Shown: piece after piece, positions 1 to 64,000 of the stretch
Layout of the letters: each line of letters begins with the position of its first letter
Numbering within the stretch: position 1 is the stretch's first letter
Assembly (NCBI RefSeq): GCF_019669965.1
Contig: NZ_AP019781.1
Location: forward strand, 2,481,092 to 2,545,091
Direction of reading: 5' to 3'
Length of the DNA: 64,000 nt
From: Methanoculleus chikugoensis
GTDB lineage: Archaea; Halobacteriota; Methanomicrobia; Methanomicrobiales; Methanoculleaceae
Notes under the pieces: generated by a model
Database searches by the model: none
Seen by the model: the letters and a program-made list of their open reading frames with translations, nothing else
What the model was told of the DNA's origin: nothing
Program-made: the position numbers and the translations under genes

Positions 1-855
1 GTCCAGGTCGCGTCCGGGCGGTTCGGCGTGAACATCGATTACCTGGAGCGCGGCGCCGCGATCGAGATCAAGATCGGGCAGGGGGCGAAGCCCGGCATCG
101 GCGGGCACCTCCCGGGGGAGAAGGTCTGCGCGGATATCTCCCGGACAAGGATGATCCCGGAGGGGAGCGACGCGATCAGCCCCGCGCCGCACCACGACAT
201 CTACAGCATCGAGGACCTCGCCCAGCTCGTCCGGGGGCTCAAAGAGGCGACGGAATGGAAGAAGCCGGTCTTCGTAAAGATCGCCGCCGTCCACAACGTC
301 GCGGCCATCGCCGCCGGCATCGCCCGCTCGCCGGCCGATGCGGTCGTCGTCGACGGGTTCCGCGGGGGCACCGGCGCGGCGCCGACGGTCTTCCGCGACC
401 ACGTAGGGATCCCGATCGAGGCGGCAATCGCGAGCGTGGATAAAAAACTCCGCGACCAGGGGATCAGAAACGAGATATCCGTCATCGCGAGCGGGGGTAT
501 CCGGGGGAGCGCCGACGTCGCGAAGGCGATCGCCCTCGGGGCGGACGCGGTCTACATCGGCACCGCGGCACTCGCGGCGATGGGCTGCCGGGTCTGCGGG
601 AACTGTTACCGCGGCCTCTGCCCCTGGGGGATCGCCACCCAGCGGCCCGACCTCGTGGCGCGGCTCGACCCCGACGAGGGGTCGGAACAGGTGGCGAACC
701 TGATCCGGGCGTGGACGCTCGAACTCGCCGAACTCCTGGGTGCCGCCGGGATCAACAGCATCGAGAGCCTGCGGGGCAACCGCGACCGGCTCCGGGGCTA
801 CATGCTCGACGAGGGGCTGATGCAGGTGCTCGACGTGAAGCCGGTTGGGGCGTGA
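1..855 (+). CDS. gltB: Glutamate synthase, FMN-binding domain protein (5' truncated by window)
   Basis: The frame is open from base 1, so the true start lies outside the window. The visible 284 residues match the C-terminal half of the archaeal glutamate synthase alpha subunit, which makes glutamate from glutamine and 2-oxoglutarate. The sequence shows the IKIGQGAKPGIGG phosphate/FMN loop, the GFRGGTGAAP loop, a TIM-barrel ASGGIRGSADVAKA segment, and a cysteine cluster (CRVCGNCYRGLCPWG) that in this family binds a 3Fe-4S cluster. Stop TGA is at 853-855. Family identity is clear; the length and domains upstream cannot be judged. The next gene is convergent, on the minus strand, 237 bases away. 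Confidence 0.93.
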   Translation, partial: VQVASGRFGVNIDYLERGAAIEIKIGQGAKPGIGGHLPGEKVCADISRTRMIPEGSDAISPAPHHDIYSIEDLAQLVRGLKEATEWKKPVFVKIAAVHNVAAIAAGIARSPADAVVVDGFRGGTGAAPTVFRDHVGIPIEAAIASVDKKLRDQGIRNEISVIASGGIRGSADVAKAIALGADAVYIGTAALAAMGCRVCGNCYRGLCPWGIATQRPDLVARLDPDEGSEQVANLIRAWTLELAELLGAAGINSIESLRGNRDRLRGYMLDEGLMQVLDVKPVGA

Positions 856-922
856 GCTGACCTGTTCGGACAACGGTAGATTTCGGGTGGAGGCGCGAAG
901 GAAGTCGCCGGCACACGTATGC

Positions 923-1065
923 CGAACTTCGCGTCCTTCGCGGCTCGTCGCGTGAGTTTTTCGGTACAGGGAACAGTACAATCTCACGCGAAGAACGCGA
1001 AGCCGCGAAGAGGTGTTACCCGCCCCCATTCACTGAACTTCGCGCCCTCCGCGGCTTCGGGTGAG
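923..1065. repeat. Dispersed GCGAAG-rich palindromic repeat, copy 1
   Basis: Three related units alternate in orientation: CTTCGCGTCCTTCGCGGC with CGCGTGAG, then TCACGCGAAGAACGCGAAG, then CTTCGCGCCCTCCGCGGC. They are made of CTTCGCG and its complement CGCGAAG, so the region can form large hairpins. Close relatives lie at about 16160, 51439-51552 and 59960-60240, always between genes. No coding frame here is convincing. It fills most of the gap between the convergent gltB and aconitase-X genes. Confidence 0.75.
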
Positions 1066-1092
1066 GGAATTGGTGAGGATAACGGCATGCCC

Positions 1093-2253
1093 TCACGACG
1101 TCGCGACCTCGACGCACTCCCTCCGCGTTCCGATCCGGGCGAGCGCGCCGCACATCCCGGGAACGTAGGCGAGGGCTTTGCCCGAGTCGACCATGATCGA
1201 GCCGAACTCGTCCATCCGGGGCGAGACAACCATGCAGGTGTCCGGGATCACCCGGGCGCCGCTCCGCTCGATGACGCTCACGAGGTCGGGGTTCGCCGCT
1301 GCAACCCCCTTTGCAGCAAAGACGTAGAAGGGTTTCGTCGTCGTCTTCCCCCGGAGGAGCTCCGCGAGTTCCCGGAGCTCGTCGGCGGAGCAGTGCGGGC
1401 ACCCGACCGCGACCGCTTCGACCTCGGTCTCGGTAAAGAGGGCCTCGACCTCGGCCTCGGTCACCGTCACCCGGTCGAGGTCGCCGGTGTCGAACGAGAA
1501 GACCCGGGTCTCCGGGGTGATCTTCTCGACGTGGAAGAGGGCGACCGCCCCGGTCGCCGCCATCGCGGCGCCGAGAGCTTTGAGCTGGTCGCGGTTCGGC
1601 CGAATCCCCTGGAATATCGGGATCCGGTTCCCCACCTTCTTCCCGGCAACGTGACCGATGCCGCCCCAATGGTTGGCATACGGGCCCGTGCCGTTCTCGA
1701 CCTCGACGACGACCTGCGGTCGCCGGTTCTCGACGACGTGGAGGCCGTAATAGGGGGTCTTTCCGATGATCGCCGCCGCAAGGGCGCTCGGCCCGCCTTC
1801 CCGGTTCGTCCGGGCACCGAGAGCCGAGTTTGCATAGGCGACCGCCGAGGACTCCGACCAGGCCAGGTGCTCCCCGTACTCCGTGATCCGGAGGTAATAG
1901 GGCGTGCAGGTGCACTCCACCCGGATCCCGAGCTTCCGGTAGGCCTCGACGACCTCCGCCTGACGGCGGGCGAACTCCTCGCCGATCCCGAACTCCTGCC
2001 ACCCCTCCCGCGGCATCCCGATGGGGTTCAGGACCGCCGGGACCGCCGCCCGGGCGTTGAGGCTCTGCAGCCAGGAGAGCCCCCATCTTCCGATGGTCTT
2101 GTAGGACGCACCGCTCACCTGGGCGCTCGTGATCGGGACGAGTTTCTCCGCCCCGTAAACCCTCCCGAGCGTGACCAGGATCTCCATCATCTTCTGCCGG
2201 GTCTCGCCGAACTCGCCGGCGAGCACCCGCTCGTCATCCTTCTCCAGATACAT
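1093..2253 (-). CDS. Aconitase X large subunit (DUF521); probable phosphomevalonate dehydratase large subunit
   Basis: This 386-residue protein belongs to the aconitase-X catalytic family, which binds an Fe-S cluster. In archaea the large subunit pairs with a small DUF126 subunit as mevalonate 5-phosphate dehydratase, giving trans-anhydromevalonate 5-phosphate. The SSAVAYANSALGARTNREGG segment and the Cys-rich CTCTPYYLR and GCPHCS segments fit the family. I chose the ATG at 2253 because it overlaps the stop of the upstream UbiD gene (TAATG), which is typical translational coupling; a GTG three codons upstream is possible. The UbiX-UbiD neighbours make the mevalonate role more likely than hydroxyproline metabolism. 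No DUF126 small-subunit gene is visible in the window. Confidence 0.9.
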   Translation of the reverse strand: MYLEKDDERVLAGEFGETRQKMMEILVTLGRVYGAEKLVPITSAQVSGASYKTIGRWGLSWLQSLNARAAVPAVLNPIGMPREGWQEFGIGEEFARRQAEVVEAYRKLGIRVECTCTPYYLRITEYGEHLAWSESSAVAYANSALGARTNREGGPSALAAAIIGKTPYYGLHVVENRRPQVVVEVENGTGPYANHWGGIGHVAGKKVGNRIPIFQGIRPNRDQLKALGAAMAATGAVALFHVEKITPETRVFSFDTGDLDRVTVTEAEVEALFTETEVEAVAVGCPHCSADELRELAELLRGKTTTKPFYVFAAKGVAAANPDLVSVIERSGARVIPDTCMVVSPRMDEFGSIMVDSGKALAYVPGMCGALARIGTRRECVEVATS

Positions 2254-3494
2254 TACACCCACTCCGCTCTCCTGAATTCGTCTTCTTTCCCCATGACCAT
2301 TGTGGCATCGACACCGACCTTCACGTTCGTCCCGTCGGATAACCGTGTCGGGTCAAGCGACGAGCCCCGGACGCCGGCGACGACCATGATGTCGGTATCG
2401 CCCCGGACCCTCGTCGCGATCGCGTATTCGACGTCGTAAGGGTCGTGGATGTCGATGTCCTCGTCCACCACCACGACGTGTTTGAGGGAGGTATGGGCGG
2501 CAAACGCCGCCATGATGGCGTTCTTCGCGTCGCCTTGCGTGTTCTTCCTGATCTGCACCACCCCGTGGAGGTAGCCTGCGCCGCCCTTCGTGAGGAGGAC
2601 GTCCTTCACCGTCGTCACCTCGGCCACGGCGCGGTAGATCTTCGGCTCGTACGGCGCTCCCATCAGGAGTTTGTGCTCGTCGCCAGCGGGAAGGATGCCG
2701 TGGTAGATGGGGTCTTCCTTGCAGTACATCTTCGTGAACTCGATCACGTGCTGCTGCCGCACGGGGTCGTAGGTCCCGGTGATGTCGACGAACGGGCCTT
2801 CCGCCGCTTTTTCGGCACTGATGTAGCCCTCGAGGACGAACTCGGCGTCGGGAACCCGGACGCCGTTCTCGCACTCCCGGACGGCGAGTTCGCCGCCCAT
2901 CAGTTCCGCAGCGTAGGCGAGCTCCTTCCCCTGCGGGACGCGGGTGCAGGCGGCGAACGTCACGAGGGGGGGGGTGCCGACGGTGACGGCGACCGGGAGT
3001 TTCTCCCCCCGGGCGAGCGCTGTCTTGAGGAGGGTATGGGTGTGCCTTCCTTCCACCAGGCGGGCGACGACTCTATGATCGTCGAGAACCATCATCCGGT
3101 GGATGGAGGCGTTCTCGACGCCGTCGTAGCGCGAGAAGACGATCCCGGAGGTGAAGTAGCGCCCGGCGTCGCCGGGGAAGTGCTTCATGACCGGGAGGCG
3201 GGAGAGATCGGGCTTGACGCCGCCCTCAAGCCGTCCGGCATCCACGACGCGGCCGCCGTAGGTCATGCCCGCGAGGTGCGCGACGAGGTCCCGCTCCTCC
3301 ACACCGAGCGCCGCTGCAAGCGATCGGCGGTCGGAGAGGAGGTTCATCACTCCCCGGCGGCCGTCGAGGTCGTGGAAGAAGAGGATCTTGTCGGTCCGGC
3401 TCGCCATACGGGGAGCCTCGTAGACGGTCGAGCAGGGGCTCTCGATCTCCTCGACCCTGCCCTGCTTCCGCATCAGTTCGATAAAGTCACGCAT
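2253..3494 (-). CDS. UbiD-family decarboxylase; probable anhydromevalonate phosphate decarboxylase
   Basis: The 413-residue product is a UbiD-fold decarboxylase that uses prenylated FMN. With the neighbouring aconitase X and UbiX it fits the archaeal mevalonate branch that decarboxylates anhydromevalonate phosphate to isopentenyl phosphate. Family motifs are NASIHRMM (about residues 128-135, Arg133) and EGPFVDITG (232-240). In fungal Fdc1 the corresponding motif reads EGPFGE; here the second acidic residue is Asp237 rather than Glu. The start at 3494 overlaps the end of ubiX by 8 bases, and the stop overlaps the aconitase-X ATG. The operon is cotranscribed on the minus strand. Substrate assignment is inference from context. 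Confidence 0.9.
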   Translation of the reverse strand: MRDFIELMRKQGRVEEIESPCSTVYEAPRMASRTDKILFFHDLDGRRGVMNLLSDRRSLAAALGVEERDLVAHLAGMTYGGRVVDAGRLEGGVKPDLSRLPVMKHFPGDAGRYFTSGIVFSRYDGVENASIHRMMVLDDHRVVARLVEGRHTHTLLKTALARGEKLPVAVTVGTPPLVTFAACTRVPQGKELAYAAELMGGELAVRECENGVRVPDAEFVLEGYISAEKAAEGPFVDITGTYDPVRQQHVIEFTKMYCKEDPIYHGILPAGDEHKLLMGAPYEPKIYRAVAEVTTVKDVLLTKGGAGYLHGVVQIRKNTQGDAKNAIMAAFAAHTSLKHVVVVDEDIDIHDPYDVEYAIATRVRGDTDIMVVAGVRGSSLDPTRLSDGTNVKVGVDATMVMGKEDEFRRAEWV

Positions 3495-4041
3495 CGTATC
3501 CGCTCCATCGGGTTCCGAGGTTGTGTTCGACCCCCATGTGGTCGAGCACCCGGGCCACCACCATATCGACGAGATCGTCGATGGTCTCCGGGTGCTGGTA
3601 GAAGGGGGGGCTTGCGACCATCACGGTCGCGCCGGCCTCGTCGGCCGCAAGCATATTCTTCAAATGAATCCGGGAGAGCGGCATCTCCCGGAGAAGGAGG
3701 AGGAGGGGGCGCTTCTCCTTGAGGCAGACGTCCGCCGCCCGGCCGATCAGGTTGTCGGCGAGGCCGTTGCTGACGGCGGCAAGCGTCTTCATGCTGCAGG
3801 GGACGATTGCCATCCCGTCGTAGCGGAACGATCCGCTCGCGATATCGGCCGCGAGGTTGCTGTTCTCGGCGTATACGGCGTCGAATCCCCCGAGGTCGAC
3901 GCCTTCGATCCCGGCGATCTGCCGGGCGGTGTCGGAGATGACGATATGCACCGTTGCCCGTTCGCAGAGCACTTCGAGGAGGCGGCGGGCGTAGACGACG
4001 CCGCTCGCCCCGGTGACCCCGACGACGAATTCCTTCTTCAT
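3487..4041 (-). CDS. ubiX: UbiX-like flavin prenyltransferase
   Basis: This 184-residue flavoprotein makes prenylated FMN from dimethylallyl phosphate and FMN, the cofactor needed by the UbiD enzyme encoded next. It carries the GVTGASG loop at residues 8-14, PCSMKTLA at 81-88 and REMPLS at 118-123, all hallmarks of UbiX/Pad1. Length is normal for the family. It overlaps the UbiD gene by 8 bases and follows the HD-domain gene by 14 bases, so all four genes from 5264 down to 1093 form one operon. Confidence 0.95.
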   Translation of the reverse strand: MKKEFVVGVTGASGVVYARRLLEVLCERATVHIVISDTARQIAGIEGVDLGGFDAVYAENSNLAADIASGSFRYDGMAIVPCSMKTLAAVSNGLADNLIGRAADVCLKEKRPLLLLLREMPLSRIHLKNMLAADEAGATVMVASPPFYQHPETIDDLVDMVVARVLDHMGVEHNLGTRWSGYDA

Positions 4042-4055
4042 GCGCTCTCCATGTA

Positions 4056-5264
4056 CTATGTCACTATGAGTTTATCCTGTTTGGTCGCCCGCTTCACCCG
4101 GAGGATCTCCATCGCCGCCTGCTCGACCGCGTTCCGGTGCTCCTCTACGGTGTAGACACCGAGGCGCCACTGCTGCCGCCGGGTGTCGTTCAAGGTATTG
4201 ATGAGGGGGGAGACCTCCTCGATATCGACCATCGCGTGGCTGTTCCTGACCCGGACCTCCATCGAGAGCGCCCGGGGGAGCGGGGGGATGTCGACCAAGA
4301 CGCAGTCCTCCGTGACCCCGGCGCTCTCGGCGATCTCGCGGGCGATCTCCCGCTCCCGGGCGGGGCCGAGGTCCTGCCGGAGGGCCGCGGCGTTCACCCG
4401 ATCTTCGCCGACATAGAGCGCCCGCTTGTAGAGGTCGCGGTAGTAGACCCGGCGGGCGAGGTCGCGGGTAATTTCGCAGGAAGAGTGCTTCAGCCGCTCC
4501 ATGCAGGCGGCGTCGTCCATCCGCATCAGTTCGCGGGCGTCCGTGCCCGGGACGTTTTGCACCTCCTCGCGGAGGGCGTGGACGAACATGCTCGTCGCGA
4601 TCCGGCTCACGTGGTGGAAGTAGACCGCCGGGCGCATCAGCGTCCGGGCGATGAGGAGCGACTCGGCGGCGTTGATCCCGCCTTCGTGCAGGGCGATGCC
4701 CGATTCGGTGAAGATGGTGCTCCGGATCAGCCGGTGTGCGTCGACCGTCCCGTAAGGGACGCCGGTGTAGTGGGCGTCGCGCATCAGGTAGTCCATCCGG
4801 TCGACGTCCAGGCTCCCGTGGATGATGCTCGCGAGGCGGTGCTTTCCTGCGACGACGGCGCAGACCTCGGCGGGGTCGAGCCCTTCGCCTTCGAGGATCC
4901 CGGCGGTCGTTCCCTCGCGGACGAGGCGGTCGATCTGGTGGTGGCTTCTTCCCGTGAACTCCTCCATCACCGGCTCGGTGACGTGGGAGAAGGGGCCGTG
5001 GCCGATGTCGTGGAGGAGGGCGGCCGTGGTGACGAGTTTCGTCTCATCCCCGTCGAGACCGAGCTGGCCCGACATGAGACCCGCAAGGTGCATCGTCCCG
5101 AGCGAGTGCTCGAACCGGGTATGGTTTGCCCCGGGGTAGACGAGGTTTGCAAACCCGAGCTGGGTGACGTGGCGGAGCCGCTGGACGACCTCCGAGTCGA
5201 GCAGCCGGAGCACCAGTGCGTCCGCCTCGACGTAGCCGTGCACCGGATCCTTGATGATCTTCAT
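4056..5264 (-). CDS. HD-domain phosphohydrolase, SAMHD1/dGTPase-like
   Basis: The 402-residue protein has the N-terminal DPVHGYVE segment, TRFEHSLG (residues 49-56), LLHDIGHGPFSH (His85-Asp86) and the later DVDRMDYLMRDA. This is the complete H...HD...D metal site of HD phosphohydrolases related to dNTP triphosphohydrolases and SAMHD1. Substrate is unknown; dNTP hydrolysis is the family expectation. The ATG at 5264 is preceded by AT-rich DNA that can hold the operon promoter. It is first in the operon with ubiX, ubiD and aconitase X, with a 14-base gap to ubiX; a functional link to isoprenoid synthesis is not evident. Confidence 0.88.
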   Translation of the reverse strand: MKIIKDPVHGYVEADALVLRLLDSEVVQRLRHVTQLGFANLVYPGANHTRFEHSLGTMHLAGLMSGQLGLDGDETKLVTTAALLHDIGHGPFSHVTEPVMEEFTGRSHHQIDRLVREGTTAGILEGEGLDPAEVCAVVAGKHRLASIIHGSLDVDRMDYLMRDAHYTGVPYGTVDAHRLIRSTIFTESGIALHEGGINAAESLLIARTLMRPAVYFHHVSRIATSMFVHALREEVQNVPGTDARELMRMDDAACMERLKHSSCEITRDLARRVYYRDLYKRALYVGEDRVNAAALRQDLGPAREREIAREIAESAGVTEDCVLVDIPPLPRALSMEVRVRNSHAMVDIEEVSPLINTLNDTRRQQWRLGVYTVEEHRNAVEQAAMEILRVKRATKQDKLIVT

Positions 5265-5697
5265 CGGTTCAGTTAAGAATCTTGGGAGATGTATGATAAA
5301 GGTATTTGAAGGCGCGCGGCGTGCGGGGCGGTTTTCTTTTGGGGGAGCGCGGTTCGCCTAAGGGAAGTCATCCCTAAATTACCTCGTGGTTGAAGACCCA
5401 CATGGTTTTGAATGTTCTTAAGTGCGCTCTAAGAGAATTAAACGAAATTCTGCAACAACTTCCGGACACGGCTCCCCACCGGATATCGCCACCGGGGGAG
5501 GGACCGGGAGGGGGACACCCCTCCCGGCAGAGGCATTTCGGGATGACCTCGGGATGTAGTCCTCAAGTCAGGCCGCGTATGCCAGCAGCCCTAGAGTTAT
5601 GACTCAGTGGCCACTGCCAGATACAACATCAGATTTGCAACTTCTATTTCGGAAACGTTATCGTATCAAGAACGAAATCCCCGATTCAGGTGTTCAT
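5265..5697. other. Intergenic region between core operon and accessory island
   Basis: I see no convincing gene, tRNA or repeat here. The part next to 5264 is AT-rich and probably contains the divergent operon promoter. A 70-codon open frame at 5390-5602 lacks a credible ribosome binding site and has no recognisable protein character. The DNA changes from GC-rich to AT-rich near 5600, marking the left edge of the accessory island. Confidence 0.5.
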
Positions 5698-6198
5698 ATG
5701 GGTCTGTTAGACGGAATAAAGGATGGGATAAAATACCACCTCTCTGACGAACCGGAGTGGAAGGGGAAACGATTTGAGGATTACGTCGAGGAGTTGTTTG
5801 ATCCCCAGTATTATTCGATAGTGGAGAAGACCCATTCTTACCGTCAAAATGAGGATCGTTATGTCGAGAGCAGCATGAATCCCGACTTTGTGTTCAGGTA
5901 CAAGCGAACAGGAGATCTCTTTGCCGTCGAATGCAAGTATCGTTCGGGGTTGAATCCAAAGGGAATGCTTGAGTGGTCAAACGCGAGGCAACTGGAGCGA
6001 TATCGAGCCTTTGCGAAGGAAAGGGGTATCCCGGTCTTCATCATCATTGGATTTAAGGGGTTCGACGATGACCCAGAAGATATGTTCGTCATCCCCCTCG
6101 AAGATGCGAAATACCCTACCCTCTATCCGAGTATCTTTAACAAGTATAGCAGAAACCCGAGAAAGCCATTCTTCTGGCAGAGAGGAGCATTATCTTAA
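5698..6198 (+). CDS. PD-(D/E)XK nuclease-like protein
   Basis: This 166-residue protein has a restriction-endonuclease-like core: a helix with FEDYVEELF (Glu27), then NPDFVFRY (Asp63), then LFAVECKYRS (Glu78 and Lys80), giving the E...D...ExK order. The Glu-x-Lys strand is followed by a helix (NARQLERYRAFAKE) and a strand (PVFIIIG), as in RecB/Holliday-resolvase type nucleases. The frame is open upstream to an ATG at 5599, but the ATG at 5698 is preferred because the protein character starts there and AGGTG lies 6 bases upstream. It stands alone at the left end of the AT-rich island. A DNA- or RNA-cleaving defence or repair role is possible; the target is unknown. Confidence 0.75.
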   Translation: MGLLDGIKDGIKYHLSDEPEWKGKRFEDYVEELFDPQYYSIVEKTHSYRQNEDRYVESSMNPDFVFRYKRTGDLFAVECKYRSGLNPKGMLEWSNARQLERYRAFAKERGIPVFIIIGFKGFDDDPEDMFVIPLEDAKYPTLYPSIFNKYSRNPRKPFFWQRGALS

Positions 6199-6225
6199 CC
6201 CTTTTGCAGTTTCCTTTGCTCTCAT

Positions 6226-6267
6226 GACTATAACTGCTTCCCAAGTTACCGCTTCACCCAGACCCCA
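6226..6267 (+). repeat. Imperfect direct repeat, left copy (partner 7817-7856)
   Basis: A roughly 40-base stretch containing AAGTTACCGCTTC and CAGACCCC recurs at 7817-7856 as AAGTTCCCGCTTC and CAGACCCC in the same orientation. The pair brackets the two minus-strand genes of the island. It could be a duplicated target, a recombination footprint or a remnant of a shared 3' region. Confidence 0.5.
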
Positions 6268-6304
6268 TGGATGGATGCTCCAACGGTCACCACCAAGTAT
6301 TACA

Positions 6305-7009
6305 TCAGCCTAGGGAGGGAGTCTTCATTTCGCTATCTCCTTCAATAAATTCTAAAAACTCCAATCCAAATGCAGATATTTTCACAATATCATATGCTTC
6401 AGTGTTTAACCGACCCATACCGTCATCACTGAGGAGGGACTTTGATATCAGATCTTGATTGTAAAATTTCAGCAAAGTGTAGTCCATATTAAGACATTTA
6501 GCAGCCCAGAAACTCCTAATTTTATCTAGAACTTCTGGTGATTGCTCGCCTTGACTAGTTTCTTTCAGTTCTTTCCGCAGATTTCGGTAATAGTTGAGAA
6601 CCCGGATTTGATCCTCATTAATCCGTAAGATCAAGTCTAAGAAGGTTTCTTTGAAGTCAGAAGAGTAAGGGCACACAGCTTCGTTGATCAATATTTTTTG
6701 AAACCGCTTTATTTTATCCTCAGATTTTGTAGTGAGAACTCGTTGGAGGATAGAGTAAAATAAATCATTGTAATCCTCGCATTCGATGTATGTTTTATCA
6801 ATGCATTTAGGATCGACCGACTTTAAAAAGGCCTCAAACCCTAAAACGAAGTAGTTGATACGCTTTTGAATAATCCGCTCTCGGCATTCAATTAATTCCC
6901 TCACCATCAGACCAACGCCCGGGGCTAGGTTCAAGAGCATGTTTCTCCCTGTGACTGCAATCTCATCGCCAATTATGTCAATCTCTTTGCTGTCCATATT
7001 AATTCCCAT
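6305..7009 (-). CDS. Conserved-looking helical protein of unknown function
   Basis: I do not recognise this 234-residue protein. It appears all-helical, with charged stretches such as ECRERIIQKRIN and NYYRNLRKELKE, and one short hydrophobic patch (NLAPGVGLMV, about residues 27-36). It has no signal peptide and no clear catalytic motif. It starts 9 bases after the stop of the broken gene at 7019-7737 on the same strand, so the two are probably one transcript. Base composition is much more AT-rich than the core genes, suggesting transfer. It could be the regulator, substrate or inhibitor of its caspase/CHAT-like neighbour, but nothing in the sequence proves it. Confidence 0.6.
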   Translation of the reverse strand: MGINMDSKEIDIIGDEIAVTGRNMLLNLAPGVGLMVRELIECRERIIQKRINYFVLGFEAFLKSVDPKCIDKTYIECEDYNDLFYSILQRVLTTKSEDKIKRFQKILINEAVCPYSSDFKETFLDLILRINEDQIRVLNYYRNLRKELKETSQGEQSPEVLDKIRSFWAAKCLNMDYTLLKFYNQDLISKSLLSDDGMGRLNTEAYDIVKISAFGLEFLEFIEGDSEMKTPSLG

Positions 7010-7018
7010 GCCTGCCTG

Positions 7019-7737
7019 CTAATCGAATTTAAACTCATTTTGGATTTGTTTGATGAATTTTCTGTTTTTTGTCGGGTCGTTTATCTGATTCGAAACAAAT
7101 CCGCGGCCATTCGATAGAATTTCAGTAAGCGATTCCTCATCACCGTGATTACAGTGGAATTGGTAGATGTACTTTTTACGCAATTGAGGGATGTTCTTAA
7201 ACTCTGAATAGTTACAGGTCTCTCGCTTCCAAGAATACAAACCCACTCCTCCCCGATAACCGTGACCAAAGATCCACAGGCTTTCGGCTAAGGGGTTTCT
7301 CACAACATCTCTAAGTTGTTCTATTGTGGTGCAGTGATAGACACATAAGGAGTGATCGGGGATGCTTTCCTAAAGTGACTTATCAATAAACCTATGCCAC
7401 TTCCGTACATAGACATGCCTGCAAAGTTGGAATGAACGATAACTATGGCATTGTGTCCTAGGTTCGGCATGTATGAATCATATCGCTTGGCAATTCCTCT
7501 ACCATATAAGGCGTGAAGGAAATCCCAAACTGGGATATAGTGAATATAGTCTCGTATAAGGAATAGAATAGATAAATGCACCTGAAAATATAATTTAATT
7601 TGAGAGAGTTTAGTAGAGAGGACCCTTGGTTTTGGCTTGGGCACATTTTTCCAGTTAAGACATCTGGTTTCAACTATTGGCCCTACAAATAAGAATATTT
7701 GAAGTAACACATAAACAGTGATACCAAGCGATAACAT
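7019..7737 (-). pseudogene. Membrane-anchored caspase/CHAT-like protein, frameshifted
   Basis: Two frames read as one protein. The first (7737 to about 7370) has an N-terminal membrane segment (ITVYVLLQIFLFVGPIV), then GHNAIVIVHS, and ends GLLISHFRK. The second continues SIPDHSLCVYHCTTIEQL, then SLWIFGHGYRGG, IYQFHCNHGDEE and a C-terminus at 7019. One extra A in the short run at 7366-7368 (T on the plus strand) would join them. FGHG and FHCNHG resemble the His and Cys motifs of clan CD peptidases (caspase, CHAT, gingipain folds), an assignment by pattern only. The downstream ORF read alone would start at a GTG at 7303. Either a real mutation or a homopolymer sequencing error explains the break. 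Confidence 0.6.
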
Positions 7738-8166
7738 AGAGGACTTCCAGTGTCGTGATGTTAAGGCTCTTATTTACCTTGCCATCTCTTTAAGACTACT
7801 ATTCTCGCTACTCAAGGACTACACTGTTTCCTAAGTTCCCGCTTCGCACAGACCCCGTACGGGGGCGACACCTCGAACAGAACCGCAAAGCTGACTGTCG
7901 GGAATCATATCGGCTCGGTAAGGCAGTATTGCCCGATTGCTATTGCGATCATCAGGAGGAGAGTCTGGGGAAGAGGACAGAGAGGCATACCTTCCGAGTG
8001 ATAGTTACTGATTGGTATATCACGGTGGAAGATTGCGGCAGGGAGATAATATGCTTTTTTATATCTCAATAGTAAAATGATAGTTTTAGGGAACGATTTC
8101 CACAACAGACAATCTTCACAAATTAGCTAAAAGAAAAAGCGTCACCTTTCGGAGCCCTGCAAAAAC
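7738..8166. other. Intergenic region with right copy of direct repeat
   Basis: The right copy of the imperfect direct repeat lies at 7817-7856. The rest is AT-rich with no credible gene; a 66-codon minus frame at 7905-8105 shows no protein character. The stretch just before 8167 should hold the promoter of the two-TM protein gene. Confidence 0.45.
7817..7856 (+). repeat. Imperfect direct repeat, right copy (partner 6226-6267)
   Basis: AAGTTCCCGCTTC and CAGACCCC match the left copy at 6226-6267 in order and orientation, with about 80% identity over 40 bases by eye. The two copies enclose the caspase/CHAT-like pseudogene and the helical protein gene. Confidence 0.5.
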
Positions 8167-9117
8167 ATGATGAAACTATATCACCCGACGATAGACACGA
8201 TACTATTTGTTATTGCCCTTACTATAGGAGGTATTCTTCTTATCTTGTTTTTTCAGGGGCCCAGCCTTATAACAGGCCTTGTATCATCGATTTTCGCAGG
8301 GGCGGTTGCAGGTATTTTTGCTGTAATTGGAATAAAAGTCTTAGAGAACTTCGATTATACATTCACACTATACTTATTTAAGCGACATGTTAAGCACCAT
8401 CATTCGAATATATGGTTAGAGATATTGAAAATAGAAGGATTTCTGATCGAAGCTGCACACCAACATGATTACAACAAAGTAAGGAAACTTGTCACGGATT
8501 TACTATATCTTACTGGTGAAGGTGAAGAAAACGAGAGTTATTCGTGTTATCTCATCTCCCACAAAATCGAAACATTTTTGATAAATTTCTCTAAAGATCC
8601 ATATATTATTACGTTTGTGTTAAGCGTGATTTATCACAAATACAGGATTTATCGGGCATCAAACAAGATGCTCGGTTTGAAAAGGAGTGGCGATCTCTTT
8701 TATCGAGCATGTTTACGGACTGCAGATCACCCCGCGAGCCAACTGAATGAGGTAGGGAGTTTCTTACTGTATGAGATTAACCCATATCTTCAGGAAATGC
8801 ATCTGCCCTACATTGATTTGCACGATGATTACTTTTCTCGGATTTACTGGCAAGTGACAGCAAAAGCTCTGTATTCAACAGACACGGATCTAAAAACCTT
8901 GGGAAAAAGGCTTTTAGAGCCATTGGTAACAGTTGATAAAGTTGATAAAAAACACTTCCAAAAAGTAATCCAACTGATCCGTGAAGATAAAGACGCAATA
9001 GTCAATGCCCGAGAAATTGAGAATTTGCAAAAAGAGTATAAGCGCTTACAAAGAAGGGCTACGCAATTCTCCATTCACGATAATGACCACGTGAATAGTT
9101 TTTATTCAGATATTTGA
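8167..9117 (+). CDS. Membrane protein of unknown function with two N-terminal TM segments
   Basis: This 316-residue protein begins with two hydrophobic helices (about residues 10-30 and 34-58), followed by a long soluble region rich in Tyr, His and charged residues. The C-terminal part, around REIENLQKEYKRLQRR, looks like a short coiled coil. I do not recognise a family; the layout resembles integral membrane proteins with a cytosolic helical domain. ATG at 8167 is followed at once by a second ATG. Base composition matches the island, not the flanking cofD genes. No partner gene is evident. Confidence 0.65.
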   Translation: MMKLYHPTIDTILFVIALTIGGILLILFFQGPSLITGLVSSIFAGAVAGIFAVIGIKVLENFDYTFTLYLFKRHVKHHHSNIWLEILKIEGFLIEAAHQHDYNKVRKLVTDLLYLTGEGEENESYSCYLISHKIETFLINFSKDPYIITFVLSVIYHKYRIYRASNKMLGLKRSGDLFYRACLRTADHPASQLNEVGSFLLYEINPYLQEMHLPYIDLHDDYFSRIYWQVTAKALYSTDTDLKTLGKRLLEPLVTVDKVDKKHFQKVIQLIREDKDAIVNAREIENLQKEYKRLQRRATQFSIHDNDHVNSFYSDI

Positions 9118-9279
9118 ACCCAAAATGATCATAACCCCTAGCTTTAGACCCTCGGGTGGAGTGATGGTTCGTCCAAGAGCGAGAGCATCAACAACCCCCG
9201 CCCCAACCCCACCTCCCTCCCCCCCACAACAACTGAAACCGTTAACCCCCCCGACACCCCACATACATGACATTCAGCC

Positions 9280-10182
9280 ATGATCACCTTCCTCTCCGGC
9301 GGAGCCGGGACCCTCTCGCTCATCCGGGGCGTCCGCCAGATCCTCTACGACAGCGAGATCGCCGTGGTCGCGAATACCGCTGAGGATCTCTGGATATCGG
9401 GCGGCCACTGTGCGCCGGATATCGACACCGCCGTCTTCCTCTTTGCCGGCATCCTCGACACCGGCCGGTGGTGGGGAATCAAGGGCGACACCTACGCCAC
9501 CCATAACTACCTCCCGAAGGTGGCGGGCGGCGAACCCTTCCCGGTCGGCGACCGTGCCCGGGCCGTCCAGATCGCCCGGGCAGCGCTCCTCAACGAGGGG
9601 CTGACCCTGACCGAGGCGGTCGAGCGCCAGTGCCGCTCACTCAAGATCGGGGCGACCGTCCTCCCGATGACCGACGGCGACGCCGCCCTCTTCGTCGATA
9701 CCGGCACCGAACGTATCCCGCTCCTCACCTACCGGATGGCCGCCGACCCCGGGACGGAGGTGCGCGAACTCGTCCGGCCCGTTCCGCCCGCGGTCACGGA
9801 CAGGGTGCGGGCGGCGATCGAGGAAAGCGACGCCGTGGTGATCGGCCCCGCGAACCCGGCGGCGAGCATCCTCCCCATCCTCGACTGCGCCGGGATGCGG
9901 GACCTCCTCCGCGATGCATTCGTCGTCGCGGTCTCGCCGTTTAGGGGCGGCGCCACGCCCGACCCAAAGGACGCCGCCCTCATGTACGCCGTCGGAGAGC
10001 CCCCCACATCCCCGGCGGTCTCCCGGCTGTATGGGAATATCGTCGACGTCTTCGTCCAGGACATCCACGACCCCGACGACGTTCCCGGATCGCTCCGCCT
10101 GGAGACCCGCCTTTTGCACGAACGGCAGGCCGAATCGCTCGCGTGGGACATCACGGCGGTCATCCGCCACGCCGTTTCGTGA
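9280..10182 (+). CDS. CofD paralogue, diverged (2-phospho-L-lactate transferase family)
   Basis: This 300-residue protein is the same length as, and alignable end to end with, CofD encoded 73 bases downstream. CofD joins an activated phospholactate (or phosphoenolpyruvate) moiety to the riboflavin-like Fo in F420 synthesis. Here the nucleotide loop reads GGAGTLSLIRG instead of [11 protein letters not shown], changing Thr9, Pro12 and Lys13, and the late SGPAAALM motif is replaced by DPKDAALM. NTAED, PDIDT, LPMTD and VVIGPANP are kept. The changes suggest an altered substrate or lost activity. It probably arose by tandem duplication. Confidence 0.85.
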   Translation: MITFLSGGAGTLSLIRGVRQILYDSEIAVVANTAEDLWISGGHCAPDIDTAVFLFAGILDTGRWWGIKGDTYATHNYLPKVAGGEPFPVGDRARAVQIARAALLNEGLTLTEAVERQCRSLKIGATVLPMTDGDAALFVDTGTERIPLLTYRMAADPGTEVRELVRPVPPAVTDRVRAAIEESDAVVIGPANPAASILPILDCAGMRDLLRDAFVVAVSPFRGGATPDPKDAALMYAVGEPPTSPAVSRLYGNIVDVFVQDIHDPDDVPGSLRLETRLLHERQAESLAWDITAVIRHAVS

Positions 10183-10214
10183 AATTGGGGCATTGACCCC
10201 CGGACAAAGTTTGG

Positions 10215-10255
10215 GAAAATTCATATACGCATGGGCTTGATACGCTAATTATCCA
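10215..10255 (+). promoter_or_regulatory. Archaeal promoter for cofD
   Basis: GGGAAAATTCATATACGC upstream of the ATG at 10256 looks like a BRE followed by a TATA box. This suggests cofD is transcribed separately from the upstream paralogue. No strong ribosome binding site is present, so the message may be short-leadered. Confidence 0.5.
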
Positions 10256-11158
10256 ATGATAACCTTCCTCTCGGGCGGGACCGGAACCCCGAAACTCCTC
10301 CGCGGGATGCGGGAACTGCTGGACGAGCGGGATATCGCGGTCGTCGTCAACACGGCCGAGGACACCTGGCTCTCCGGCAACCACCTCTCGCCCGACATCG
10401 ACACGGTCATGTACCTCTTTGCGGGCATCCTCGACACCAACCGGTGGTGGGGGATCCGCAATGACTCCTACGTCACCCACGACCTCCTCGCACGGCTCGG
10501 CATCGACGAGTACATCGCCGTCGGCGACCAGGACCGGGCGGTTCACGCAGCACGGGGAGAGATGCTCCGGAGCGGCATGCGGCTGACGGAGATAACCCAC
10601 GCACTCTGCCGCACGCTCGACGTCCGGGCGACCGTTCTCCCGATGACCGACTCCGTCGTGACGACCTACGTCCGGACGGCCCGGGGCGAGATGCACTTCC
10701 AGGAGTACTGGGTGAAGCACCGCGGCGACATGGCGATCGACGGCGTCGTCCGGAAGTTCGATGAGCCGCCGGTCGCGACCTCCGAGGTGATCGATGCGAT
10801 CGAGGCAAGCGACGCCGTGGTGATCGGACCGAGCAACCCCGTCACGAGCATATCCCCGATCCTCGAGTGCGCCGGGGTGCGGGAGGCGCTCCGCCGGCAG
10901 CACGTCATCGCCGTCAGCCCGTTCATCGGCGATGCGCCGATCAGCGGCCCGGCGGCGGCCCTGATGCGAGCGTTCGGAAAAGAGCCCTCGTCCGCCGGAA
11001 CCTACGGTCTCTACGAGGACTTCGCGGACGTCTTCATCCAGGACACCCGCGACCCGGTCGAGCTCGAAGGGGCGCTGCGCCAGGACACCCTCATGGTCAA
11101 CCGGGGCAAGAGCCTCGACCTCGCAAAGAGTATCCTGACCCTGATCTACGGGTGCTGA
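10256..11158 (+). CDS. cofD: 2-phospho-L-lactate transferase CofD
   Basis: This enzyme completes F420-0 by transferring the phospholactyl (or phosphoenolpyruvyl) group to Fo. The 300 residues carry [11 protein letters not shown] (7-17), NTAEDTW, the metal-binding [39 protein letters not shown] and ISGPAAALM, all family hallmarks. F420 is the electron carrier used by the Frh hydrogenase encoded at 53857-57559. The gene follows a diverged copy of itself and converges on a NifU-like gene. Confidence 0.95.
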
Positions 11159-11167
11159 AAGAGCCCT

Positions 11168-11557
11168 TCACCCCTGTTTTTGCTTCCCCCGGTAATCCTC
11201 TATCGCCGCGTGGAGCGCGTCCGCCGCGAGGTTCGAGCAGTGCATCTTTCTGGGCGGCAGCCCGTCGAGTTCGGTCGCGACGTCGTCGCGGGTGATCTTC
11301 ATCGCCTCCTCAAGCGTCTTTCCTTTAGCCATGTCGGTCACCATGCTGCTCGTCGCGATCGCCGACCCGCACCCGAACGTCCGGAATCTGATATCTTCGA
11401 TGACGTCGTCCCTGACCCTGATGAAGATCTCCATGATGTCCCCGCAGACGGGATTGCCGACCTTGCCGTAACCGTCCGGGTTCTCGATCACCCCGACGTT
11501 GTGCGGGTTCATGAAGTGCTCCATCACCTTCTGGCTGTATCCGATCTGGTCCGCCAT
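11168..11557 (-). CDS. NifU/IscU-type Fe-S cluster scaffold
   Basis: The 129-residue protein is an IscU/NifU N-terminal domain, on which Fe-S clusters are assembled. Three ligand cysteines are visible in GNPVCGD, RTFGCGSAIA and KMHCSNLA, and Asp40 follows the first. The pattern SSMVTDMAKGKTLEEA is typical. It begins just downstream of a DsrE-like pseudogene and TusA-like genes on the same strand, so the cluster probably handled sulfur delivery to Fe-S assembly. No cysteine desulfurase gene is in view, in line with methanogens that use sulfide directly. Confidence 0.93.
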   Translation of the reverse strand: MADQIGYSQKVMEHFMNPHNVGVIENPDGYGKVGNPVCGDIMEIFIRVRDDVIEDIRFRTFGCGSAIATSSMVTDMAKGKTLEEAMKITRDDVATELDGLPPRKMHCSNLAADALHAAIEDYRGKQKQG

Positions 11558-11565
11558 TGTTCCAC

Positions 11566-11988
11566 CTACAGCGATGTAATAGCCCGCAGGCGTTTAACTG
11601 TTTCTTCGACCATCCCTGCGCTCCGGAGTCGCCCGGGGAGAAGCAAAGACCGGTCGGGCAGGCCTCTTCCCCGTAACCCGGCGAGACGACCGCTTCGGCA
11701 TCGACCGAGGGGTCGTTCGAGGTGACCGCCCCCACGAATGAAGCCGCCCTGTTCCATGCCGGGGAGCCGGCTGCCCTGCTCGCAGATGGAGACCTTCGCC
11801 CCCGCCGAGATCGCCTGCTGCATGATCTCCGAGAGGGGCAGGAAGTTCCCGGCAGGATCTTCTCCGTCCATGCTTCGCACCGTCATCGCGAGCAGAAACG
11901 GCGCATACGGCCGCTCAGGGGTCGCGGTGCCGTGGGTCCGGAGTCCGGTACCGTGCCGTACGCTTCAGCCCCCTCCCCGGCCGGTCAC
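11566..11988 (-). pseudogene. DsrE-family sulfur-relay protein, degraded
   Basis: Reading from a GTG at 11988, which overlaps the end of the tusA-like gene, the frame meets TGA at codon 8. It then gives a DsrE-like stretch: THGTATPERPYAPFLLAMTVR, QQAISAGAKVSICEQG and RLPGMEQGGFI. After that the sense passes to another frame (AVTSNDPSVDAEAVVSPGYG) and back again (LLLPGRLRSAGMVEETVKRL) to the stop at 11566. So it carries one nonsense codon and two compensating shifts. An intact ATG at 11886 could still start a 106-residue product with a scrambled middle. The family has a conserved Cys, here in ICEQG. Confidence 0.65.
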
Positions 11989-12233
11989 GTCGCTTCTGCC
12001 GCCGGTGCCGCCCCCTTGCGCACGATGAGGGTCGTAACGCCGCTCGCGACGTGCTCCTCCTCGACCTTATGCCCGCTCTTATCGGCCCACGACCTGACCG
12101 CCTCGACAAGGTCGTGCCTGTCGGCCGTCACCTGCAGGATCTGCCCGTTCTCGAGCACCTCCATCTCCTCCTCGATCAGGAGCATGGGCGACTGGCAGGC
12201 ACCGACACAGTTTACCGTCTTATCCGCGTACAT
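11985..12233 (-). CDS. TusA/SirA-like sulfur carrier protein
   Basis: The 82-residue product has the TusA-like two-layer fold signature: a cysteine pair in NCVGACQSPMLL, then a helix, GQILQVTADRHDLVEAV, and a C-terminal GHKVEEEHVASGVTTLIV strand pair. TusA-type proteins carry persulfide sulfur on the N-terminal cysteine; here the usual CPxP is CQSP. ATG at 12233 is chosen because GAGGTGAG lies 4 bases before it; a GTG three codons upstream is less likely. It lies between a degraded TusA relative and a DsrE pseudogene on the same strand. Confidence 0.75.
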   Translation of the reverse strand: MYADKTVNCVGACQSPMLLIEEEMEVLENGQILQVTADRHDLVEAVRSWADKSGHKVEEEHVASGVTTLIVRKGAAPAAEAT

Positions 12234-12243
12234 TCGTCTCACC

Positions 12244-12441
12244 TCACTTCATCTTCCGGATAACGAACCTCGTGGCCCCGTCATCCTCCTCGAACTTCAC
12301 GATCTCGTGCCCCATCCGGTCTCCCCGACGTCGGATATCCTCCTCCGCGGCAGGGCCGTCCGCCCCTTTCATCATCGTGATCGGCATGGGGCAGGAGAGC
12401 CCGGCAGTCCGCGACCGCCCGGGTTCGTTCTCCTGTTCCAT
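12244..12441 (-). pseudogene. TusA-like gene with internal deletion
   Basis: The 65-residue frame starts like TusA (RTAGLSCPMPITMMKGAD, with the CPxP motif) and ends like TusA (EEDIRRRGDRMGHEIVKFEEDDGATRFVIRK), but about 20 residues are missing. The absent part is the second helix and the GEVLEV strand that normally lie between. An in-frame deletion is the simplest explanation. It could still be translated: an ATG at 12441 follows a G-rich stretch. A longer frame extends upstream to 12645 but has no protein-like composition. Confidence 0.55.
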
Positions 12442-12669
12442 CTCTTGCCCCCCGTTGCGGAACGCGCATGGGAATCCGGTGCCGCGACCCGGAAACGTGC
12501 CGCTCCCGGGAGCACCGGATGCTGCCCCATCCCATATAAGCGTTCCTTCCGGGGTGGTGGCGATAGAGCACGGCAACGGGCGGTTCCCGTGCTTCGGTGG
12601 GAAGATCAGAAAAGTTATACTCCGTCTCCTGCCACGTACCATCATCGGAGAAGACCGATCGTACGGAGG

Positions 12670-12948
12670 ATGCCGACGGGACTGTGGAACCGGCTCGGAC
12701 GCAGGAAGGGGGAGGAAACGGACGCATCAACCGATGCGGAGGAAGAAGCCCGGGTGGCGGGGCTCGTTCTCTCGCTTGAGAGCAAGGATATCGCGGCCCG
12801 GTGAAGAGCGGTGCGTGCGCTCGGCGAGATCGGTGCTCCCGGAGCGTCCGAAGCGCTGCAGCCCCTCCCCCTGGACGCCGACAGAGATGTCCGGCGGGAG
12901 GCGTTCGAGGCGCTCGAAGCGATCAAGGCGCGGGGAGACCTCGCCTGA
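12670..12948 (+). pseudogene. Short HEAT-repeat protein interrupted by TGA
   Basis: From ATG 12670 the frame encodes a charged 44-residue start ending LVLSLESKDIAAR, then TGA at 12802-12804, then in the same frame RAVRALGEIGAPGASEAL and DVRREAFEALEAIKARGDLA to TGA at 12946. The second part is a typical HEAT/PBS-lyase repeat pair (ALGEIG, DVRREAFEAL). A CGA-to-TGA transition would explain the break (Arg between two Arg). HEAT-repeat proteins are common in methanogens as scaffolds. The block is short, so it may itself be a remnant of a longer gene. Confidence 0.6.
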
Positions 12949-13231
12949 CGGGCGCGCTCCCCCTTCCCCGAGAGAACGCAGGGTTCTCGCGGTAGCGGCG
13001 AATACGGCGGCAATCCCGGTTCGGGCCGCGCTAAAAGGATGGGGAGACACGATCCGGCGTGGCCGCAGTCGCCTGGGGGCATAGTAACCACCCGCTTTTT
13101 TCAGGCTGATTCCCGGTTTGCAGGCATTTTACCCACCTATTGCCGAAAATAGAGGAAATTTCGTTCCTTTTTTGATTTGTGACTGTTATAACCGAAAATA
13201 TTAAAAAATTCAAGCGATAAGAAGATCTCTA
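12949..13231. promoter_or_regulatory. Intergenic region with promoter of arginine decarboxylase gene
   Basis: The region becomes strongly AT-rich towards 13231. CCGAAAATATTAAAAAATTC at about 13192-13211 looks like BRE plus TATA box placed about 25-35 bases before the ATG at 13232. A similar CCGAAAATAGAGG occurs about 50 bases upstream (from 13143) and might be a second binding site. I see no gene. Confidence 0.5.
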
Positions 13232-13774
13232 ATGTTCGTTCCGACCAAGTGTTTCTTTACGAAAGGTGTGGGTATCCACAAAGACAAACTGGCATCGTTT
13301 GAACTGGCTCTCAGGGAGGCGGGTATCGAGAAGTACAATCTGGTCTACGTCTCGAGTATCTTCCCCCCGAACTGCCAGCTGGTTTCGCCTGAGGAAGGCT
13401 TGAAGGAGCTCTCCCCGGGGAGCATCGTCTACGTCGTCATGGCCCGCGCCGAGACCAACGAGCCGAGCAGGCTCGCCTCCGCGGCCATCGGCCACGCGAT
13501 GCCCAAAGAGAGCAACACCTACGGCTACCTCTCCGAGCACCACGCCTTCGGGGAGACGGCGGAAGTCTCGGGCGAATACGCCGAAGACCTTGCGGCAACC
13601 ATGCTCGCGACGACGCTCGGGATCGAGTTCGACCCCGACAGGGCGTGGCAGGAGCGGGAGCAGATCTACAAGGCGAGCGGCCGGATCATCAGCACGACCC
13701 ACACCTGCCAGGCGGCGGAAGGGGTCATGGACGGCCGCTGGACGACGGTCATCGCCGCAGCGGTCTTCCTCTAA
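13232..13774 (+). CDS. pdaD: Pyruvoyl-dependent arginine decarboxylase proenzyme
   Basis: This 180-residue proenzyme converts arginine to agmatine, the first step of archaeal polyamine synthesis. It cleaves itself in VSSIFPPNC; the second serine, Ser42, should become the pyruvoyl group at the start of the alpha chain. Family segments [29 protein letters not shown] and the C-terminal [20 protein letters not shown] are present, and length is normal. It is monocistronic with an AT-rich promoter. An AdoMet-decarboxylase-like gene at 58121 could act in the same pathway. Confidence 0.95.
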
Positions 13775-13895
13775 GACCTGCACCTCCCGGGGCAGCCGAT
13801 CTCTTTTCCTGCGGCTGCCCCGCCGAAGTCTTCTCCCGGGCCGGAGCGCAAAGCAAAATACCTCCCGGGCCCCACACTGTATTCAGGTTTTTCAC

Positions 13896-15185
13896 ATGCG
13901 TCTACCAATACAGGCCGTAACCCCGGAAACGGAATCTGCCGAGATCGTCGGCTGGGTACACGAGGTTCGCGACCTCGGAGGACTCTCGTTCTTCCTGATC
14001 CGCGACCGGACCGGCATCATCCAGGTGACCATCCCGAAGAAGAAAGTCCCGGCAGAGATCCTTGATACCGCCCGGAACGTCTCGCGAGAGTCGGTGGTCA
14101 GGGTCCAGGGCAGGGTAAAGGCAATCGAGAAAGCACCCGGTGGGCGCGAGATCGTCCCCGAAGAGCTCGAGATCATCAGCACCGCAGAGAGCCCGCTCCC
14201 GCTCGACGTCGCCGAGAAGGTCCCCGCCGAACTCGATACCCGGCTCGACTCCCGGTTCCTGGACGCGAGAAAACCGCGTGTCCGCGCCATCTTCTTCATC
14301 CGGTCCGCCGTGACCTCTTCCGCGACCGCGTTCCTCGCCTCCCGGGGCTGCATCAACATCACCACCCCCAAGATCGTCGCGGCGGCGACCGAGGGCGGCA
14401 CCGAACTCTTCCCGATCGCCTACTTCGAGAAAGAGGCGTTCATGAACCAGAGCCCGCAGCTCTATAAGCAGATGATGATGGCTGCCGGGTTCGAGGCGGT
14501 CTTCGAACTCGGCCCCATCTTCCGCGCTGAGGAGCACAACACCGTCCGGCACCTCAACGAGGCGACGAGCCTCGACGTCGAGGTCTCGTTTGCCGACCAC
14601 AACGACGTCATGGAACTCCTCGAGGACCTGATCGTCCACATATACGACCACGTCGCGAAGAACTGCGCCGACCAGCTCGCGGAACTCGGGGTCGAACTTA
14701 CGGTTCCGGCAAAGCCGTTCCCCCGGATCCCCTATACGGAGGCGATCGAGATCGCGAACCGCGTCATCGAGGAGAAACTCACCTTCGGCGACGACCTCTC
14801 TCCGGCGGCCGAGCGGGCGATCGGGGATACCGTCGGGCAGCACTACTTCATCGTCGACTGGCCGACCGATATCAGGCCCTACTACGCGATGCCCTACCCG
14901 GATCGTCCCGAGTTCTGCAAGGCGTTCGATATGATGCACCCCCGGATGGAACTCTCCTCCGGCGCCCAGCGTATCCACGATCACGACCTCCTCGTGGAGC
15001 GGATCCGTGCGAAAGGCCTCTCTCCCGAGAGTTTTGAGTTCTATTTGAAGCCGTTCCGCTACGGCATGCCCCCGCATGCCGGGTGGGGGCTCGGCATCGA
15101 GCGGCTGGTGATGACGATGCTTGACCTTCCAAACATCCGCGAGGCGGTGCTCTTCCCGCGTGACCGGCACAGACTGACGCCATGA
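13896..15185 (+). CDS. aspS: Aspartyl-tRNA(Asp/Asn) synthetase, archaeal type
   Basis: The 429-residue protein is a class IIb synthetase that charges tRNA-Asp and, in many archaea, tRNA-Asn. The N-terminal OB fold (VGWVHEVRDLGGLSFFLIRD) binds the anticodon. The catalytic domain has motif 2 around GPIFRAEEHNTVRHLNEAT and motif 3 in GWGLGIERLVM. The ATG at 13896 gives the standard archaeal length; the frame is open further upstream but without protein character. Non-discriminating behaviour is inferred from the family and not shown by the sequence alone. Confidence 0.95.
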   Translation: MRLPIQAVTPETESAEIVGWVHEVRDLGGLSFFLIRDRTGIIQVTIPKKKVPAEILDTARNVSRESVVRVQGRVKAIEKAPGGREIVPEELEIISTAESPLPLDVAEKVPAELDTRLDSRFLDARKPRVRAIFFIRSAVTSSATAFLASRGCINITTPKIVAAATEGGTELFPIAYFEKEAFMNQSPQLYKQMMMAAGFEAVFELGPIFRAEEHNTVRHLNEATSLDVEVSFADHNDVMELLEDLIVHIYDHVAKNCADQLAELGVELTVPAKPFPRIPYTEAIEIANRVIEEKLTFGDDLSPAAERAIGDTVGQHYFIVDWPTDIRPYYAMPYPDRPEFCKAFDMMHPRMELSSGAQRIHDHDLLVERIRAKGLSPESFEFYLKPFRYGMPPHAGWGLGIERLVMTMLDLPNIREAVLFPRDRHRLTP

Positions 15186-15246
15186 GTTTAATTACACCGC
15201 CGACCTACGGATCGATGTGCTTGCATAACCGGCACAGGACCGTCCC

Positions 15247-16149
15247 ATGACCCTGACAAGCGTGCGCCTCCCGACCACCGTGGTCGGGAGCTACCCGGTG
15301 GTGAAAGGCTCGGGGGTTCGCGCCCTCATGGACCCGCTGAAACATGCGGTGGAGGTAGCGGTGGCCGACCAGATCGGCGCCGGGATCGACATCATCTCCG
15401 ACGGCCAGGTCCGGGGCGACATGATCCGGGCCTTCACCTCCCACCTCCCCGGGATCCGCGGGTCGTCGGTCGTCGGGAAGGTCCAGCCGGCCGCCCGACC
15501 CATCACCCTCGCGGACACGAAATACGCCCTCTCCCGGCACCCGAAGGTGAAAGGCATCCTCACCGGGCCGAGCACGCTCGCGCACGGCCTCTCGATCGAG
15601 ACGCCGTTCTACCGGAACAAAGACGAGCTGGTTCTCGATCTCGCGCAGGCGCTCGCGGTCGAGGCGAACCATCTCCAGGACGCCGGTGTTGCGCTCATCC
15701 AGATAGACGAGCCCATCTTCTCGACGGGGGCGGCGAACCTCGCCGTCGGCCGCGAGGCGGTGAACGCGATCGCCGGGATGCTCCGGGTGCCGGTCTGCCT
15801 CCACGTCTGCGGGAACCTCGGGAACGTCATCGATGACGTTCTCAGGACAAACGTCGCCGTATTCGATTTTGAGTTCGCGAATAACCCCGGAAACCTCGAG
15901 GTGCTCTCGGCAAAAGACCTGCGCGGCCGGATGATCGGTTACGGCTGCGTGGACTCCGCCGACCCCGGCATCGAGAGTATCGAGACTATCGAAAAACGAA
16001 TCGAGGCCGGGATCGACATCTTCTCCCCCGATCTCATGCTCATCGACCCCGACTGCGGTCTCCGGATGCAGGCGCGCGACGCAGCGCTCGGAAAACTGAA
16101 AAATATGGTTATTGCGGCGGGCGAAATCCGGGCCGAGTACACGGGCTAG
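15247..16149 (+). CDS. Archaeal short-form methionine synthase (MetE C-terminal domain type)
   Basis: At 300 residues this corresponds to the catalytic half of MetE, as in the methanogen methylcobalamin:homocysteine methyltransferase. Zinc ligands are visible as His186 and Cys188 in CLHVCGN and Cys270 in DPDCGL. IDEP (153-156) lines the homocysteine site. Methanogens of this type use a methylated corrinoid protein rather than folate as donor. It lies 61 bases after aspS on the same strand and may be cotranscribed. Another archaeal branch of this family has unknown substrates, so function is probable rather than certain. Confidence 0.87.
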   Translation: MTLTSVRLPTTVVGSYPVVKGSGVRALMDPLKHAVEVAVADQIGAGIDIISDGQVRGDMIRAFTSHLPGIRGSSVVGKVQPAARPITLADTKYALSRHPKVKGILTGPSTLAHGLSIETPFYRNKDELVLDLAQALAVEANHLQDAGVALIQIDEPIFSTGAANLAVGREAVNAIAGMLRVPVCLHVCGNLGNVIDDVLRTNVAVFDFEFANNPGNLEVLSAKDLRGRMIGYGCVDSADPGIESIETIEKRIEAGIDIFSPDLMLIDPDCGLRMQARDAALGKLKNMVIAAGEIRAEYTG

Positions 16150-16159
16150 GCCGTTATCA

Positions 16160-16181
16160 TCTCACGCGAAGCCGCGCGAAG
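16160..16181. repeat. Dispersed GCGAAG-rich repeat, short copy 2
   Basis: CTCACGCGAAGCCGCGCGAAG just after the methionine synthase stop is a single unit of the same family as the multi-unit copies at 923, 51439 and 59960. Confidence 0.5.
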
Positions 16182-16205
16182 ATGTGGCCGGGCCGGGTTT
16201 TCAGC

Positions 16206-16790
16206 CTAGACCACCCTGCTCGTCGTCGAGAGTTCGAGGCCTTCTGCGATGATATGATAGGGGATGACCCGCTGCGGCACGTCCGAACCTTTGAGTTTCT
16301 CGATGGCAAGCGTCCGCTCGAACTCGTTGCCGTGAACCTGCTGCCTGAGAGAGATGAAGACGTCGGCCGCCCGCATAATCCGCACCTCTTCCGCGGGGCT
16401 GTGGACTCCCGTATAGACGAGGTAGACGATGTTTGCACCCCCCTCGATGATCGGGCGCGTCTCCTCGAGGACGAACCTGACGGCCGTGTCGATCCCCCAG
16501 GCGGCGACCAGCGTGGAGAGCGAGTCCACGACGATCTTCTCGCCCGCCATCGCCGCCGCCATCGCCGTGGGGTCCATGCCCCGTGCGTCGATCATACTCT
16601 CTCCCGGCATGGTATCAAGCATCAGGTAGGCTCCCGCTCCTCCCCCTTCCTGCCAGAACTGCTGTGCCAGGAGTTCAAGACCGCTCAGCGGAGATCCGGC
16701 GATGACGATACGGGTGCCCGGTGAGAATCCTCCGTCAAGCGCCAGGTCCAGGCCCGCAATTCCTGTCGAACGTCTGGTGGTGTCTGCCAC
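16206..16790 (-). CDS. KaiC/RecA-like protein with degenerate Walker A
   Basis: The 194-residue protein follows the RecA/KaiC single-domain fold: TGIAGLDLALDGGFSPGTRIVIAG, then a hydrophobic Walker B-like strand EKIVVDSLSTLV, and a C-terminal IEKLKGSDVPQRVIPYHI typical of GvpD/KaiC relatives. The P-loop reads GSPLSGLELL, so the lysine of GxxxxGK(S/T) is Leu38. ATP hydrolysis is therefore doubtful; a regulatory or scaffold role is more likely. The start is a GTG at 16790. It lies 52 bases downstream of the acyl-CoA synthetase gene on the same strand. Confidence 0.85.
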   Translation of the reverse strand: MADTTRRSTGIAGLDLALDGGFSPGTRIVIAGSPLSGLELLAQQFWQEGGGAGAYLMLDTMPGESMIDARGMDPTAMAAAMAGEKIVVDSLSTLVAAWGIDTAVRFVLEETRPIIEGGANIVYLVYTGVHSPAEEVRIMRAADVFISLRQQVHGNEFERTLAIEKLKGSDVPQRVIPYHIIAEGLELSTTSRVV

Positions 16791-16842
16791 GTCTCTACCT
16801 CGGGTATGTCTCGCAGGATCTTTGCCGCCCGTTCCTAAATAA

Positions 16843-18393
16843 CTACCCTGTCGGATGCGCTCCGTCGCTGCAGTACTCCTCCCGGAGACGCTTTCTGAGG
16901 AGTTTCCACCCGTTCACCCGGGGGATCTCGCCGGCGATGATGACCCGGCGGGGAACCTTGTATCCCGCGAGACGTTCGCGGGCGAAAGCGACGATCTCGT
17001 CGGGCGAGATATCCTCCCCGGAAGGAACCACCACGGCCACCGGAACCTCGCCCCGGTGCTCGTCGGCGCACCCGAAGACCGCCGCGTCGCGGACGCCCGG
17101 GTGCTGGACAAGGACGTCCTCGACCTCGGTCGGGTAGACCTTCCAGCCCGACATCACGATCATGTCCTTCTTGCGGTCGGTGATGTAGAGCATCCCGTCT
17201 TCGTCCAGGTGGCCGACGTCACCGGTCAGGAACCAGCCGTCGGGGAGGAAGACGGCGGCCGTCTCTTCGGGCATCTGCCAGTAGCCGAGCGCTACCCCCG
17301 GCCCCCGGAGAGCGATCTCGCCGTCAACGCCGGGCGGGAGTTCCCGTGCGGGATCGTTCGCATCGACGATCTTCACCTCCGAGAACCCGACCGGGGTGCC
17401 GACGCTCCGGAACTCATCGGCGCTCGCGTAGTGCTCGGGGCGGATGGCGGTCCCGGTCCCGACGACGACCGTCTCGGAGAGGCCGTAGGCGTTGACGATG
17501 GGAATGCCGAACCGTTCGTGGAAGGGTTTCCAGACGCCGGGCGTCAGGGGGCCGCCGCCGCTGATCATCGCCCGGGCGGTCGCGAGCGCCGCCTCGGTCC
17601 CCGGCGGGGTCTGGATGAGGGAGTGGATCACCGGCGGCATCCCGGCGACGATCGTCGCCCGGTATTCACGGGCGAGTTCGAGGTAGCGGTCGAGATCGAA
17701 CCGCTCCATGACGACGTAGGTTCCGCCGGCCCGGAGGGTGGCGATCCCCCAGCTCACCCCGACGTGCCCCATCGGGTAGATCCCGAGGTAGACGTCGGCA
17801 TCGGTGATCCGGAGAACGTCCCGCTCGGCGTCCATCGCCGCGATCCAGTTCCCGTGGGTGAGCATGGCGCCCTTCGGCTTGCCGGTGGTGCCGCTCGTGT
17901 ACTGGATCTGGCAGAGGTCGTCGAACCGGCAATGGGCGGCACGGCGGCACGGGGCTGCATCGAAGAGGTCGGCCCACGGCGTTGCGCCCGCGGCCTCCCC
18001 CCCGACGGCGACGACGTGCCGGAGCGCCGGGGCCCGGTTGCGGATGCGGTCGACGAGGCCTGCACCCTCGACGTCGGTGACGACGGCGACGGCCTCTGCG
18101 TCGCGGACGGCGTAGAGAACCTCGCTCTCCGTGTATACCCGGTTCGTCGGGACGGCGACGGCCCCGATCCGCCAGAGGGCGAGGTAGGTGATGAGGTATT
18201 CCGGCGAACTCTCAAGGTAGATGCAGACCTGCTCCCCGCGCTCGATACCGAGGGCGAGGAGACCGCCTGCAGCCCGGGCGACCCGGTCCCTAAGTTCGGC
18301 ACGGGTGTAGATCTCCCCCCGGGAGGGGACGACGAGAGCGATCTTATCGGGGTTACAGGCGTTGGCATCGAGGAAGGTGGTACAGTTTGGCAT
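16843..18393 (-). CDS. AMP-forming acyl-CoA synthetase / acid-CoA ligase
   Basis: This 516-residue ANL-family enzyme activates a carboxylic acid as acyl-AMP and then acyl-CoA. It has the P-loop YTSGTTGKPKG, the motif NAYGLSETVVVG, the hinge DGWFLTGDVGHLDEDGMLYITDRKKDMI, and the C-terminal catalytic Lys in VNGWKLLRKRL. The substrate cannot be read from the sequence; medium-chain fatty acid or aryl acids are usual. ATG at 18393 is preferred because GGAG lies about 9 bases upstream and the protein begins there. The frame is open 37 codons further. Confidence 0.92.
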   Translation of the reverse strand: MPNCTTFLDANACNPDKIALVVPSRGEIYTRAELRDRVARAAGGLLALGIERGEQVCIYLESSPEYLITYLALWRIGAVAVPTNRVYTESEVLYAVRDAEAVAVVTDVEGAGLVDRIRNRAPALRHVVAVGGEAAGATPWADLFDAAPCRRAAHCRFDDLCQIQYTSGTTGKPKGAMLTHGNWIAAMDAERDVLRITDADVYLGIYPMGHVGVSWGIATLRAGGTYVVMERFDLDRYLELAREYRATIVAGMPPVIHSLIQTPPGTEAALATARAMISGGGPLTPGVWKPFHERFGIPIVNAYGLSETVVVGTGTAIRPEHYASADEFRSVGTPVGFSEVKIVDANDPARELPPGVDGEIALRGPGVALGYWQMPEETAAVFLPDGWFLTGDVGHLDEDGMLYITDRKKDMIVMSGWKVYPTEVEDVLVQHPGVRDAAVFGCADEHRGEVPVAVVVPSGEDISPDEIVAFARERLAGYKVPRRVIIAGEIPRVNGWKLLRKRLREEYCSDGAHPTG

Positions 18394-18777
18394 GGATAGG
18401 CTCCGGGAGGCAGGTATGCGCTTTGATGTATATGCTTGTTCATGGTCGGGTAAATAGGTTGCTCCGGGAGGCCACACCATGGGCGATCTCCGCTCCAGAG
18501 CCAAAAGCAGATTACCAGAGAGGCGGATCGAGATATGTAGAGCGACACGCTGCTCGTCCGGGAGGCCGTTGAGAGCGACCTGGATGCGTAGCCCTCTCCC
18601 CCTATACGCACCTGCACGACGCCGACGAGAAGGCAGGGTTCGTCCGGGGCGTCAAGGAAGGGCTCGTCGCGTATCCGCCGGAGTGATCTCCGGCGGCTCA
18701 CCGGCCCGCCGGTCCGGATATGCCGGAAGAAAACGCAAACTCCAAATCCCCGGCAAGAAGACAGATGTTCAGGGTAG
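18394..18777. other. Intergenic region with a small gene fragment
   Basis: Between the divergent acyl-CoA synthetase and S41 protease genes, short plus-strand pieces look coding: LLVREAVESDLDA (near 18548-18591) and LHDADEKAGFVRGVKEGLVAYPPE ending at TGA 18687, in different frames. They resemble a small protein of about 60-80 residues broken by a shift. The AT-rich part near 18430-18450 probably holds the promoter of the synthetase gene. Confidence 0.4.
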
Positions 18778-20442
18778 TTGATCGTGCAACCAGAGAGTTT
18801 GCGCACAGCGAGAGCCGGATTGATCGTGCTGCTCCTGCTCTTCTCCGTAATGTCGCCGGTATCCGCCGGCCTCTACACCGATTCGTGCGGGATGGTATGG
18901 ACGGACGCCGCCGTCCCGTTCGAGCGGAACAACGAGACGGCCTACAACGAGGAACTGATGGCGTCCTACACGCCGATCATGGCGAACCTGACCGACGGGC
19001 CACCCGACTTCAGCAGCATGACCTGGAGCGACTCCTTCCGCGAGACGTGCGCCTATATGGAAGAGCGCTACGCCTTTACGGAGTGGCGCGGCGTCGACTG
19101 GGACGCGCTGTACGCGACCTACGCGCCGAAGATCGCGGATGCCGAGAGGAACCATGACAACGCCGCGTATTACCGGACGCTCCGCGAGTTCGTCTTCGCC
19201 ATCCCCGACGGGCACGTCCTGGTCCTCTCTCCCGACGACTTCGGGGCGAAGCACGCCGATATCGGCGGCGGCTACGGGCTCGCCGTCGCACGGCTCGATA
19301 CGGGCGAGGTAATCGTGACCTACGTCGCAAACGGGAGCGATGCGGAGCGGGCGGGGATCCGGTTCGGCGACGAGGTGATCTCCTGGAACGGCCGGCCGGT
19401 CGGGGAGGCGATCGACGCGACGTCGATCATCTGGACCCCGGTCAAGCCTTCGACGGCCGAAGGTGTCCTCCTCCATAAGCAGCGGTTCCTGACCCGGGCA
19501 CCGGTGGGGGCCGGGGCGACCGTCGGCATCGCCGGCCCGGCGGACTCAGCCCCCCGCACGATCAACCTGACCGCAGCGGACGACGGCTACGAGACCCTCG
19601 CCCGGACGAGCATCTTCCTCGGCCGCGAGGTCAACGACGGAGCGGCCGGATCGTCGGCGGAGCTCAAGGCGATGATTACGAACGAGACCGTGACCACCCG
19701 GACCCTCCCCGGAGGGATCGCCTACATCGGGATCTACGAAGAGTCTTACGACGTCTACCAGCCCTTCAAGGCGGCGGTGAAGGATGCGATCGCAGACGGG
19801 GCGCCCGGCATCGTCGTCGACCTCCGGTTCAACCGGGGCGGGGACGACAACCTGGCCGCCGCCTACGCCGGGTGGTTCGTGGACCGGCCGGTCTTCTACG
19901 AGTACGGCACCACCTACGACCCCGGGACCGGGGAGCAGGCGGTCCTCTGGGAGTCCTGGACACAGCCCCGGCCCGACCGATACGATGGCCCGGTCGCCCT
20001 CCTCGTCAGCCCCTACACCATCAGTTCAGGCGAAGGGCTCCCGAAGGTCTTTGCGGAGTCCGGGACGGGCGCGATCGTCTCGTGGTACGGGACAAACGGG
20101 GCGTTCGGGATGGAGTCTCTCGGGCCGGTCCTCCCCCTCGGTATCATGACGGCCTTCCCGGCGGGCGCGTCGCTCGACGAGAACGGCAGGATCCAGGTCG
20201 ACAGCAACGCGTCGATGGTCGGCGGAGTCGCCCCGACGGTGCGGGTCCCGCTCGACCGGGATACCCTGGCGCGGGCGATGGCCGGGGAGGACGTCCAGCT
20301 TGCGTATGCGGTCGACTGGATCGAGGCGCAGGCAGAGAACGCGACCGCGGAGCCTTCGGCGGTGCCGACACAGGCGGCGGCCGGGTGGGTGGTCGTGCTC
20401 GGGGCGCTTGCGGTTGTTGCAGTCTGGCTCGGAAGGCGGTGA
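18778..20442 (+). CDS. Secreted or membrane-anchored S41 family (C-terminal processing) peptidase
   Basis: The 554-residue protein has an N-terminal signal peptide (LIVLLLLFSVMSPVSAG), a PDZ-like segment (YVANGSDAERAGIRFGDEVISWNG) and the S41 catalytic region. The strand GIVVDLRFNRGGDDN precedes YTISSGEG, whose Ser416/Ser417 is the nucleophile candidate. A Lys four residues after the SGEG motif (SGEGLPKVF) fits the usual Ser-Lys dyad. The C-terminus has a low-complexity spacer, a hydrophobic segment (GWVVVLGALAVVAVWLG) and a basic end, so it is probably tethered outside the cell. The start is a TTG at 18778; GTG 18784 is an alternative. Confidence 0.87.
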   Translation: MIVQPESLRTARAGLIVLLLLFSVMSPVSAGLYTDSCGMVWTDAAVPFERNNETAYNEELMASYTPIMANLTDGPPDFSSMTWSDSFRETCAYMEERYAFTEWRGVDWDALYATYAPKIADAERNHDNAAYYRTLREFVFAIPDGHVLVLSPDDFGAKHADIGGGYGLAVARLDTGEVIVTYVANGSDAERAGIRFGDEVISWNGRPVGEAIDATSIIWTPVKPSTAEGVLLHKQRFLTRAPVGAGATVGIAGPADSAPRTINLTAADDGYETLARTSIFLGREVNDGAAGSSAELKAMITNETVTTRTLPGGIAYIGIYEESYDVYQPFKAAVKDAIADGAPGIVVDLRFNRGGDDNLAAAYAGWFVDRPVFYEYGTTYDPGTGEQAVLWESWTQPRPDRYDGPVALLVSPYTISSGEGLPKVFAESGTGAIVSWYGTNGAFGMESLGPVLPLGIMTAFPAGASLDENGRIQVDSNASMVGGVAPTVRVPLDRDTLARAMAGEDVQLAYAVDWIEAQAENATAEPSAVPTQAAAGWVVVLGALAVVAVWLGRR

Positions 20443-20563
20443 AGGCGGGGAGTTCTCCCACCTTTACCTCTTGGATCAAGATCGATCGAACCGATGTTCA
20501 CCGATATGCCATCCCGATGGTCGGGATGGTCCGCACCGGCGGCGTCCACCGCCAGAGTTTTCG

Positions 20564-20746
20564 TTACCTTCCTTCAAAGATCTCGGGTTCGAGACCTTCC
20601 AGCCTGTCTACCGTGATCTCGTAGTCCTCGATGGACTTCGGTGCATCCATCTTCGGCTGCACATGCAACGTCCGGTGAACCTTTGCGGAAGAATACTGCC
20701 CGCTCTTTGAGTTGTGTTTCCACCAGAACACCTTGCAGACCTCCAT
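20564..20746 (-). CDS. Small protein of unknown function, 60 residues
   Basis: The product starts MEVCKVFWWKHNSKSGQY and is rich in charged residues, with no membrane segment. GGAGG lies 5 bases before the ATG at 20746, which strongly supports translation. Its codon choice is plausible for a real gene and the opposite frames have no protein character. I do not recognise a family. It converges on the S41 protease gene and is divergent from the cas operon. Confidence 0.65.
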   Translation of the reverse strand: MEVCKVFWWKHNSKSGQYSSAKVHRTLHVQPKMDAPKSIEDYEITVDRLEGLEPEIFEGR

Positions 20747-21135
20747 ACTGCCCTCCGGGCGGGCGGATGAACTGTCGTTTTCGAATCGGCCAGGGCACTA
20801 AGAAACTTAAGGGTGGAATTAAGGCTTAGGTGTGTTTCCGATGAGGAATCTCCTTTTTTTGGCTGATTTCATTCAGATTAACATATCAAACGAGTGTGAC
20901 ACCGGCAAAAGGTATTTGAGCATGGAGAAAGAATAGTCAAAAAAAGGGACAGGACTCAGACGAGCTACAGAAAATCAGAGATCACAGTTACCGGCATTGA
21001 GGATTCTGGTGGTTGCCTGGGTGCGGAAAGATAGGTATTGGAGGATCCCTGGTGCAGAAGTCATAGAGTGTGAGTGGAGTTCTGGTCAGGGTTGTTTGAA
21101 GATCTTAGAGATCTGCCTGGATGAACAACTAAGAG
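20747..21135. other. Intergenic region upstream of the cas interference operon
   Basis: The DNA drops in GC content from about 20800, where the CRISPR locus begins. Several A/T-rich tracts (near 20850-20890 and 20935-20945) could be promoters for cas5c. The stretch 21000-21130 has no clear gene. AGATCTTAGAGATCT near 21099 is a small palindrome. I see no regulator gene, so control of the cas operon is not evident from this region. Confidence 0.45.
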
Positions 21136-21804
21136 GTGAAAACTATAGCATATATCGTTCAGTTGGAAATCGCCGGCGACACCGCTATGTGGACAAGACC
21201 GGACACCGGTGACAACCCCGTCAGTTATCCAGCACCCACATACTCGGCGGTTAAAGCTATTTTTGAGTCCGTGCTGTGGGGACCTGCGATAGAAATTATT
21301 CCACTTAAGGCGGAAATTTGTGCGCCGGTGCAGTTTCACAATTATTACACAAATTATGGTGGCCCACTGCGAAAAACAACGAACATCAAACACGGAGACA
21401 GTTACCAGCTTTGCGCCACCGTTCTTATTGATGTCTGCTATCGCTTGTACGCCGAAGTTGTTCCGTATAAGATAAAAGGTAGACTTCCTCAAGCAGCGAA
21501 GAACTGGGATAACGCAACCACGTCGCCGGGGCACGCATATCAAGAGATATTCGCCAGAAGGCTGAAGCGCGGGCAGTGTTTCGCTGTGCCCTGCTTGGGG
21601 TGGCGGGAGTTCACGCCATCCTATTTCGGCGAGTTCCGTGATGATACACATGTCATGTCTGATATGGAGACTGCGGTTATTCCCTCTATGCTACGGCAGG
21701 TATTTTCAAAAGGCTACCAATCCGAAGTCGCGTATCTGTATGACACGGATGTTGAGATTACAGGAGGCGTGCTGGCTTACGGGAAAGGAGAAAGACCATG
21801 CTGA
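21136..21804 (+). CDS. cas5c: Cas5c (Cas5d), type I-C pre-crRNA endonuclease and Cascade subunit
   Basis: The 222-residue protein has the RAMP-like N-terminus of Cas5c and the diagnostic RRLKRGQCFAVPCLGWREF segment. In type I-C this subunit replaces Cas6, cutting the repeat RNA and holding the crRNA 5' handle. The Bacillus Cas5d catalytic pair Lys-His lies in a GKHY context; the matching place here seems to read PGHAYQEIF, so residues may differ (alignment from memory). The start is a GTG at 21136, overlapped by an AGAGG tract; it could start slightly elsewhere. The gene ends 7 bases into cas8c. Confidence 0.93.
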   Translation: MKTIAYIVQLEIAGDTAMWTRPDTGDNPVSYPAPTYSAVKAIFESVLWGPAIEIIPLKAEICAPVQFHNYYTNYGGPLRKTTNIKHGDSYQLCATVLIDVCYRLYAEVVPYKIKGRLPQAAKNWDNATTSPGHAYQEIFARRLKRGQCFAVPCLGWREFTPSYFGEFRDDTHVMSDMETAVIPSMLRQVFSKGYQSEVAYLYDTDVEITGGVLAYGKGERPC

Positions 21805-23813
21805 ACGAACTGCATCAGCTGTCTGCAACCCTTGCAAGCCACAACATCAAGCAGCAAAAGTGGCACCATCAGTATAAACCGTTACCGGGCGGAGCCTGTT
21901 ATCGTATATGGTTTGGCGATGATGACGCGGTGGCGGACGTTGAGCTGATGAGCAAGGATCTGGTGAAGGTCTGCCGAAAATTTGGCAATAATCAGGGGAC
22001 ATTTCCCGCATTCAACATTGCACCGTTGTACCGCGTCACATCGGATGAAGATAAGAGGTATTACGATGCGCTTTACGAAGGTAAAACGGAACTGGATATA
22101 AACTATTTGCAATCGATATGCACTACCGATAATTGGGGGCCCAAACTTCGCAAAAAGATAACGGGCTGCCTGAACAGGCAAATGCCGAATATGCCTGAAG
22201 ATAGCGCAATCGTCGCGCTGATGAACATCACAACATCGCTTGACATTGACGTGCTGCGCAGCACCCTTAAACAGCAGGTTTGGAAAAGACTGCCAAGCGA
22301 TATAAAGGCGTATCTGCCATTGCTTATTCATAAAGGAAACGAAAGGAAGCGGCCGGAAGATGATGTTGGTTCAGTATCGATTGTGCTTGATTTAGTAAAT
22401 TGGGATAAATTCGAATATCCAATAGCCAATGAAAATACCACAAAGCAAGTGAATGATTGGCTTTTTGCCGACGAAAGTGACCACCAGCCCGAAACAAGCG
22501 ATCAACTTGATGCTTTTGGATCTCCATATGCGGAGCTTGACGAACCCATGCCCTCTGTGCGGCTTGCGCCGGGGTTTGAGGTGGCGTTGCGTTCCATGTT
22601 CCGTGAGCAAGGGTGCCAGTACCGCTATAGAAAAGCTGATGGCCACTCTTTCCCAGTTAACAAAGCGAATCGTGACACTCTGAAAACCTCGCTTGAATGG
22701 ATTGTGAAACCTGACAACGAGAACATTACGTGGCGCAGAATTGACAAAGATGCAATGCTGTTTGTATATCCAAACAGGGTTCCAAAAATTCCGCCTAAGT
22801 TTACTGCGCTTTTCGGTGGTACGGAGAACCATGAGGATATCACAAACAGGTTTGAAAAGGTTGCAGAGGATTTTAGTAAGACACTCAACGGACTTGAAAC
22901 AAATCAGAAGCCGGAAAATATCCATGTGTTTGCATTACAGCAAATGCAGCCGGCCCTATCTAAGCGCGCAAGGGTGGTGTTCTCTCGCAATCTAACCCCA
23001 AGCGGGCTAATAGATGCAGCTACCGAGTGGCAGCGGGGATGCCTCAATCTACCGCCGATCGCACGAACTGAACCTATCACACCGTTCCCTTTGAATATCT
23101 CAAAAATCGCAAACAAAGTTTGGAAACGGAACGGCACACGTGCGGACGGCAAGAACGAGGTTAAACTGATACGATATTATCAAGGCATGGGGCTGCTTTT
23201 GGATAAGCCCATCCCGTCGCAGATATTGCGCATTACCAGAGGCGTGACCGCGAACTCATTGGGTTTGATACTGTTTGTCGGCAATAACCTGCCAAGAGGC
23301 AGGAGTGCCGTTAAAGATGTGATTAGAGCGGAAATCGGCGATTTATTTCCCTTACTCGGGCTGCTCCTGTACAAGAGCGGCATAACAAAGGAGGATTATA
23401 TGCAAGACACGGCATATTCAATTGGACAGCTACTGAAAATTTCCGACGAGCTGCATGCGCTGTATTGTGAGGTCAAGCGCGACGGTGAAGTGCCGCCACA
23501 ACTGGCGGGAAACTCTGTTTTCGTAACGGCATCAGAAACACCGGCGCAGGCCGTGGCTCTGCTCTGTACGCGAATGATTCCGTACATAGCATGGGCAGAC
23601 CAGTACAGACGGCAGGGTCAGGAGAAAAGTGGCTTAGCAGCGTGGTACAGGCGGCAGTATGGCCAACTCATGCCACAACTGCGTCAAAACCTGACAGAGA
23701 ATATCCGGTTCGGCGACCTAGAAAAAGCACAGTTGTTTATCGGTTACCTTGCGGATCTTCCCAAATTGACAAACAAACAATCTACTGAGGAGGTATTTAC
23801 AGATGCAAAATGA
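21798..23813 (+). CDS. cas8c: Cas8c (Csd1), type I-C Cascade large subunit
   Basis: At 671 residues this is a complete Cas8c/Csd1, the large subunit that recognises the PAM and stabilises the R-loop. It begins MLNELHQLSATLASH, contains typical Csd1 features such as QMQPALSKRARVVFSRNLTPSG and ends in a helical domain from about residue 535. The ATG overlaps the cas5c stop by 7 bases, and its own end overlaps cas7c by 11 bases, so the operon is tightly coupled. The 3' end also encodes Cas11c from an internal start. Base composition is more AT-rich than cas4-cas1-cas2. Confidence 0.93.
   Translation: MLNELHQLSATLASHNIKQQKWHHQYKPLPGGACYRIWFGDDDAVADVELMSKDLVKVCRKFGNNQGTFPAFNIAPLYRVTSDEDKRYYDALYEGKTELDINYLQSICTTDNWGPKLRKKITGCLNRQMPNMPEDSAIVALMNITTSLDIDVLRSTLKQQVWKRLPSDIKAYLPLLIHKGNERKRPEDDVGSVSIVLDLVNWDKFEYPIANENTTKQVNDWLFADESDHQPETSDQLDAFGSPYAELDEPMPSVRLAPGFEVALRSMFREQGCQYRYRKADGHSFPVNKANRDTLKTSLEWIVKPDNENITWRRIDKDAMLFVYPNRVPKIPPKFTALFGGTENHEDITNRFEKVAEDFSKTLNGLETNQKPENIHVFALQQMQPALSKRARVVFSRNLTPSGLIDAATEWQRGCLNLPPIARTEPITPFPLNISKIANKVWKRNGTRADGKNEVKLIRYYQGMGLLLDKPIPSQILRITRGVTANSLGLILFVGNNLPRGRSAVKDVIRAEIGDLFPLLGLLLYKSGITKEDYMQDTAYSIGQLLKISDELHALYCEVKRDGEVPPQLAGNSVFVTASETPAQAVALLCTRMIPYIAWADQYRRQGQEKSGLAAWYRRQYGQLMPQLRQNLTENIRFGDLEKAQLFIGYLADLPKLTNKQSTEEVFTDAK
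23400..23813 (+). CDS. cas11c: Cas11c small subunit from internal start in cas8c
   Basis: Within cas8c and in the same frame, AAGGAGG at 23388-23394 is followed 5 bases later by ATG at 23400 (codon 535). This would make a separate 137-residue helical protein beginning MQDTAYSIGQLLKISDEL. Internal translation of the small subunit Cas11 from cas8c is established for type I-C in other organisms, where it supplies the Cascade belly subunits. The near-perfect ribosome binding site in mid-gene is hard to explain otherwise. Protein evidence is lacking, so this is inference supported by a strong signal. Confidence 0.8.
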   Translation: MQDTAYSIGQLLKISDELHALYCEVKRDGEVPPQLAGNSVFVTASETPAQAVALLCTRMIPYIAWADQYRRQGQEKSGLAAWYRRQYGQLMPQLRQNLTENIRFGDLEKAQLFIGYLADLPKLTNKQSTEEVFTDAK

Positions 23814-24684
23814 AGTCAAACGTGCAACGGGGCTTTTGGTAATAGAGGCCGTGAATTCAAATCCTAATGGCGACCCCGACCGAGAGAGCGAACCACGCCA
23901 GCGCCCGAATGGCCGCGGCGAAATATCACCCGTATCCTTCAAACGTAAACTACGCGATTTGTTGGAGGATTCGGATAGCCCATTCTTCAAAAGCCTGCCA
24001 GAGAAGTTTAAGGAAAATCCGGATCACTACCGCATACTTGAATCACGTGGGCGTGACCGCAGAGAGATTACACAGGAAATGGGCGATACCAAAAACTTTA
24101 ATCAACAGTCCTTCCTCAAAAGCATCTTCGTAAAAAAATATTGGGATGCTCGTGTGTTCGGCAACACGTTCCTTGAAGAGGGTTCGGCAAAAGGCTTCAT
24201 CAAGACGGGTGTGGCGCAGTTTGGCGTAGGAGTTTCCATATCGCCGATAGATATTGTACGCCATACGAACACAAATAAAGCCGGTGTGCAAGAGGGAAAA
24301 AATGCCGGCATGGCACCGCTTGCGTTCCGTATCGTACAGCATGGCGTGTATTGTATGCCATTCTTTATCAATCCAAACTACGCGGGAAAGAGTGGCTGCA
24401 CCCCGGACGATATAGAACTGCTCAAACTGTTGATTCCGAAGGCGTACGATTTGAACCGCTCGGCTATACGCCCTGATGTGCGAATCCGTCATGCCTGGTA
24501 TATCGAGCATAAAAATGCGCTTGGAAGCTGCCCGGATTATCTGTTGCTTGAGGCGTTGACGCCTACTCGCATAGGTAATGTATCTGATCCTTCCAACGAG
24601 TGGGCAGACTACGAGGACAAAACTTCTCTACCAGAGAATCTCAAATCGCGGATTGATAGAGTGGTCGATTTGATGACACTGTGA
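23803..24684 (+). CDS. cas7c: Cas7c (Csd2), Cascade backbone subunit
   Basis: The 293-residue RAMP protein has the Csd2 start ATGLLVIEAVNSNPNGDPD and the GDPD/RPNGRGEISPVSFKRKLRD pattern. Cas7c polymerises along the crRNA spacer as the backbone of type I-C Cascade. GAGGAGG lies 9 bases before ATG 23803, giving strong translation as expected for the most abundant subunit. It overlaps cas8c by 11 bases and touches cas3. Confidence 0.95.
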   Translation: MQNEVKRATGLLVIEAVNSNPNGDPDRESEPRQRPNGRGEISPVSFKRKLRDLLEDSDSPFFKSLPEKFKENPDHYRILESRGRDRREITQEMGDTKNFNQQSFLKSIFVKKYWDARVFGNTFLEEGSAKGFIKTGVAQFGVGVSISPIDIVRHTNTNKAGVQEGKNAGMAPLAFRIVQHGVYCMPFFINPNYAGKSGCTPDDIELLKLLIPKAYDLNRSAIRPDVRIRHAWYIEHKNALGSCPDYLLLEALTPTRIGNVSDPSNEWADYEDKTSLPENLKSRIDRVVDLMTL

Positions 24685-26861
24685 TGGAATATTTCGCTCA
24701 TAGTCCGAAGGATGGGTATCCCGCCCAGACATATGCGCAACATATCAACGGAGTATCGGAACGAGCCAGGCGTCATGCATCTGACGCTGCCCGGTACTCC
24801 CTTGACGACGGCGCACTGCTTTTAACTACAGCGGAAGTTGCGGCAGTTTACCACGATCTGGGTAAACTTGATGGGGAAAATCAGTCAGTTTTGTCCGGCC
24901 AGAGAGCGGCAAAACGTCTGCCGCTTAATCACACGGATGCAGGTGCGGCTTTTTTGCTGGACGATGTATCCCCCGCCCTTCTTGCTGCTGTTTCTGTCGC
25001 GGCGCACCATATTGGACTTCCGGATTTTGGCACGGAGAGCATCCGCGAGGAGTCCGCGTTCCGCGATGATGAAATAAAGACGCGGGTTGATGCGGCGTTA
25101 TTGGAGTATTCGCAAATACACAGCAGCAATGTAAGCACAAGGCCGCAAATAGAGAGCGCTATACCATCGGGGGATTTGTCGGTATTCTTGCGTATGCTGC
25201 TGTCTTGCCTGGTTGATGCCGACCACACCGATACCGCTTCGCATTACGGCAAGTATCCTGAGGCGGAAAATTCCATCCCGCTTCGTCCGGCAGAGCGTCT
25301 CGCGTTATTGGATCACTATGTCGAAACACTTAGAAAAACAGGCGAAGATGACGAACGAAATAAACTGCGCTCTGAAATGTATGCAGTGTGTAGGGACTCC
25401 TTGATATGTGAAAACATTGCTGCCTGTGACGCTCCCGTTGGTTCAGGCAAAACAACTGCGGTAATGGCGCATCTGTTGGCGCAAGCGAATACGCGTGGAT
25501 TGCGTCGCATATTTATAGTGCTGCCATTTACAAATATCATCCAGCAGTCGGTCGAGAAATACCGTGAAGCACTGGTTTTCCCAGGCGAAAACGGAGAAGA
25601 GGTTGTGGCTGAACTGCACCATCGCGCCGAATTTGAAAGCGAGGATACGCGGCATCTCACGGCGCTATGGCGCGCGCCGATCATCGTCACCACAGCGGTT
25701 GCATTCTTTGAAACCCTTGCGGCGAAAACTCCGTCCGCGCTTAGGCGGATGCATGAGTTGGCGGGCAGCGCGGTATTCGTGGACGAAGCACACGGCGCGC
25801 TGCCTGCGCACTTATTGCCATTAGCATGGCGATGGATTAACATTTACGCTAAAGAGTGGTCTTGTTATTGGATTCTGGCTTCAGGTTCGCTTAATCAATT
25901 CTGGGAAATAAAAGAGATCTCCGAACAAAAGTTGGAAGTGCCAAATATAGTAAATCCATCCTTAAGGGCTTCGCTCAACGCATTTGAAGGCAAGCGCATA
26001 GAATATCAGGCTAACCTGACGCCGCAGTCACTGGAGACATTTGTTGAAGTTGTGGCGCAATCACAAGGGCCAAGGCTTGTTATACTCAATACAGTGCAAA
26101 GCGCGGCGGTAGTTGCAGAGTATATTTGCGAGAAGTACGGGCGCGGGCGCGTAGAGCATCTGTCAACCTCGCTTACGCCGAGCGACAGGGAGAAAACGCT
26201 TGGGCAGGTGAAGGCGCGGCTTAACAGGTCCGATGATGATGACTGGACACTTGTCGCTACATCCTGCGTGGAGGCGGGCGTTGATTTTTCGTTTAGAACC
26301 GGCTTCCGGGAACTTGCATCGCTGACCTCGCTGTTGCAGGCAGCGGGGCGTGTCAACCGAAATGGTGAGTACGGTGTTTCTGAAATGCATACATTTTGTC
26401 TTTCAGAGAGCAATATGTTAAAATCAAACCCTGACATAAAAAATTCCGCCGCAGTCCTACGTAAGCTCATAGAAACAGGAGTCGATATTTCTCCGTCCCT
26501 CACGACCGAGGCTATCGAGCAGGAACTTAAGATATATGGCAGCAAGCCGATTCACAGGAAGTTGCTCGAAAAGGAAATCGACAAGGATTTTCCATTTGTC
26601 GAAGAGAATTTCAAGGTAATCAATACGGATACACGCATTGCGGTTGCAGACACTAAAATCGTCGATAGAATACGCAATGGGCATTGTGACTGGCATGAAT
26701 TACAGAAACATTCGCTGCAAATATCCCATTATAAACTGCAAGAGCTGCATATACCGCAAATCACAGAAGACATTTACCACTGGAATCTCGCATATGATGA
26801 TTTTCTGGGATATATGGCGGGAATTATTCAAAAATCTGAGCTCAAACTCCTCATGTATTAG
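24684..26861 (+). CDS. cas3: Cas3 helicase-nuclease with N-terminal HD domain
   Basis: This 725-residue protein is the effector recruited by Cascade to unwind and degrade target DNA. The HD nuclease is N-terminal, with YHDLGKLD (His57-Asp58), NHTDAG (His83), AAHHIGLPDF (His108-His109) and VDADHTD. The SF2 helicase has Walker A APVGSGKTT (250-258), DEAH at 366-369 and a late motif QAAGRVNRNG. ATG 24684 overlaps the cas7c stop as TGATG; a GTG one codon earlier is possible. In most type I-C loci cas3 is first; here it follows cas7. All catalytic motifs appear intact. Confidence 0.95.
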   Translation: MEYFAHSPKDGYPAQTYAQHINGVSERARRHASDAARYSLDDGALLLTTAEVAAVYHDLGKLDGENQSVLSGQRAAKRLPLNHTDAGAAFLLDDVSPALLAAVSVAAHHIGLPDFGTESIREESAFRDDEIKTRVDAALLEYSQIHSSNVSTRPQIESAIPSGDLSVFLRMLLSCLVDADHTDTASHYGKYPEAENSIPLRPAERLALLDHYVETLRKTGEDDERNKLRSEMYAVCRDSLICENIAACDAPVGSGKTTAVMAHLLAQANTRGLRRIFIVLPFTNIIQQSVEKYREALVFPGENGEEVVAELHHRAEFESEDTRHLTALWRAPIIVTTAVAFFETLAAKTPSALRRMHELAGSAVFVDEAHGALPAHLLPLAWRWINIYAKEWSCYWILASGSLNQFWEIKEISEQKLEVPNIVNPSLRASLNAFEGKRIEYQANLTPQSLETFVEVVAQSQGPRLVILNTVQSAAVVAEYICEKYGRGRVEHLSTSLTPSDREKTLGQVKARLNRSDDDDWTLVATSCVEAGVDFSFRTGFRELASLTSLLQAAGRVNRNGEYGVSEMHTFCLSESNMLKSNPDIKNSAAVLRKLIETGVDISPSLTTEAIEQELKIYGSKPIHRKLLEKEIDKDFPFVEENFKVINTDTRIAVADTKIVDRIRNGHCDWHELQKHSLQISHYKLQELHIPQITEDIYHWNLAYDDFLGYMAGIIQKSELKLLMY

Positions 26862-27086
26862 GGAATATGTCGAGGTGGATTGAGATTAACTCGCCCCTTC
26901 CCTCGGTGCCCGGTGTAGAGAAAGGCTAGCGGAGCAAAGCCAAACGGAAGGAGAGGGAGGAGAGTTTAACGAAGTACTGAGTCTGGGTTTTAGAATCGTA
27001 GCGAGCAAGGTACATGGGCGGTCACGTCTGTTGATAGGTTCTTATATCACAACTTATAATAATGCCTTATCGGGATCAGGACTTCC
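26862..27086. other. Structured intergenic region between interference and adaptation modules, with cas4 promoter
   Basis: No gene fits here. AACTCGCCCCTTCCCTC at 26888-26904 can pair with GAGGGAGGAGAGTT at 26954-26967, enclosing a smaller stem formed by GGCT (26927) and AGCC (26941). The result resembles a folded RNA or mobile-element end. Further right, CAACTTATAATAATG at 27050-27064 looks like a TATA box about 25 bases before the cas4 ATG at 27087, so cas4-cas1-cas2 likely have their own promoter. Confidence 0.5.
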
Positions 27087-27749
27087 ATGGACCCTGACGA
27101 CTACCTCATGCTCAGCGGCATCCAGCATTTTGCGTTCTGTAGACGGCAGTGGGCGCTCATCCATATCGAACAGGTGTGGAAGGAAAACGTGCTCACCTTT
27201 GGCGGCAGGCAGATGCATAGGAATGCGGACGATCCTTTCTTCACGGAGAGCCGGGGCGATGTGCTGATCTCGCGGAGTGTGCCTCTGGTCTCCCACGCGC
27301 TGAAGATATACGGTGTTGCGGATGTGGTGGAGTATCATCGATCGGATTCGGGGATCGTGATCCCCGGACGGGAGGGGCACTGGACCGTCGTGCCGGTAGA
27401 GTACAAGGCGGGAAAGCGGAAGCCGGACGACCGCGACGAGGTGCAACTGTGCGCTCAGGCGATCTGTCTTGAGGAGATGTACCGGACGCGGATTGAATAT
27501 GGATATCTATATTACGGCAAAACCCGGCGGCGGACGGAGGTAGCTCTTGACGATGAACTTCGCAGGCGGGTGGCGGAGTTAGTCGCCGGTATGTATGTGC
27601 TCTACGATGCAGGTACCACTCCTCCGGCGGTCCTGCTGCCGCACTGCAAAAACTGTTCTCTTGTCGAGCTCTGCATGCCAGCCGTCTCGTCCCGCAGGCG
27701 TTCGGTGGACCGCTATCTTGCCACCTGCATAGGGAGGGATGATGCATGA
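27087..27749 (+). CDS. cas4: Cas4 Fe-S exonuclease
   Basis: The 220-residue RecB-like nuclease trims prespacers and selects the PAM during adaptation. Visible features are Cys18 in FAFCRRQW, Asp79 in YGVADVVEY, VEYKAGK with Glu105 and Lys107, Gln120, and the C-terminal cysteines Cys187, Cys190 and Cys196 in HCKNCSLVELC, which together bind a 4Fe-4S cluster. It overlaps cas1 by 4 bases. Base composition is GC-richer than cas5c-cas3 and closer to the host. Confidence 0.96.
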   Translation: MDPDDYLMLSGIQHFAFCRRQWALIHIEQVWKENVLTFGGRQMHRNADDPFFTESRGDVLISRSVPLVSHALKIYGVADVVEYHRSDSGIVIPGREGHWTVVPVEYKAGKRKPDDRDEVQLCAQAICLEEMYRTRIEYGYLYYGKTRRRTEVALDDELRRRVAELVAGMYVLYDAGTTPPAVLLPHCKNCSLVELCMPAVSSRRRSVDRYLATCIGRDDA

Positions 27750-28780
27750 GAAAACTCCTGAACGTTCTGTATGTTACCAACCCTGACTCTTATCTCGCGA
27801 AAGATGGGGAAAATATCGTCGTTTCCGTTGAGCACAAGGAGGTAGGACGGATCCCCATTCACAACCTGGAGGGGGTCATCTGTTTTGGGTTTATGGGAGC
27901 AAGTCCGGGCGTGATGGAGTTATGTGCATCTCACCACGTGGGGCTTGCATTCGTGTCGCCGTACGGGAAATTTCTTGGACGGGTATCTGGCCGCGTGTCC
28001 GGGAACGTGCTGCTCCGCAAGCGGCAGTATCTTCTTTCGGACGATGAGGAGGCCGCGGCGCGGATTGCAATGAACTGCGTGCTCGGAAAGATGCTGAACT
28101 GTCGGAGCGTTCTCCTCCGGTTTGGCCGTGACTATCCTGAGAAGGTATCACCTGAATTTTCAGAGCGTCTTCAATGGCTGACAGAGGGTGTTCGCCAGCT
28201 GCGGGAATCGCCATCCGACACGCTGAACGAACTCCGGGGCCGTGAGGGGATTCTGTCGAAGTGTTACTTTGATTGTTTCGATGATCTGATCCTGTCGCAA
28301 GATCCTGCGTTTGCTTTTGAGTCCCGGAGCAGGAGACCCCCGTTGAACCGGGTGAATGCTCTACTGTCGTTTGTCTATACGCTGATCGCGGTGGATTGCG
28401 CTTCAGCTCTCGAATCCGTGGGGCTTGATCCGCAGGTGGGGTTTCTCCACCGCGCCCGACCGGGGCGGATGAGCCTTGCGCTGGACCTGATGGAGGAGTT
28501 CCGGCCGTATCTCGGAGACCGGTTTGTGTTGAGTCTGATCAACAACCGGGTTGTTGCGGCGGATGATTTCCTGGTGAAGGAGAATGGGGCCGTGATCCTG
28601 ACAGATACAGGGCGGAAAGCAGTTCTTGCGGCGTGGCAGCGACGGAAGACGGAAGAGGTCATGCACGGCTATTTAGATGAACGGGTTCCGGTTGGCCTTC
28701 TGCCGTATGCACAGTCAATGCTGCTCGCCCGGCACCTGCGGGGGGACATCGATGGGTATCCACCGTTCGTGATGAGGTGA
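27746..28780 (+). CDS. cas1: Cas1 integrase, type I-C
   Basis: The 344-residue product is the spacer integrase that works with Cas2. It starts MRKLLNVLYVTNPDSYLAKDG, has the N-terminal beta domain with NLEGVICFG, and the metal-site region VGFLHRARPGRMSLALDLMEEFRP, including the conserved His and later acidic residues. Length fits the I-C family. It overlaps cas4 and cas2 by 4 bases each, so the three adaptation genes are translationally coupled. Confidence 0.97.
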   Translation: MRKLLNVLYVTNPDSYLAKDGENIVVSVEHKEVGRIPIHNLEGVICFGFMGASPGVMELCASHHVGLAFVSPYGKFLGRVSGRVSGNVLLRKRQYLLSDDEEAAARIAMNCVLGKMLNCRSVLLRFGRDYPEKVSPEFSERLQWLTEGVRQLRESPSDTLNELRGREGILSKCYFDCFDDLILSQDPAFAFESRSRRPPLNRVNALLSFVYTLIAVDCASALESVGLDPQVGFLHRARPGRMSLALDLMEEFRPYLGDRFVLSLINNRVVAADDFLVKENGAVILTDTGRKAVLAAWQRRKTEEVMHGYLDERVPVGLLPYAQSMLLARHLRGDIDGYPPFVMR

Positions 28781-29076
28781 GCGTGGTGTTTGTTCTGGTT
28801 ACGTATGATGTAAATACAGAGAGTCCGGAAGGGAGACGCAGACTGCGCACGGTTGCGAGAATCTGCATGAATTATGGTACGCGCGTGCAGAATTCGGTCT
28901 TCGAGTGTGTCGTGGATTCTGTTCAACTGATGGAGATGAAAACGAAGATCGGTGAGGTCATCGATCCAGCGATTGATAGTGTACGGTATTATAATCTAGG
29001 GAAGCATGGTCGAGATCATGTGGAGCATGTGGGGGCAAAGCCGGGGCTGAATGTTGAGGGCGTGCTGATTTTGTAG
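28777..29076 (+). CDS. cas2: Cas2, adaptation complex subunit
   Basis: The 99-residue ferredoxin-fold protein has VFVLVTYDVNTE with Asp11, RICMNYGTRVQNSVFEC and a C-terminal beta extension, typical of Cas2 that bridges two Cas1 dimers. The start is a GTG at 28777 overlapping the cas1 stop (GTGA). It is the last gene before the leader. Confidence 0.96.
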   Translation: MSVVFVLVTYDVNTESPEGRRRLRTVARICMNYGTRVQNSVFECVVDSVQLMEMKTKIGEVIDPAIDSVRYYNLGKHGRDHVEHVGAKPGLNVEGVLIL

Positions 29077-29348
29077 TACTGTTTCCGAGGAGTGCCGCGA
29101 AGGTGAAGTGCCCACGTTTTCCTGGGGAGGTTCGCGATCCGGCAAATATTGGCTGTTCCCCGATACGAAGCACATTTCTTGTATTTCTAAGGTGAACCAC
29201 GGCGTGATGCAGACAACTAATCGTTTGAAGCACTGTATTTGTGTTTCAGAGTGTACTTCTATGTTTTTTACGCTTTCTATCGGATATGATGGCAATAATG
29301 CGGCGCTTAAGGCAAGTAAGATATTTGTTCCCTGATATATAGTATAGA
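29077..29348 (+). promoter_or_regulatory. CRISPR leader
   Basis: The 272 bases between cas2 and the first repeat have no gene and become AT-rich towards the array, ending CTGATATATAGTATAGA directly before the repeat. This is the expected place of the array promoter and the Cas1-Cas2 integration signals. Position next to cas2 and the intact first repeat, compared with a degenerate repeat at the far end, identify this as the leader side. Confidence 0.85.
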
Positions 29349-32300
29349 GTCGTGCCTCACGTAGGCACGTGGATTGAAATACGTCTCCGCCGGGCGGCTG
29401 CCTGGCATCATGTCGTGCCTCACGTAGGCACGTGGATTGAAATAGTTCGGACGGGGCGATGGGGAAGTACTTCGCAGTCGTGCCTCACGTAGGCACGTGG
29501 ATTGAAATTTGTCCTACCATGCCTGTGGCGTCGGCCGGAGGTCGTGCCTCACGTAGGCACGTGGATTGAAATGGGGGTTTCCGGTTGTAGCCGGCCGGGC
29601 CGGTGGTCGTGCCTCACGTAGGCACGTGGATTGAAATATCGTTTGCCGGAGGATCCGGCGCTCCTCTTCGGGTCGTGCCTCACGTAGGCACGTGGATTGA
29701 AATATCGTTTGCCGGAGGATCCGGCGCTCCTCTTCGGGTCGTGCCTCACGTAGGCACGTGGATTGAAATTGTCCCGGTCATCTCACGTCACCGTGATGCT
29801 GGTCGTGCCTCACGTAGGCACGTGGATTGAAATGCACTAGATTTAAGAGGCGGAACCGCAAACCCCGTCGTGCCTCACGTAGGCACGTGGATTGAAATCC
29901 GGTTAATGACGTCTACGAGGTATGCCACGATCGTCGTGCCTCACGTAGGCACGTGGATTGAAATTTTTCAGAAATGCCACAGAGCCACCCCCGTTTGTTG
30001 TCGTGCCTCACGTAGGCACGTGGATTGAAATCGGCCAGGGAGGTGATCGTGCCGGCGGCGACGTTGTCGTGCCTCACGTAGGCACGTGGATTGAAATTGG
30101 GCACAGCATCACATCATCTGTGCCTGAGCAGGTCGTGCCTCACGTAGGCACGTGGATTGAAATAGATGACGAACATCCGGGACCCCCGGATCCCGATGTC
30201 GTGCCTCACGTAGGCACGTGGATTGAAATCCGGAGCCTGCCCCTGAACCCGAACCCGTCACGGTCGTGCCTCACGTAGGCACGTGGATTGAAATATCTAT
30301 ACGTTCCATTCATGGAGCGATATCGAGTCGTGCCTCACGTAGGCACGTGGATTGAAATTCCGGGGGTTCGCTGGCCATGAGACCCGTGCGGGTCGTGCCT
30401 CACGTAGGCACGTGGATTGAAATTTGGCGGCGCCCTCCAGCACGGCGTATCCCCGGTCGTGCCTCACGTAGGCACGTGGATTGAAATATCAGCCAGAGCC
30501 AGAGGGGCGAGGGGGGCCTGTCGTGCCTCACGTAGGCACGTGGATTGAAATGCGTCGCCGCCTGAATCGGCATAGGTCAGGACAGTCGTGCCTCACGTAG
30601 GCACGTGGATTGAAATTCCTCGCTTAAACTCACTAAACTCAACACATAAGTCGTGCCTCACGTAGGCACGTGGATTGAAATACCGCACTCGCCTCCGGGG
30701 GGTGGCTCCGATGAGTCGTGCCTCACGTAGGCACGTGGATTGAAATATGAAACTCGGCATGTCCGAGGCGGAGGCGAAGGCGTCGTGCCTCACGTAGGCA
30801 CGTGGATTGAAATTCCCACCGGTGATCCTGCGAACTATCAACCTGGTCGTGCCTCACGTAGGCACGTGGATTGAAATGCCGACATGGTGGACGTCGGTAT
30901 CCTGACGGGCGTCGTGCCTCACGTAGGCACGTGGATTGAAATTCCTCGCTTAAACTCACTAAACTCAACACATAAGTCGTGCCTCACGTAGGCACGTGGA
31001 TTGAAATATGTCGATCCTGCGGACCACTTCCGGAGGGAACCGGTCGTGCCTCACGTAGGCACGTGGATTGAAATACCGACCCGCCCTATCTCGCCGACCT
31101 CTACACTGTCGTGCCTCACGTAGGCACGTGGATTGAAATGTCTTCGCCGAAAGGCGCGAAACGTCGTAGGAGGTCGTGCCTCACGTAGGCACGTGGATTG
31201 AAATCCGCGCGCCCAGAGGTAGAACACGCACCGTCGGGTCGTGCCTCACGTAGGCACGTGGATTGAAATTCGATACCGAGTTTTGCGACGCCTCCGGCGA
31301 CGAGTCGTGCCTCACGTAGGCACGTGGATTGAAATTTGATGCCGTCCGGGTCGGCGTTCTGCCGGGCGGTCGTGCCTCACGTAGGCACGTGGATTGAAAT
31401 TTGATCTTCGCACGGAATGATTCAGGGTCCCGGGTCGTGCCTCACGTAGGCACGTGGATTGAAATACGAGGAATTTGTCCCAGACGTCGCGGTACTGGGG
31501 TCGTGCCTCACGTAGGCACGTGGATTGAAATTCCATCGAAATGATCTTCGGCTCGGCGGCGGCTTGTCGTGCCTCACGTAGGCACGTGGATTGAAATACG
31601 TCTTCGGTGACGGTGGGATCGACTTCATAGGAGGTCGTGCCTCACGTAGGCACGTGGATTGAAATTATTTTGAAAACGGACTTTATGAGCAGCATTTTAG
31701 TCGTGCCTCACGTAGGCACGTGGATTGAAATATACCGTCACCTGTTCCTGATGCTCCACATCAGTCGTGCCTCACGTAGGCACGTGGATTGAAATACCGG
31801 CTGATCGCTGCATCGACCGGGGCGGGGAAGTCGTGCCTCACGTAGGCACGTGGATTGAAATTCTTCTCGCCGCCGCCCATGCAGGCGGTCGTCCCGTCGT
31901 GCCTCACGTAGGCACGTGGATTGAAATGTCAGCCAGAGCTTGCAGGCGTTAACGTCCGGCGTCGTGCCTCACGTAGGCACGTGGATTGAAATTACCATAT
32001 TCTACTTTGTACCAATAATCTATAAAGTCGTGCCTCACGTAGGCACGTGGATTGAAATGGAGATCCGCCGGGAGAGGGATTTGAGGTCGTCGGTCGTGCC
32101 TCACGTAGGCACGTGGATTGAAATTGGAACTGGTCGCCGGTCTGCTCCCATACCCGGTCGTGCCTCACGTAGGCACGTGGATTGAAATAAGCGGCTCAAC
32201 ATCGTGGCCACCGGCCACGCCCGTCGTGCCTCACGTAGGCACGTGGATTGAAATTTCTTCCGTCCCCGGGCGGCGAACCGGTCTCCGTCGTGCCTCACGT

Positions 32301-35300
32301 AGGCACGTGGATTGAAATGCGGCGTGGGGTAGAGGGCTCCACGTCGAACCGTCGTGCCTCACGTAGGCACGTGGATTGAAATCATCTCCGAGGCTTGTGC
32401 CAGGGGTCGATCATCCGTCGTGCCTCACGTAGGCACGTGGATTGAAATACGAAAAACCCCGACGAACACGGCATCCTCCCCGTCGTGCCTCACGTAGGCA
32501 CGTGGATTGAAATGACCGATATGGCCTGCCTTCCCATCCGTGGAACGGTCGTGCCTCACGTAGGCACGTGGATTGAAATCCGATCGGGCCCCGGGGGAGG
32601 AGGATCCTCTGTGAGTCGTGCCTCACGTAGGCACGTGGATTGAAATAGGATCCTCCGGCAGCACGCCGCGCGGAATATGGTCGTGCCTCACGTAGGCACG
32701 TGGATTGAAATGCGGTCCACCACTCCGAGAAGTGCTCGACGCAGAGTCGTGCCTCACGTAGGCACGTGGATTGAAATACCGTCACGGGAACCGTCTACAC
32801 CAAGTACGAAGTCGTGCCTCACGTAGGCACGTGGATTGAAATGCCCCCGACCCGATCTTCGCGATCCGGGGTTCAGTCGTGCCTCACGTAGGCACGTGGA
32901 TTGAAATCTGGTCTCCATCAAGGACCTCTCGCGCTGCATGGTCGTGCCTCACGTAGGCACGTGGATTGAAATATGGGGAACGCGATGGAGGTCTTCCTGG
33001 AAGCAGGTCGTGCCTCACGTAGGCACGTGGATTGAAATTACTATAGTATTAACTCGAGACGGTGGCCACCGGTCGTGCCTCACGTAGGCACGTGGATTGA
33101 AATACGCCTGCACCCCCTGTGCGTTGAGCTCCGCGGTCGTGCCTCACGTAGGCACGTGGATTGAAATATCGAGTATCCCGAACTGGTCGTGCTCACGGTC
33201 GTCGTGCCTCACGTAGGCACGTGGATTGAAATATGATCACCGAGATGAACGACGCGCTGGCAGACCGTCGTGCCTCACGTAGGCACGTGGATTGAAATTC
33301 TCTCGCCGAGAGGGGCTTGCCCGAGGTCACGTCGTGCCTCACGTAGGCACGTGGATTGAAATGCTTGTTTTTCGGCTTGAGATCAGAGCGGTTCGCCCGG
33401 TCGTGCCTCACGTAGGCACGTGGATTGAAATCTGCTTGGGCAGTTTGCTTCCTGCCACACCCACGTCGTGCCTCACGTAGGCACGTGGATTGAAATCCTA
33501 TGCTCTGGTTACGGACGATGGAGGATCGCTGTCGTGCCTCACGTAGGCACGTGGATTGAAATCTCCGGTCGAAGAAGGGGAAAGCGATGATCGGGTCGTG
33601 CCTCACGTAGGCACGTGGATTGAAATACCTCATCAGCGGCCTGTTCCGGCAACTCGACGGTCGTGCCTCACGTAGGCACGTGGATTGAAATGATCCGCCA
33701 ACGACCCCGGAGGCGATCCCGCCTGGTCGTGCCTCACGTAGGCACGTGGATTGAAATATCGAGATTATCAAAGAGCAGACCGAAGAGCAGGTCGTGCCTC
33801 ACGTAGGCACGTGGATTGAAATTCGCGGACATGTGGGAGGGCTCTCGCCCGGCAGGTCGTGCCTCACGTAGGCACGTGGATTGAAATAGCTTATCGGCGG
33901 CGTCAAACAGTCCGTAACTGTCGTGCCTCACGTAGGCACGTGGATTGAAATCCCCGCACCCCCGACCCTCGCCCCCCGGCCGCGTCGTGCCTCACGTAGG
34001 CACGTGGATTGAAATGACTCGCCCCACACGTAGTGGGAGAGTCCGATGGTCGTGCCTCACGTAGGCACGTGGATTGAAATAGGAACCTTTCCAGCCGAAT
34101 CGCTTCGTCACGCATGTCGTGCCTCACGTAGGCACGTGGATTGAAATACCTTCCAACCCTCTTCGCGAGCATGTACAGCGTCGTGCCTCACGTAGGCACG
34201 TGGATTGAAATACCCCGGCAACCGGCAAGGACGGCAAGCCGAAGAGTCGTGCCTCACGTAGGCACGTGGATTGAAATGCCCTCACCCATGTCCATCCGTG
34301 TTGCGGGTCGGTCGTGCCTCACGTAGGCACGTGGATTGAAATTTCTAGTTCTCGCTCGATCATCAACGACCGCTGTCGTGCCTCACGTAGGCACGTGGAT
34401 TGAAATACCCGGCCGGGGGATCTCGTGGTGGACCCGTTCGGTCGTGCCTCACGTAGGCACGTGGATTGAAATGAGTTTGCGGTCCTGGTCGGCACCCCGC
34501 CGGTCGTCGTGCCTCACGTAGGCACGTGGATTGAAATCCGTGCGCATCGCTGAAGAAGGTCGCATCCGGGGTCGTGCCTCACGTAGGCACGTGGATTGAA
34601 ATGCGATGCAGCTCACCGGGGCGAACAAGAAGGCCGTCGTGCCTCACGTAGGCACGTGGATTGAAATTCCCCGTCGTCAAGCGTCGGATCGGGCCGCGCG
34701 TCGTGCCTCACGTAGGCACGTGGATTGAAATACGCGCCCGTACTGGAGGGCATACCTAGCAATGGTCGTGCCTCACGTAGGCACGTGGATTGAAATGTGC
34801 CGGGTGTCGTGGCGAGGATGCCCCCCACCTGTCGTGCCTCACGTAGGCACGTGGATTGAAATAATTCCGCCGGGCCACCCGGCGACAGGCCAAACTGTCG
34901 TGCCTCACGTAGGCACGTGGATTGAAATCTCCTTCCGAGTTATTCTCCGTATCCATACAAGTCGTGCCTCACGTAGGCACGTGGATTGAAATAACTTCGC
35001 AGCGCCGATGAGAAAGATTGTCCCGGGTCGTGCCTCACGTAGGCACGTGGATTGAAATTACTTACCAGTCGCACAGAGACGCCCCCGTATGTGTCGTGCC
35101 TCACGTAGGCACGTGGATTGAAATCTCTACCAGGATCAACCGCTCATTGGGATAACGTCGTGCCTCACGTAGGCACGTGGATTGAAATACAAGGACAGCT
35201 GCCCGCTGTCGCAGCGCCTCGTCGTGCCTCACGTAGGCACGTGGATTGAAATCTACGAGCCCAGAATTGAAGGAACGTACCATTGTCGTGCCTCACGTAG

Positions 35301-38300
35301 GCACGTGGATTGAAATAAGAGCCCGACGGAGGTCACCCGGTGCCTGCAGGTCGTGCCTCACGTAGGCACGTGGATTGAAATGTGATCACCCAATATTATA
35401 AACGAGAGTTAAGGTCGTGCCTCACGTAGGCACGTGGATTGAAATGCTACGAGAAGCACATCTACGCAGGGTCTACAGGTCGTGCCTCACGTAGGCACGT
35501 GGATTGAAATTCGCCGGTTTCGCGGATCCCGCGGGCGATCTCCGTCGTGCCTCACGTAGGCACGTGGATTGAAATACGGTGAAAACTCTTAGGAAATACC
35601 ACGCACAAGTCGTGCCTCACGTAGGCACGTGGATTGAAATACGGCCGCCCCTCCCTCAGTTGCCAGGAGATCCGTCGTGCCTCACGTAGGCACGTGGATT
35701 GAAATCCGCATAGGGGACATTTGCGCTTAGTTCCCACGTCGTGCCTCACGTAGGCACGTGGATTGAAATACCGGGGCGAGTGGTGGGGTCTGTACCGGCG
35801 GGGGTCGTGCCTCACGTAGGCACGTGGATTGAAATACTAAGTGCCCAAAAAGCAGAAGCAACGCGGGAGTCGTGCCTCACGTAGGCACGTGGATTGAAAT
35901 ATGATCCCGGTTGCGATGGCGCACCCGGACGTGTCGTGCCTCACGTAGGCACGTGGATTGAAATATACTGTACTACCATGCGGGCCGGTTCGTCTCCTGT
36001 CGTGCCTCACGTAGGCACGTGGATTGAAATGGGAAACAGTCTCGTCGGAGTCTCCCCGGCTTCCGCGTCGTGCCTCACGTAGGCACGTGGATTGAAATAA
36101 TGCAATCAAGGTCAGCGGGATCCGGCGGCTTGTCGTGCCTCACGTAGGCACGTGGATTGAAATGACCAGTTGGCTGCCTGGGTCACGGCGGAGTCCCCGT
36201 CGTGCCTCACGTAGGCACGTGGATTGAAATATAGGGCGGCCTCTCGGCGTCATCTCTGCACCAGTCGTGCCTCACGTAGGCACGTGGATTGAAATATGAG
36301 CCCGGTCGCGATGGTGCGGCCGGACGTCGTCGTGCCTCACGTAGGCACGTGGATTGAAATTCCCGCGCAACGTTCGTGAGCGCCTTCCGAGCAGTCGTGC
36401 CTCACGTAGGCACGTGGATTGAAATGTGAACGACCTACGGGCCTGCAGCGGGATCACCGTCGTGCCTCACGTAGGCACGTGGATTGAAATAGATACATGG
36501 GGCCTCCGCGGCCTCCCGGGCTGTCGTGCCTCACGTAGGCACGTGGATTGAAATAGGCGGGCGTTGGGCGTAGACCCTGCCCCGAGGTCGTGCCTCACGT
36601 AGGCACGTGGATTGAAATTCGATATGCCAGATATACCATGCCCGCTCCGCGTCGCAGTATCGTCGTGCCTCACGTAGGCACGTGGATTGAAATTCGATAT
36701 GCTCCTGGTGCGTCCGGGTGACGGCCGTCGTGCCTCACGTAGGCACGTGGATTGAAATTATCCTGCAGCAGAACTACGCCGTCATCATGAACGTCGTGCC
36801 TCACGTAGGCACGTGGATTGAAATATCGAGAACTTTGCGGCCGTCCTCGTCCTTTATGGTCGTGCCTCACGTAGGCACGTGGATTGAAATATACCGTCGC
36901 CTCGAGCTCTTCCTCGTCGTCCGTCGTGCCTCACGTAGGCACGTGGATTGAAATATGGTTCTGGCAGTTTGGCGATGGGGCTACGGCGTCGTGCCTCACG
37001 TAGGCACGTGGATTGAAATACTGACCTGACTGTGGGATCTGTCGTATCATGGTGTCGTGCCTCACGTAGGCACGTGGATTGAAATTCCCGGCAGCCGCTG
37101 CAGGGCACGGTGACGATGTCGTGCCTCACGTAGGCACGTGGATTGAAATCACCAGGGCGTGCCGTCGCCCCGGGCCTCCTGGTCGTGCCTCACGTAGGCA
37201 CGTGGATTGAAATTCGACGAGAAATTGCTTTGTTGCTGCCATATAGGTCGTGCCTCACGTAGGCACGTGGATTGAAATGAAGAGGCGTTGCTTGTAACTG
37301 GGCAGGAAGTCGGTCGTGCCTCACGTAGGCACGTGGATTGAAATGGGATGCCACCGCCGGTCGGCTGGAGTTCTACAGGTCGTGCCTCACGTAGGCACGT
37401 GGATTGAAATTTCGATGTACTCCCGGAACTCGTCGGAATGGGGTCGTGCCTCACGTAGGCACGTGGATTGAAATACCGGTTCTGGTGTCCGGGGTCGGGG
37501 TGGCGCCCGGGTCGTGCCTCACGTAGGCACGTGGATTGAAATTCGATGAGTTCGGAGAAGATCTGCTTGATAATCTGTCGTGCCTCACGTAGGCACGTGG
37601 ATTGAAATATTGAGCGAAGGCATATGTTGATTCCATTGACGTCGTGCCTCACGTAGGCACGTGGATTGAAATGTTCGACGAATGGAGATCATTTCTTGTG
37701 CAGCCGTCGTGCCTCACGTAGGCACGTGGATTGAAATATCAAATCCCGGTATAGTCGGTCTTTGAACTCCAGGTCGTGCCTCACGTAGGCACGTGGATTG
37801 AAATGCATCCCAGTTCATCGGGATGGCCGGTGAGATCGTCGTGCCTCACGTAGGCACGTGGATTGAAATTGCCCGGTCGCCTCCAGGATGATCTGCATCG
37901 GGGTCGTGCCTCACGTAGGCACGTGGATTGAAATGCGGAGATCCCGGACGATACCGATGACGTCAAGTCGTGCCTCACGTAGGCACGTGGATTGAAATTT
38001 CTCAGTCCCCGCCGTCGCTGCAAGCGCTCCTGTCGTGCCTCACGTAGGCACGTGGATTGAAATTTGCTAAATGCGACTGGACGCAGGTCGTGGATGTCGT
38101 GCCTCACGTAGGCACGTGGATTGAAATCCGAGGGCGCACTGGAACGGGGCGTTGTCATCGAGTCGTGCCTCACGTAGGCACGTGGATTGAAATATCGGGA
38201 TCCAATTCTTAACCCCGACCGAATACGTCGTGCCTCACGTAGGCACGTGGATTGAAATAGGAACGCCGATACCGGGATCTCGATCATCGTCGTCGTGCCT

Positions 38301-41300
38301 CACGTAGGCACGTGGATTGAAATGCGCAAGTAGCTGAGGAATGACCGGACATAACTCGTCGTGCCTCACGTAGGCACGTGGATTGAAATAGACAGGATAC
38401 TCGCGGCCGGATATCGTCGTTGACGTCGTGCCTCACGTAGGCACGTGGATTGAAATGCGCAAGTAGCTGAGGAATGACCGGACATAACTGTCGTGCCTCA
38501 CGTAGGCACGTGGATTGAAATGTCGATGTTGCCCCGGGAGTACGGCGGGTTCATGTCGTGCCTCACGTAGGCACGTGGATTGAAATGCGCAAGTAGCTGA
38601 GGAATGACCGGACATAACTGTCGTGCCTCACGTAGGCACGTGGATTGAAATTCCCAGCGGCAGTCGTCGGTCGTGCTCCGTGCATGTCGTGCCTCACGTA
38701 GGCACGTGGATTGAAATGAGACCGCACAGCCGCACTTCTCGCAGGTCTCTTGTCGTGCCTCACGTAGGCACGTGGATTGAAATACCCTCGCCGGCGCAAT
38801 CCACAGCGTGACCGTGTCGTGCCTCACGTAGGCACGTGGATTGAAATTTCCGGACCCGGGCAGCGAGACCCCGGCATACTGTCGTGCCTCACGTAGGCAC
38901 GTGGATTGAAATATGGCGCTGATGAGCCGGGCCTTCCCCTTCGCCGTCGTGCCTCACGTAGGCACGTGGATTGAAATCCCTTGTTTTCAAACGGGATCCC
39001 GTCCTTGAAGGTCGTGCCTCACGTAGGCACGTGGATTGAAATCCGCCGTAGGGGTAGGTGCCCCAGGGGGAGAGGGTCGTGCCTCACGTAGGCACGTGGA
39101 TTGAAATAAGGCGTATTACCCAGATGTGGCGTGGACAAAGGTCGTGCCTCACGTAGGCACGTGGATTGAAATGAGACCGCGATCGGGATCCGCGCCTACC
39201 TGGACGTCGTGCCTCACGTAGGCACGTGGATTGAAATTCCCAGGCCGCTTCCCGGGCGTCGAGTTCCGCGTCGTGCCTCACGTAGGCACGTGGATTGAAA
39301 TATCTGCGCGAAGAGGTCCTCGACCCCCTGGCTGGTCGTGCCTCACGTAGGCACGTGGATTGAAATACGGCTAGCCCGCCATCAAACCCGTAGCCGCCCG
39401 GTCGTGCCTCACGTAGGCACGTGGATTGAAATCTCAACGGCCAACCGGCCTACCTCAATCGCGGGGTCGTGCCTCACGTAGGCACGTGGATTGAAATGTG
39501 ATCGCTGCATACCGGTTCAGGGACTCGTTCGCGTCGTGCCTCACGTAGGCACGTGGATTGAAATTCCGCCTGCATGGTGCGCTTCGCTTGCGCGATCGTC
39601 GTGCCTCACGTAGGCACGTGGATTGAAATGAGCACGCAGCCGGCATCCCCTACGAGACGTGGGTCGTGCCTCACGTAGGCACGTGGATTGAAATTCGTAG
39701 AGCGCGGCGACGGGTTCGGCCCTGATGTCGTGCCTCACGTAGGCACGTGGATTGAAATGTGCCGAGCCCGAACTCCGAGAGCGTCGTGCCGTCGTGCCTC
39801 ACGTAGGCACGTGGATTGAAATCAGCACCTCCCGTGCAATCCCGATATCGGCATGTCGTGCCTCACGTAGGCACGTGGATTGAAATACCATAATGTATTT
39901 CGCATCACCCGCATAAATAGTCGTGCCTCACGTAGGCACGTGGATTGAAATATCTGCGCGAACAGGTCCTCGACCCCCTGGCTGGTCGTGCCTCACGTAG
40001 GCACGTGGATTGAAATTTCTTCGATCTCCTCAATTCTGCTGCATACACTGTCGTGCCTCACGTAGGCACGTGGATTGAAATCTCCAGGACGTCGCGGCCG
40101 AGATGGCGACCCTGGTCGTGCCTCACGTAGGCACGTGGATTGAAATTTCTGCTGCTCAATGATCTGACCGTCTTTGTCCCTGTCGTGCCTCACGTAGGCA
40201 CGTGGATTGAAATTTTCCATTCCGTGAGGCTCGATACCTGCCGGAGTCGTGCCTCACGTAGGCACGTGGATTGAAATCCATTGTTGAGGCTCCTTTGGTG
40301 ACTTTTCCGGGTCGTGCCTCACGTAGGCACGTGGATTGAAATTCCTCGATGGTGACGATCCCGCTGAGGGCGGTGATGTCGTGCCTCACGTAGGCACGTG
40401 GATTGAAATCGGCCCTCGATGATAGCCGCCCGCATCTCTTTGGTCGTGCCTCACGTAGGCACGTGGATTGAAATCGGGCGGCCGGTCCTGCAGCGCCCTG
40501 GCAAAGTCGTCGTGCCTCACGTAGGCACGTGGATTGAAATTTTGGAACAATTACGGGCCTGCCGGCGGCGGCTGGTCGTGCCTCACGTAGGCACGTGGAT
40601 TGAAATCTACGCTCGACACGGGGAATATCCCCGGGAGCAGTCGTGCCTCACGTAGGCACGTGGATTGAAATCGCCTCGCCTGCGATCTCACCCGGGCATA
40701 CCTGCGTCGTGCCTCACGTAGGCACGTGGATTGAAATAGCGTGATCTTTCGGGAGGTCGGGCAAGTCTGGTCGTGCCTCACGTAGGCACGTGGATTGAAA
40801 TTGCGGCTCGTACTCGTCTAGCGGCAGGTGGTCGGCGTCGTGCCTCACGTAGGCACGTGGATTGAAATAAATAAGGGATTAGGTGGAATACAATACGTCC
40901 CGTCGTGCCTCACGTAGGCACGTGGATTGAAATATTGGTAATAATTGTTGGAATTGAAATACTCTGTCGTGCCTCACGTAGGCACGTGGATTGAAATGTG
41001 AATGCCTCATAGAGGCGTGGGACGGCGCCGTCGTGCCTCACGTAGGCACGTGGATTGAAATTCATCAAGGCCGGCGTATCCCGCAGTCCCTACATGCGTC
41101 GTGCCTCACGTAGGCACGTGGATTGAAATACGTCTCCGCCGGGCGGCTGCCTGGCATCATCGTCGTGCCTCACGTAGGCACGTGGATTGAAATGGGCAGA
41201 CGCGGCTTCCCCCACATTCACGCCGTCGTGCCTCACGTAGGCACGTGGATTGAAATTGAATCAGCACTGCAGACTCACGCGGTTTCCGGTCGTGCCTCAC

Positions 41301-41775
41301 GTAGGCACGTGGATTGAAATGTGAATGCGTCGTAGAGGCGCGGGACGGCGCCGTCGTGCCTCACGTAGGCACGTGGATTGAAATTGCAAGATCTCGTCCC
41401 ATCCGAAGACCGCGTTCGTCGTGCCTCACGTAGGCACGTGGATTGAAATCGTCCGGAGTATCCAGCTGTCGGCCCCGAGGAGCGTCGTGCCTCACGTAGG
41501 CACGTGGATTGAAATCAGGCGATCGATCTCGATCGGCGTGTGGTTGTGTCGTGCCTCACGTAGGCACGTGGATTGAAATCTGTGGGGCGATCGCTACGGC
41601 AGGAGGGGCGTTGTCGTGCCTCACGTAGGCACGTGGATTGAAATGGTTGAGATCGTGATCGTCGTCGCGCTGCTCACAGGTCGTGCCTCACGTAGGCACG
41701 TGGATTGAAATCCCTCCGGGCCCGGGTCGACTGCCAGGATCGGGTCGTGCCTCACGTAGGCACGTAGATTGGGCA
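29349..41775 (+). CRISPR. Type I-C CRISPR array, about 191 repeats
   Basis: A 32-base repeat starting GTCGTGCCTCACG and ending GTGGATTGAAAT recurs about every 65 bases. I counted 191 copies by eye, the average unit is 65.2 bases, and spacers are about 31-36 bases. GTGCCT and AGGCAC inside the repeat form the hairpin recognised by Cas5c, and the ATTGAAAT end is typical of type I-C. The repeat is nearly invariant until the last copy (41744-41775), which reads GTAGATTGGGCA at its end, as expected at the leader-distal terminus. Several spacers occur two or three times. The open frames across it (translating as HVGTWIEI or FQSTCLREAR) are repeat translations, not genes. Confidence 0.99.
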
Positions 41776-41896
41776 GATTCGGATAGTAGTCCTACCGGAG
41801 CTACCAGTTCCATAGTATCTTGGGAGCCGGCAGAAGCACTCCGGCGCAATAAATCGCCGCAAAATGAGGGGCGGGGCCCTCCCCCCGGATAACCGC

Positions 41897-44314
41897 TCAC
41901 TGGTATTCCGGGGGCTGGATCTCTTTCGGCAGCCCGCCCTTGAAGTGCTGCTGCACCTTCCCGTAGTACTGCCGCAGCCGCTCGTTCATCGTCGCGTGCA
42001 CCTTCTCCCGTGCATTCTCAAAGTGCGACGGCTTCACGACGGCGGCACCCTCCCGCATGGCGAGCATGGCCGCCTCACGGGCGAGCGCCTCGAGGTCCGA
42101 GCCGACGAACCCCTCGGTCTCGGCTGCAACCTTCTTGATGAGCTGATCTCTCGCCGGGTCGTCCAGGGCTATCTTCTGCTGCGCGAAGAGGTCGACGAGT
42201 TTCTTCCGCCGGACGTGGCTCACGAGCCCCTCGTCTTCGCTCGACGCAATCGCAGCACGGTGCTCCTTCACGTCTTCGACGCTCACCTGACGGTTCGCTC
42301 CCACGGCGAGAACCAGGTCTTCAAGATCGTTCTCCGTGAGCCCCTCCGTCATCGCCACGAGGTCTTCCATCGTCGAGCCCTCGAGCGGCATGTAACTGGT
42401 GTGGATCGCGAGGATCTTCGCCCGGTCGTCCCGTCCGGGCTCGCCGATGTAGACGAGCCGGTCGAACCGCCCGGGCCGGAGCAGCGCCGGGTCGACCATA
42501 TCCGGCCGGTTGGTCGCGCCCATCACCACGACGCCCCGGAGTTCCTCGAGACCGTCGATCTCGGTGAGGATCTGGTTTAGCACGCTCTCGATGACGTGCG
42601 ACTCGGTGCCGCCACCCCGGGCCGGGGCAAGAGCGTCGAGTTCGTCGAAGAAGATGATGGACGGCGCCACCTGCCGGGCCTTCTTGAAGACCTCCCGGAC
42701 AGCCCGCTCGCTCTCGCCGACCCACTTCGAGAGGAGCTGGGGGCCCTTGACCGGGACGAAGTTCGCCCCGCTCTCGCTCGCGACGGCCTTTGCAATCAGG
42801 GTCTTCCCGGTCCCCGGCGGCCCGTAGAGGAGGACGCCCTTCGGAGGTTCGATACCGAGGTTCTCGAACTGCTCCCGCCGGGTGAGCGGATACTCCACCG
42901 CCTCGCGGATATCCTGCTTCGCCTCCTCAAGCCCCCCGACATCCTCCCAGGCGGTGTGGGGCACCTCGAGGAGGATCTCCCGCATCGCGCTCGGGCCCAC
43001 GTCGCGGAGAGCGTCGCGGAAGTCCCTGGCCTGCACCTCCATCTTCTCGAGGATCTCCGGCGGGATCTCGTCGGCTTCGAGATCGATCTCGGGGAGGTAG
43101 CGCCGCAGCGCCTTGATAGCCGCCTCACGGGCGAGTGCGGCGAGATCCGCCCCGACGAACCCGTGGGTCTGCTGGGCGACGTCGGCGATCGCCACGTCGT
43201 CCGCGAGCGGCATGCCGCGGGTGTGGATCTGGAGAACCTGGATCCGGTCGTCCTCCGAGGGCACCCCGATCTCGATCTCCCGGTCGAACCGCCCGGGACG
43301 GCGGAGGGCGGGATCGATGGCGTCGAGCCGGTTCGTGGCCCCGATCACCACGACCTGACCCCGCTCCTCGAGCCCGTCCATCATCGTCAGGAGCTGGGCG
43401 ACCACCCGCCGCTCGACCTCCCCGGTCACCTCCTCGCGCCGGGGGGCGATCGAGTCGAGCTCGTCGATGAAGATGATCGCAGGAGCGTGCTGCCGTGCAT
43501 CCTCAAAGACCTCCCGGAGCCGCTGTTCGCTCTCGCCGTAGTACTTCGAGATCACCTCCGGCCCCGCGATCGAGATGAAGTGTGCTCCGCTCTCGCTCGC
43601 GACCGCCTTTGCAATCAGGGTCTTCCCGGTCCCCGGCGGCCCGTAGAGGAGAACGCCCTTCGGCGGCTCGATACCGAGCTTTCTAAAGATCTCCGGGTGG
43701 CGCATGGGCAGTTCGATCGTCTCGCGGACCCGCTGTAACTCGCCCTTCAGACCGCCGATATCCTCGTAGCTGATCCTTTTGACGCCCTCGAACCCGGCCG
43801 CAGGCTTCTCGGAGAACTCGATCTTCGTGTTTTTGGTGATGATCACGGCGTTCTCCGGCTCGACCACCACGGCCTTGAACGCGACGAGCTGGGGCTGCAT
43901 GAACGGAAGCCCGGCCTGGATGGGGACGGAGTCGTTTTTGACGACCGGAAAGTCGATCAGTTTGTTGACGACGCTGCCATAGTTGATGGGGAGCTGTTTG
44001 GGGAGGTCTTCGGGCGGCGCGAGCACGACCCGTTTCGCCTCGGCCTCCTCGTCGAGCGTTCGTATCTTGACCCGGTCGCCGATGCTCGCACCGGTATTGA
44101 GCCGGGTAAAATTATCGATCCTGACTTTGCCCTGGTGCCAGTCGTTCACCATGGCGCGCCAGACCTTGGCTACGGTGCGACGCTTCCCTTCAATAGCAAC
44201 GAGGTCTCCCGGGTTGAGCCTGAGCTGCAACATGGTATCAGGGTCAAGCCGTGCCTTGCCTGCCCCCTGATCCTCCGGATAAGCGCTATCTACCTTCAAG
44301 TATATCTCGGGCAT
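41897..44314 (-). CDS. Cdc48/VCP-type AAA ATPase
   Basis: This 805-residue archaeal Cdc48 unfolds proteins, often for the proteasome. The N-terminal double-psi barrel (about residues 1-180) is followed by AAA domains D1 and D2. Each has [23 protein letters not shown], a Walker B ([12 protein letters not shown] and [12 protein letters not shown]) and RRPGRFDR-type arginine fingers. After the D2 core an extra segment of about 75 residues, starting near [20 protein letters not shown], separates the small lid from the usual [17 protein letters not shown], making D2 longer than in most relatives. It shares a short divergent promoter region with larC. Confidence 0.95.
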
Positions 44315-44360
44315 TACCTCTAGTTCTTATATTTCGGGGATTTATAAGTACTGGAGGCGC
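44315..44360. promoter_or_regulatory. Divergent promoters of cdc48 and larC
   Basis: Only 46 bases separate the two divergent starts. TTATATTT and TTTATAAGT act as overlapping TATA boxes for the two directions, and TGGAGG lies 4 bases before the larC ATG. Transcription leaders must be very short on at least one side. Confidence 0.55.
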
Positions 44361-45554
44361 ATGAACGTACTTCTCTTCGATCCGTTCAACGGAGCCGCAG
44401 GCGACATGATTATCGGAACCCTTCTCGATCTGGGGGCCGACGAAGGGCTTGTCCGGGCAGCCATGCGCTCCGTCGTCGGCGAACCGACAATAGAACGGGT
44501 AGACCGCTCCGGCATCCGGGCCGTCCGGGTGAGAACGCACGCCCCGGTCGATCACCGCACCCTCGACGAGGTGCTCGACCGGGTGGCCGGAAGCGACGCT
44601 CCCGCCCCTGCCCGGGAGATGGCGCGGCGGGTCTTCCTCCGGATACACCGGGCCGAGGAGAGTATCCACGGAGAGGGGGCGCACTTCCACGAGGTGGGTG
44701 CGGACGACGCGATCGCCGACGTGGTGGGAGCCTGCACCGCCCTGCACTCCCTCGCCCCCGGCGGTGTCGCCGTCCGCCCGGTCGCACTCGGCCGGGGATT
44801 TGCGGTCGGCGCCCACGGCACCTTCCCCGTCCCGGCTCCCGCGACGATCGCAATCCTCGCCGGGTCGGATCTTGTGACGGTTCCCGGGGACGAGGAGCGG
44901 GAACTCTGCACCCCGACGGGGGCCGCCCTCCTCGCCGAGTTCTCGACCGTCCGGCCCGAAGACCTCGGCGCTGCGGCCATCCGGGCGGTCGGCTACGGGG
45001 CAGGGAGCAGGAACCCCCCGGCAAGGCCGAACGTCCTCCGGTCGATGCTCCTCTCTACAAAAGAGGCTTCCGGAGGCGACCGGATCGACATCCTCGAGAC
45101 GAACGTCGACGACGTCACCGGGGAGGCTCTCGCCTACACGATCGGCTGCCTGATGGAAGAAGGGGCCCGGGACGCAAGCGCCATTCCCGTGATGATGAAG
45201 AAGGGGCGGAGCGGCCACCTTGTCCGGGTGGTCTGCCGCCCCGACGCGACCGACCGCCTCGTAGGGGTGATGGCGCGGGAACTCGGGACGCTCGGGATAC
45301 GGTGCATCCCGATGGTGCACCGGGCCGTCGCGGAACGAACTATCGAGCCGGTCACGGTGACCATCCGGGGCAAGGAGACGACGATCGACGTGAAGTGCGG
45401 CTGGTCGGGAGGGAAGATCGTATCGTTCAAGGCGGAGTACGAACAGGCGGCGGCGTGCGCACGGGAGACCGGACTCCCGTTCCGTGAGGTCGCCGGAACG
45501 GTCGAGGCGGCAGCACGCCGTCTCTTCGTCGAGCGGGGTGTGCTCGAACCATGA
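44361..45554 (+). CDS. larC: LarC-like nickel insertion protein (DUF111)
   Basis: The 397-residue protein starts with MNVLLFDPFNGAAGDMIIG, contains GEGAHFHEVGADDAIADVVGA and ends with a ferredoxin-like domain (LETNVDDVTGEALAYTIG). LarC inserts nickel into the pyridinium bis-thiocarboxylate cofactor of lactate racemase. Methanogens often carry it without an obvious racemase, so its product may serve another LarA-type enzyme. No larB or larE is in view. It overlaps radB by 4 bases. Confidence 0.92.
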   Translation: MNVLLFDPFNGAAGDMIIGTLLDLGADEGLVRAAMRSVVGEPTIERVDRSGIRAVRVRTHAPVDHRTLDEVLDRVAGSDAPAPAREMARRVFLRIHRAEESIHGEGAHFHEVGADDAIADVVGACTALHSLAPGGVAVRPVALGRGFAVGAHGTFPVPAPATIAILAGSDLVTVPGDEERELCTPTGAALLAEFSTVRPEDLGAAAIRAVGYGAGSRNPPARPNVLRSMLLSTKEASGGDRIDILETNVDDVTGEALAYTIGCLMEEGARDASAIPVMMKKGRSGHLVRVVCRPDATDRLVGVMARELGTLGIRCIPMVHRAVAERTIEPVTVTIRGKETTIDVKCGWSGGKIVSFKAEYEQAAACARETGLPFREVAGTVEAAARRLFVERGVLEP

Positions 45555-46225
45555 AGACCGACCGGGTCGGCACGGGAAGCCAGTGCCTCGACGACCTGCT
45601 CGGCGGCGGGCTCGAGCGGCGGGCGATCACCCAGATCTACGGCGAGCCTGCGAGCGGCAAGAGCACCCTCTGCCTGATGGCGGCAGTGGCCTGCCTCCGG
45701 GCCGGGAACTCGGTCGTCTACATCGACACCGAAGGGTTCTCGGTGGAGCGCTTCGCTCAGATCGCCGGGGAGAACGCCGGGACGCTCGCCGACCGGCTCT
45801 ACCTCTTCGAGCCGCTCGATTTCGCCCAGCAGGGGACGATGATCGCCGACTCCGAAGGCTTGCTCAAGAACGGCCACGCCCCCGTGGGGCTGCTGGTGAT
45901 GGACTCGGCCACCGCCCTCTACCGGACGGAACTCGATCTCGGGCGGGAGGCGATACGGAAACTCTCGCACCACATGATCAAACTCCTCGGGCTCGCAAAG
46001 AAGTACGACATCCCCGTCCTGATCACGAACCAGATCTATATGGATGTGGAGCGCGAGCGGGTGGCGGGGCTCGGGGGAACGGCGCTCGAACACCTCTCGA
46101 AGGCCATCATACGGCTTGAAAAGAAGGATAGCGTCCGGCGGGCGATGCTCCGGAAGCACCGGTCCCGGCCGGAAGGGCTCTCGTTCGACTTCGTGATCAC
46201 CGAAGACGGGATCAGAACGGTATAA
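45551..46225 (+). CDS. radB: RadB, RecA-family DNA repair and recombination protein
   Basis: The 224-residue RadA paralogue lacks the N-terminal helix-hairpin-helix domain. It has Walker A GEPASGKST (31-39), SVVYIDTEGFS, Walker B GLLVMDSATALYR and LGLAKKYDIPVLITNQIY, as in archaeal RadB, which assists RadA-mediated strand exchange. It overlaps larC by 4 bases at its start and dapF by 14 bases tail to tail. Confidence 0.95.
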   Translation: MKTDRVGTGSQCLDDLLGGGLERRAITQIYGEPASGKSTLCLMAAVACLRAGNSVVYIDTEGFSVERFAQIAGENAGTLADRLYLFEPLDFAQQGTMIADSEGLLKNGHAPVGLLVMDSATALYRTELDLGREAIRKLSHHMIKLLGLAKKYDIPVLITNQIYMDVERERVAGLGGTALEHLSKAIIRLEKKDSVRRAMLRKHRSRPEGLSFDFVITEDGIRTV

Positions 46226-47030
46226 CACCGGTAAAGACCGTCTCGGCGGGGCCTTCCATCGTGACGGCCTCCCCGAACCGGATCACGAGCGGGCCGCCTT
46301 TTGTCTCGACAAGCACCGTATCCCCAACTTTGCCGAGGTGATGGGCGACCGCGGCGGACGCCGTCGCGCCGGTCCCGCAACTCTCGGTCTCGTCCTCGAC
46401 GCCGCGCTCGAACGTCCGGATCCGGATCGTGTCGTTGCCGGCCTCTTCAACGAAGTTGACGTTCGCGCCCTCGGGGAAGGTGGGGTGGTTCCTGATGGCC
46501 GGGCCGACAATGCCGATCTCGACTGCGCCTATTTCTTTCACGAAGACAACCGCGTGGGGAACGCCGGTGTTCGCGGCATAGACGGTGAAACCCCGGATCT
46601 CCTCTCTGTATTCGCCGTTCCCGACGGCCGGGATGCCGTTCCGCTCGAATGCGGGCTCAGGCATCGTGATCGTCGCGGTGAACTCGTCGTCGGCGTAGCC
46701 TGCCGAGACCTGAACGATCCCCGCCCCGGTCTCGACCGAGCAGGACTCTTTCACGTAGCCGGCGTCGTAGGCGTACTTCGCGAGGCACCTGATACCGTTC
46801 CCGCACATCGCGGCCTCGCTCTCATCGGGCTGGAAGAGCCGCATCCGGATCTCGGCCGCCTCCGATGCCTGGAGGAAGAGAATGCCGTCGGCGCCGATGC
46901 CGAACCTGCGGTCGCAGAAGAGCGCCGCAAACGCTCCCTTCATCTCCTCGGGAATGACCTCGCCGTTATGCTCATCGATCAGGATAAAGTCGTTGCCGTT
47001 TCCCTGCAGTTTGGTGAACGCGATCTCCAT
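46212..47030 (-). CDS. dapF: Diaminopimelate epimerase
   Basis: The 272-residue enzyme interconverts LL- and meso-diaminopimelate for lysine synthesis. It has KLQGNGNDFILID near the start and the two catalytic cysteines in MCGNGIRC (Cys76) and ESCGTGATA (Cys218). The ATG at 47030 is preceded by GGAGAGG at a spacing of 7 bases; the open frame continues upstream without protein character. It converges on radB with a 14-base overlap. Confidence 0.96.
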   Translation of the reverse strand: MEIAFTKLQGNGNDFILIDEHNGEVIPEEMKGAFAALFCDRRFGIGADGILFLQASEAAEIRMRLFQPDESEAAMCGNGIRCLAKYAYDAGYVKESCSVETGAGIVQVSAGYADDEFTATITMPEPAFERNGIPAVGNGEYREEIRGFTVYAANTGVPHAVVFVKEIGAVEIGIVGPAIRNHPTFPEGANVNFVEEAGNDTIRIRTFERGVEDETESCGTGATASAAVAHHLGKVGDTVLVETKGGPLVIRFGEAVTMEGPAETVFTGVIPF

Positions 47031-47149
47031 GATGTAGCCTCTCCTGTAGGTATGGGAGCGGCGGGTGATAAACCGTGTTGCCCGGGCGTTGGTCTCTGGT
47101 ATGGTTGGGGGCGGTAATGCAAGACGCGAAGGTGGAATGGGATCCGCCA

Positions 47150-47193
47150 TACAATACTTATATACCCCTCCCGGAACCAAAACATAGGTGCGT
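47150..47193 (+). promoter_or_regulatory. Promoter of rpoL
   Basis: ATACAATACTTATATACCCC (47150-47169) is a TATA-type element about 30-40 bases before the rpoL start, and TAGGTG lies 4 bases before the ATG at 47194. Confidence 0.55.
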
Positions 47194-47478
47194 ATGGCCA
47201 TGAAACTCAAACTCCTGGAGCTGACCGACGACAGGGCCCGGATCCTCTTTGAAGGCGAAGGCAACACCTACATCGACGCGCTCGCCGCAGAACTCATCCA
47301 CGATCCGCAGGTGGACGTGGCGCAGCGCAAACAGGCATTCCGGTTCACGGACCCCGAACTGGTCGTCACCACGGTCGGCGGTCGGCCACCTCTTCTTGCA
47401 ATCACCGACGCGGCAAAGCGGCTCTCCGGCTACGCCGGCGAACTCCTCAGCCAGATGGAAGCGCTCGAAACCGCGTAA
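47194..47478 (+). CDS. rpoL: DNA-directed RNA polymerase subunit L
   Basis: The 94-residue product matches archaeal RpoL/Rpb11, which dimerises with RpoD to nucleate polymerase assembly. The order KLLELTDDRARILFEGEGNTYIDALAAELI, then DPQVDVAQRK, then PLLAITDAAKRL follows the family. ATG 47194 has AGGTG upstream; a GTG two codons earlier or an ATG two codons later are possible. It is 7 bases upstream of a methyltransferase gene. Confidence 0.9.
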   Translation: MAMKLKLLELTDDRARILFEGEGNTYIDALAAELIHDPQVDVAQRKQAFRFTDPELVVTTVGGRPPLLAITDAAKRLSGYAGELLSQMEALETA

Positions 47479-47485
47479 GCGTCCT

Positions 47486-48118
47486 ATGAAGAAGAGCGCC
47501 GAAGGCTTTGCCCGGGTTGCCCGGGAAGTCTTTGCTCCCATCTACCCCGTCGTCGCAGAGCAGGCGCTTGCGTGGTCGGGTATACGGGACGGGATCGCGC
47601 TCGATCTCGGGAGCGGTCCCGGCCTCCTCTCCGTAGCCCTGGCGGAGAAGAGTAACCTCTCCGTCGTCGCGCTCGACGCCGACCCGGCGATGTCCCGAAT
47701 TGCCCGGACGACCGCCGCCGGGAGCGCGGGTCGGGTGATCCCGGTCACCGGAGACGTCCACTGCATGCCGATCCGCGACAATACCGTCTCGCTCATCGTC
47801 AGCCGCGGCTCGATCTACTTCTGGGAAGACCGGCCTCGGGCGTTTTTAGAGATCGAGCGCGTACTCCGGCCCGGCGGCGTCGCGTACGTCGGCGGCAGTT
47901 TTGGAACGCCCGAACTCCGGGAAACGATCTTTAATGAGATGCGGCGGCGAAACCCGAACTGGGACAGCGACGTCGCCCGGCGGAGCGGGCAGGCGACGCC
48001 CGAGACGCTCCGGAAGGAACTTGCAGAGAGCGGTGTCGCCCACGCCCGTCTCCGGGAAGAAGAGGAGGGGATGTGGGTGGAGATCAGAAAAGACGCGATC
48101 AGTCCACGCGCTCGGTGA
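47486..48118 (+). CDS. Class I SAM-dependent methyltransferase
   Basis: The 210-residue protein has the SAM site [15 protein letters not shown], an acidic end of strand 2 ([10 protein letters not shown]), GDVHCMPI, and the [15 protein letters not shown] turn typical of UbiE/COQ5-like methyltransferases. The substrate is unknown. ATG 47486 lies 7 bases after rpoL, so the two may be cotranscribed. Its 3' end overlaps the convergent aIF2-beta gene by 20 bases. Confidence 0.88.
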
Positions 48119-48716
48119 AGATGATCGTCCCGGCGATCCGGGTGATCTTTACCTTCACCGTCTGGCCCGGTTTTGCATTCGCAACGTACATCGTGTAGCG
48201 ATCGATCTTTACCACGCCGTCGCCGCGCTTCGAGAGGAACTGCGGGGTGACGTCCATGATCGCGCCCTCGGTCGGTTTCGACGCTGCAGAGGGATCGGCC
48301 GTCGCTTTTCGCTTCCGCACCGGCCGGTGACCCCCGCAGGCGTCGCACCGGAGCGTCAGGACCCGCTCGGTCTTGACCAGGCGCGTGTCGGGCTTCCCGC
48401 ACTCCGAGCAGATGACGTAGTCGTCGACGTAGCCCTTGATGATCGTGTTGATCTGCTCCTGCTCGAACTTCCCGGAGAAGACCGCCCGTGTCCCCTCCAC
48501 CTTGCCGGCGGTGCCGAGCTCGCCGAGGAGGTGCTTCATCAGGTGATCCTGGTCGCGCCGGAGGGTATTCGCGATCTCGGCGAAGTTCTCGAGAACCGTG
48601 GTCTTCCCCTCGATAAAGACGCGGGCGGCCGGGACCGTGAACCGGTCCTCGAACTCCGTCGGCTCCGTGATATTGGTATACGCCTTCTTCAGAAGGTCTT
48701 CGTATGACGGGCTCAT
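48099..48716 (-). CDS. Translation initiation factor 2 subunit beta with C-terminal TRAM domain
   Basis: The first 135 or so residues are archaeal aIF2-beta, which helps deliver initiator tRNA: helical [17 protein letters not shown], then [19 protein letters not shown], and a zinc ribbon with Cys103, Cys106, Cys124 and Cys127. Residues from about 148 ([19 protein letters not shown] to IIFTERVD) form a TRAM RNA-binding domain fused to the end. The ATG at 48716 gives the standard start; the open frame continues upstream. The fusion is seen in some methanogens. Confidence 0.93.
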
Positions 48717-48809
48717 ACTCAGGTATTGGTCGCACCACGTCAAAAAGTGAGTACCTCAACCAGGGCTTGCACATGCTTATGTAGGTAGGCGGCCCACCGG
48801 TTCTCTAGT

Positions 48810-50882
48810 ATGCTCCCGGCACATGACCTCGCGCTGCTGAAAACGACCCTCGGGCGCGACCTAACCGACGTTGAACTCGCCTGTTTTGAGAACCTCTGGA
48901 GCGAACACTGCAGTTACCGGTCCACGAAACGCCTCCTCAGGACGCTCCCTACGACCGGGAGCGGGGTGCTGCTCGGGCCGGGGGACGACGCCGCGATCGT
49001 GCGGTTCAGCGAGACCTGCGCCCTCGCCGTCGGGATGGAGAGCCACAACCACCCGAGTTACGTCGAACCCTACGACGGCGCCGCCACCGGGGTCGGGGGG
49101 ATTGTCCGCGACATCCTCTCGATGGGCGCCCGCCCCATCGCCCTGATGGACCCGCTCTACTTCGGGCCGCTCGACAGCGAGAAGAACCGCTACCTCGTCG
49201 AGCAGATCGTCGCCGGGATCGCCGATTACGGCAACGGCATCGGGGTGCCGGTCGTCCGGGGCGAACTCGTCTTCGATCCCTCCTACTCCGGAAACCCGCT
49301 CGTAAACGTCGTCTGCATCGGGACGGTGGACCCCGGCCGCTACATCACCGCCCGGGCCAAACGGCCGGGGAGCCGTCTCGTTCTCGTCGGCGCCGCCACC
49401 GGGCGGGAAGGGCTTGGAGGGGCGTCGTTTGCGTCCCGCGACCTCGCCGGAGACAGAGATGCCGCCGACCGGCCGGATGCTCAGGTCGGCGACCCCTGCA
49501 TGGAGAAACTCCTCATCGACGCAATCCTCGCGATGGCGAAGACCGGGAAGGTTCTCTCCTGCCGCGACCTCGGGGCAGCGGGGCTTGCCGGGGCGTCGAG
49601 CGAGATGGCAGGCACCTTCGGCGCGGTCATCCACGCCGACCGGGTTCACCTCCGGGAGACCGGGATGACGCCGCGGGAGATCATGCTCGCCGAGTCCCAG
49701 GAGCGGATGCTCGTCGAGGTGGCTCCCGGGGACGTCGCCCTGATGGGGGAGATCGCGGAGCGGCACGACCTCGCCTGGAGTGATATCGGCGAGGTGATCG
49801 ACGAGCCCCGCTACATCGTGAAGTTACGCGGCGAAACCGTCGCCGATCTCCCGATCGATCTCCTGGTCGGCGGGGCGCCGCTCTGTGCCTGGGAGACGAG
49901 CCCCTACTCGGCGGAGACGCCGTTCGTCCGCCCGAAGGCACCGGTAAAAGACCTCGCACTCGGCATCCTCGCGCACCCGGACGTGGCACGCAAGAACTGG
50001 GTCTACGAGCGGTACGACAGGGAGGTCCAGCTCCGTTCGGTCTCGCTTGCCCACGACGCCGCCGTCCTCCGCCTGGAAGATAAAGCTCTCGTCCTCTCCT
50101 GCGGGTGCAACCCCGCCCAGATCTACCTGAAACCCTTCGAGGGGACGGCAAACGCCGTCATCGAGAACGCGAGCAACCTCGCCTGCCTCGGCGCCGAACC
50201 GCTCTGCATCGTGGACTGCCTGAACTTCGCGAGCCCCGAGCACCCGGAGATCGCGTGGCAGATCGAGCAGTGCGTCCTCGGCCTCGGGGACGCGGCGCGG
50301 AGGATGGGAATCCCGGTCGTCGGCGGCAACGTCTCGCTCTACAACGAGAGCGACGAGTTCGGGACGCAGATCAAGCCCACGCCGTCGATCGGGATGGTAG
50401 GGCGGGGCGAGGTTCGGGAGTGGACGGCGCCGCGGAGCGGGGAGAACCTCGTCCTCATCGGGACGACGTTGCCCGACTTCGGCGGATCGGTCCTCGACGC
50501 GGTCACCGGGTGCGGTGGATCCGCGCCCGCGATGGCGGACCCGGCCGTCGTCGCCGTCGTCCGGAACCTGGTCGAAGCGGGGAAGGTCACGGCCGCGACG
50601 GATCTCTCCCGGGGCGGTCTCCTCGCGGCGCTCGCGAAGATCGCGCCGCGTGCCGACGTCACGCTCGCCGGCGATCCCCTCGCGGAACTCTTCTCCGAGA
50701 CCTGCGGCCGGTTCCTGGTCGCGGTCGGGGACGAAGCGGCCCTCGCCGGGACGGAGCACCGGATCATCGGTACGGTCGGCGGCGACGCGCTCACCCTCCG
50801 GCTGAAGGACGGGACGGTCGTCATCGCGCCCGAAGAGATCGAGACGGCGCTTGCCACGACGGCCCGGACGATGCGTTACTGA
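48810..50882 (+). CDS. purL: Phosphoribosylformylglycinamidine synthase subunit PurL
   Basis: At 690 residues this is the small-type PurL used with PurS and PurQ in purine synthesis. It has WSEHCSYRSTK with the catalytic His, LLGPGDDAAIVRF, MESHNHPSYVEPYDGAATGVGG and GNVSLYNES, all family hallmarks. A TATA-like CATGCTTATG lies about 40 bases before the ATG. It converges on the flavodoxin pseudogene with a 7-base overlap. Confidence 0.97.
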   Translation: MLPAHDLALLKTTLGRDLTDVELACFENLWSEHCSYRSTKRLLRTLPTTGSGVLLGPGDDAAIVRFSETCALAVGMESHNHPSYVEPYDGAATGVGGIVRDILSMGARPIALMDPLYFGPLDSEKNRYLVEQIVAGIADYGNGIGVPVVRGELVFDPSYSGNPLVNVVCIGTVDPGRYITARAKRPGSRLVLVGAATGREGLGGASFASRDLAGDRDAADRPDAQVGDPCMEKLLIDAILAMAKTGKVLSCRDLGAAGLAGASSEMAGTFGAVIHADRVHLRETGMTPREIMLAESQERMLVEVAPGDVALMGEIAERHDLAWSDIGEVIDEPRYIVKLRGETVADLPIDLLVGGAPLCAWETSPYSAETPFVRPKAPVKDLALGILAHPDVARKNWVYERYDREVQLRSVSLAHDAAVLRLEDKALVLSCGCNPAQIYLKPFEGTANAVIENASNLACLGAEPLCIVDCLNFASPEHPEIAWQIEQCVLGLGDAARRMGIPVVGGNVSLYNESDEFGTQIKPTPSIGMVGRGEVREWTAPRSGENLVLIGTTLPDFGGSVLDAVTGCGGSAPAMADPAVVAVVRNLVEAGKVTAATDLSRGGLLAALAKIAPRADVTLAGDPLAELFSETCGRFLVAVGDEAALAGTEHRIIGTVGGDALTLRLKDGTVVIAPEEIETALATTARTMRY

Positions 50883-51370
50883 ACGACCATCCCTTTCTCC
50901 GCCCGGCGGACGAGATCGGCGAGCGCCTCCATCCCCATCTCCTTCTTCACATCCCTTGCCGTGAACGGGACCGCGCCCCTGACGTCGACGCCCCGGCCCG
51001 CAAGCATCGCCTTCAGAGTCTCAAGCGTCTTCCCCGGCGACCCGCCGAAGGTGCAGAAGACGACCGCGGACTTCCCCTCGATGCCCCGGAGGGCGTTGAC
51101 GGCGGCGTTGATCGCGGGTGTCGGACTCCCCGCCCAGACAGGGGTTCCGACGACGACGGTATCGTAGGCGGAGACGTCGATGACGGCGGGCTCGATGGTG
51201 GCGCGCGCCCCCCTCATCGCACGGGGAGAGCCCTTGAGATACCTGCCGACCTTCGAGTAATGCGCAAGATCTTATACCTCACTGAGATCGCCGCCGACCA
51301 CCGCGGCGAGCCGCTCGGCGACGGCCCGGGTGTTGCCGGTCTCGGAGTGGTATACGATGCAGACGGACAT
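50876..51370 (-). pseudogene. Flavodoxin interrupted by an in-frame TAA
   Basis: From ATG 51370 the frame reads MSVCIVYHSETGNTRAVAER, an FMN-phosphate loop typical of flavodoxins, and reaches TAA after GGDLSEV. In the same frame it continues DLAHYSKVGRYLKGSPRAM and on through TVVVGTPVWAGSPTPAINA and VVFCTFGGSPGKTLETL to the end at 50876. A Tyr codon (TAC) changed to TAA would account for it. The full product would be 164 residues. The remaining 113-codon piece from 51217 lacks the FMN loop. Either a real nonsense mutation or a base error explains it. Confidence 0.8.
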
Positions 51371-51438
51371 ATCGGAGGGTATGGCAGACGCATATAAACG
51401 GATATCGGGTGGGGCCGCGTGGAGCAATGCTCACGGCG

Positions 51439-51552
51439 CCTCACGCGAAGTCCAGCACAGGTACCGGCAACTTCCCTTCGCGCCTTCGCGTCTTCGCGTG
51501 AGGTCGGCGGTTCAAGGACGGCGATATAGTTTCACACGAAGGCGCGAAGAAC
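51439..51552. repeat. Dispersed GCGAAG-rich palindromic repeat, copy 3
   Basis: TCACGCGAAG, CTTCGCGCCTTCGCGTCTTCGCGTG and TCACACGAAGGCGCGAAG lie between the flavodoxin pseudogene and ilvC. These are the same building blocks as at 923-1065 and 59960-60240, again in opposing orientations. The spacer between blocks differs. Confidence 0.7.
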
Positions 51553-51571
51553 AGAAAAAAAGAGGTAAGAG

Positions 51572-52690
<1,119 letters not shown>

Positions 52691-53632
52691 ATGGAACTGC
52701 CAGATGTCCAGTCCAGCCTGCCGGAGGTCCGTATTAATCTGACCAGGGTGGGTGTGAAGAACGTCCAGAAACTCGTTGAAGTCGCCCGGCCGGGCAAGAG
52801 ACCGGTCGTCTTCATCTCCAAATTCGACGTCTTCGTCGATCTCCCCGGAAGTCTCAAAGGGGCGAACCTCTCCCGGAACTTCGAGGTGATCGACGACGTG
52901 CTGCAGCAGGCCATCGACGGCGACGTAAACGAGATCGAGGAACTCTGCAGTGCAGTGGCGAGGAAACTCCTCGACCGGCACGAATACGCGGAACGGACCG
53001 AGGTCAGGATGCGGAGCCAGTTCATGGTCCGGCGGGAGACGCCGGTCAGCGAGACGAGCTGCCACGAGGTCGTGAACGTCCACGCCCGCGCAATAGCCCA
53101 GAGGAACGAAGGGAACCCGATCATCAGAAAGAGCATCGGCGCCGAAGTGACCGGGATGACCGCCTGCCCCTGCGCCCAGAACATCATGAAGGATCATGCC
53201 CTGCATGTCCTCGAGAACCTCGGGGTGGAGGAGGAGAAGATTGAGGCATTCCTGGACGAAGTGCCGATGGCCACGCACAACCAGCGCGGGCGCGGTTTCC
53301 TCTGCATCGAGATCGACGACGACCAGCACATCAGTCTCGAGAAGATCATCAAGATCCTGAAGGATTCCATGAGTGCACGTATCTACGAACTCCTCAAGCG
53401 GGGCGACGAGAGTTACGTGGTGATGGAGGCTCACAAGAATCCCCGGTTCGTAGAAGACTGCGTACGCGAGATGGCCCGCAAGGTAATCGCGCAGTTCCAC
53501 GATCTGCCCGGAGACTCCGTAGTCACTATCAAGCAGACGAACGAGGAGAGCATCCACCAGCACAACGCATACGCAGAACGAAAGGCAACGATAGCAGAGC
53601 TCGTCTCGGAGATGGACAAGGGCACACTCTAA
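52691..53632 (+). CDS. mptA: GTP cyclohydrolase MptA (FolE2 family)
   Basis: The 313-residue enzyme opens GTP to give 7,8-dihydroneopterin cyclic phosphate in methanopterin synthesis. It has the conserved SSLPEVRINLTRVGVKNVQK start, RMRSQFMVRRETPVSETSCHE, EVTGMTACPCAQN with the metal Cys, and DEVPMATHNQRGRG. This length and N-terminus fit the archaeal MptA branch of the COG1469 family. ATG at 52691 is close to the TATA region. Confidence 0.95.
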   Translation: MELPDVQSSLPEVRINLTRVGVKNVQKLVEVARPGKRPVVFISKFDVFVDLPGSLKGANLSRNFEVIDDVLQQAIDGDVNEIEELCSAVARKLLDRHEYAERTEVRMRSQFMVRRETPVSETSCHEVVNVHARAIAQRNEGNPIIRKSIGAEVTGMTACPCAQNIMKDHALHVLENLGVEEEKIEAFLDEVPMATHNQRGRGFLCIEIDDDQHISLEKIIKILKDSMSARIYELLKRGDESYVVMEAHKNPRFVEDCVREMARKVIAQFHDLPGDSVVTIKQTNEESIHQHNAYAERKATIAELVSEMDKGTL

Positions 53633-53856
53633 ATCCAATATAATTTCACATTTTTATACTGCACAGAAATATTTTGACATTAAGTGCGACTAATGTTTAA
53701 AATCGTAGCACAACAATATGCCCTAAAGCGAAAGATATAAACTCTGTTTTCTTCATAATCCTTGTTGACGTACTCGTGTACGTTTTCAGTACAGAATTGT
53801 GTGGTAACACCAGTATAGTGTTCAGAACACCAAAATATCGGAATGAGGCGATATAT
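53633..53856 (+). promoter_or_regulatory. Promoter and operator-like palindromes of the frh operon
   Basis: CGAAAGATATAAAC (53728-53741) is a BRE/TATA element. Downstream lie two palindromes: ACGTAC-TCGT-GTACGT at 53768-53783 and GTGTTC-A-GAACAC at 53818-53830. They fall between the likely transcription start and the frhA start, giving a leader of about 90 bases. Regulatory binding is plausible but untested. The extended frame of frhA across this region is probably untranslated. Confidence 0.6.
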
Positions 53857-55224
53857 TTGTCGAAAGTTGTAGAGATTTCCCCAACTACGAGACATGAAGG
53901 CCATTCTAAGCTCGTTCTGAAGGTCAATGATGAAGGCATCATCGAGCGCGGAGACTGGCTTAGCATCACCCCGGTGAGGGGAGTCGAGAAACTCGCCATC
54001 GGCAAGACGATGGATCAGGTTCCAAAGATCGCATCGCGCGTCTGCGGTATCTGTCCTATCGCGCACACCCTGGCGGGTATTGAGGCGATGGAAGCATCCA
54101 TCGGGTGCGAGATCCCCGAGGACGCAAAACTGCTGCGTTACATCCTGCAGTGTGCCAACAGGATGCACAGCCATGCCATCCACAACATCCTGGCCCTCCC
54201 GGACATGTACATCCCCGGGACCGACGTGAAGGTCAACCCGTTCACCAAGGAAGAACCGGTCAGGAGCGTTGCACTCCGGATCCAGCGGATCCGTGAGATC
54301 GGCCAGACCATCGGCGAGATCGTCGGCGGAGAGGCAATCCACCCGAGCAACCCCCGCGTCGGCGGTATGTACGTGAACATCAGCCCGCGTGCGAAGGCGA
54401 AGATCTACGACCTCGCGAAAGAGGCCCGTGTTCTCACGCAGCAGCAGATGGAGTTCATGATCGCGATCTTCCGGAACTACCAGAAGCGCGACTGGTCCGA
54501 AGTCGGCGGCGTCGAAGTCCCGATCCCGAAGGACCTCGGCTACCACAACCAGGGCTACATGGCGACGGCGCCGGTCTACGGCAGCTCGAGCCTCGACGAG
54601 ACCCCGATGTGGTTCCCCGAGCGGTTCACCGAAGTCCGCCCCTGGGACTGGTACATGGGTGAAGTGGAGGTCGACGAAGCCGACCCGAACTACCCGATAG
54701 GCGGCACCTCCCCCGTAGGCACCAAAGCCTGGCCCCAGATGGAAGCCTGCACCGGCGTCCCGCTCTACGACGGCCAGCCCGTCGAGGTCGGACCGCGTGC
54801 ACGTCAGGCCATCTTCAAGAACTACGACGAGAAGGGCACCATCGGCCTGCAGATCGCACGCCAGATGGAGTTCCCCGAGACCGCCTACGGCATCATCGAT
54901 GCGCTCGACGCGCTCGACACCTCCGGAGCGGTGCTCGCGGACAATATCCCGCAGGGCGACGGCTCCCTCGGATGGGCCGCGAACGAAGCGCCCCGTGGCG
55001 CAGATGTCCACCTCGCCCGGGTCAAGGACGGCAGGGTGCAGTACTTCTCGATGCTCGTCCCGACCACCTGGAACTTCCCCACCTGCAGCCGTGCGCTTGA
55101 GGGTGCACCCTGGAGGCTTGCGGAAGTCATCATGCGTGGATACGACCCCTGCGTCTCCTGTGCGACGCACATGCTGGTGATTGACGAAGACAAGAGACTG
55201 GTGGCCCAGAAACTCATTCAGTGA
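53857..55224 (+). CDS. frhA: F420-reducing hydrogenase alpha subunit (NiFe active site)
   Basis: The 455-residue large subunit of coenzyme F420-reducing hydrogenase carries the NiFe centre. The N-terminal cysteine pair is RVCGICPIAH and the C-terminal pair is DPCVSCATH; both are Cys, not selenocysteine. The start is set at TTG 53857 (reading SKVVEISPTTRHEG) because relatives begin there and GAGG lies 9 bases upstream. The short C-terminal tail after DPCVSC is probably removed by the FrhD protease encoded next. FrhA works with FrhG and FrhB to reduce F420 with H2 in the cytoplasm. Confidence 0.96.
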   Translation: MSKVVEISPTTRHEGHSKLVLKVNDEGIIERGDWLSITPVRGVEKLAIGKTMDQVPKIASRVCGICPIAHTLAGIEAMEASIGCEIPEDAKLLRYILQCANRMHSHAIHNILALPDMYIPGTDVKVNPFTKEEPVRSVALRIQRIREIGQTIGEIVGGEAIHPSNPRVGGMYVNISPRAKAKIYDLAKEARVLTQQQMEFMIAIFRNYQKRDWSEVGGVEVPIPKDLGYHNQGYMATAPVYGSSSLDETPMWFPERFTEVRPWDWYMGEVEVDEADPNYPIGGTSPVGTKAWPQMEACTGVPLYDGQPVEVGPRARQAIFKNYDEKGTIGLQIARQMEFPETAYGIIDALDALDTSGAVLADNIPQGDGSLGWAANEAPRGADVHLARVKDGRVQYFSMLVPTTWNFPTCSRALEGAPWRLAEVIMRGYDPCVSCATHMLVIDEDKRLVAQKLIQ

Positions 55225-55234
55225 GCGTACACGC

Positions 55235-55795
55235 ATGCTATTCCGTGAGATCGTGATCGCAGGATGCGGCAACCCCCTCTTCGGAGACGACGGGTTCGGT
55301 CCTGCAGTCGTCGAGGAACTCCAGAAACTACAACTGCCCGACAACGTCAAGGTGATCGATGCCGGCCTTGGCGCCCCTCACTTCCTCTTTACGCTGATGG
55401 AAGATGCGGAGGTGCCGGTGAGGAAACTGATCATCATCGATATCGCCGACTTCGGCGCCAACCCCGGTGATGTGACGAAACTCCGGCCCGAAGACCTGCC
55501 GCCGGGCACCTACCGGGATGCCCATTCATGGGATCTCTCAGAACCGCTACAGCGATTGAAAGACGTCATCGATATCACGGTCATCGGGTGCCAACCCAAG
55601 CGTGTCGCGAGCCATGAGTTTGAACTGGGGCTCACTGAGGAGGTTGAGGGTGCCATTCCCAAAACAGTGCGTATCGTACTGGAAGAGATTGGGGTAGAAT
55701 ATGGGGCTACTATCAACCATCAAGGAACGCATCTTTGGGCGTCGCCGGGAGAAACCACCGGAGATACCCGGGACAACCCCGGGGAGAAGATCTGA
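55235..55795 (+). CDS. frhD: F420-reducing hydrogenase maturation protease
   Basis: The product is an HycI-like endopeptidase that trims the FrhA C-terminus after nickel insertion. IAGCGNPLFGDDGFGP and VIDAGLGAPHFLFTLM give the two acidic metal ligands, and the HSWDL and GCQPKRV motifs follow. The ATG at 55235 is 10 bases after frhA. The last 30 or so residues (from about GVEYG) have no protein-like pattern of this family and overlap the frame of frhG if frhG starts early. Confidence 0.93.
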   Translation: MLFREIVIAGCGNPLFGDDGFGPAVVEELQKLQLPDNVKVIDAGLGAPHFLFTLMEDAEVPVRKLIIIDIADFGANPGDVTKLRPEDLPPGTYRDAHSWDLSEPLQRLKDVIDITVIGCQPKRVASHEFELGLTEEVEGAIPKTVRIVLEEIGVEYGATINHQGTHLWASPGETTGDTRDNPGEKI

Positions 55796-55898
55796 GGCGA
55801 AGCCGGCGGCAACCCAGCCGCAGGCGAAGCCGGCGGTGAAGCCCTCTGATGTGATTGCGAAAGAAAAGGTGGAAGTTGTACAAAAGGAGGAAAAGCCT

Positions 55899-56660
55899 GT
55901 GGCAGAAAAGATTACGATAGGTGAATTACACCTGAGCGGATGTACGGGATGCCTCGTTACGCTTGCGGATAACTACGAGGGTCTCTTCAAGCTGCTCGAT
56001 GATTACGCGGACCTGGTCTACGCGTTGACCCTGGTCGACGTGCGCCATGTCCCCGAGATGGACGTGTGCCTGGTCGAGGGTTCGTGCTGTCTTGACGACA
56101 AACTCTCGGTAGAGGAACTGAAAGAGGCAAGGGAGAAGTCGAAGGTGCTCGTCGCCTACGGCGGCTGCGCGGCCTACGGCAACATCACCCGGTTCTGCCG
56201 TGGTGGTCAGTGGAACCAGCCGGGCCAGGAGGCATTCGTGCCGATCAGCGAGGTCGTCGATGTCGATCTCTACATCCCGTCCTGTCCCCCGTGCCCCCAG
56301 GAAGTCAGGAACGTCGCCGTCATGGCCTACCTGCTGCTGAAGGGCAACGAGGAGCAGAAGAACCTCGCAACCGCCTACCTGACCCCGCTGATGCAGCTTG
56401 CACAGCGCGGCAACGAGGCCTGCGGCTGCGACCTGATGTATGACGTCATCAACCAGGGCCTCTGCATGGGATGCGGGACCTGCGCCGGCACCTGCCCGGT
56501 CCGTGCCGTCACCATGGAGTACGGCAAGCCGAACGTGAACCGCGACCAGTGCATCAAGTGCGGCGCCTGCTACGCGCAGTGCCCCAGGAGCTGGTTCAAC
56601 TTCGACGTCATGAACAACTACGAGGGCATCATGGATGCCATCAAGGGTGCCATGCAGTGA
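55899..56660 (+). CDS. frhG: F420-reducing hydrogenase gamma subunit (Fe-S)
   Basis: The small subunit passes electrons through Fe-S clusters from FrhA to FrhB. It has LSGCTGCLVTLADNYEG for the proximal cluster, EGSCC, SCPPCPQE, and two ferredoxin-like motifs, MGCGTCAGTCPVRA and IKCGACYAQCPRSW. I chose GTG 55899 because AAAAGGAGG lies 8 bases before it. The frame stays open to ATG 55701, which would add 66 residues rich in Lys, Pro and Ala and overlap frhD by 95 bases; see findings. The gene is 11 bases before frhB. Confidence 0.93.
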   Translation: MAEKITIGELHLSGCTGCLVTLADNYEGLFKLLDDYADLVYALTLVDVRHVPEMDVCLVEGSCCLDDKLSVEELKEAREKSKVLVAYGGCAAYGNITRFCRGGQWNQPGQEAFVPISEVVDVDLYIPSCPPCPQEVRNVAVMAYLLLKGNEEQKNLATAYLTPLMQLAQRGNEACGCDLMYDVINQGLCMGCGTCAGTCPVRAVTMEYGKPNVNRDQCIKCGACYAQCPRSWFNFDVMNNYEGIMDAIKGAMQ

Positions 56661-56671
56661 GGTGAGAAAAG

Positions 56672-57559
56672 ATGGACGTACTCGGTAACTACAAGTCCGC
56701 GATATCGGCACGCTCGACCGACAAGGACATCCTGAAGAAGGCCCAGGACGGCGGCATCATCACGACGCTCTTCGCGTATGCGCTCGAAGAGGGTATCATC
56801 GACGGTGCCATCGTCGCAGGTCCGGGCAACGAGCCCTGGAAGCCGGAGCCCATGGTCGTGACGACGAAGGCCGAACTTCTGGCCGCTGCCGGAACGCGTT
56901 ACACCATCAGCCCGAACATCTCCCTGATCAAGGAGGCGACCCGGAGCTACGGTCTTGACCGCGTCGGTATCGTCGGCACCCCGTGCCAGATCCAGGCGAC
57001 CCGGAAGGCTCAGCTCTACCCGATCGGCATGCGCGACGTCGACGACAAGATCGCCCTCGCGCTCGGTATCTTCTGCATGGAGAACCTCTCCTACCAGGCG
57101 CTCGAGGCGATGGTCGAGGACCACTGCAACCAGAAGATGGAGTCCGTCGTGAAGATGGACATCGGCAAGGGCAAGTTCACGGTCTACACCGAACGCGGTG
57201 CAGTCAGCCAGATGCCCCTGAAGCTGATCCACAAGTACGTGCAGCCCGGCTGCAGCGTCTGCCTGGACTACGTCGCGAACCTCGCCGACATCTCCAGCGG
57301 TTCCGTGGGCAGCCCCGACGGCTGGAGCACGGTCTTCGTCCGGAGCACCAAGGGCAACGCCGTCTGGGACGGCGCTATCGCTGCGGGCTGCTTCGAGACG
57401 AAGCCGATCGACCAGGTCAAGCCCGGTCTCGACCTCGTGACGAAACTCGCCACCGAGAAGATCACGAAGAACCAGAAGAACGTGGATGCTCGTAAGACGA
57501 TAGGTCTCAAGGCGGACGGAACCCCCAAGGGTCTCCGGAACCCCTACGAGTCTCCCTGA
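56672..57559 (+). CDS. frhB: F420-reducing hydrogenase beta subunit (FAD, F420-binding)
   Basis: The 295-residue flavoprotein reduces F420. It has KAQDGGIITTLFAYALEEG near the start, GTPCQIQATRKAQL and a cluster motif GCSVCLDYVANLADISSGSVG, all conserved in FrhB/FpoF/FdhB. It is the last gene of frhADGB and is followed after 5 bases by a T-rich terminator. Confidence 0.96.
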   Translation: MDVLGNYKSAISARSTDKDILKKAQDGGIITTLFAYALEEGIIDGAIVAGPGNEPWKPEPMVVTTKAELLAAAGTRYTISPNISLIKEATRSYGLDRVGIVGTPCQIQATRKAQLYPIGMRDVDDKIALALGIFCMENLSYQALEAMVEDHCNQKMESVVKMDIGKGKFTVYTERGAVSQMPLKLIHKYVQPGCSVCLDYVANLADISSGSVGSPDGWSTVFVRSTKGNAVWDGAIAAGCFETKPIDQVKPGLDLVTKLATEKITKNQKNVDARKTIGLKADGTPKGLRNPYESP

Positions 57560-57564
57560 AACAC

Positions 57565-57571
57565 TTTTTTT
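57565..57571 (+). terminator. Oligo-T terminator of frh operon
   Basis: A run of seven T bases lies 6 bases after the frhB stop, the usual form of archaeal transcription termination. Confidence 0.6.
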
Positions 57572-58120
57572 CGGTCGTTTCGGCATCTTTTTCCCGGAAC
57601 ACTCTTTCAGAGAGGCATCTTTGAAAGCCTGAGGGGAGTTCACAGGGTGACTGGTCACAGGATGCGACGGATAACAGTCCGGAGTGTAAGCGCCGAAGGT
57701 GCGAGGAGGGGCTACGGGGAGTGCGAGCGAAGCGAGCTTGAGCATCGTTAGGTGCGAGCTCGACCACCGTCAGGTGGGGAGGGGGGAGCATCCCCCCTCG
57801 AAACTCTTCGAGTTTCTCATGCTCGCTCTCGCTCGCACTCCCCTTGTCCAACCCCCCTGCGTGGCGATATGCCCACGGAATCCGTGCTAGATGTAGCCAC
57901 GGGGAACTGGTGCTCGCCCTGTGTGACAAGAAACAGGGCTTTACAAAGTGGACACCCCTGGACTATCCAGCCGGATAGACCCGGAGGTAGGGGCATCATC
58001 TTTAAAAAAATCGATGGGGGATCTCCCCCCGCCGCGGGTTCCCTTTAGCCGGCGAGAGATGGCAGGTGCTCTCTGCCGTCATATGTTGCCGCTGAAATGA
58101 TCTTTCCGGGTGTGTTCTAT
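57572..58120. other. Intergenic region with large inverted repeats
   Basis: The arms GGGGAGTGCGAGCGAAGCGA (from 57716) and its near-complement (57818-57843) enclose about 76 bases that themselves form hairpins: GGGGGG-AGCAT-CCCCCC at 57781-57797 and GAAACTC-TTC-GAGTTTC. No gene is visible; open frames here follow the repeat. The structure suggests a mobile palindromic element or a structured RNA. Confidence 0.55.
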
Positions 58121-58567
58121 TCAGTCCCTGAACAGTACCTGGTAGGTTGCCGATTCCGCTCCAAAAAAGTCCCTGCAAAACTCCGCTGCTTTCGAGGGTT
58201 CGTACTCTTTGCAGCTGAAGATGTCGAGGTAGGCCGCGTTGGTCTCGTTCGCGAAGTGACCGGAGACGAGCGATGTCTCGATGAGCTGGGTCATGGAAAA
58301 CCCTGCGACCCTCTCACAGGGGCCGAAGTGGATGATCTGTGGTTCGCCGAACCTCTTCATGTCGATGAGGTCGCATAGTTCGATGATGAACCGGTGGATC
58401 TTCTCAGCGTCCCGTATCGATGCCGGGTCGCACCCCTTCAGGTCAACGCTCGTGTACAGTCCCCAACACCCGCGCTGCTTGAACTGTGCAACGATCTCTG
58501 CGTCGCTTACCGTCTCTGCCATAACGTTGCTGGCTGCAACGTTGTTTGCTATTGCCTTACTAACCAT
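58121..58567 (-). CDS. S-adenosylmethionine decarboxylase-like protein
   Basis: The 148-residue product resembles the prokaryotic class 1 AdoMet decarboxylase proenzyme. GFSMTQLIETSLVSGHF matches the processing region and AAYLDIFSCKEYEPSKAAEF the later strand and helix. In usual SpeH the site is ES-H; here it reads ETS, so the pyruvoyl serine may be shifted or lost. CWGLYTSVDLKGCDPASIRD near the N-terminus is also family-like. ATG 58567 is chosen because GAAGGTGAT precedes it; the frame is open to 58642. It could supply aminopropyl groups for polyamines together with pdaD. Confidence 0.75.
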   Translation of the reverse strand: MVSKAIANNVAASNVMAETVSDAEIVAQFKQRGCWGLYTSVDLKGCDPASIRDAEKIHRFIIELCDLIDMKRFGEPQIIHFGPCERVAGFSMTQLIETSLVSGHFANETNAAYLDIFSCKEYEPSKAAEFCRDFFGAESATYQVLFRD

Positions 58568-58642
58568 GATATCACCTTCGAGACAAACTCTGATCGATTG
58601 ATCACTGTAGTTTTTGATAGTTCTGATTTTAAACTTATCCAT

Positions 58643-59001
58643 GCTGCTAATGAAAAATAGCCGTTATTTCCCGGTTAGGCGTGAGCAATCCCGAGGTATC
58701 CAAAATTATAAGGCAAATTCTTGACCTTTTTTCAAATCTGTGACTTTACTTAGCCCATTCATCTTTTAGTAGTCAAAGACGACCTAATAAGTAACACCAA
58801 GTGTGAATAATCGCCGGCGGAAAATTTTTTCCGCGGACTTTGCTCCGGGGGTTTTCAGGCAGAAGGGGTCTAAAAAGACAGGTCTTTTTCCGACACGGTT
58901 CCCGGATATCATTTCGGATGGGAAAAACCAATAAGTCGGAGATAGGAAATTTTCGACCCTGCACCGGTCTCGATCCCGACCGAAAAGCAGCCGGGCGATG
59001 A
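58643..59001. other. AT-rich intergenic region with two terminator-like hairpins
   Basis: GCGGAAAA-TT-TTTTCCGC at 58817-58834 and AAAAAGAC-AG-GTCTTTTT at 58872-58889 are perfect hairpins flanked by A/T runs. They lie downstream of the minus-strand zinc-finger/LigD genes and probably end that transcript. The stretch next to 58643 is AT-rich and would hold the promoter of the AdoMet-decarboxylase-like gene. No other gene is visible. Confidence 0.55.
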
Positions 59002-59280
59002 CTACGGAACCCCTCTCACGGCCCCTGAAATCAGGGTATCTCTGCCGGGCAACGCGCACCCCCGGCCTCCCGTCACGCACCCCGCCGGGGCCTCCGGACA
59101 CGACCTGCCGCAGCCGGGTGCCTTCACCGGACCTCCGGGGGGCGCCGGTGCACGGCGCCGGACGTGCGCATGAAGGGCTTCGAGCGTGGGGTAGTGCCTG
59201 CCGCAGAACGGGCAGACGAACTCGCCCATCTCCACCGGGATATCGCCGTCCCTCCTCCTTTGCGGCGGCTCGCCCTTCAC
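59002..59280 (-). CDS. C2H2 zinc-finger protein
   Basis: The start GTG (59280) overlaps the stop of the LigD-like gene. Residues 21-41 form FVCPFCGRHYPTLEALHAHVR, a Cys-x2-Cys then His-Ala-His pattern of a C2H2-type finger. The rest, rich in Gly, Pro, Arg and Cys, has no recognisable fold and may be disordered. Translational coupling implies a partner of the phosphoesterase, perhaps for DNA end binding. Confidence in the C-terminal half is low. Confidence 0.6.
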   Translation of the reverse strand: MKGEPPQRRRDGDIPVEMGEFVCPFCGRHYPTLEALHAHVRRRAPAPPGGPVKAPGCGRSCPEAPAGCVTGGRGCALPGRDTLISGAVRGVP

Positions 59281-59873
59281 TCATCCCTCCCCCCGCCGAT
59301 CTCCTCAAGCGTCCGCCCGGAGACAACCGACCGGGGCTCCGTCCCGACCGGGTTTCTGTCGGGGTCGGCCTCGGCATCGTCCATCTTTACGAGCAGCCAG
59401 GCCTCGCCTTTTCCGGTCCTGAAACGCGTGAGGGCGTAGCCGCCCCGGAGTTTCTCCCCCTCCAGCCGGAACGATACGTGGCCCCGTCGGAGGGCCTCGG
59501 CGACCCCGACCCTCTCCCCCTCCTTCTCGGTGAGGTTCCGGTAGGTTCCCCGGTCCCAGACGAGAACCGTCCCGGCCCCGTAACTCCCTTCCGGGATGAC
59601 GCCCTCGAAGTCGGCGTAGTCGAGCGGATGATCCTCCGTCGGCACGGCGAGACGCTTCTCCTTCGGGTTTGTCGACGGCCCTTTCGGAACCGCCCAGGAC
59701 TTCAGCACCCCGTCGACCTCAAGGCGGAAGTCGTAGTGGAGCGTGGTCGCTCTGTGCTTCTGGATGACGAAACGCGGGTGGGCACCTGCCGCGTCCTGCT
59801 CTCCTTGCGGCTCCGGCGTCCGGGAAAAGTCCCTCTTCCCGCGATACTCTTCAAGCGTGTCACGGCCGGCCAT
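59277..59873 (-). CDS. LigD-type 3'-phosphoesterase (DNA end processing)
   Basis: The 198-residue protein matches the N-terminal phosphoesterase domain of LigD as a stand-alone enzyme. RFVIQKHRATTLHYDFRLE holds two catalytic His, and SWAVPKGPS, VPTEDHPLDYADFEGVIPEGSYGAGTVLVWD and LLVKMDD follow. Such enzymes trim 3'-phosphates or 3'-ribonucleotides at broken DNA ends; stand-alone archaeal forms are known. The ligase and polymerase domains are absent and no Ku gene is in view. It overlaps the zinc-finger gene by 4 bases. Confidence 0.92.
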   Translation of the reverse strand: MAGRDTLEEYRGKRDFSRTPEPQGEQDAAGAHPRFVIQKHRATTLHYDFRLEVDGVLKSWAVPKGPSTNPKEKRLAVPTEDHPLDYADFEGVIPEGSYGAGTVLVWDRGTYRNLTEKEGERVGVAEALRRGHVSFRLEGEKLRGGYALTRFRTGKGEAWLLVKMDDAEADPDRNPVGTEPRSVVSGRTLEEIGGGRDE

Positions 59874-59959
59874 ACCAGAACTCCGGCGCGGCCCCGGATA
59901 AGGGTTTCACATCACGGGGATCTGCCGGAGTCGTTATGAAGTCCGCCGGGTGTCAAACC

Positions 59960-60240
59960 AGCGACCCCCTCACACGAAGGGGAACAACTCGTAATCAAAC
60001 AGATCTTCGCGTTCTTCGCGGCTCGAAGCCTACGGCTTCTCACGCTCCCGTCCTGTGGACAGTCGCGGCTCGCACCTTCGGTGCTCCAACTCCGCCCCGC
60101 AGGAGCGTCGTTCTTCGCGTGAGGCAACATACAAGGATAATGACAGGGTCTCACGCGAAGAACGCGAAGCCGCGAAGAGAGTTACAGGTAACCCTCTACC
60201 GTCCTTCGCGGCTCGCGCTTCGCGAAAGATGGCAATCCTC
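59960..60240. repeat. Dispersed GCGAAG-rich palindromic repeat, copy 4 (longest)
   Basis: CTTCGCGTTCTTCGCGGCTC, TCACGCGAAGAACGCGAAG and CCTTCGCGGCTCGCGCTTCGCG alternate in orientation. Between them lie GAAGCCTACGGCTTC and CACCTTCGGTG, two small hairpins. The block fills most of the gap between the LigD-like and HerA-like genes and shares its modules with copies at 923, 16160 and 51439. Confidence 0.7.
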
Positions 60241-60278
60241 CCCGCAGTGGGATCACCGGATCAACGTGCACTGCTCCA

Positions 60279-62630
60279 CTAATGGTTCCGCTCCGACGCC
60301 GGGACGATCCGGATGTTCATCTTCTCCGAACCGATGATCAGGATCCCCTCCCCGGGCTGGAAGTTGAGGAGGTCCTTCTCGCTCACCTCGAAGAACTTGG
60401 CGTTTTCCTGGGCCTGCTTCTTGTTCTCGGAGCGCATGCAGAACTTCACGGCGATGTTCGCGAGAATCTCCTCGTTGAAGTGGGCGATCAGCTGCGACGC
60501 GAGGATCAGCGAGACCCCGAACTTCCGCATCTCGGTCGCATACTTGTTTAAGACCGCCTTGATCGCCGTCTTCGAACCGCTCTTCTGGCTCACCAGGAGT
60601 TTCGCCTCGTCGACGATCACGAAGAGCCGGAACTTCGCCCGCTCGTCCTCCGTCCCGCGCGGGATCTCGCCCGTCGCCTGGAGGGTATAGTAGATTCGCC
60701 GCAAAAAGAGATCCGCAAAGAGATAGCGCAGGTTCTCCGGGAGGGCGTTTAAGTTGATATGGGTGATCCCGCCGGAGAGGATCGTGGTGATCGAGATCTT
60801 CTCCTCGCCTGAGAAGAGTTTGTAGTCGAAGATATCCTCGAGGTAGGCCGGGATCGCCTCATCCTCGCAGTTCATGATCTCCCCCTCGATGTCGTCGAAG
60901 TCGAGCACCCGCGTCCAGGTCTCGGTCTTCCCCGTGATCCCGGACATCCAGTAGCAGTCCTTGATGATGTTCTTGATCTTTCTGCGCTGCTGGATGCCGA
61001 GCGTCGGGAAGTTGATCGAGATGGCGTCGACGAAGTCCGAAGTCGCCCGGAGCGGGGTGATCTCGTCGATATCGGGGTCGAGTTCCAGCGGGTTGAAGTA
61101 GTACTGGCCGCCCTCGCGGATCTTATACGACCGGATATCCCCGCTGCTCGCAGCCATGTCCCCGTGGAAGTCGATCAGGATGACCGGCATCGCCTGTGCC
61201 GCGAGTTCTGAGGCGATGCACCGGATCGTCTCGGTCTTGCCGGCACCCGAACCGCCGAGGATGATCATGTGGCCGTTGTTGAGACGGCCGGGCGACCAGT
61301 TGACCCGCTGCCCGTCCTGCGCATGCCCGAGGAAGATATCGAGCTCTCCGGACCGGGGAACTTCTGCCGGGACGGGTGACGGTTCGCCGGAACGACGTTC
61401 CGCAACGACGGTGCCGGAGGAGGACGGGGCGGCACGCCGGCGTGCGGGCGGCGGCACGATCGGGAGCGGCTCCTCAATCTCCTCCCCGTCTTCTTCCGCC
61501 TCCTCTTCCTCTTCGTCGGGGAAGACGAGCTCCTCCCACTCATCCTCCTCAGCCGCGGGTGCGGGCGTCGGGACCGGGGCCTCCTCCGTGACGGGAGACA
61601 ACTCCTCGGGAATGGGAGAAGAAGGCTCCTCCGCCGGGGCGGAGCGGTCGATGACGATCTTCTCGGCGATCTCGGCCATCAGCGCCCGCCCGAGATCGCG
61701 CAGGCGCATATCGTAGAGGTTCCGGTCCTTGACGATGAACCGGGCGAGGTCGACCCCGTCCTCCTCACGCACCCCTTCGAGGACGTAGATCGCGTCGTCG
61801 AGTTCCGCGAGCACCCTCGCAAGTTCGCGGCGGTGGGCAGGCGATGCGCGGATACGGTCGTAGTCCTCGCCGCAGGCAAGGTAGCGCAGAACGGTGAACG
61901 TCGAGTAGAACGACTCGAGGAGCATGTCGTAGTGTTCCCTGACCGCCGGATCGATCCGTTCGAGCACCCCCTTGAGGATGTACGCGAACTCCGGGGGGAA
62001 GGTGTAGACGACGCCGTCGGCCTTTGCACCGTCGAGATCGTAAGCGTAGGCGAGAACCGCGCACCCGGCGCCCCTGAGCCGGGAGGCGAACCGTTCGCAT
62101 TCGAGAAAGAGGCCCGGACAGTTGTTGAGGAGGAAACTGATGAACGTCTCTTCGGTGCGGGGGAGCGTGGACGGGAAGGTCTTGTTGACGAACGATCCTT
62201 TCACCGTCCCTGCGAGAAGGGCCGGGACGACCTCGTGGATCTCGCGGGCCAGCCCGGCGATATCGAGCGCCCGGAGCCGTGCCTCCATCAGAGGCCGGGC
62301 TATCGCCTCGCCGGTAGCAGTCGCCCGTAAGACCGTCATGCCGTGCCAGGAGGCGGACTCGATGAGGCCGACCTGCCTGAGTGCAAAGAGCGGCCCGGAC
62401 GTGTAGGCGTAACAGCTCTGTTCGACCACGCCCGCCCCTTCTCCCCGGGAAGACGCGCTGTTCTGGGCGATGTAGATGTAGAGGAGCGTCTCGACGATGT
62501 CGCGAACCTCCTGCAGCCGGAAGTCCCGCAGGTAATCGGTGACGGCGGGAGGAAACGACTCCATCAGGGCCGGAATCTCGGCATCTGCATAGCCTGTGGC
62601 TTTGAGTGCTTTGGCAAGGTCTGTTGACAC
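60279..62630 (-). CDS. HerA-like ATPase with unusual N-terminal domain
   Basis: This 783-residue protein has three parts: a helical domain (about residues 1-330) with no family I know, an acidic Glu/Pro-rich linker (about 331-430), and a C-terminal ATPase. The ATPase has IFLGHAQDGQRVNWSPGRL, Walker A GGSGAGKTET (459-468), VILIDFHGDM, Walker B FRLFVIVDEAKLLV and the arginine finger/sensor region SLILASQLIAHFNEE, as in HerA/DUF87 hexameric translocases. GTG 62630 follows TGGTGAA 5 bases upstream; a GTG 16 codons earlier is possible. No NurA nuclease is beside it. It could move or sort DNA, but its target is unknown. Confidence 0.8.
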   Translation of the reverse strand: MSTDLAKALKATGYADAEIPALMESFPPAVTDYLRDFRLQEVRDIVETLLYIYIAQNSASSRGEGAGVVEQSCYAYTSGPLFALRQVGLIESASWHGMTVLRATATGEAIARPLMEARLRALDIAGLAREIHEVVPALLAGTVKGSFVNKTFPSTLPRTEETFISFLLNNCPGLFLECERFASRLRGAGCAVLAYAYDLDGAKADGVVYTFPPEFAYILKGVLERIDPAVREHYDMLLESFYSTFTVLRYLACGEDYDRIRASPAHRRELARVLAELDDAIYVLEGVREEDGVDLARFIVKDRNLYDMRLRDLGRALMAEIAEKIVIDRSAPAEEPSSPIPEELSPVTEEAPVPTPAPAAEEDEWEELVFPDEEEEEAEEDGEEIEEPLPIVPPPARRRAAPSSSGTVVAERRSGEPSPVPAEVPRSGELDIFLGHAQDGQRVNWSPGRLNNGHMIILGGSGAGKTETIRCIASELAAQAMPVILIDFHGDMAASSGDIRSYKIREGGQYYFNPLELDPDIDEITPLRATSDFVDAISINFPTLGIQQRRKIKNIIKDCYWMSGITGKTETWTRVLDFDDIEGEIMNCEDEAIPAYLEDIFDYKLFSGEEKISITTILSGGITHINLNALPENLRYLFADLFLRRIYYTLQATGEIPRGTEDERAKFRLFVIVDEAKLLVSQKSGSKTAIKAVLNKYATEMRKFGVSLILASQLIAHFNEEILANIAVKFCMRSENKKQAQENAKFFEVSEKDLLNFQPGEGILIIGSEKMNIRIVPASERNH

Positions 62631-63007
62631 GGATTCACCAGCGGGTGGGTTCTTCTCGTGGTGCACGGTGAGCTGCACGACACCGCGTCACGCGACGCAG
62701 CCCTGCAGGCGGCCGCATCAGTGAAGCGGGCAGTTGGAATAGTTTCGTTCTACGACCTATTAAACATAGGCAGTTTGCAGAAAATCGGCCGCATCCGGCA
62801 GAATGCTCACGTATCAGGGAGGCACTCCGCTGCATCACCGGGGGAGAGGCGGCCGCCACATTCCCGCCGGATCTCCTGTGCCCGATCTCGCCTGAAGTCA
62901 CCTGATTGACCCTGATATCCCACAACTCACCGGATTCCCGGGACATTAATTATGCACATAATTTTATGTTATTGCGACCATATATTTACCGCCGAGGTGG
63001 GCACCCC
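62631..63007. other. Intergenic region with histidine kinase promoter
   Basis: The right part is AT-rich: TAATTATGCACATAATTTTATG (62946-62967) and CATATATTTACC (62980-62991) look like promoter elements. GAGGTG lies 8 bases before the GTG at 63008. A minus-strand frame at 62635-62946 runs through it but has no protein character. Confidence 0.5.
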
Positions 63008-64000
63008 GTGACTACCCTTACCGAACACCAGCGAGTGGCCATCATCATGACGCTCCTCGCAATATCGATCTTCCTGACCTACTACTTCCACGCTATCCTG
63101 ATGCTCGGGACCGTCTTTTCGCACTTCTTCTACATCCCGATCATCCTGACCGCACTCTGGTGGGAGAAACGGAGCGTGCCGGTCGCTATCTTTCTCGGCG
63201 GGCTCGTCGTCGTCAGCAGCCTCCTCTACCAGCCCGAACTCCTGACCCTGAACGACTACGGACGTGCGCTGATGTTCGTCGTCATCGCCTTCGTCGTCGC
63301 GTCCCTCTCCGAACAGCTCAAAGGGCGGGAGCAGGAGGTGAAGAGACAGAGGGATCTCATGCAGCGTTACCTGGACGTGGCGGGCGTCCTCTTCGCCGTC
63401 ATCGGGACCGACCATACCATCCGGCTTGTCAACCGTCACGGGTGCGAACTCCTCGGCTACCGGGAGGAGGAACTGCTCGGGAAAGACTGGTTCGATACGC
63501 TCGTTCCCGGAGCGCTCCGGGAGGCGCGGCGGCGGGCTTTCGACGAGGCGATTGCCCGGAAAGCCGCACTGCCTGGGCAGCGGGAGCACCCCGTCGTCAC
63601 GCGGAGCGGCAACGAACTGATCCTCGCGTGGCAGGACACCGTGCTCACCGGCGACGACGACCGGCCGACCGGGATCATCGGGTCGGGCGCCGATATCACC
63701 GACCGTATCCGGGCAGAAGAGGGGTTGCGGAAAGCCCACGACGAGGCGAACCTCTACCTCGACATCATGACGCACGATATCAACAACGCGAACGCCGTCG
63801 CTCTCGGGTATGCCGACCTGCTCGAGACGACGCTCGGCGCGGGGAAGGAACGGGAGATGATCCGGAGACTCAAGGCCGGCGTCGACCGGAGCATCGAGAT
63901 CATCCAGAACGTCACGACGATAAGAAGACTGCATTCCCGTGAGACGGCGACGAAACCCGTCGACCTCGACGCGGTCGCCAGGGCCGAGATCGCCCACCAT
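63008..64000 (+). CDS. Membrane PAS sensor histidine kinase (3' truncated by window)
   Basis: From GTG 63008 the frame is open for 331 codons to the window end. Residues 10-100 hold about three membrane segments (VAIIMTLLAISIFLTYYF, FFYIPIILTAL and ALMFVVIAFVVASL), then a coiled linker. A PAS domain spans about 119-235 (YLDVAGVLFAVIGTDHTIRL to GADITDRI), and the H-box YLDIMTHDINNANAVALGYA has His256 as the phosphoacceptor. The ATP-binding domain lies beyond the window. This kinase type is common in Methanomicrobia; signal and output are unknown. Confidence 0.9.
   Translation, partial: MTTLTEHQRVAIIMTLLAISIFLTYYFHAILMLGTVFSHFFYIPIILTALWWEKRSVPVAIFLGGLVVVSSLLYQPELLTLNDYGRALMFVVIAFVVASLSEQLKGREQEVKRQRDLMQRYLDVAGVLFAVIGTDHTIRLVNRHGCELLGYREEELLGKDWFDTLVPGALREARRRAFDEAIARKAALPGQREHPVVTRSGNELILAWQDTVLTGDDDRPTGIIGSGADITDRIRAEEGLRKAHDEANLYLDIMTHDINNANAVALGYADLLETTLGAGKEREMIRRLKAGVDRSIEIIQNVTTIRRLHSRETATKPVDLDAVARAEIAHH

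What the first reader, a model, noticed from the sequence alone, without database searches (positions are those of the whole stretch)
29381..29411. The newest spacer is identical to one near the oldest end of the array
The leader-proximal spacer (29381-29411, ACGTCTCCGCCGGGC...) recurs at 41130-41161, about 180 units away, differing only by one base of length. Independent re-acquisition of the same site 180 events later suggests the same invader returned, primed adaptation at a preferred site, or recombination between array ends.
Basis: seen in the sequence. Interest (0 to 1): 0.65.

Follow-up and report, generated by a model that had tools for sequence, protein, structure and literature searches.

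The report
Spacer re-acquired after 180 CRISPR insertions
A methane-making archaeon's 190-entry record of past infections holds the same entry at its newest end and near its oldest end, and the one-base difference in length shows it was most likely captured twice from the same spot in a returning invader rather than copied within the record; this is a clean but ordinary example of a known process.

Summary
The array at 29349-41775 has 191 repeats and 190 spacers. Spacer 1 (31 nt) is identical to spacer 181 (32 nt, one extra 3' C). The array follows a complete type I-C cas operon and a conserved leader, so spacer 1 is the newest by position.

Best explanation: two independent acquisitions at one PAM-anchored site. 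PAM = TTC is shown by matches of other spacers to Methanoculleus virus Blf4 and its relatives. Neighbouring spacers are not duplicated, and 190 repeats are letter-perfect, so a copy plus a later indel is unlikely. In 40 arrays from Methanomicrobiales, re-used spacers that differ in length always differ at the PAM-distal end (18 of 18, p = 8e-6). Adjacent copies are almost always the same length (9 of 10), as expected for unit duplication.

The event is not unique. The window has seven re-used sites, and another species' newest spacer also recurs 52 units away. The 180-unit gap is the outlier. Blf4-like viruses were sampled in bursts from spacer 160 to 17, so returning invaders are documented here.

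The protospacer of spacer 1 was not found anywhere searched, so its PAM, hot-spot status and any role of priming stay untested.

The parts
29381..29411 (+). Spacer 1 (newest by position), 31 nt
41130..41161 (+). Spacer 181 of 190, identical to spacer 1 plus one 3' C (32 nt)
29349..41775 (+). CRISPR array: 190 identical 32-nt repeats GTCGTGCCTCACGTAGGCACGTGGATTGAAAT plus one degenerate terminal repeat (41744-41775); 190 spacers
   Evidence: all 190 copies in the genome within 3 mismatches match the array's count
29077..29348 (+). AT-rich leader between cas2 and the first repeat; last ~110 nt conserved in other Methanomicrobiales I-C loci
21136..21804 (+). cas5c
   Evidence: PADLOC Cas5c E 7e-27; NCBIfam TIGR01876
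21798..23813 (+). cas8c
   Evidence: PADLOC Cas8c E 3e-220
23803..24684 (+). cas7 (I-C/I-B type)
24681..26861 (+). cas3 (HD plus helicase), best model Cas3c
27087..27749 (+). cas4
   Evidence: TIGR00372
27746..28780 (+). cas1, subtype I-C
   Evidence: TIGR03640, 452 bits, above cut-off
28777..29076 (+). cas2
   Evidence: TIGR01573
29638..29737 (+). Spacers 5 and 6: adjacent, identical, same length (likely unit duplication)
30617..30649 (+). Spacer 20, identical to spacer 25 (30943-30975), same length
35901..35932 (+). Spacer 101, same start as spacer 107 (36296-36328), 27 of 32 identical
38324..38357 (+). Spacer 138 (34 nt); same as spacers 140 (38457-38489) and 142 (38587-38619), both 33 nt: a second case of length difference at the 3' end
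39302..39334 (+). Spacer 153, differs from spacer 163 (39952-39984) by one base
40998..41029 (+). Spacer 179, same start as spacer 184 (41321-41352), 29 of 32 identical

Best explanation
Spacers 1 and 181 are two separate captures of the same protospacer by the type I-C adaptation machinery (Cas4-Cas1-Cas2), about 180 leader-end insertions apart. The PAM-side end is fixed next to a TTC, so both copies start at the same base. The PAM-distal end is trimmed with 1-3 nt of play, giving 31 and 32 nt. The invader, or a relative with that site unchanged, came back after most of the present array had been written. Shown: identity, positions, leader and array polarity, complete cas set, TTC PAM of this array, length play confined to the PAM-distal end. 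Inferred: that this pair's own protospacer has a TTC PAM, and that array position equals time. Not known: whether the old spacer primed the new capture.
For: (1) The copies differ by one 3' base; copying the unit would keep its length. (2) Across 40 arrays of 15 or more spacers, non-adjacent near-identical pairs differ in length in 15 of 28 cases, always at the PAM-distal end; with 3 pairs between different species the count is 18:0, sign test p = 8e-6. The between-species pairs cannot be array copies. (3) Adjacent copies are same-length in 9 of 10, so duplication looks different (Fisher p = 0.025). (4) None of 190 repeats (6,080 bases) carries a change, which bounds later mutation at about 5e-4 per base. 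(5) Spacers beside 1 and beside 181 are unrelated. (6) Pairs 153/163, 179/184 and 101/107 share the start but differ in sequence, so re-sampling of one site in related invaders happens in this array. (7) PAM TTC: best matches of 16 of 20 virus-matching spacers. (8) Blf4-like virus spacers come in bursts from 160 to 17 (p = 2e-4). (9) Parallel: the newest spacer of another species (L083) recurs at its position 53, 34 versus 36 nt, 1 mismatch.
Against: The protospacer was not found, so the PAM and the next base (C predicted) cannot be checked. Exact identity over 31 nt after 180 insertions needs an invader whose site did not drift, although spacer 181 would select against it. Every other re-used pair in this array has a gap of 10 or less (8 of 9 pairs), so this pair is an outlier. 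A copy plus a one-base loss is unlikely but not impossible.
Confidence: 0.8

Rival explanations
1. Intra-array copying: recombination, gene conversion or replication slippage moved a copy of unit 181 to the leader end, followed by loss of one base at the spacer-repeat junction.
For: Unit duplication is the commonest cause of repeated spacers in public arrays (86% of duplication candidates, PMC11472070), and adjacent same-length copies such as 5/6 exist here.
Against: Slippage favours neighbours, not 180 units; no flanking spacer was carried along; length differs by one base while 190 repeats show no mutation; length differences across arrays are always PAM-distal, which indels would not respect.
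Confidence: 0.08
2. Ectopic integration: spacer 181 was inserted recently inside the old part of the array, so both copies date from one infection.
For: Interior integration is documented, mostly with leader mutations (review PMC8047081); identical repeats leave no mark of it.
Against: The leader looks intact and conserved. If interior insertion were common, re-used pairs would be scattered, but 8 of 9 pairs lie within 10 units.
Confidence: 0.07
3. Primed refresh: the old, distal and weakly used spacer 181 still recognised the invader, started primed adaptation, and the same site was captured again at the leader.
For: In Legionella type I-C primed adaptation two independently acquired spacers hit the same protospacer (PMC5071653); mid-array spacers interfere poorly but still prime (review PMC8047081).
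Against: No protospacer, and no neighbours among spacers 1-16 mapped, so no priming signature can be seen. This refines the best explanation rather than replacing it.
Confidence: 0.2
4. Assembly artefact.
For: Long repetitive array; no reads available here.
Against: Single-contig genome; the copies differ in length and sit between different unique spacers.
Confidence: 0.03

Closest known systems
Type I-C CRISPR-Cas of Legionella pneumophila (PMC5071653)
   Same: Type I-C with the equivalent PAM (written GAA there, TTC on the other strand); two independently acquired spacers hit the same protospacer; recurrent challenge by one element inferred from arrays
   Different: There the repeat capture was seen in a laboratory priming experiment; here it is inferred within one natural array, 180 units apart
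Reacquisitions as classified by SpacerPlacer (PMC11472070)
   Same: Same event class: a spacer already present is inserted again
   Different: There 8 of 24,090 spacers were so classified, using grouped near-identical spacers and related arrays; here the PAM-distal length difference is the evidence
Methanoculleus virus Blf4 and its targeting by M. bourgensis (PMC8540584)
   Same: The same virus group is recorded in the window's array
   Different: M. bourgensis uses a type I-U system; spacer 1/181 does not match Blf4 beyond chance

Membership tests
Type I-C CRISPR-Cas | cas8c, cas5c, cas7c and cas3 effector genes | tested here: met
   PADLOC Cas8c 3e-220, Cas5c 7e-27, Cas7b/c, Cas3c 8e-109; NCBIfam Cas5c and Cas7c models are hit below their cut-offs
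Type I-C CRISPR-Cas | Cas4, Cas1c and Cas2 adaptation genes | tested here: met
Type I-C CRISPR-Cas | 32-nt repeat ending GATTGAAAY and TTC PAM 5' of the protospacer | tested here: met
   16 of 20 mapped spacers TTC; canonical TTC per PMC8482600
Spacer re-acquisition (independent capture of the same protospacer) | Copies share the PAM-side end and may differ at the other end | tested here: met
   31 versus 32 nt, same start
Spacer re-acquisition (independent capture of the same protospacer) | Protospacer with PAM exists in an invader | tested here: inconclusive
   No match in the phage, plasmid, viral and genome collections searched
Tandem or block unit duplication | Adjacent copies or copied flanking spacers, same length | tested here: not met
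   180 units apart, neighbours unrelated, lengths differ
Primed adaptation | New spacers cluster around the protospacer of an existing spacer on the same element | not testable with these tools
   Protospacers of spacers 1-16 were not found

The most novel reading that the evidence does not exclude
Long arrays renew old memories: a distal, poorly used spacer that still matches a returning invader primes the capture of the same site at the leader end, moving an old memory to the front. Re-acquisition would then be a regular, under-counted process in long type I-C arrays, readable from PAM-distal length differences.
Probability: 0.15. Interest if true: 0.6.

Novelty: new member of a known kind. 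Interest (0 to 1): 0.35.

Why it matters
It gives a natural case in which the same invader site was captured at both ends of a very long immune record, so the invader (or that stretch of it) persisted unchanged across at least 180 recorded captures. The accompanying comparison offers a simple way to tell re-acquisition from array duplication without related strains: PAM side fixed, far side variable. By that mark about half of the non-adjacent repeated spacers in long Methanomicrobiales arrays are re-acquisitions, which would make them commoner than the 1% of duplication candidates reported from public arrays.

Tried and rejected
Searches for the protospacer of spacer 1/181 gave only chance hits. 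Phages: best E 0.02 in an unannotated faecal phage contig. IMG/VR: 22-mer, PAM plus seed, 3' 17-mer and a codon-degenerate pattern. Plasmids. 232 Methanomicrobiales genomes at 3 mismatches. Genome contigs with a 20-mer: ten bacterial chance matches with 7-11 mismatches over 32 nt.

A 9-mismatch match in the Blf4 tail gene at 19255 was rejected: mismatches are not at third codon positions and homologues do not approach the spacer. A codon-degenerate search for spacers 179/184 found nothing.

A first version of the same-site test looked striking (within-array non-adjacent 16 same-site to 0 shifted against 7:7 between arrays). In 40 arrays shifted overlaps do occur within arrays (37:11 versus 16:24; type I-C pairs that differ in length or sequence 26:10 versus 15:13, p = 0.19), so I do not claim a special within-array hot spot.

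One search used a mis-spaced repeat pattern and is void.

Full report
Observation. The window lies at 2,481,092-2,545,091 of a complete single-contig genome of 2,622,259 bp. Relatives with the same repeat and matches to Methanoculleus virus Blf4 point to Methanoculleus or a close relative; the species was not identified. The array at 29349-41775 has 190 identical 32-nt repeats, a degenerate terminal repeat and 190 spacers of mostly 32-34 nt. Spacer 1 (29381-29411, 31 nt) recurs as spacer 181 (41130-41161), with one extra C before the next repeat. Within 3 mismatches these are the only two places in the genome, so it is not a self-targeting spacer.

Context. A complete type I-C operon precedes the array: cas5c, cas8c, cas7, cas3, cas4, cas1c, cas2. 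The AT-rich leader next to cas2 is conserved in other I-C loci of the order, and the degenerate repeat is at the far end. Spacer 1 is therefore the newest by position and spacer 181 among the ten oldest.

PAM and invaders. Blf4 and IMG/VR relatives were scanned with all spacers. Twenty spacers match with 6 or fewer mismatches; spacers 82 and 143 match exactly. Reversed-spacer controls gave no match at 7 or fewer mismatches in the first set, and seven at exactly 8 in the larger set. The best match is next to TTC in 16 of 20. These virus spacers lie in bursts from position 160 to 17 (p = 2e-4), which indicates that one virus group returned over more than 140 captures. Spacer 1/181 itself has no match better than chance there or elsewhere.

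Is the pair special in this array? Pairwise comparison gives seven re-used sites: 1/181, 5/6, 20/25, 138/140/142, 153/163 (1 mismatch), 179/184 (3 mismatches), 101/107 (5 mismatches). All share the first base. The number is what 190 random draws from about 2,000 PAM sites would give; Blf4 alone has 877 TTC sites. Eight of nine pairs lie within 10 units of each other; 1/181 is the only distant one, and a gap of 180 or more has a probability of 0.3% for a random pair.

Copy or second capture? Spacers of 40 arrays from Methanomicrobiales were compared. Adjacent near-identical spacers are the same length in 9 of 10 pairs. Non-adjacent ones differ in length in 15 of 28. In every case, and in three pairs between different species, the extra bases are at the PAM-distal end (18:0, p = 8e-6; one family, 138/140/142, is counted twice). 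Copying followed by indels would not respect the PAM side. With 6,080 unchanged repeat bases, an indel in one chosen spacer is also improbable. The 31/32 difference of spacers 1 and 181 is thus the normal mark of separate captures. Another species' newest spacer (L083) shows the same with its position 53 (34 versus 36 nt).

Limits. Array position is used as time; ectopic insertion or exchange of array blocks between strains cannot be excluded without sister strains, and only one genome per species was available. Same-length pairs such as 20/25 or 140/142 remain undecided between duplication and re-capture. Priming and site preference cannot be tested without the protospacer. An early sign of a within-array excess of exact re-use weakened in the larger set and is not claimed.

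Known and new. [quoted passage not shown] Independent capture of the same protospacer is documented in Legionella type I-C priming (PMC5071653). SpacerPlacer classed 8 events among 24,090 spacers as reacquisitions (PMC11472070). The finding is therefore a good new example of a known kind. The modest new element is the PAM-distal length rule as a way to recognise re-acquisition in a single array.

Noticed in passing
38324-38619: Spacers 138, 140 and 142 are the same site captured three times in alternate units (34, 33, 33 nt) with different spacers between them, so not a block duplication.
   Followed up: partly
39302-39984; 40998-41352; 35901-36328: Pairs 153/163, 179/184 and 101/107 share the start but differ by 1-5 bases; in plausible reading frames several of the differences are synonymous, as expected of related viruses.
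   Followed up: partly
29381-41743: Spacers matching Blf4-like viruses occur in bursts (17-24, 48-52, 67-72, 81-84, 143-146, 157-160) and not among 1-16 or 161-190.
   Followed up: yes
36619-36661: Spacer 112 is 43 nt, far longer than any other, and shares its first nine bases with spacer 113.
   Followed up: no
L146, L147 and L169 (spacer numbers): In other species re-used sites come in collinear sets (L146 26/52 and 28/54; L147 42/58 and 44/59; L169 42/88 and 46/89), as if the same invader was sampled twice in the same order.
   Followed up: no
21136-24684: Cas5 and Cas7 hit NCBIfam type I-C models below their cut-offs and Cas8 hits no NCBIfam or Pfam model, although PADLOC recognises Cas8c strongly: a divergent archaeal I-C effector.
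   Followed up: partly
32449-32481; 31732-31763: Spacers 48 and 37 share their protospacer start with spacers of other Methanoculleus genomes (L082 spacer 82, L085 spacer 37), 33 versus 37 and 32 versus 37 nt: different species cut the same site to different lengths.
   Followed up: partly
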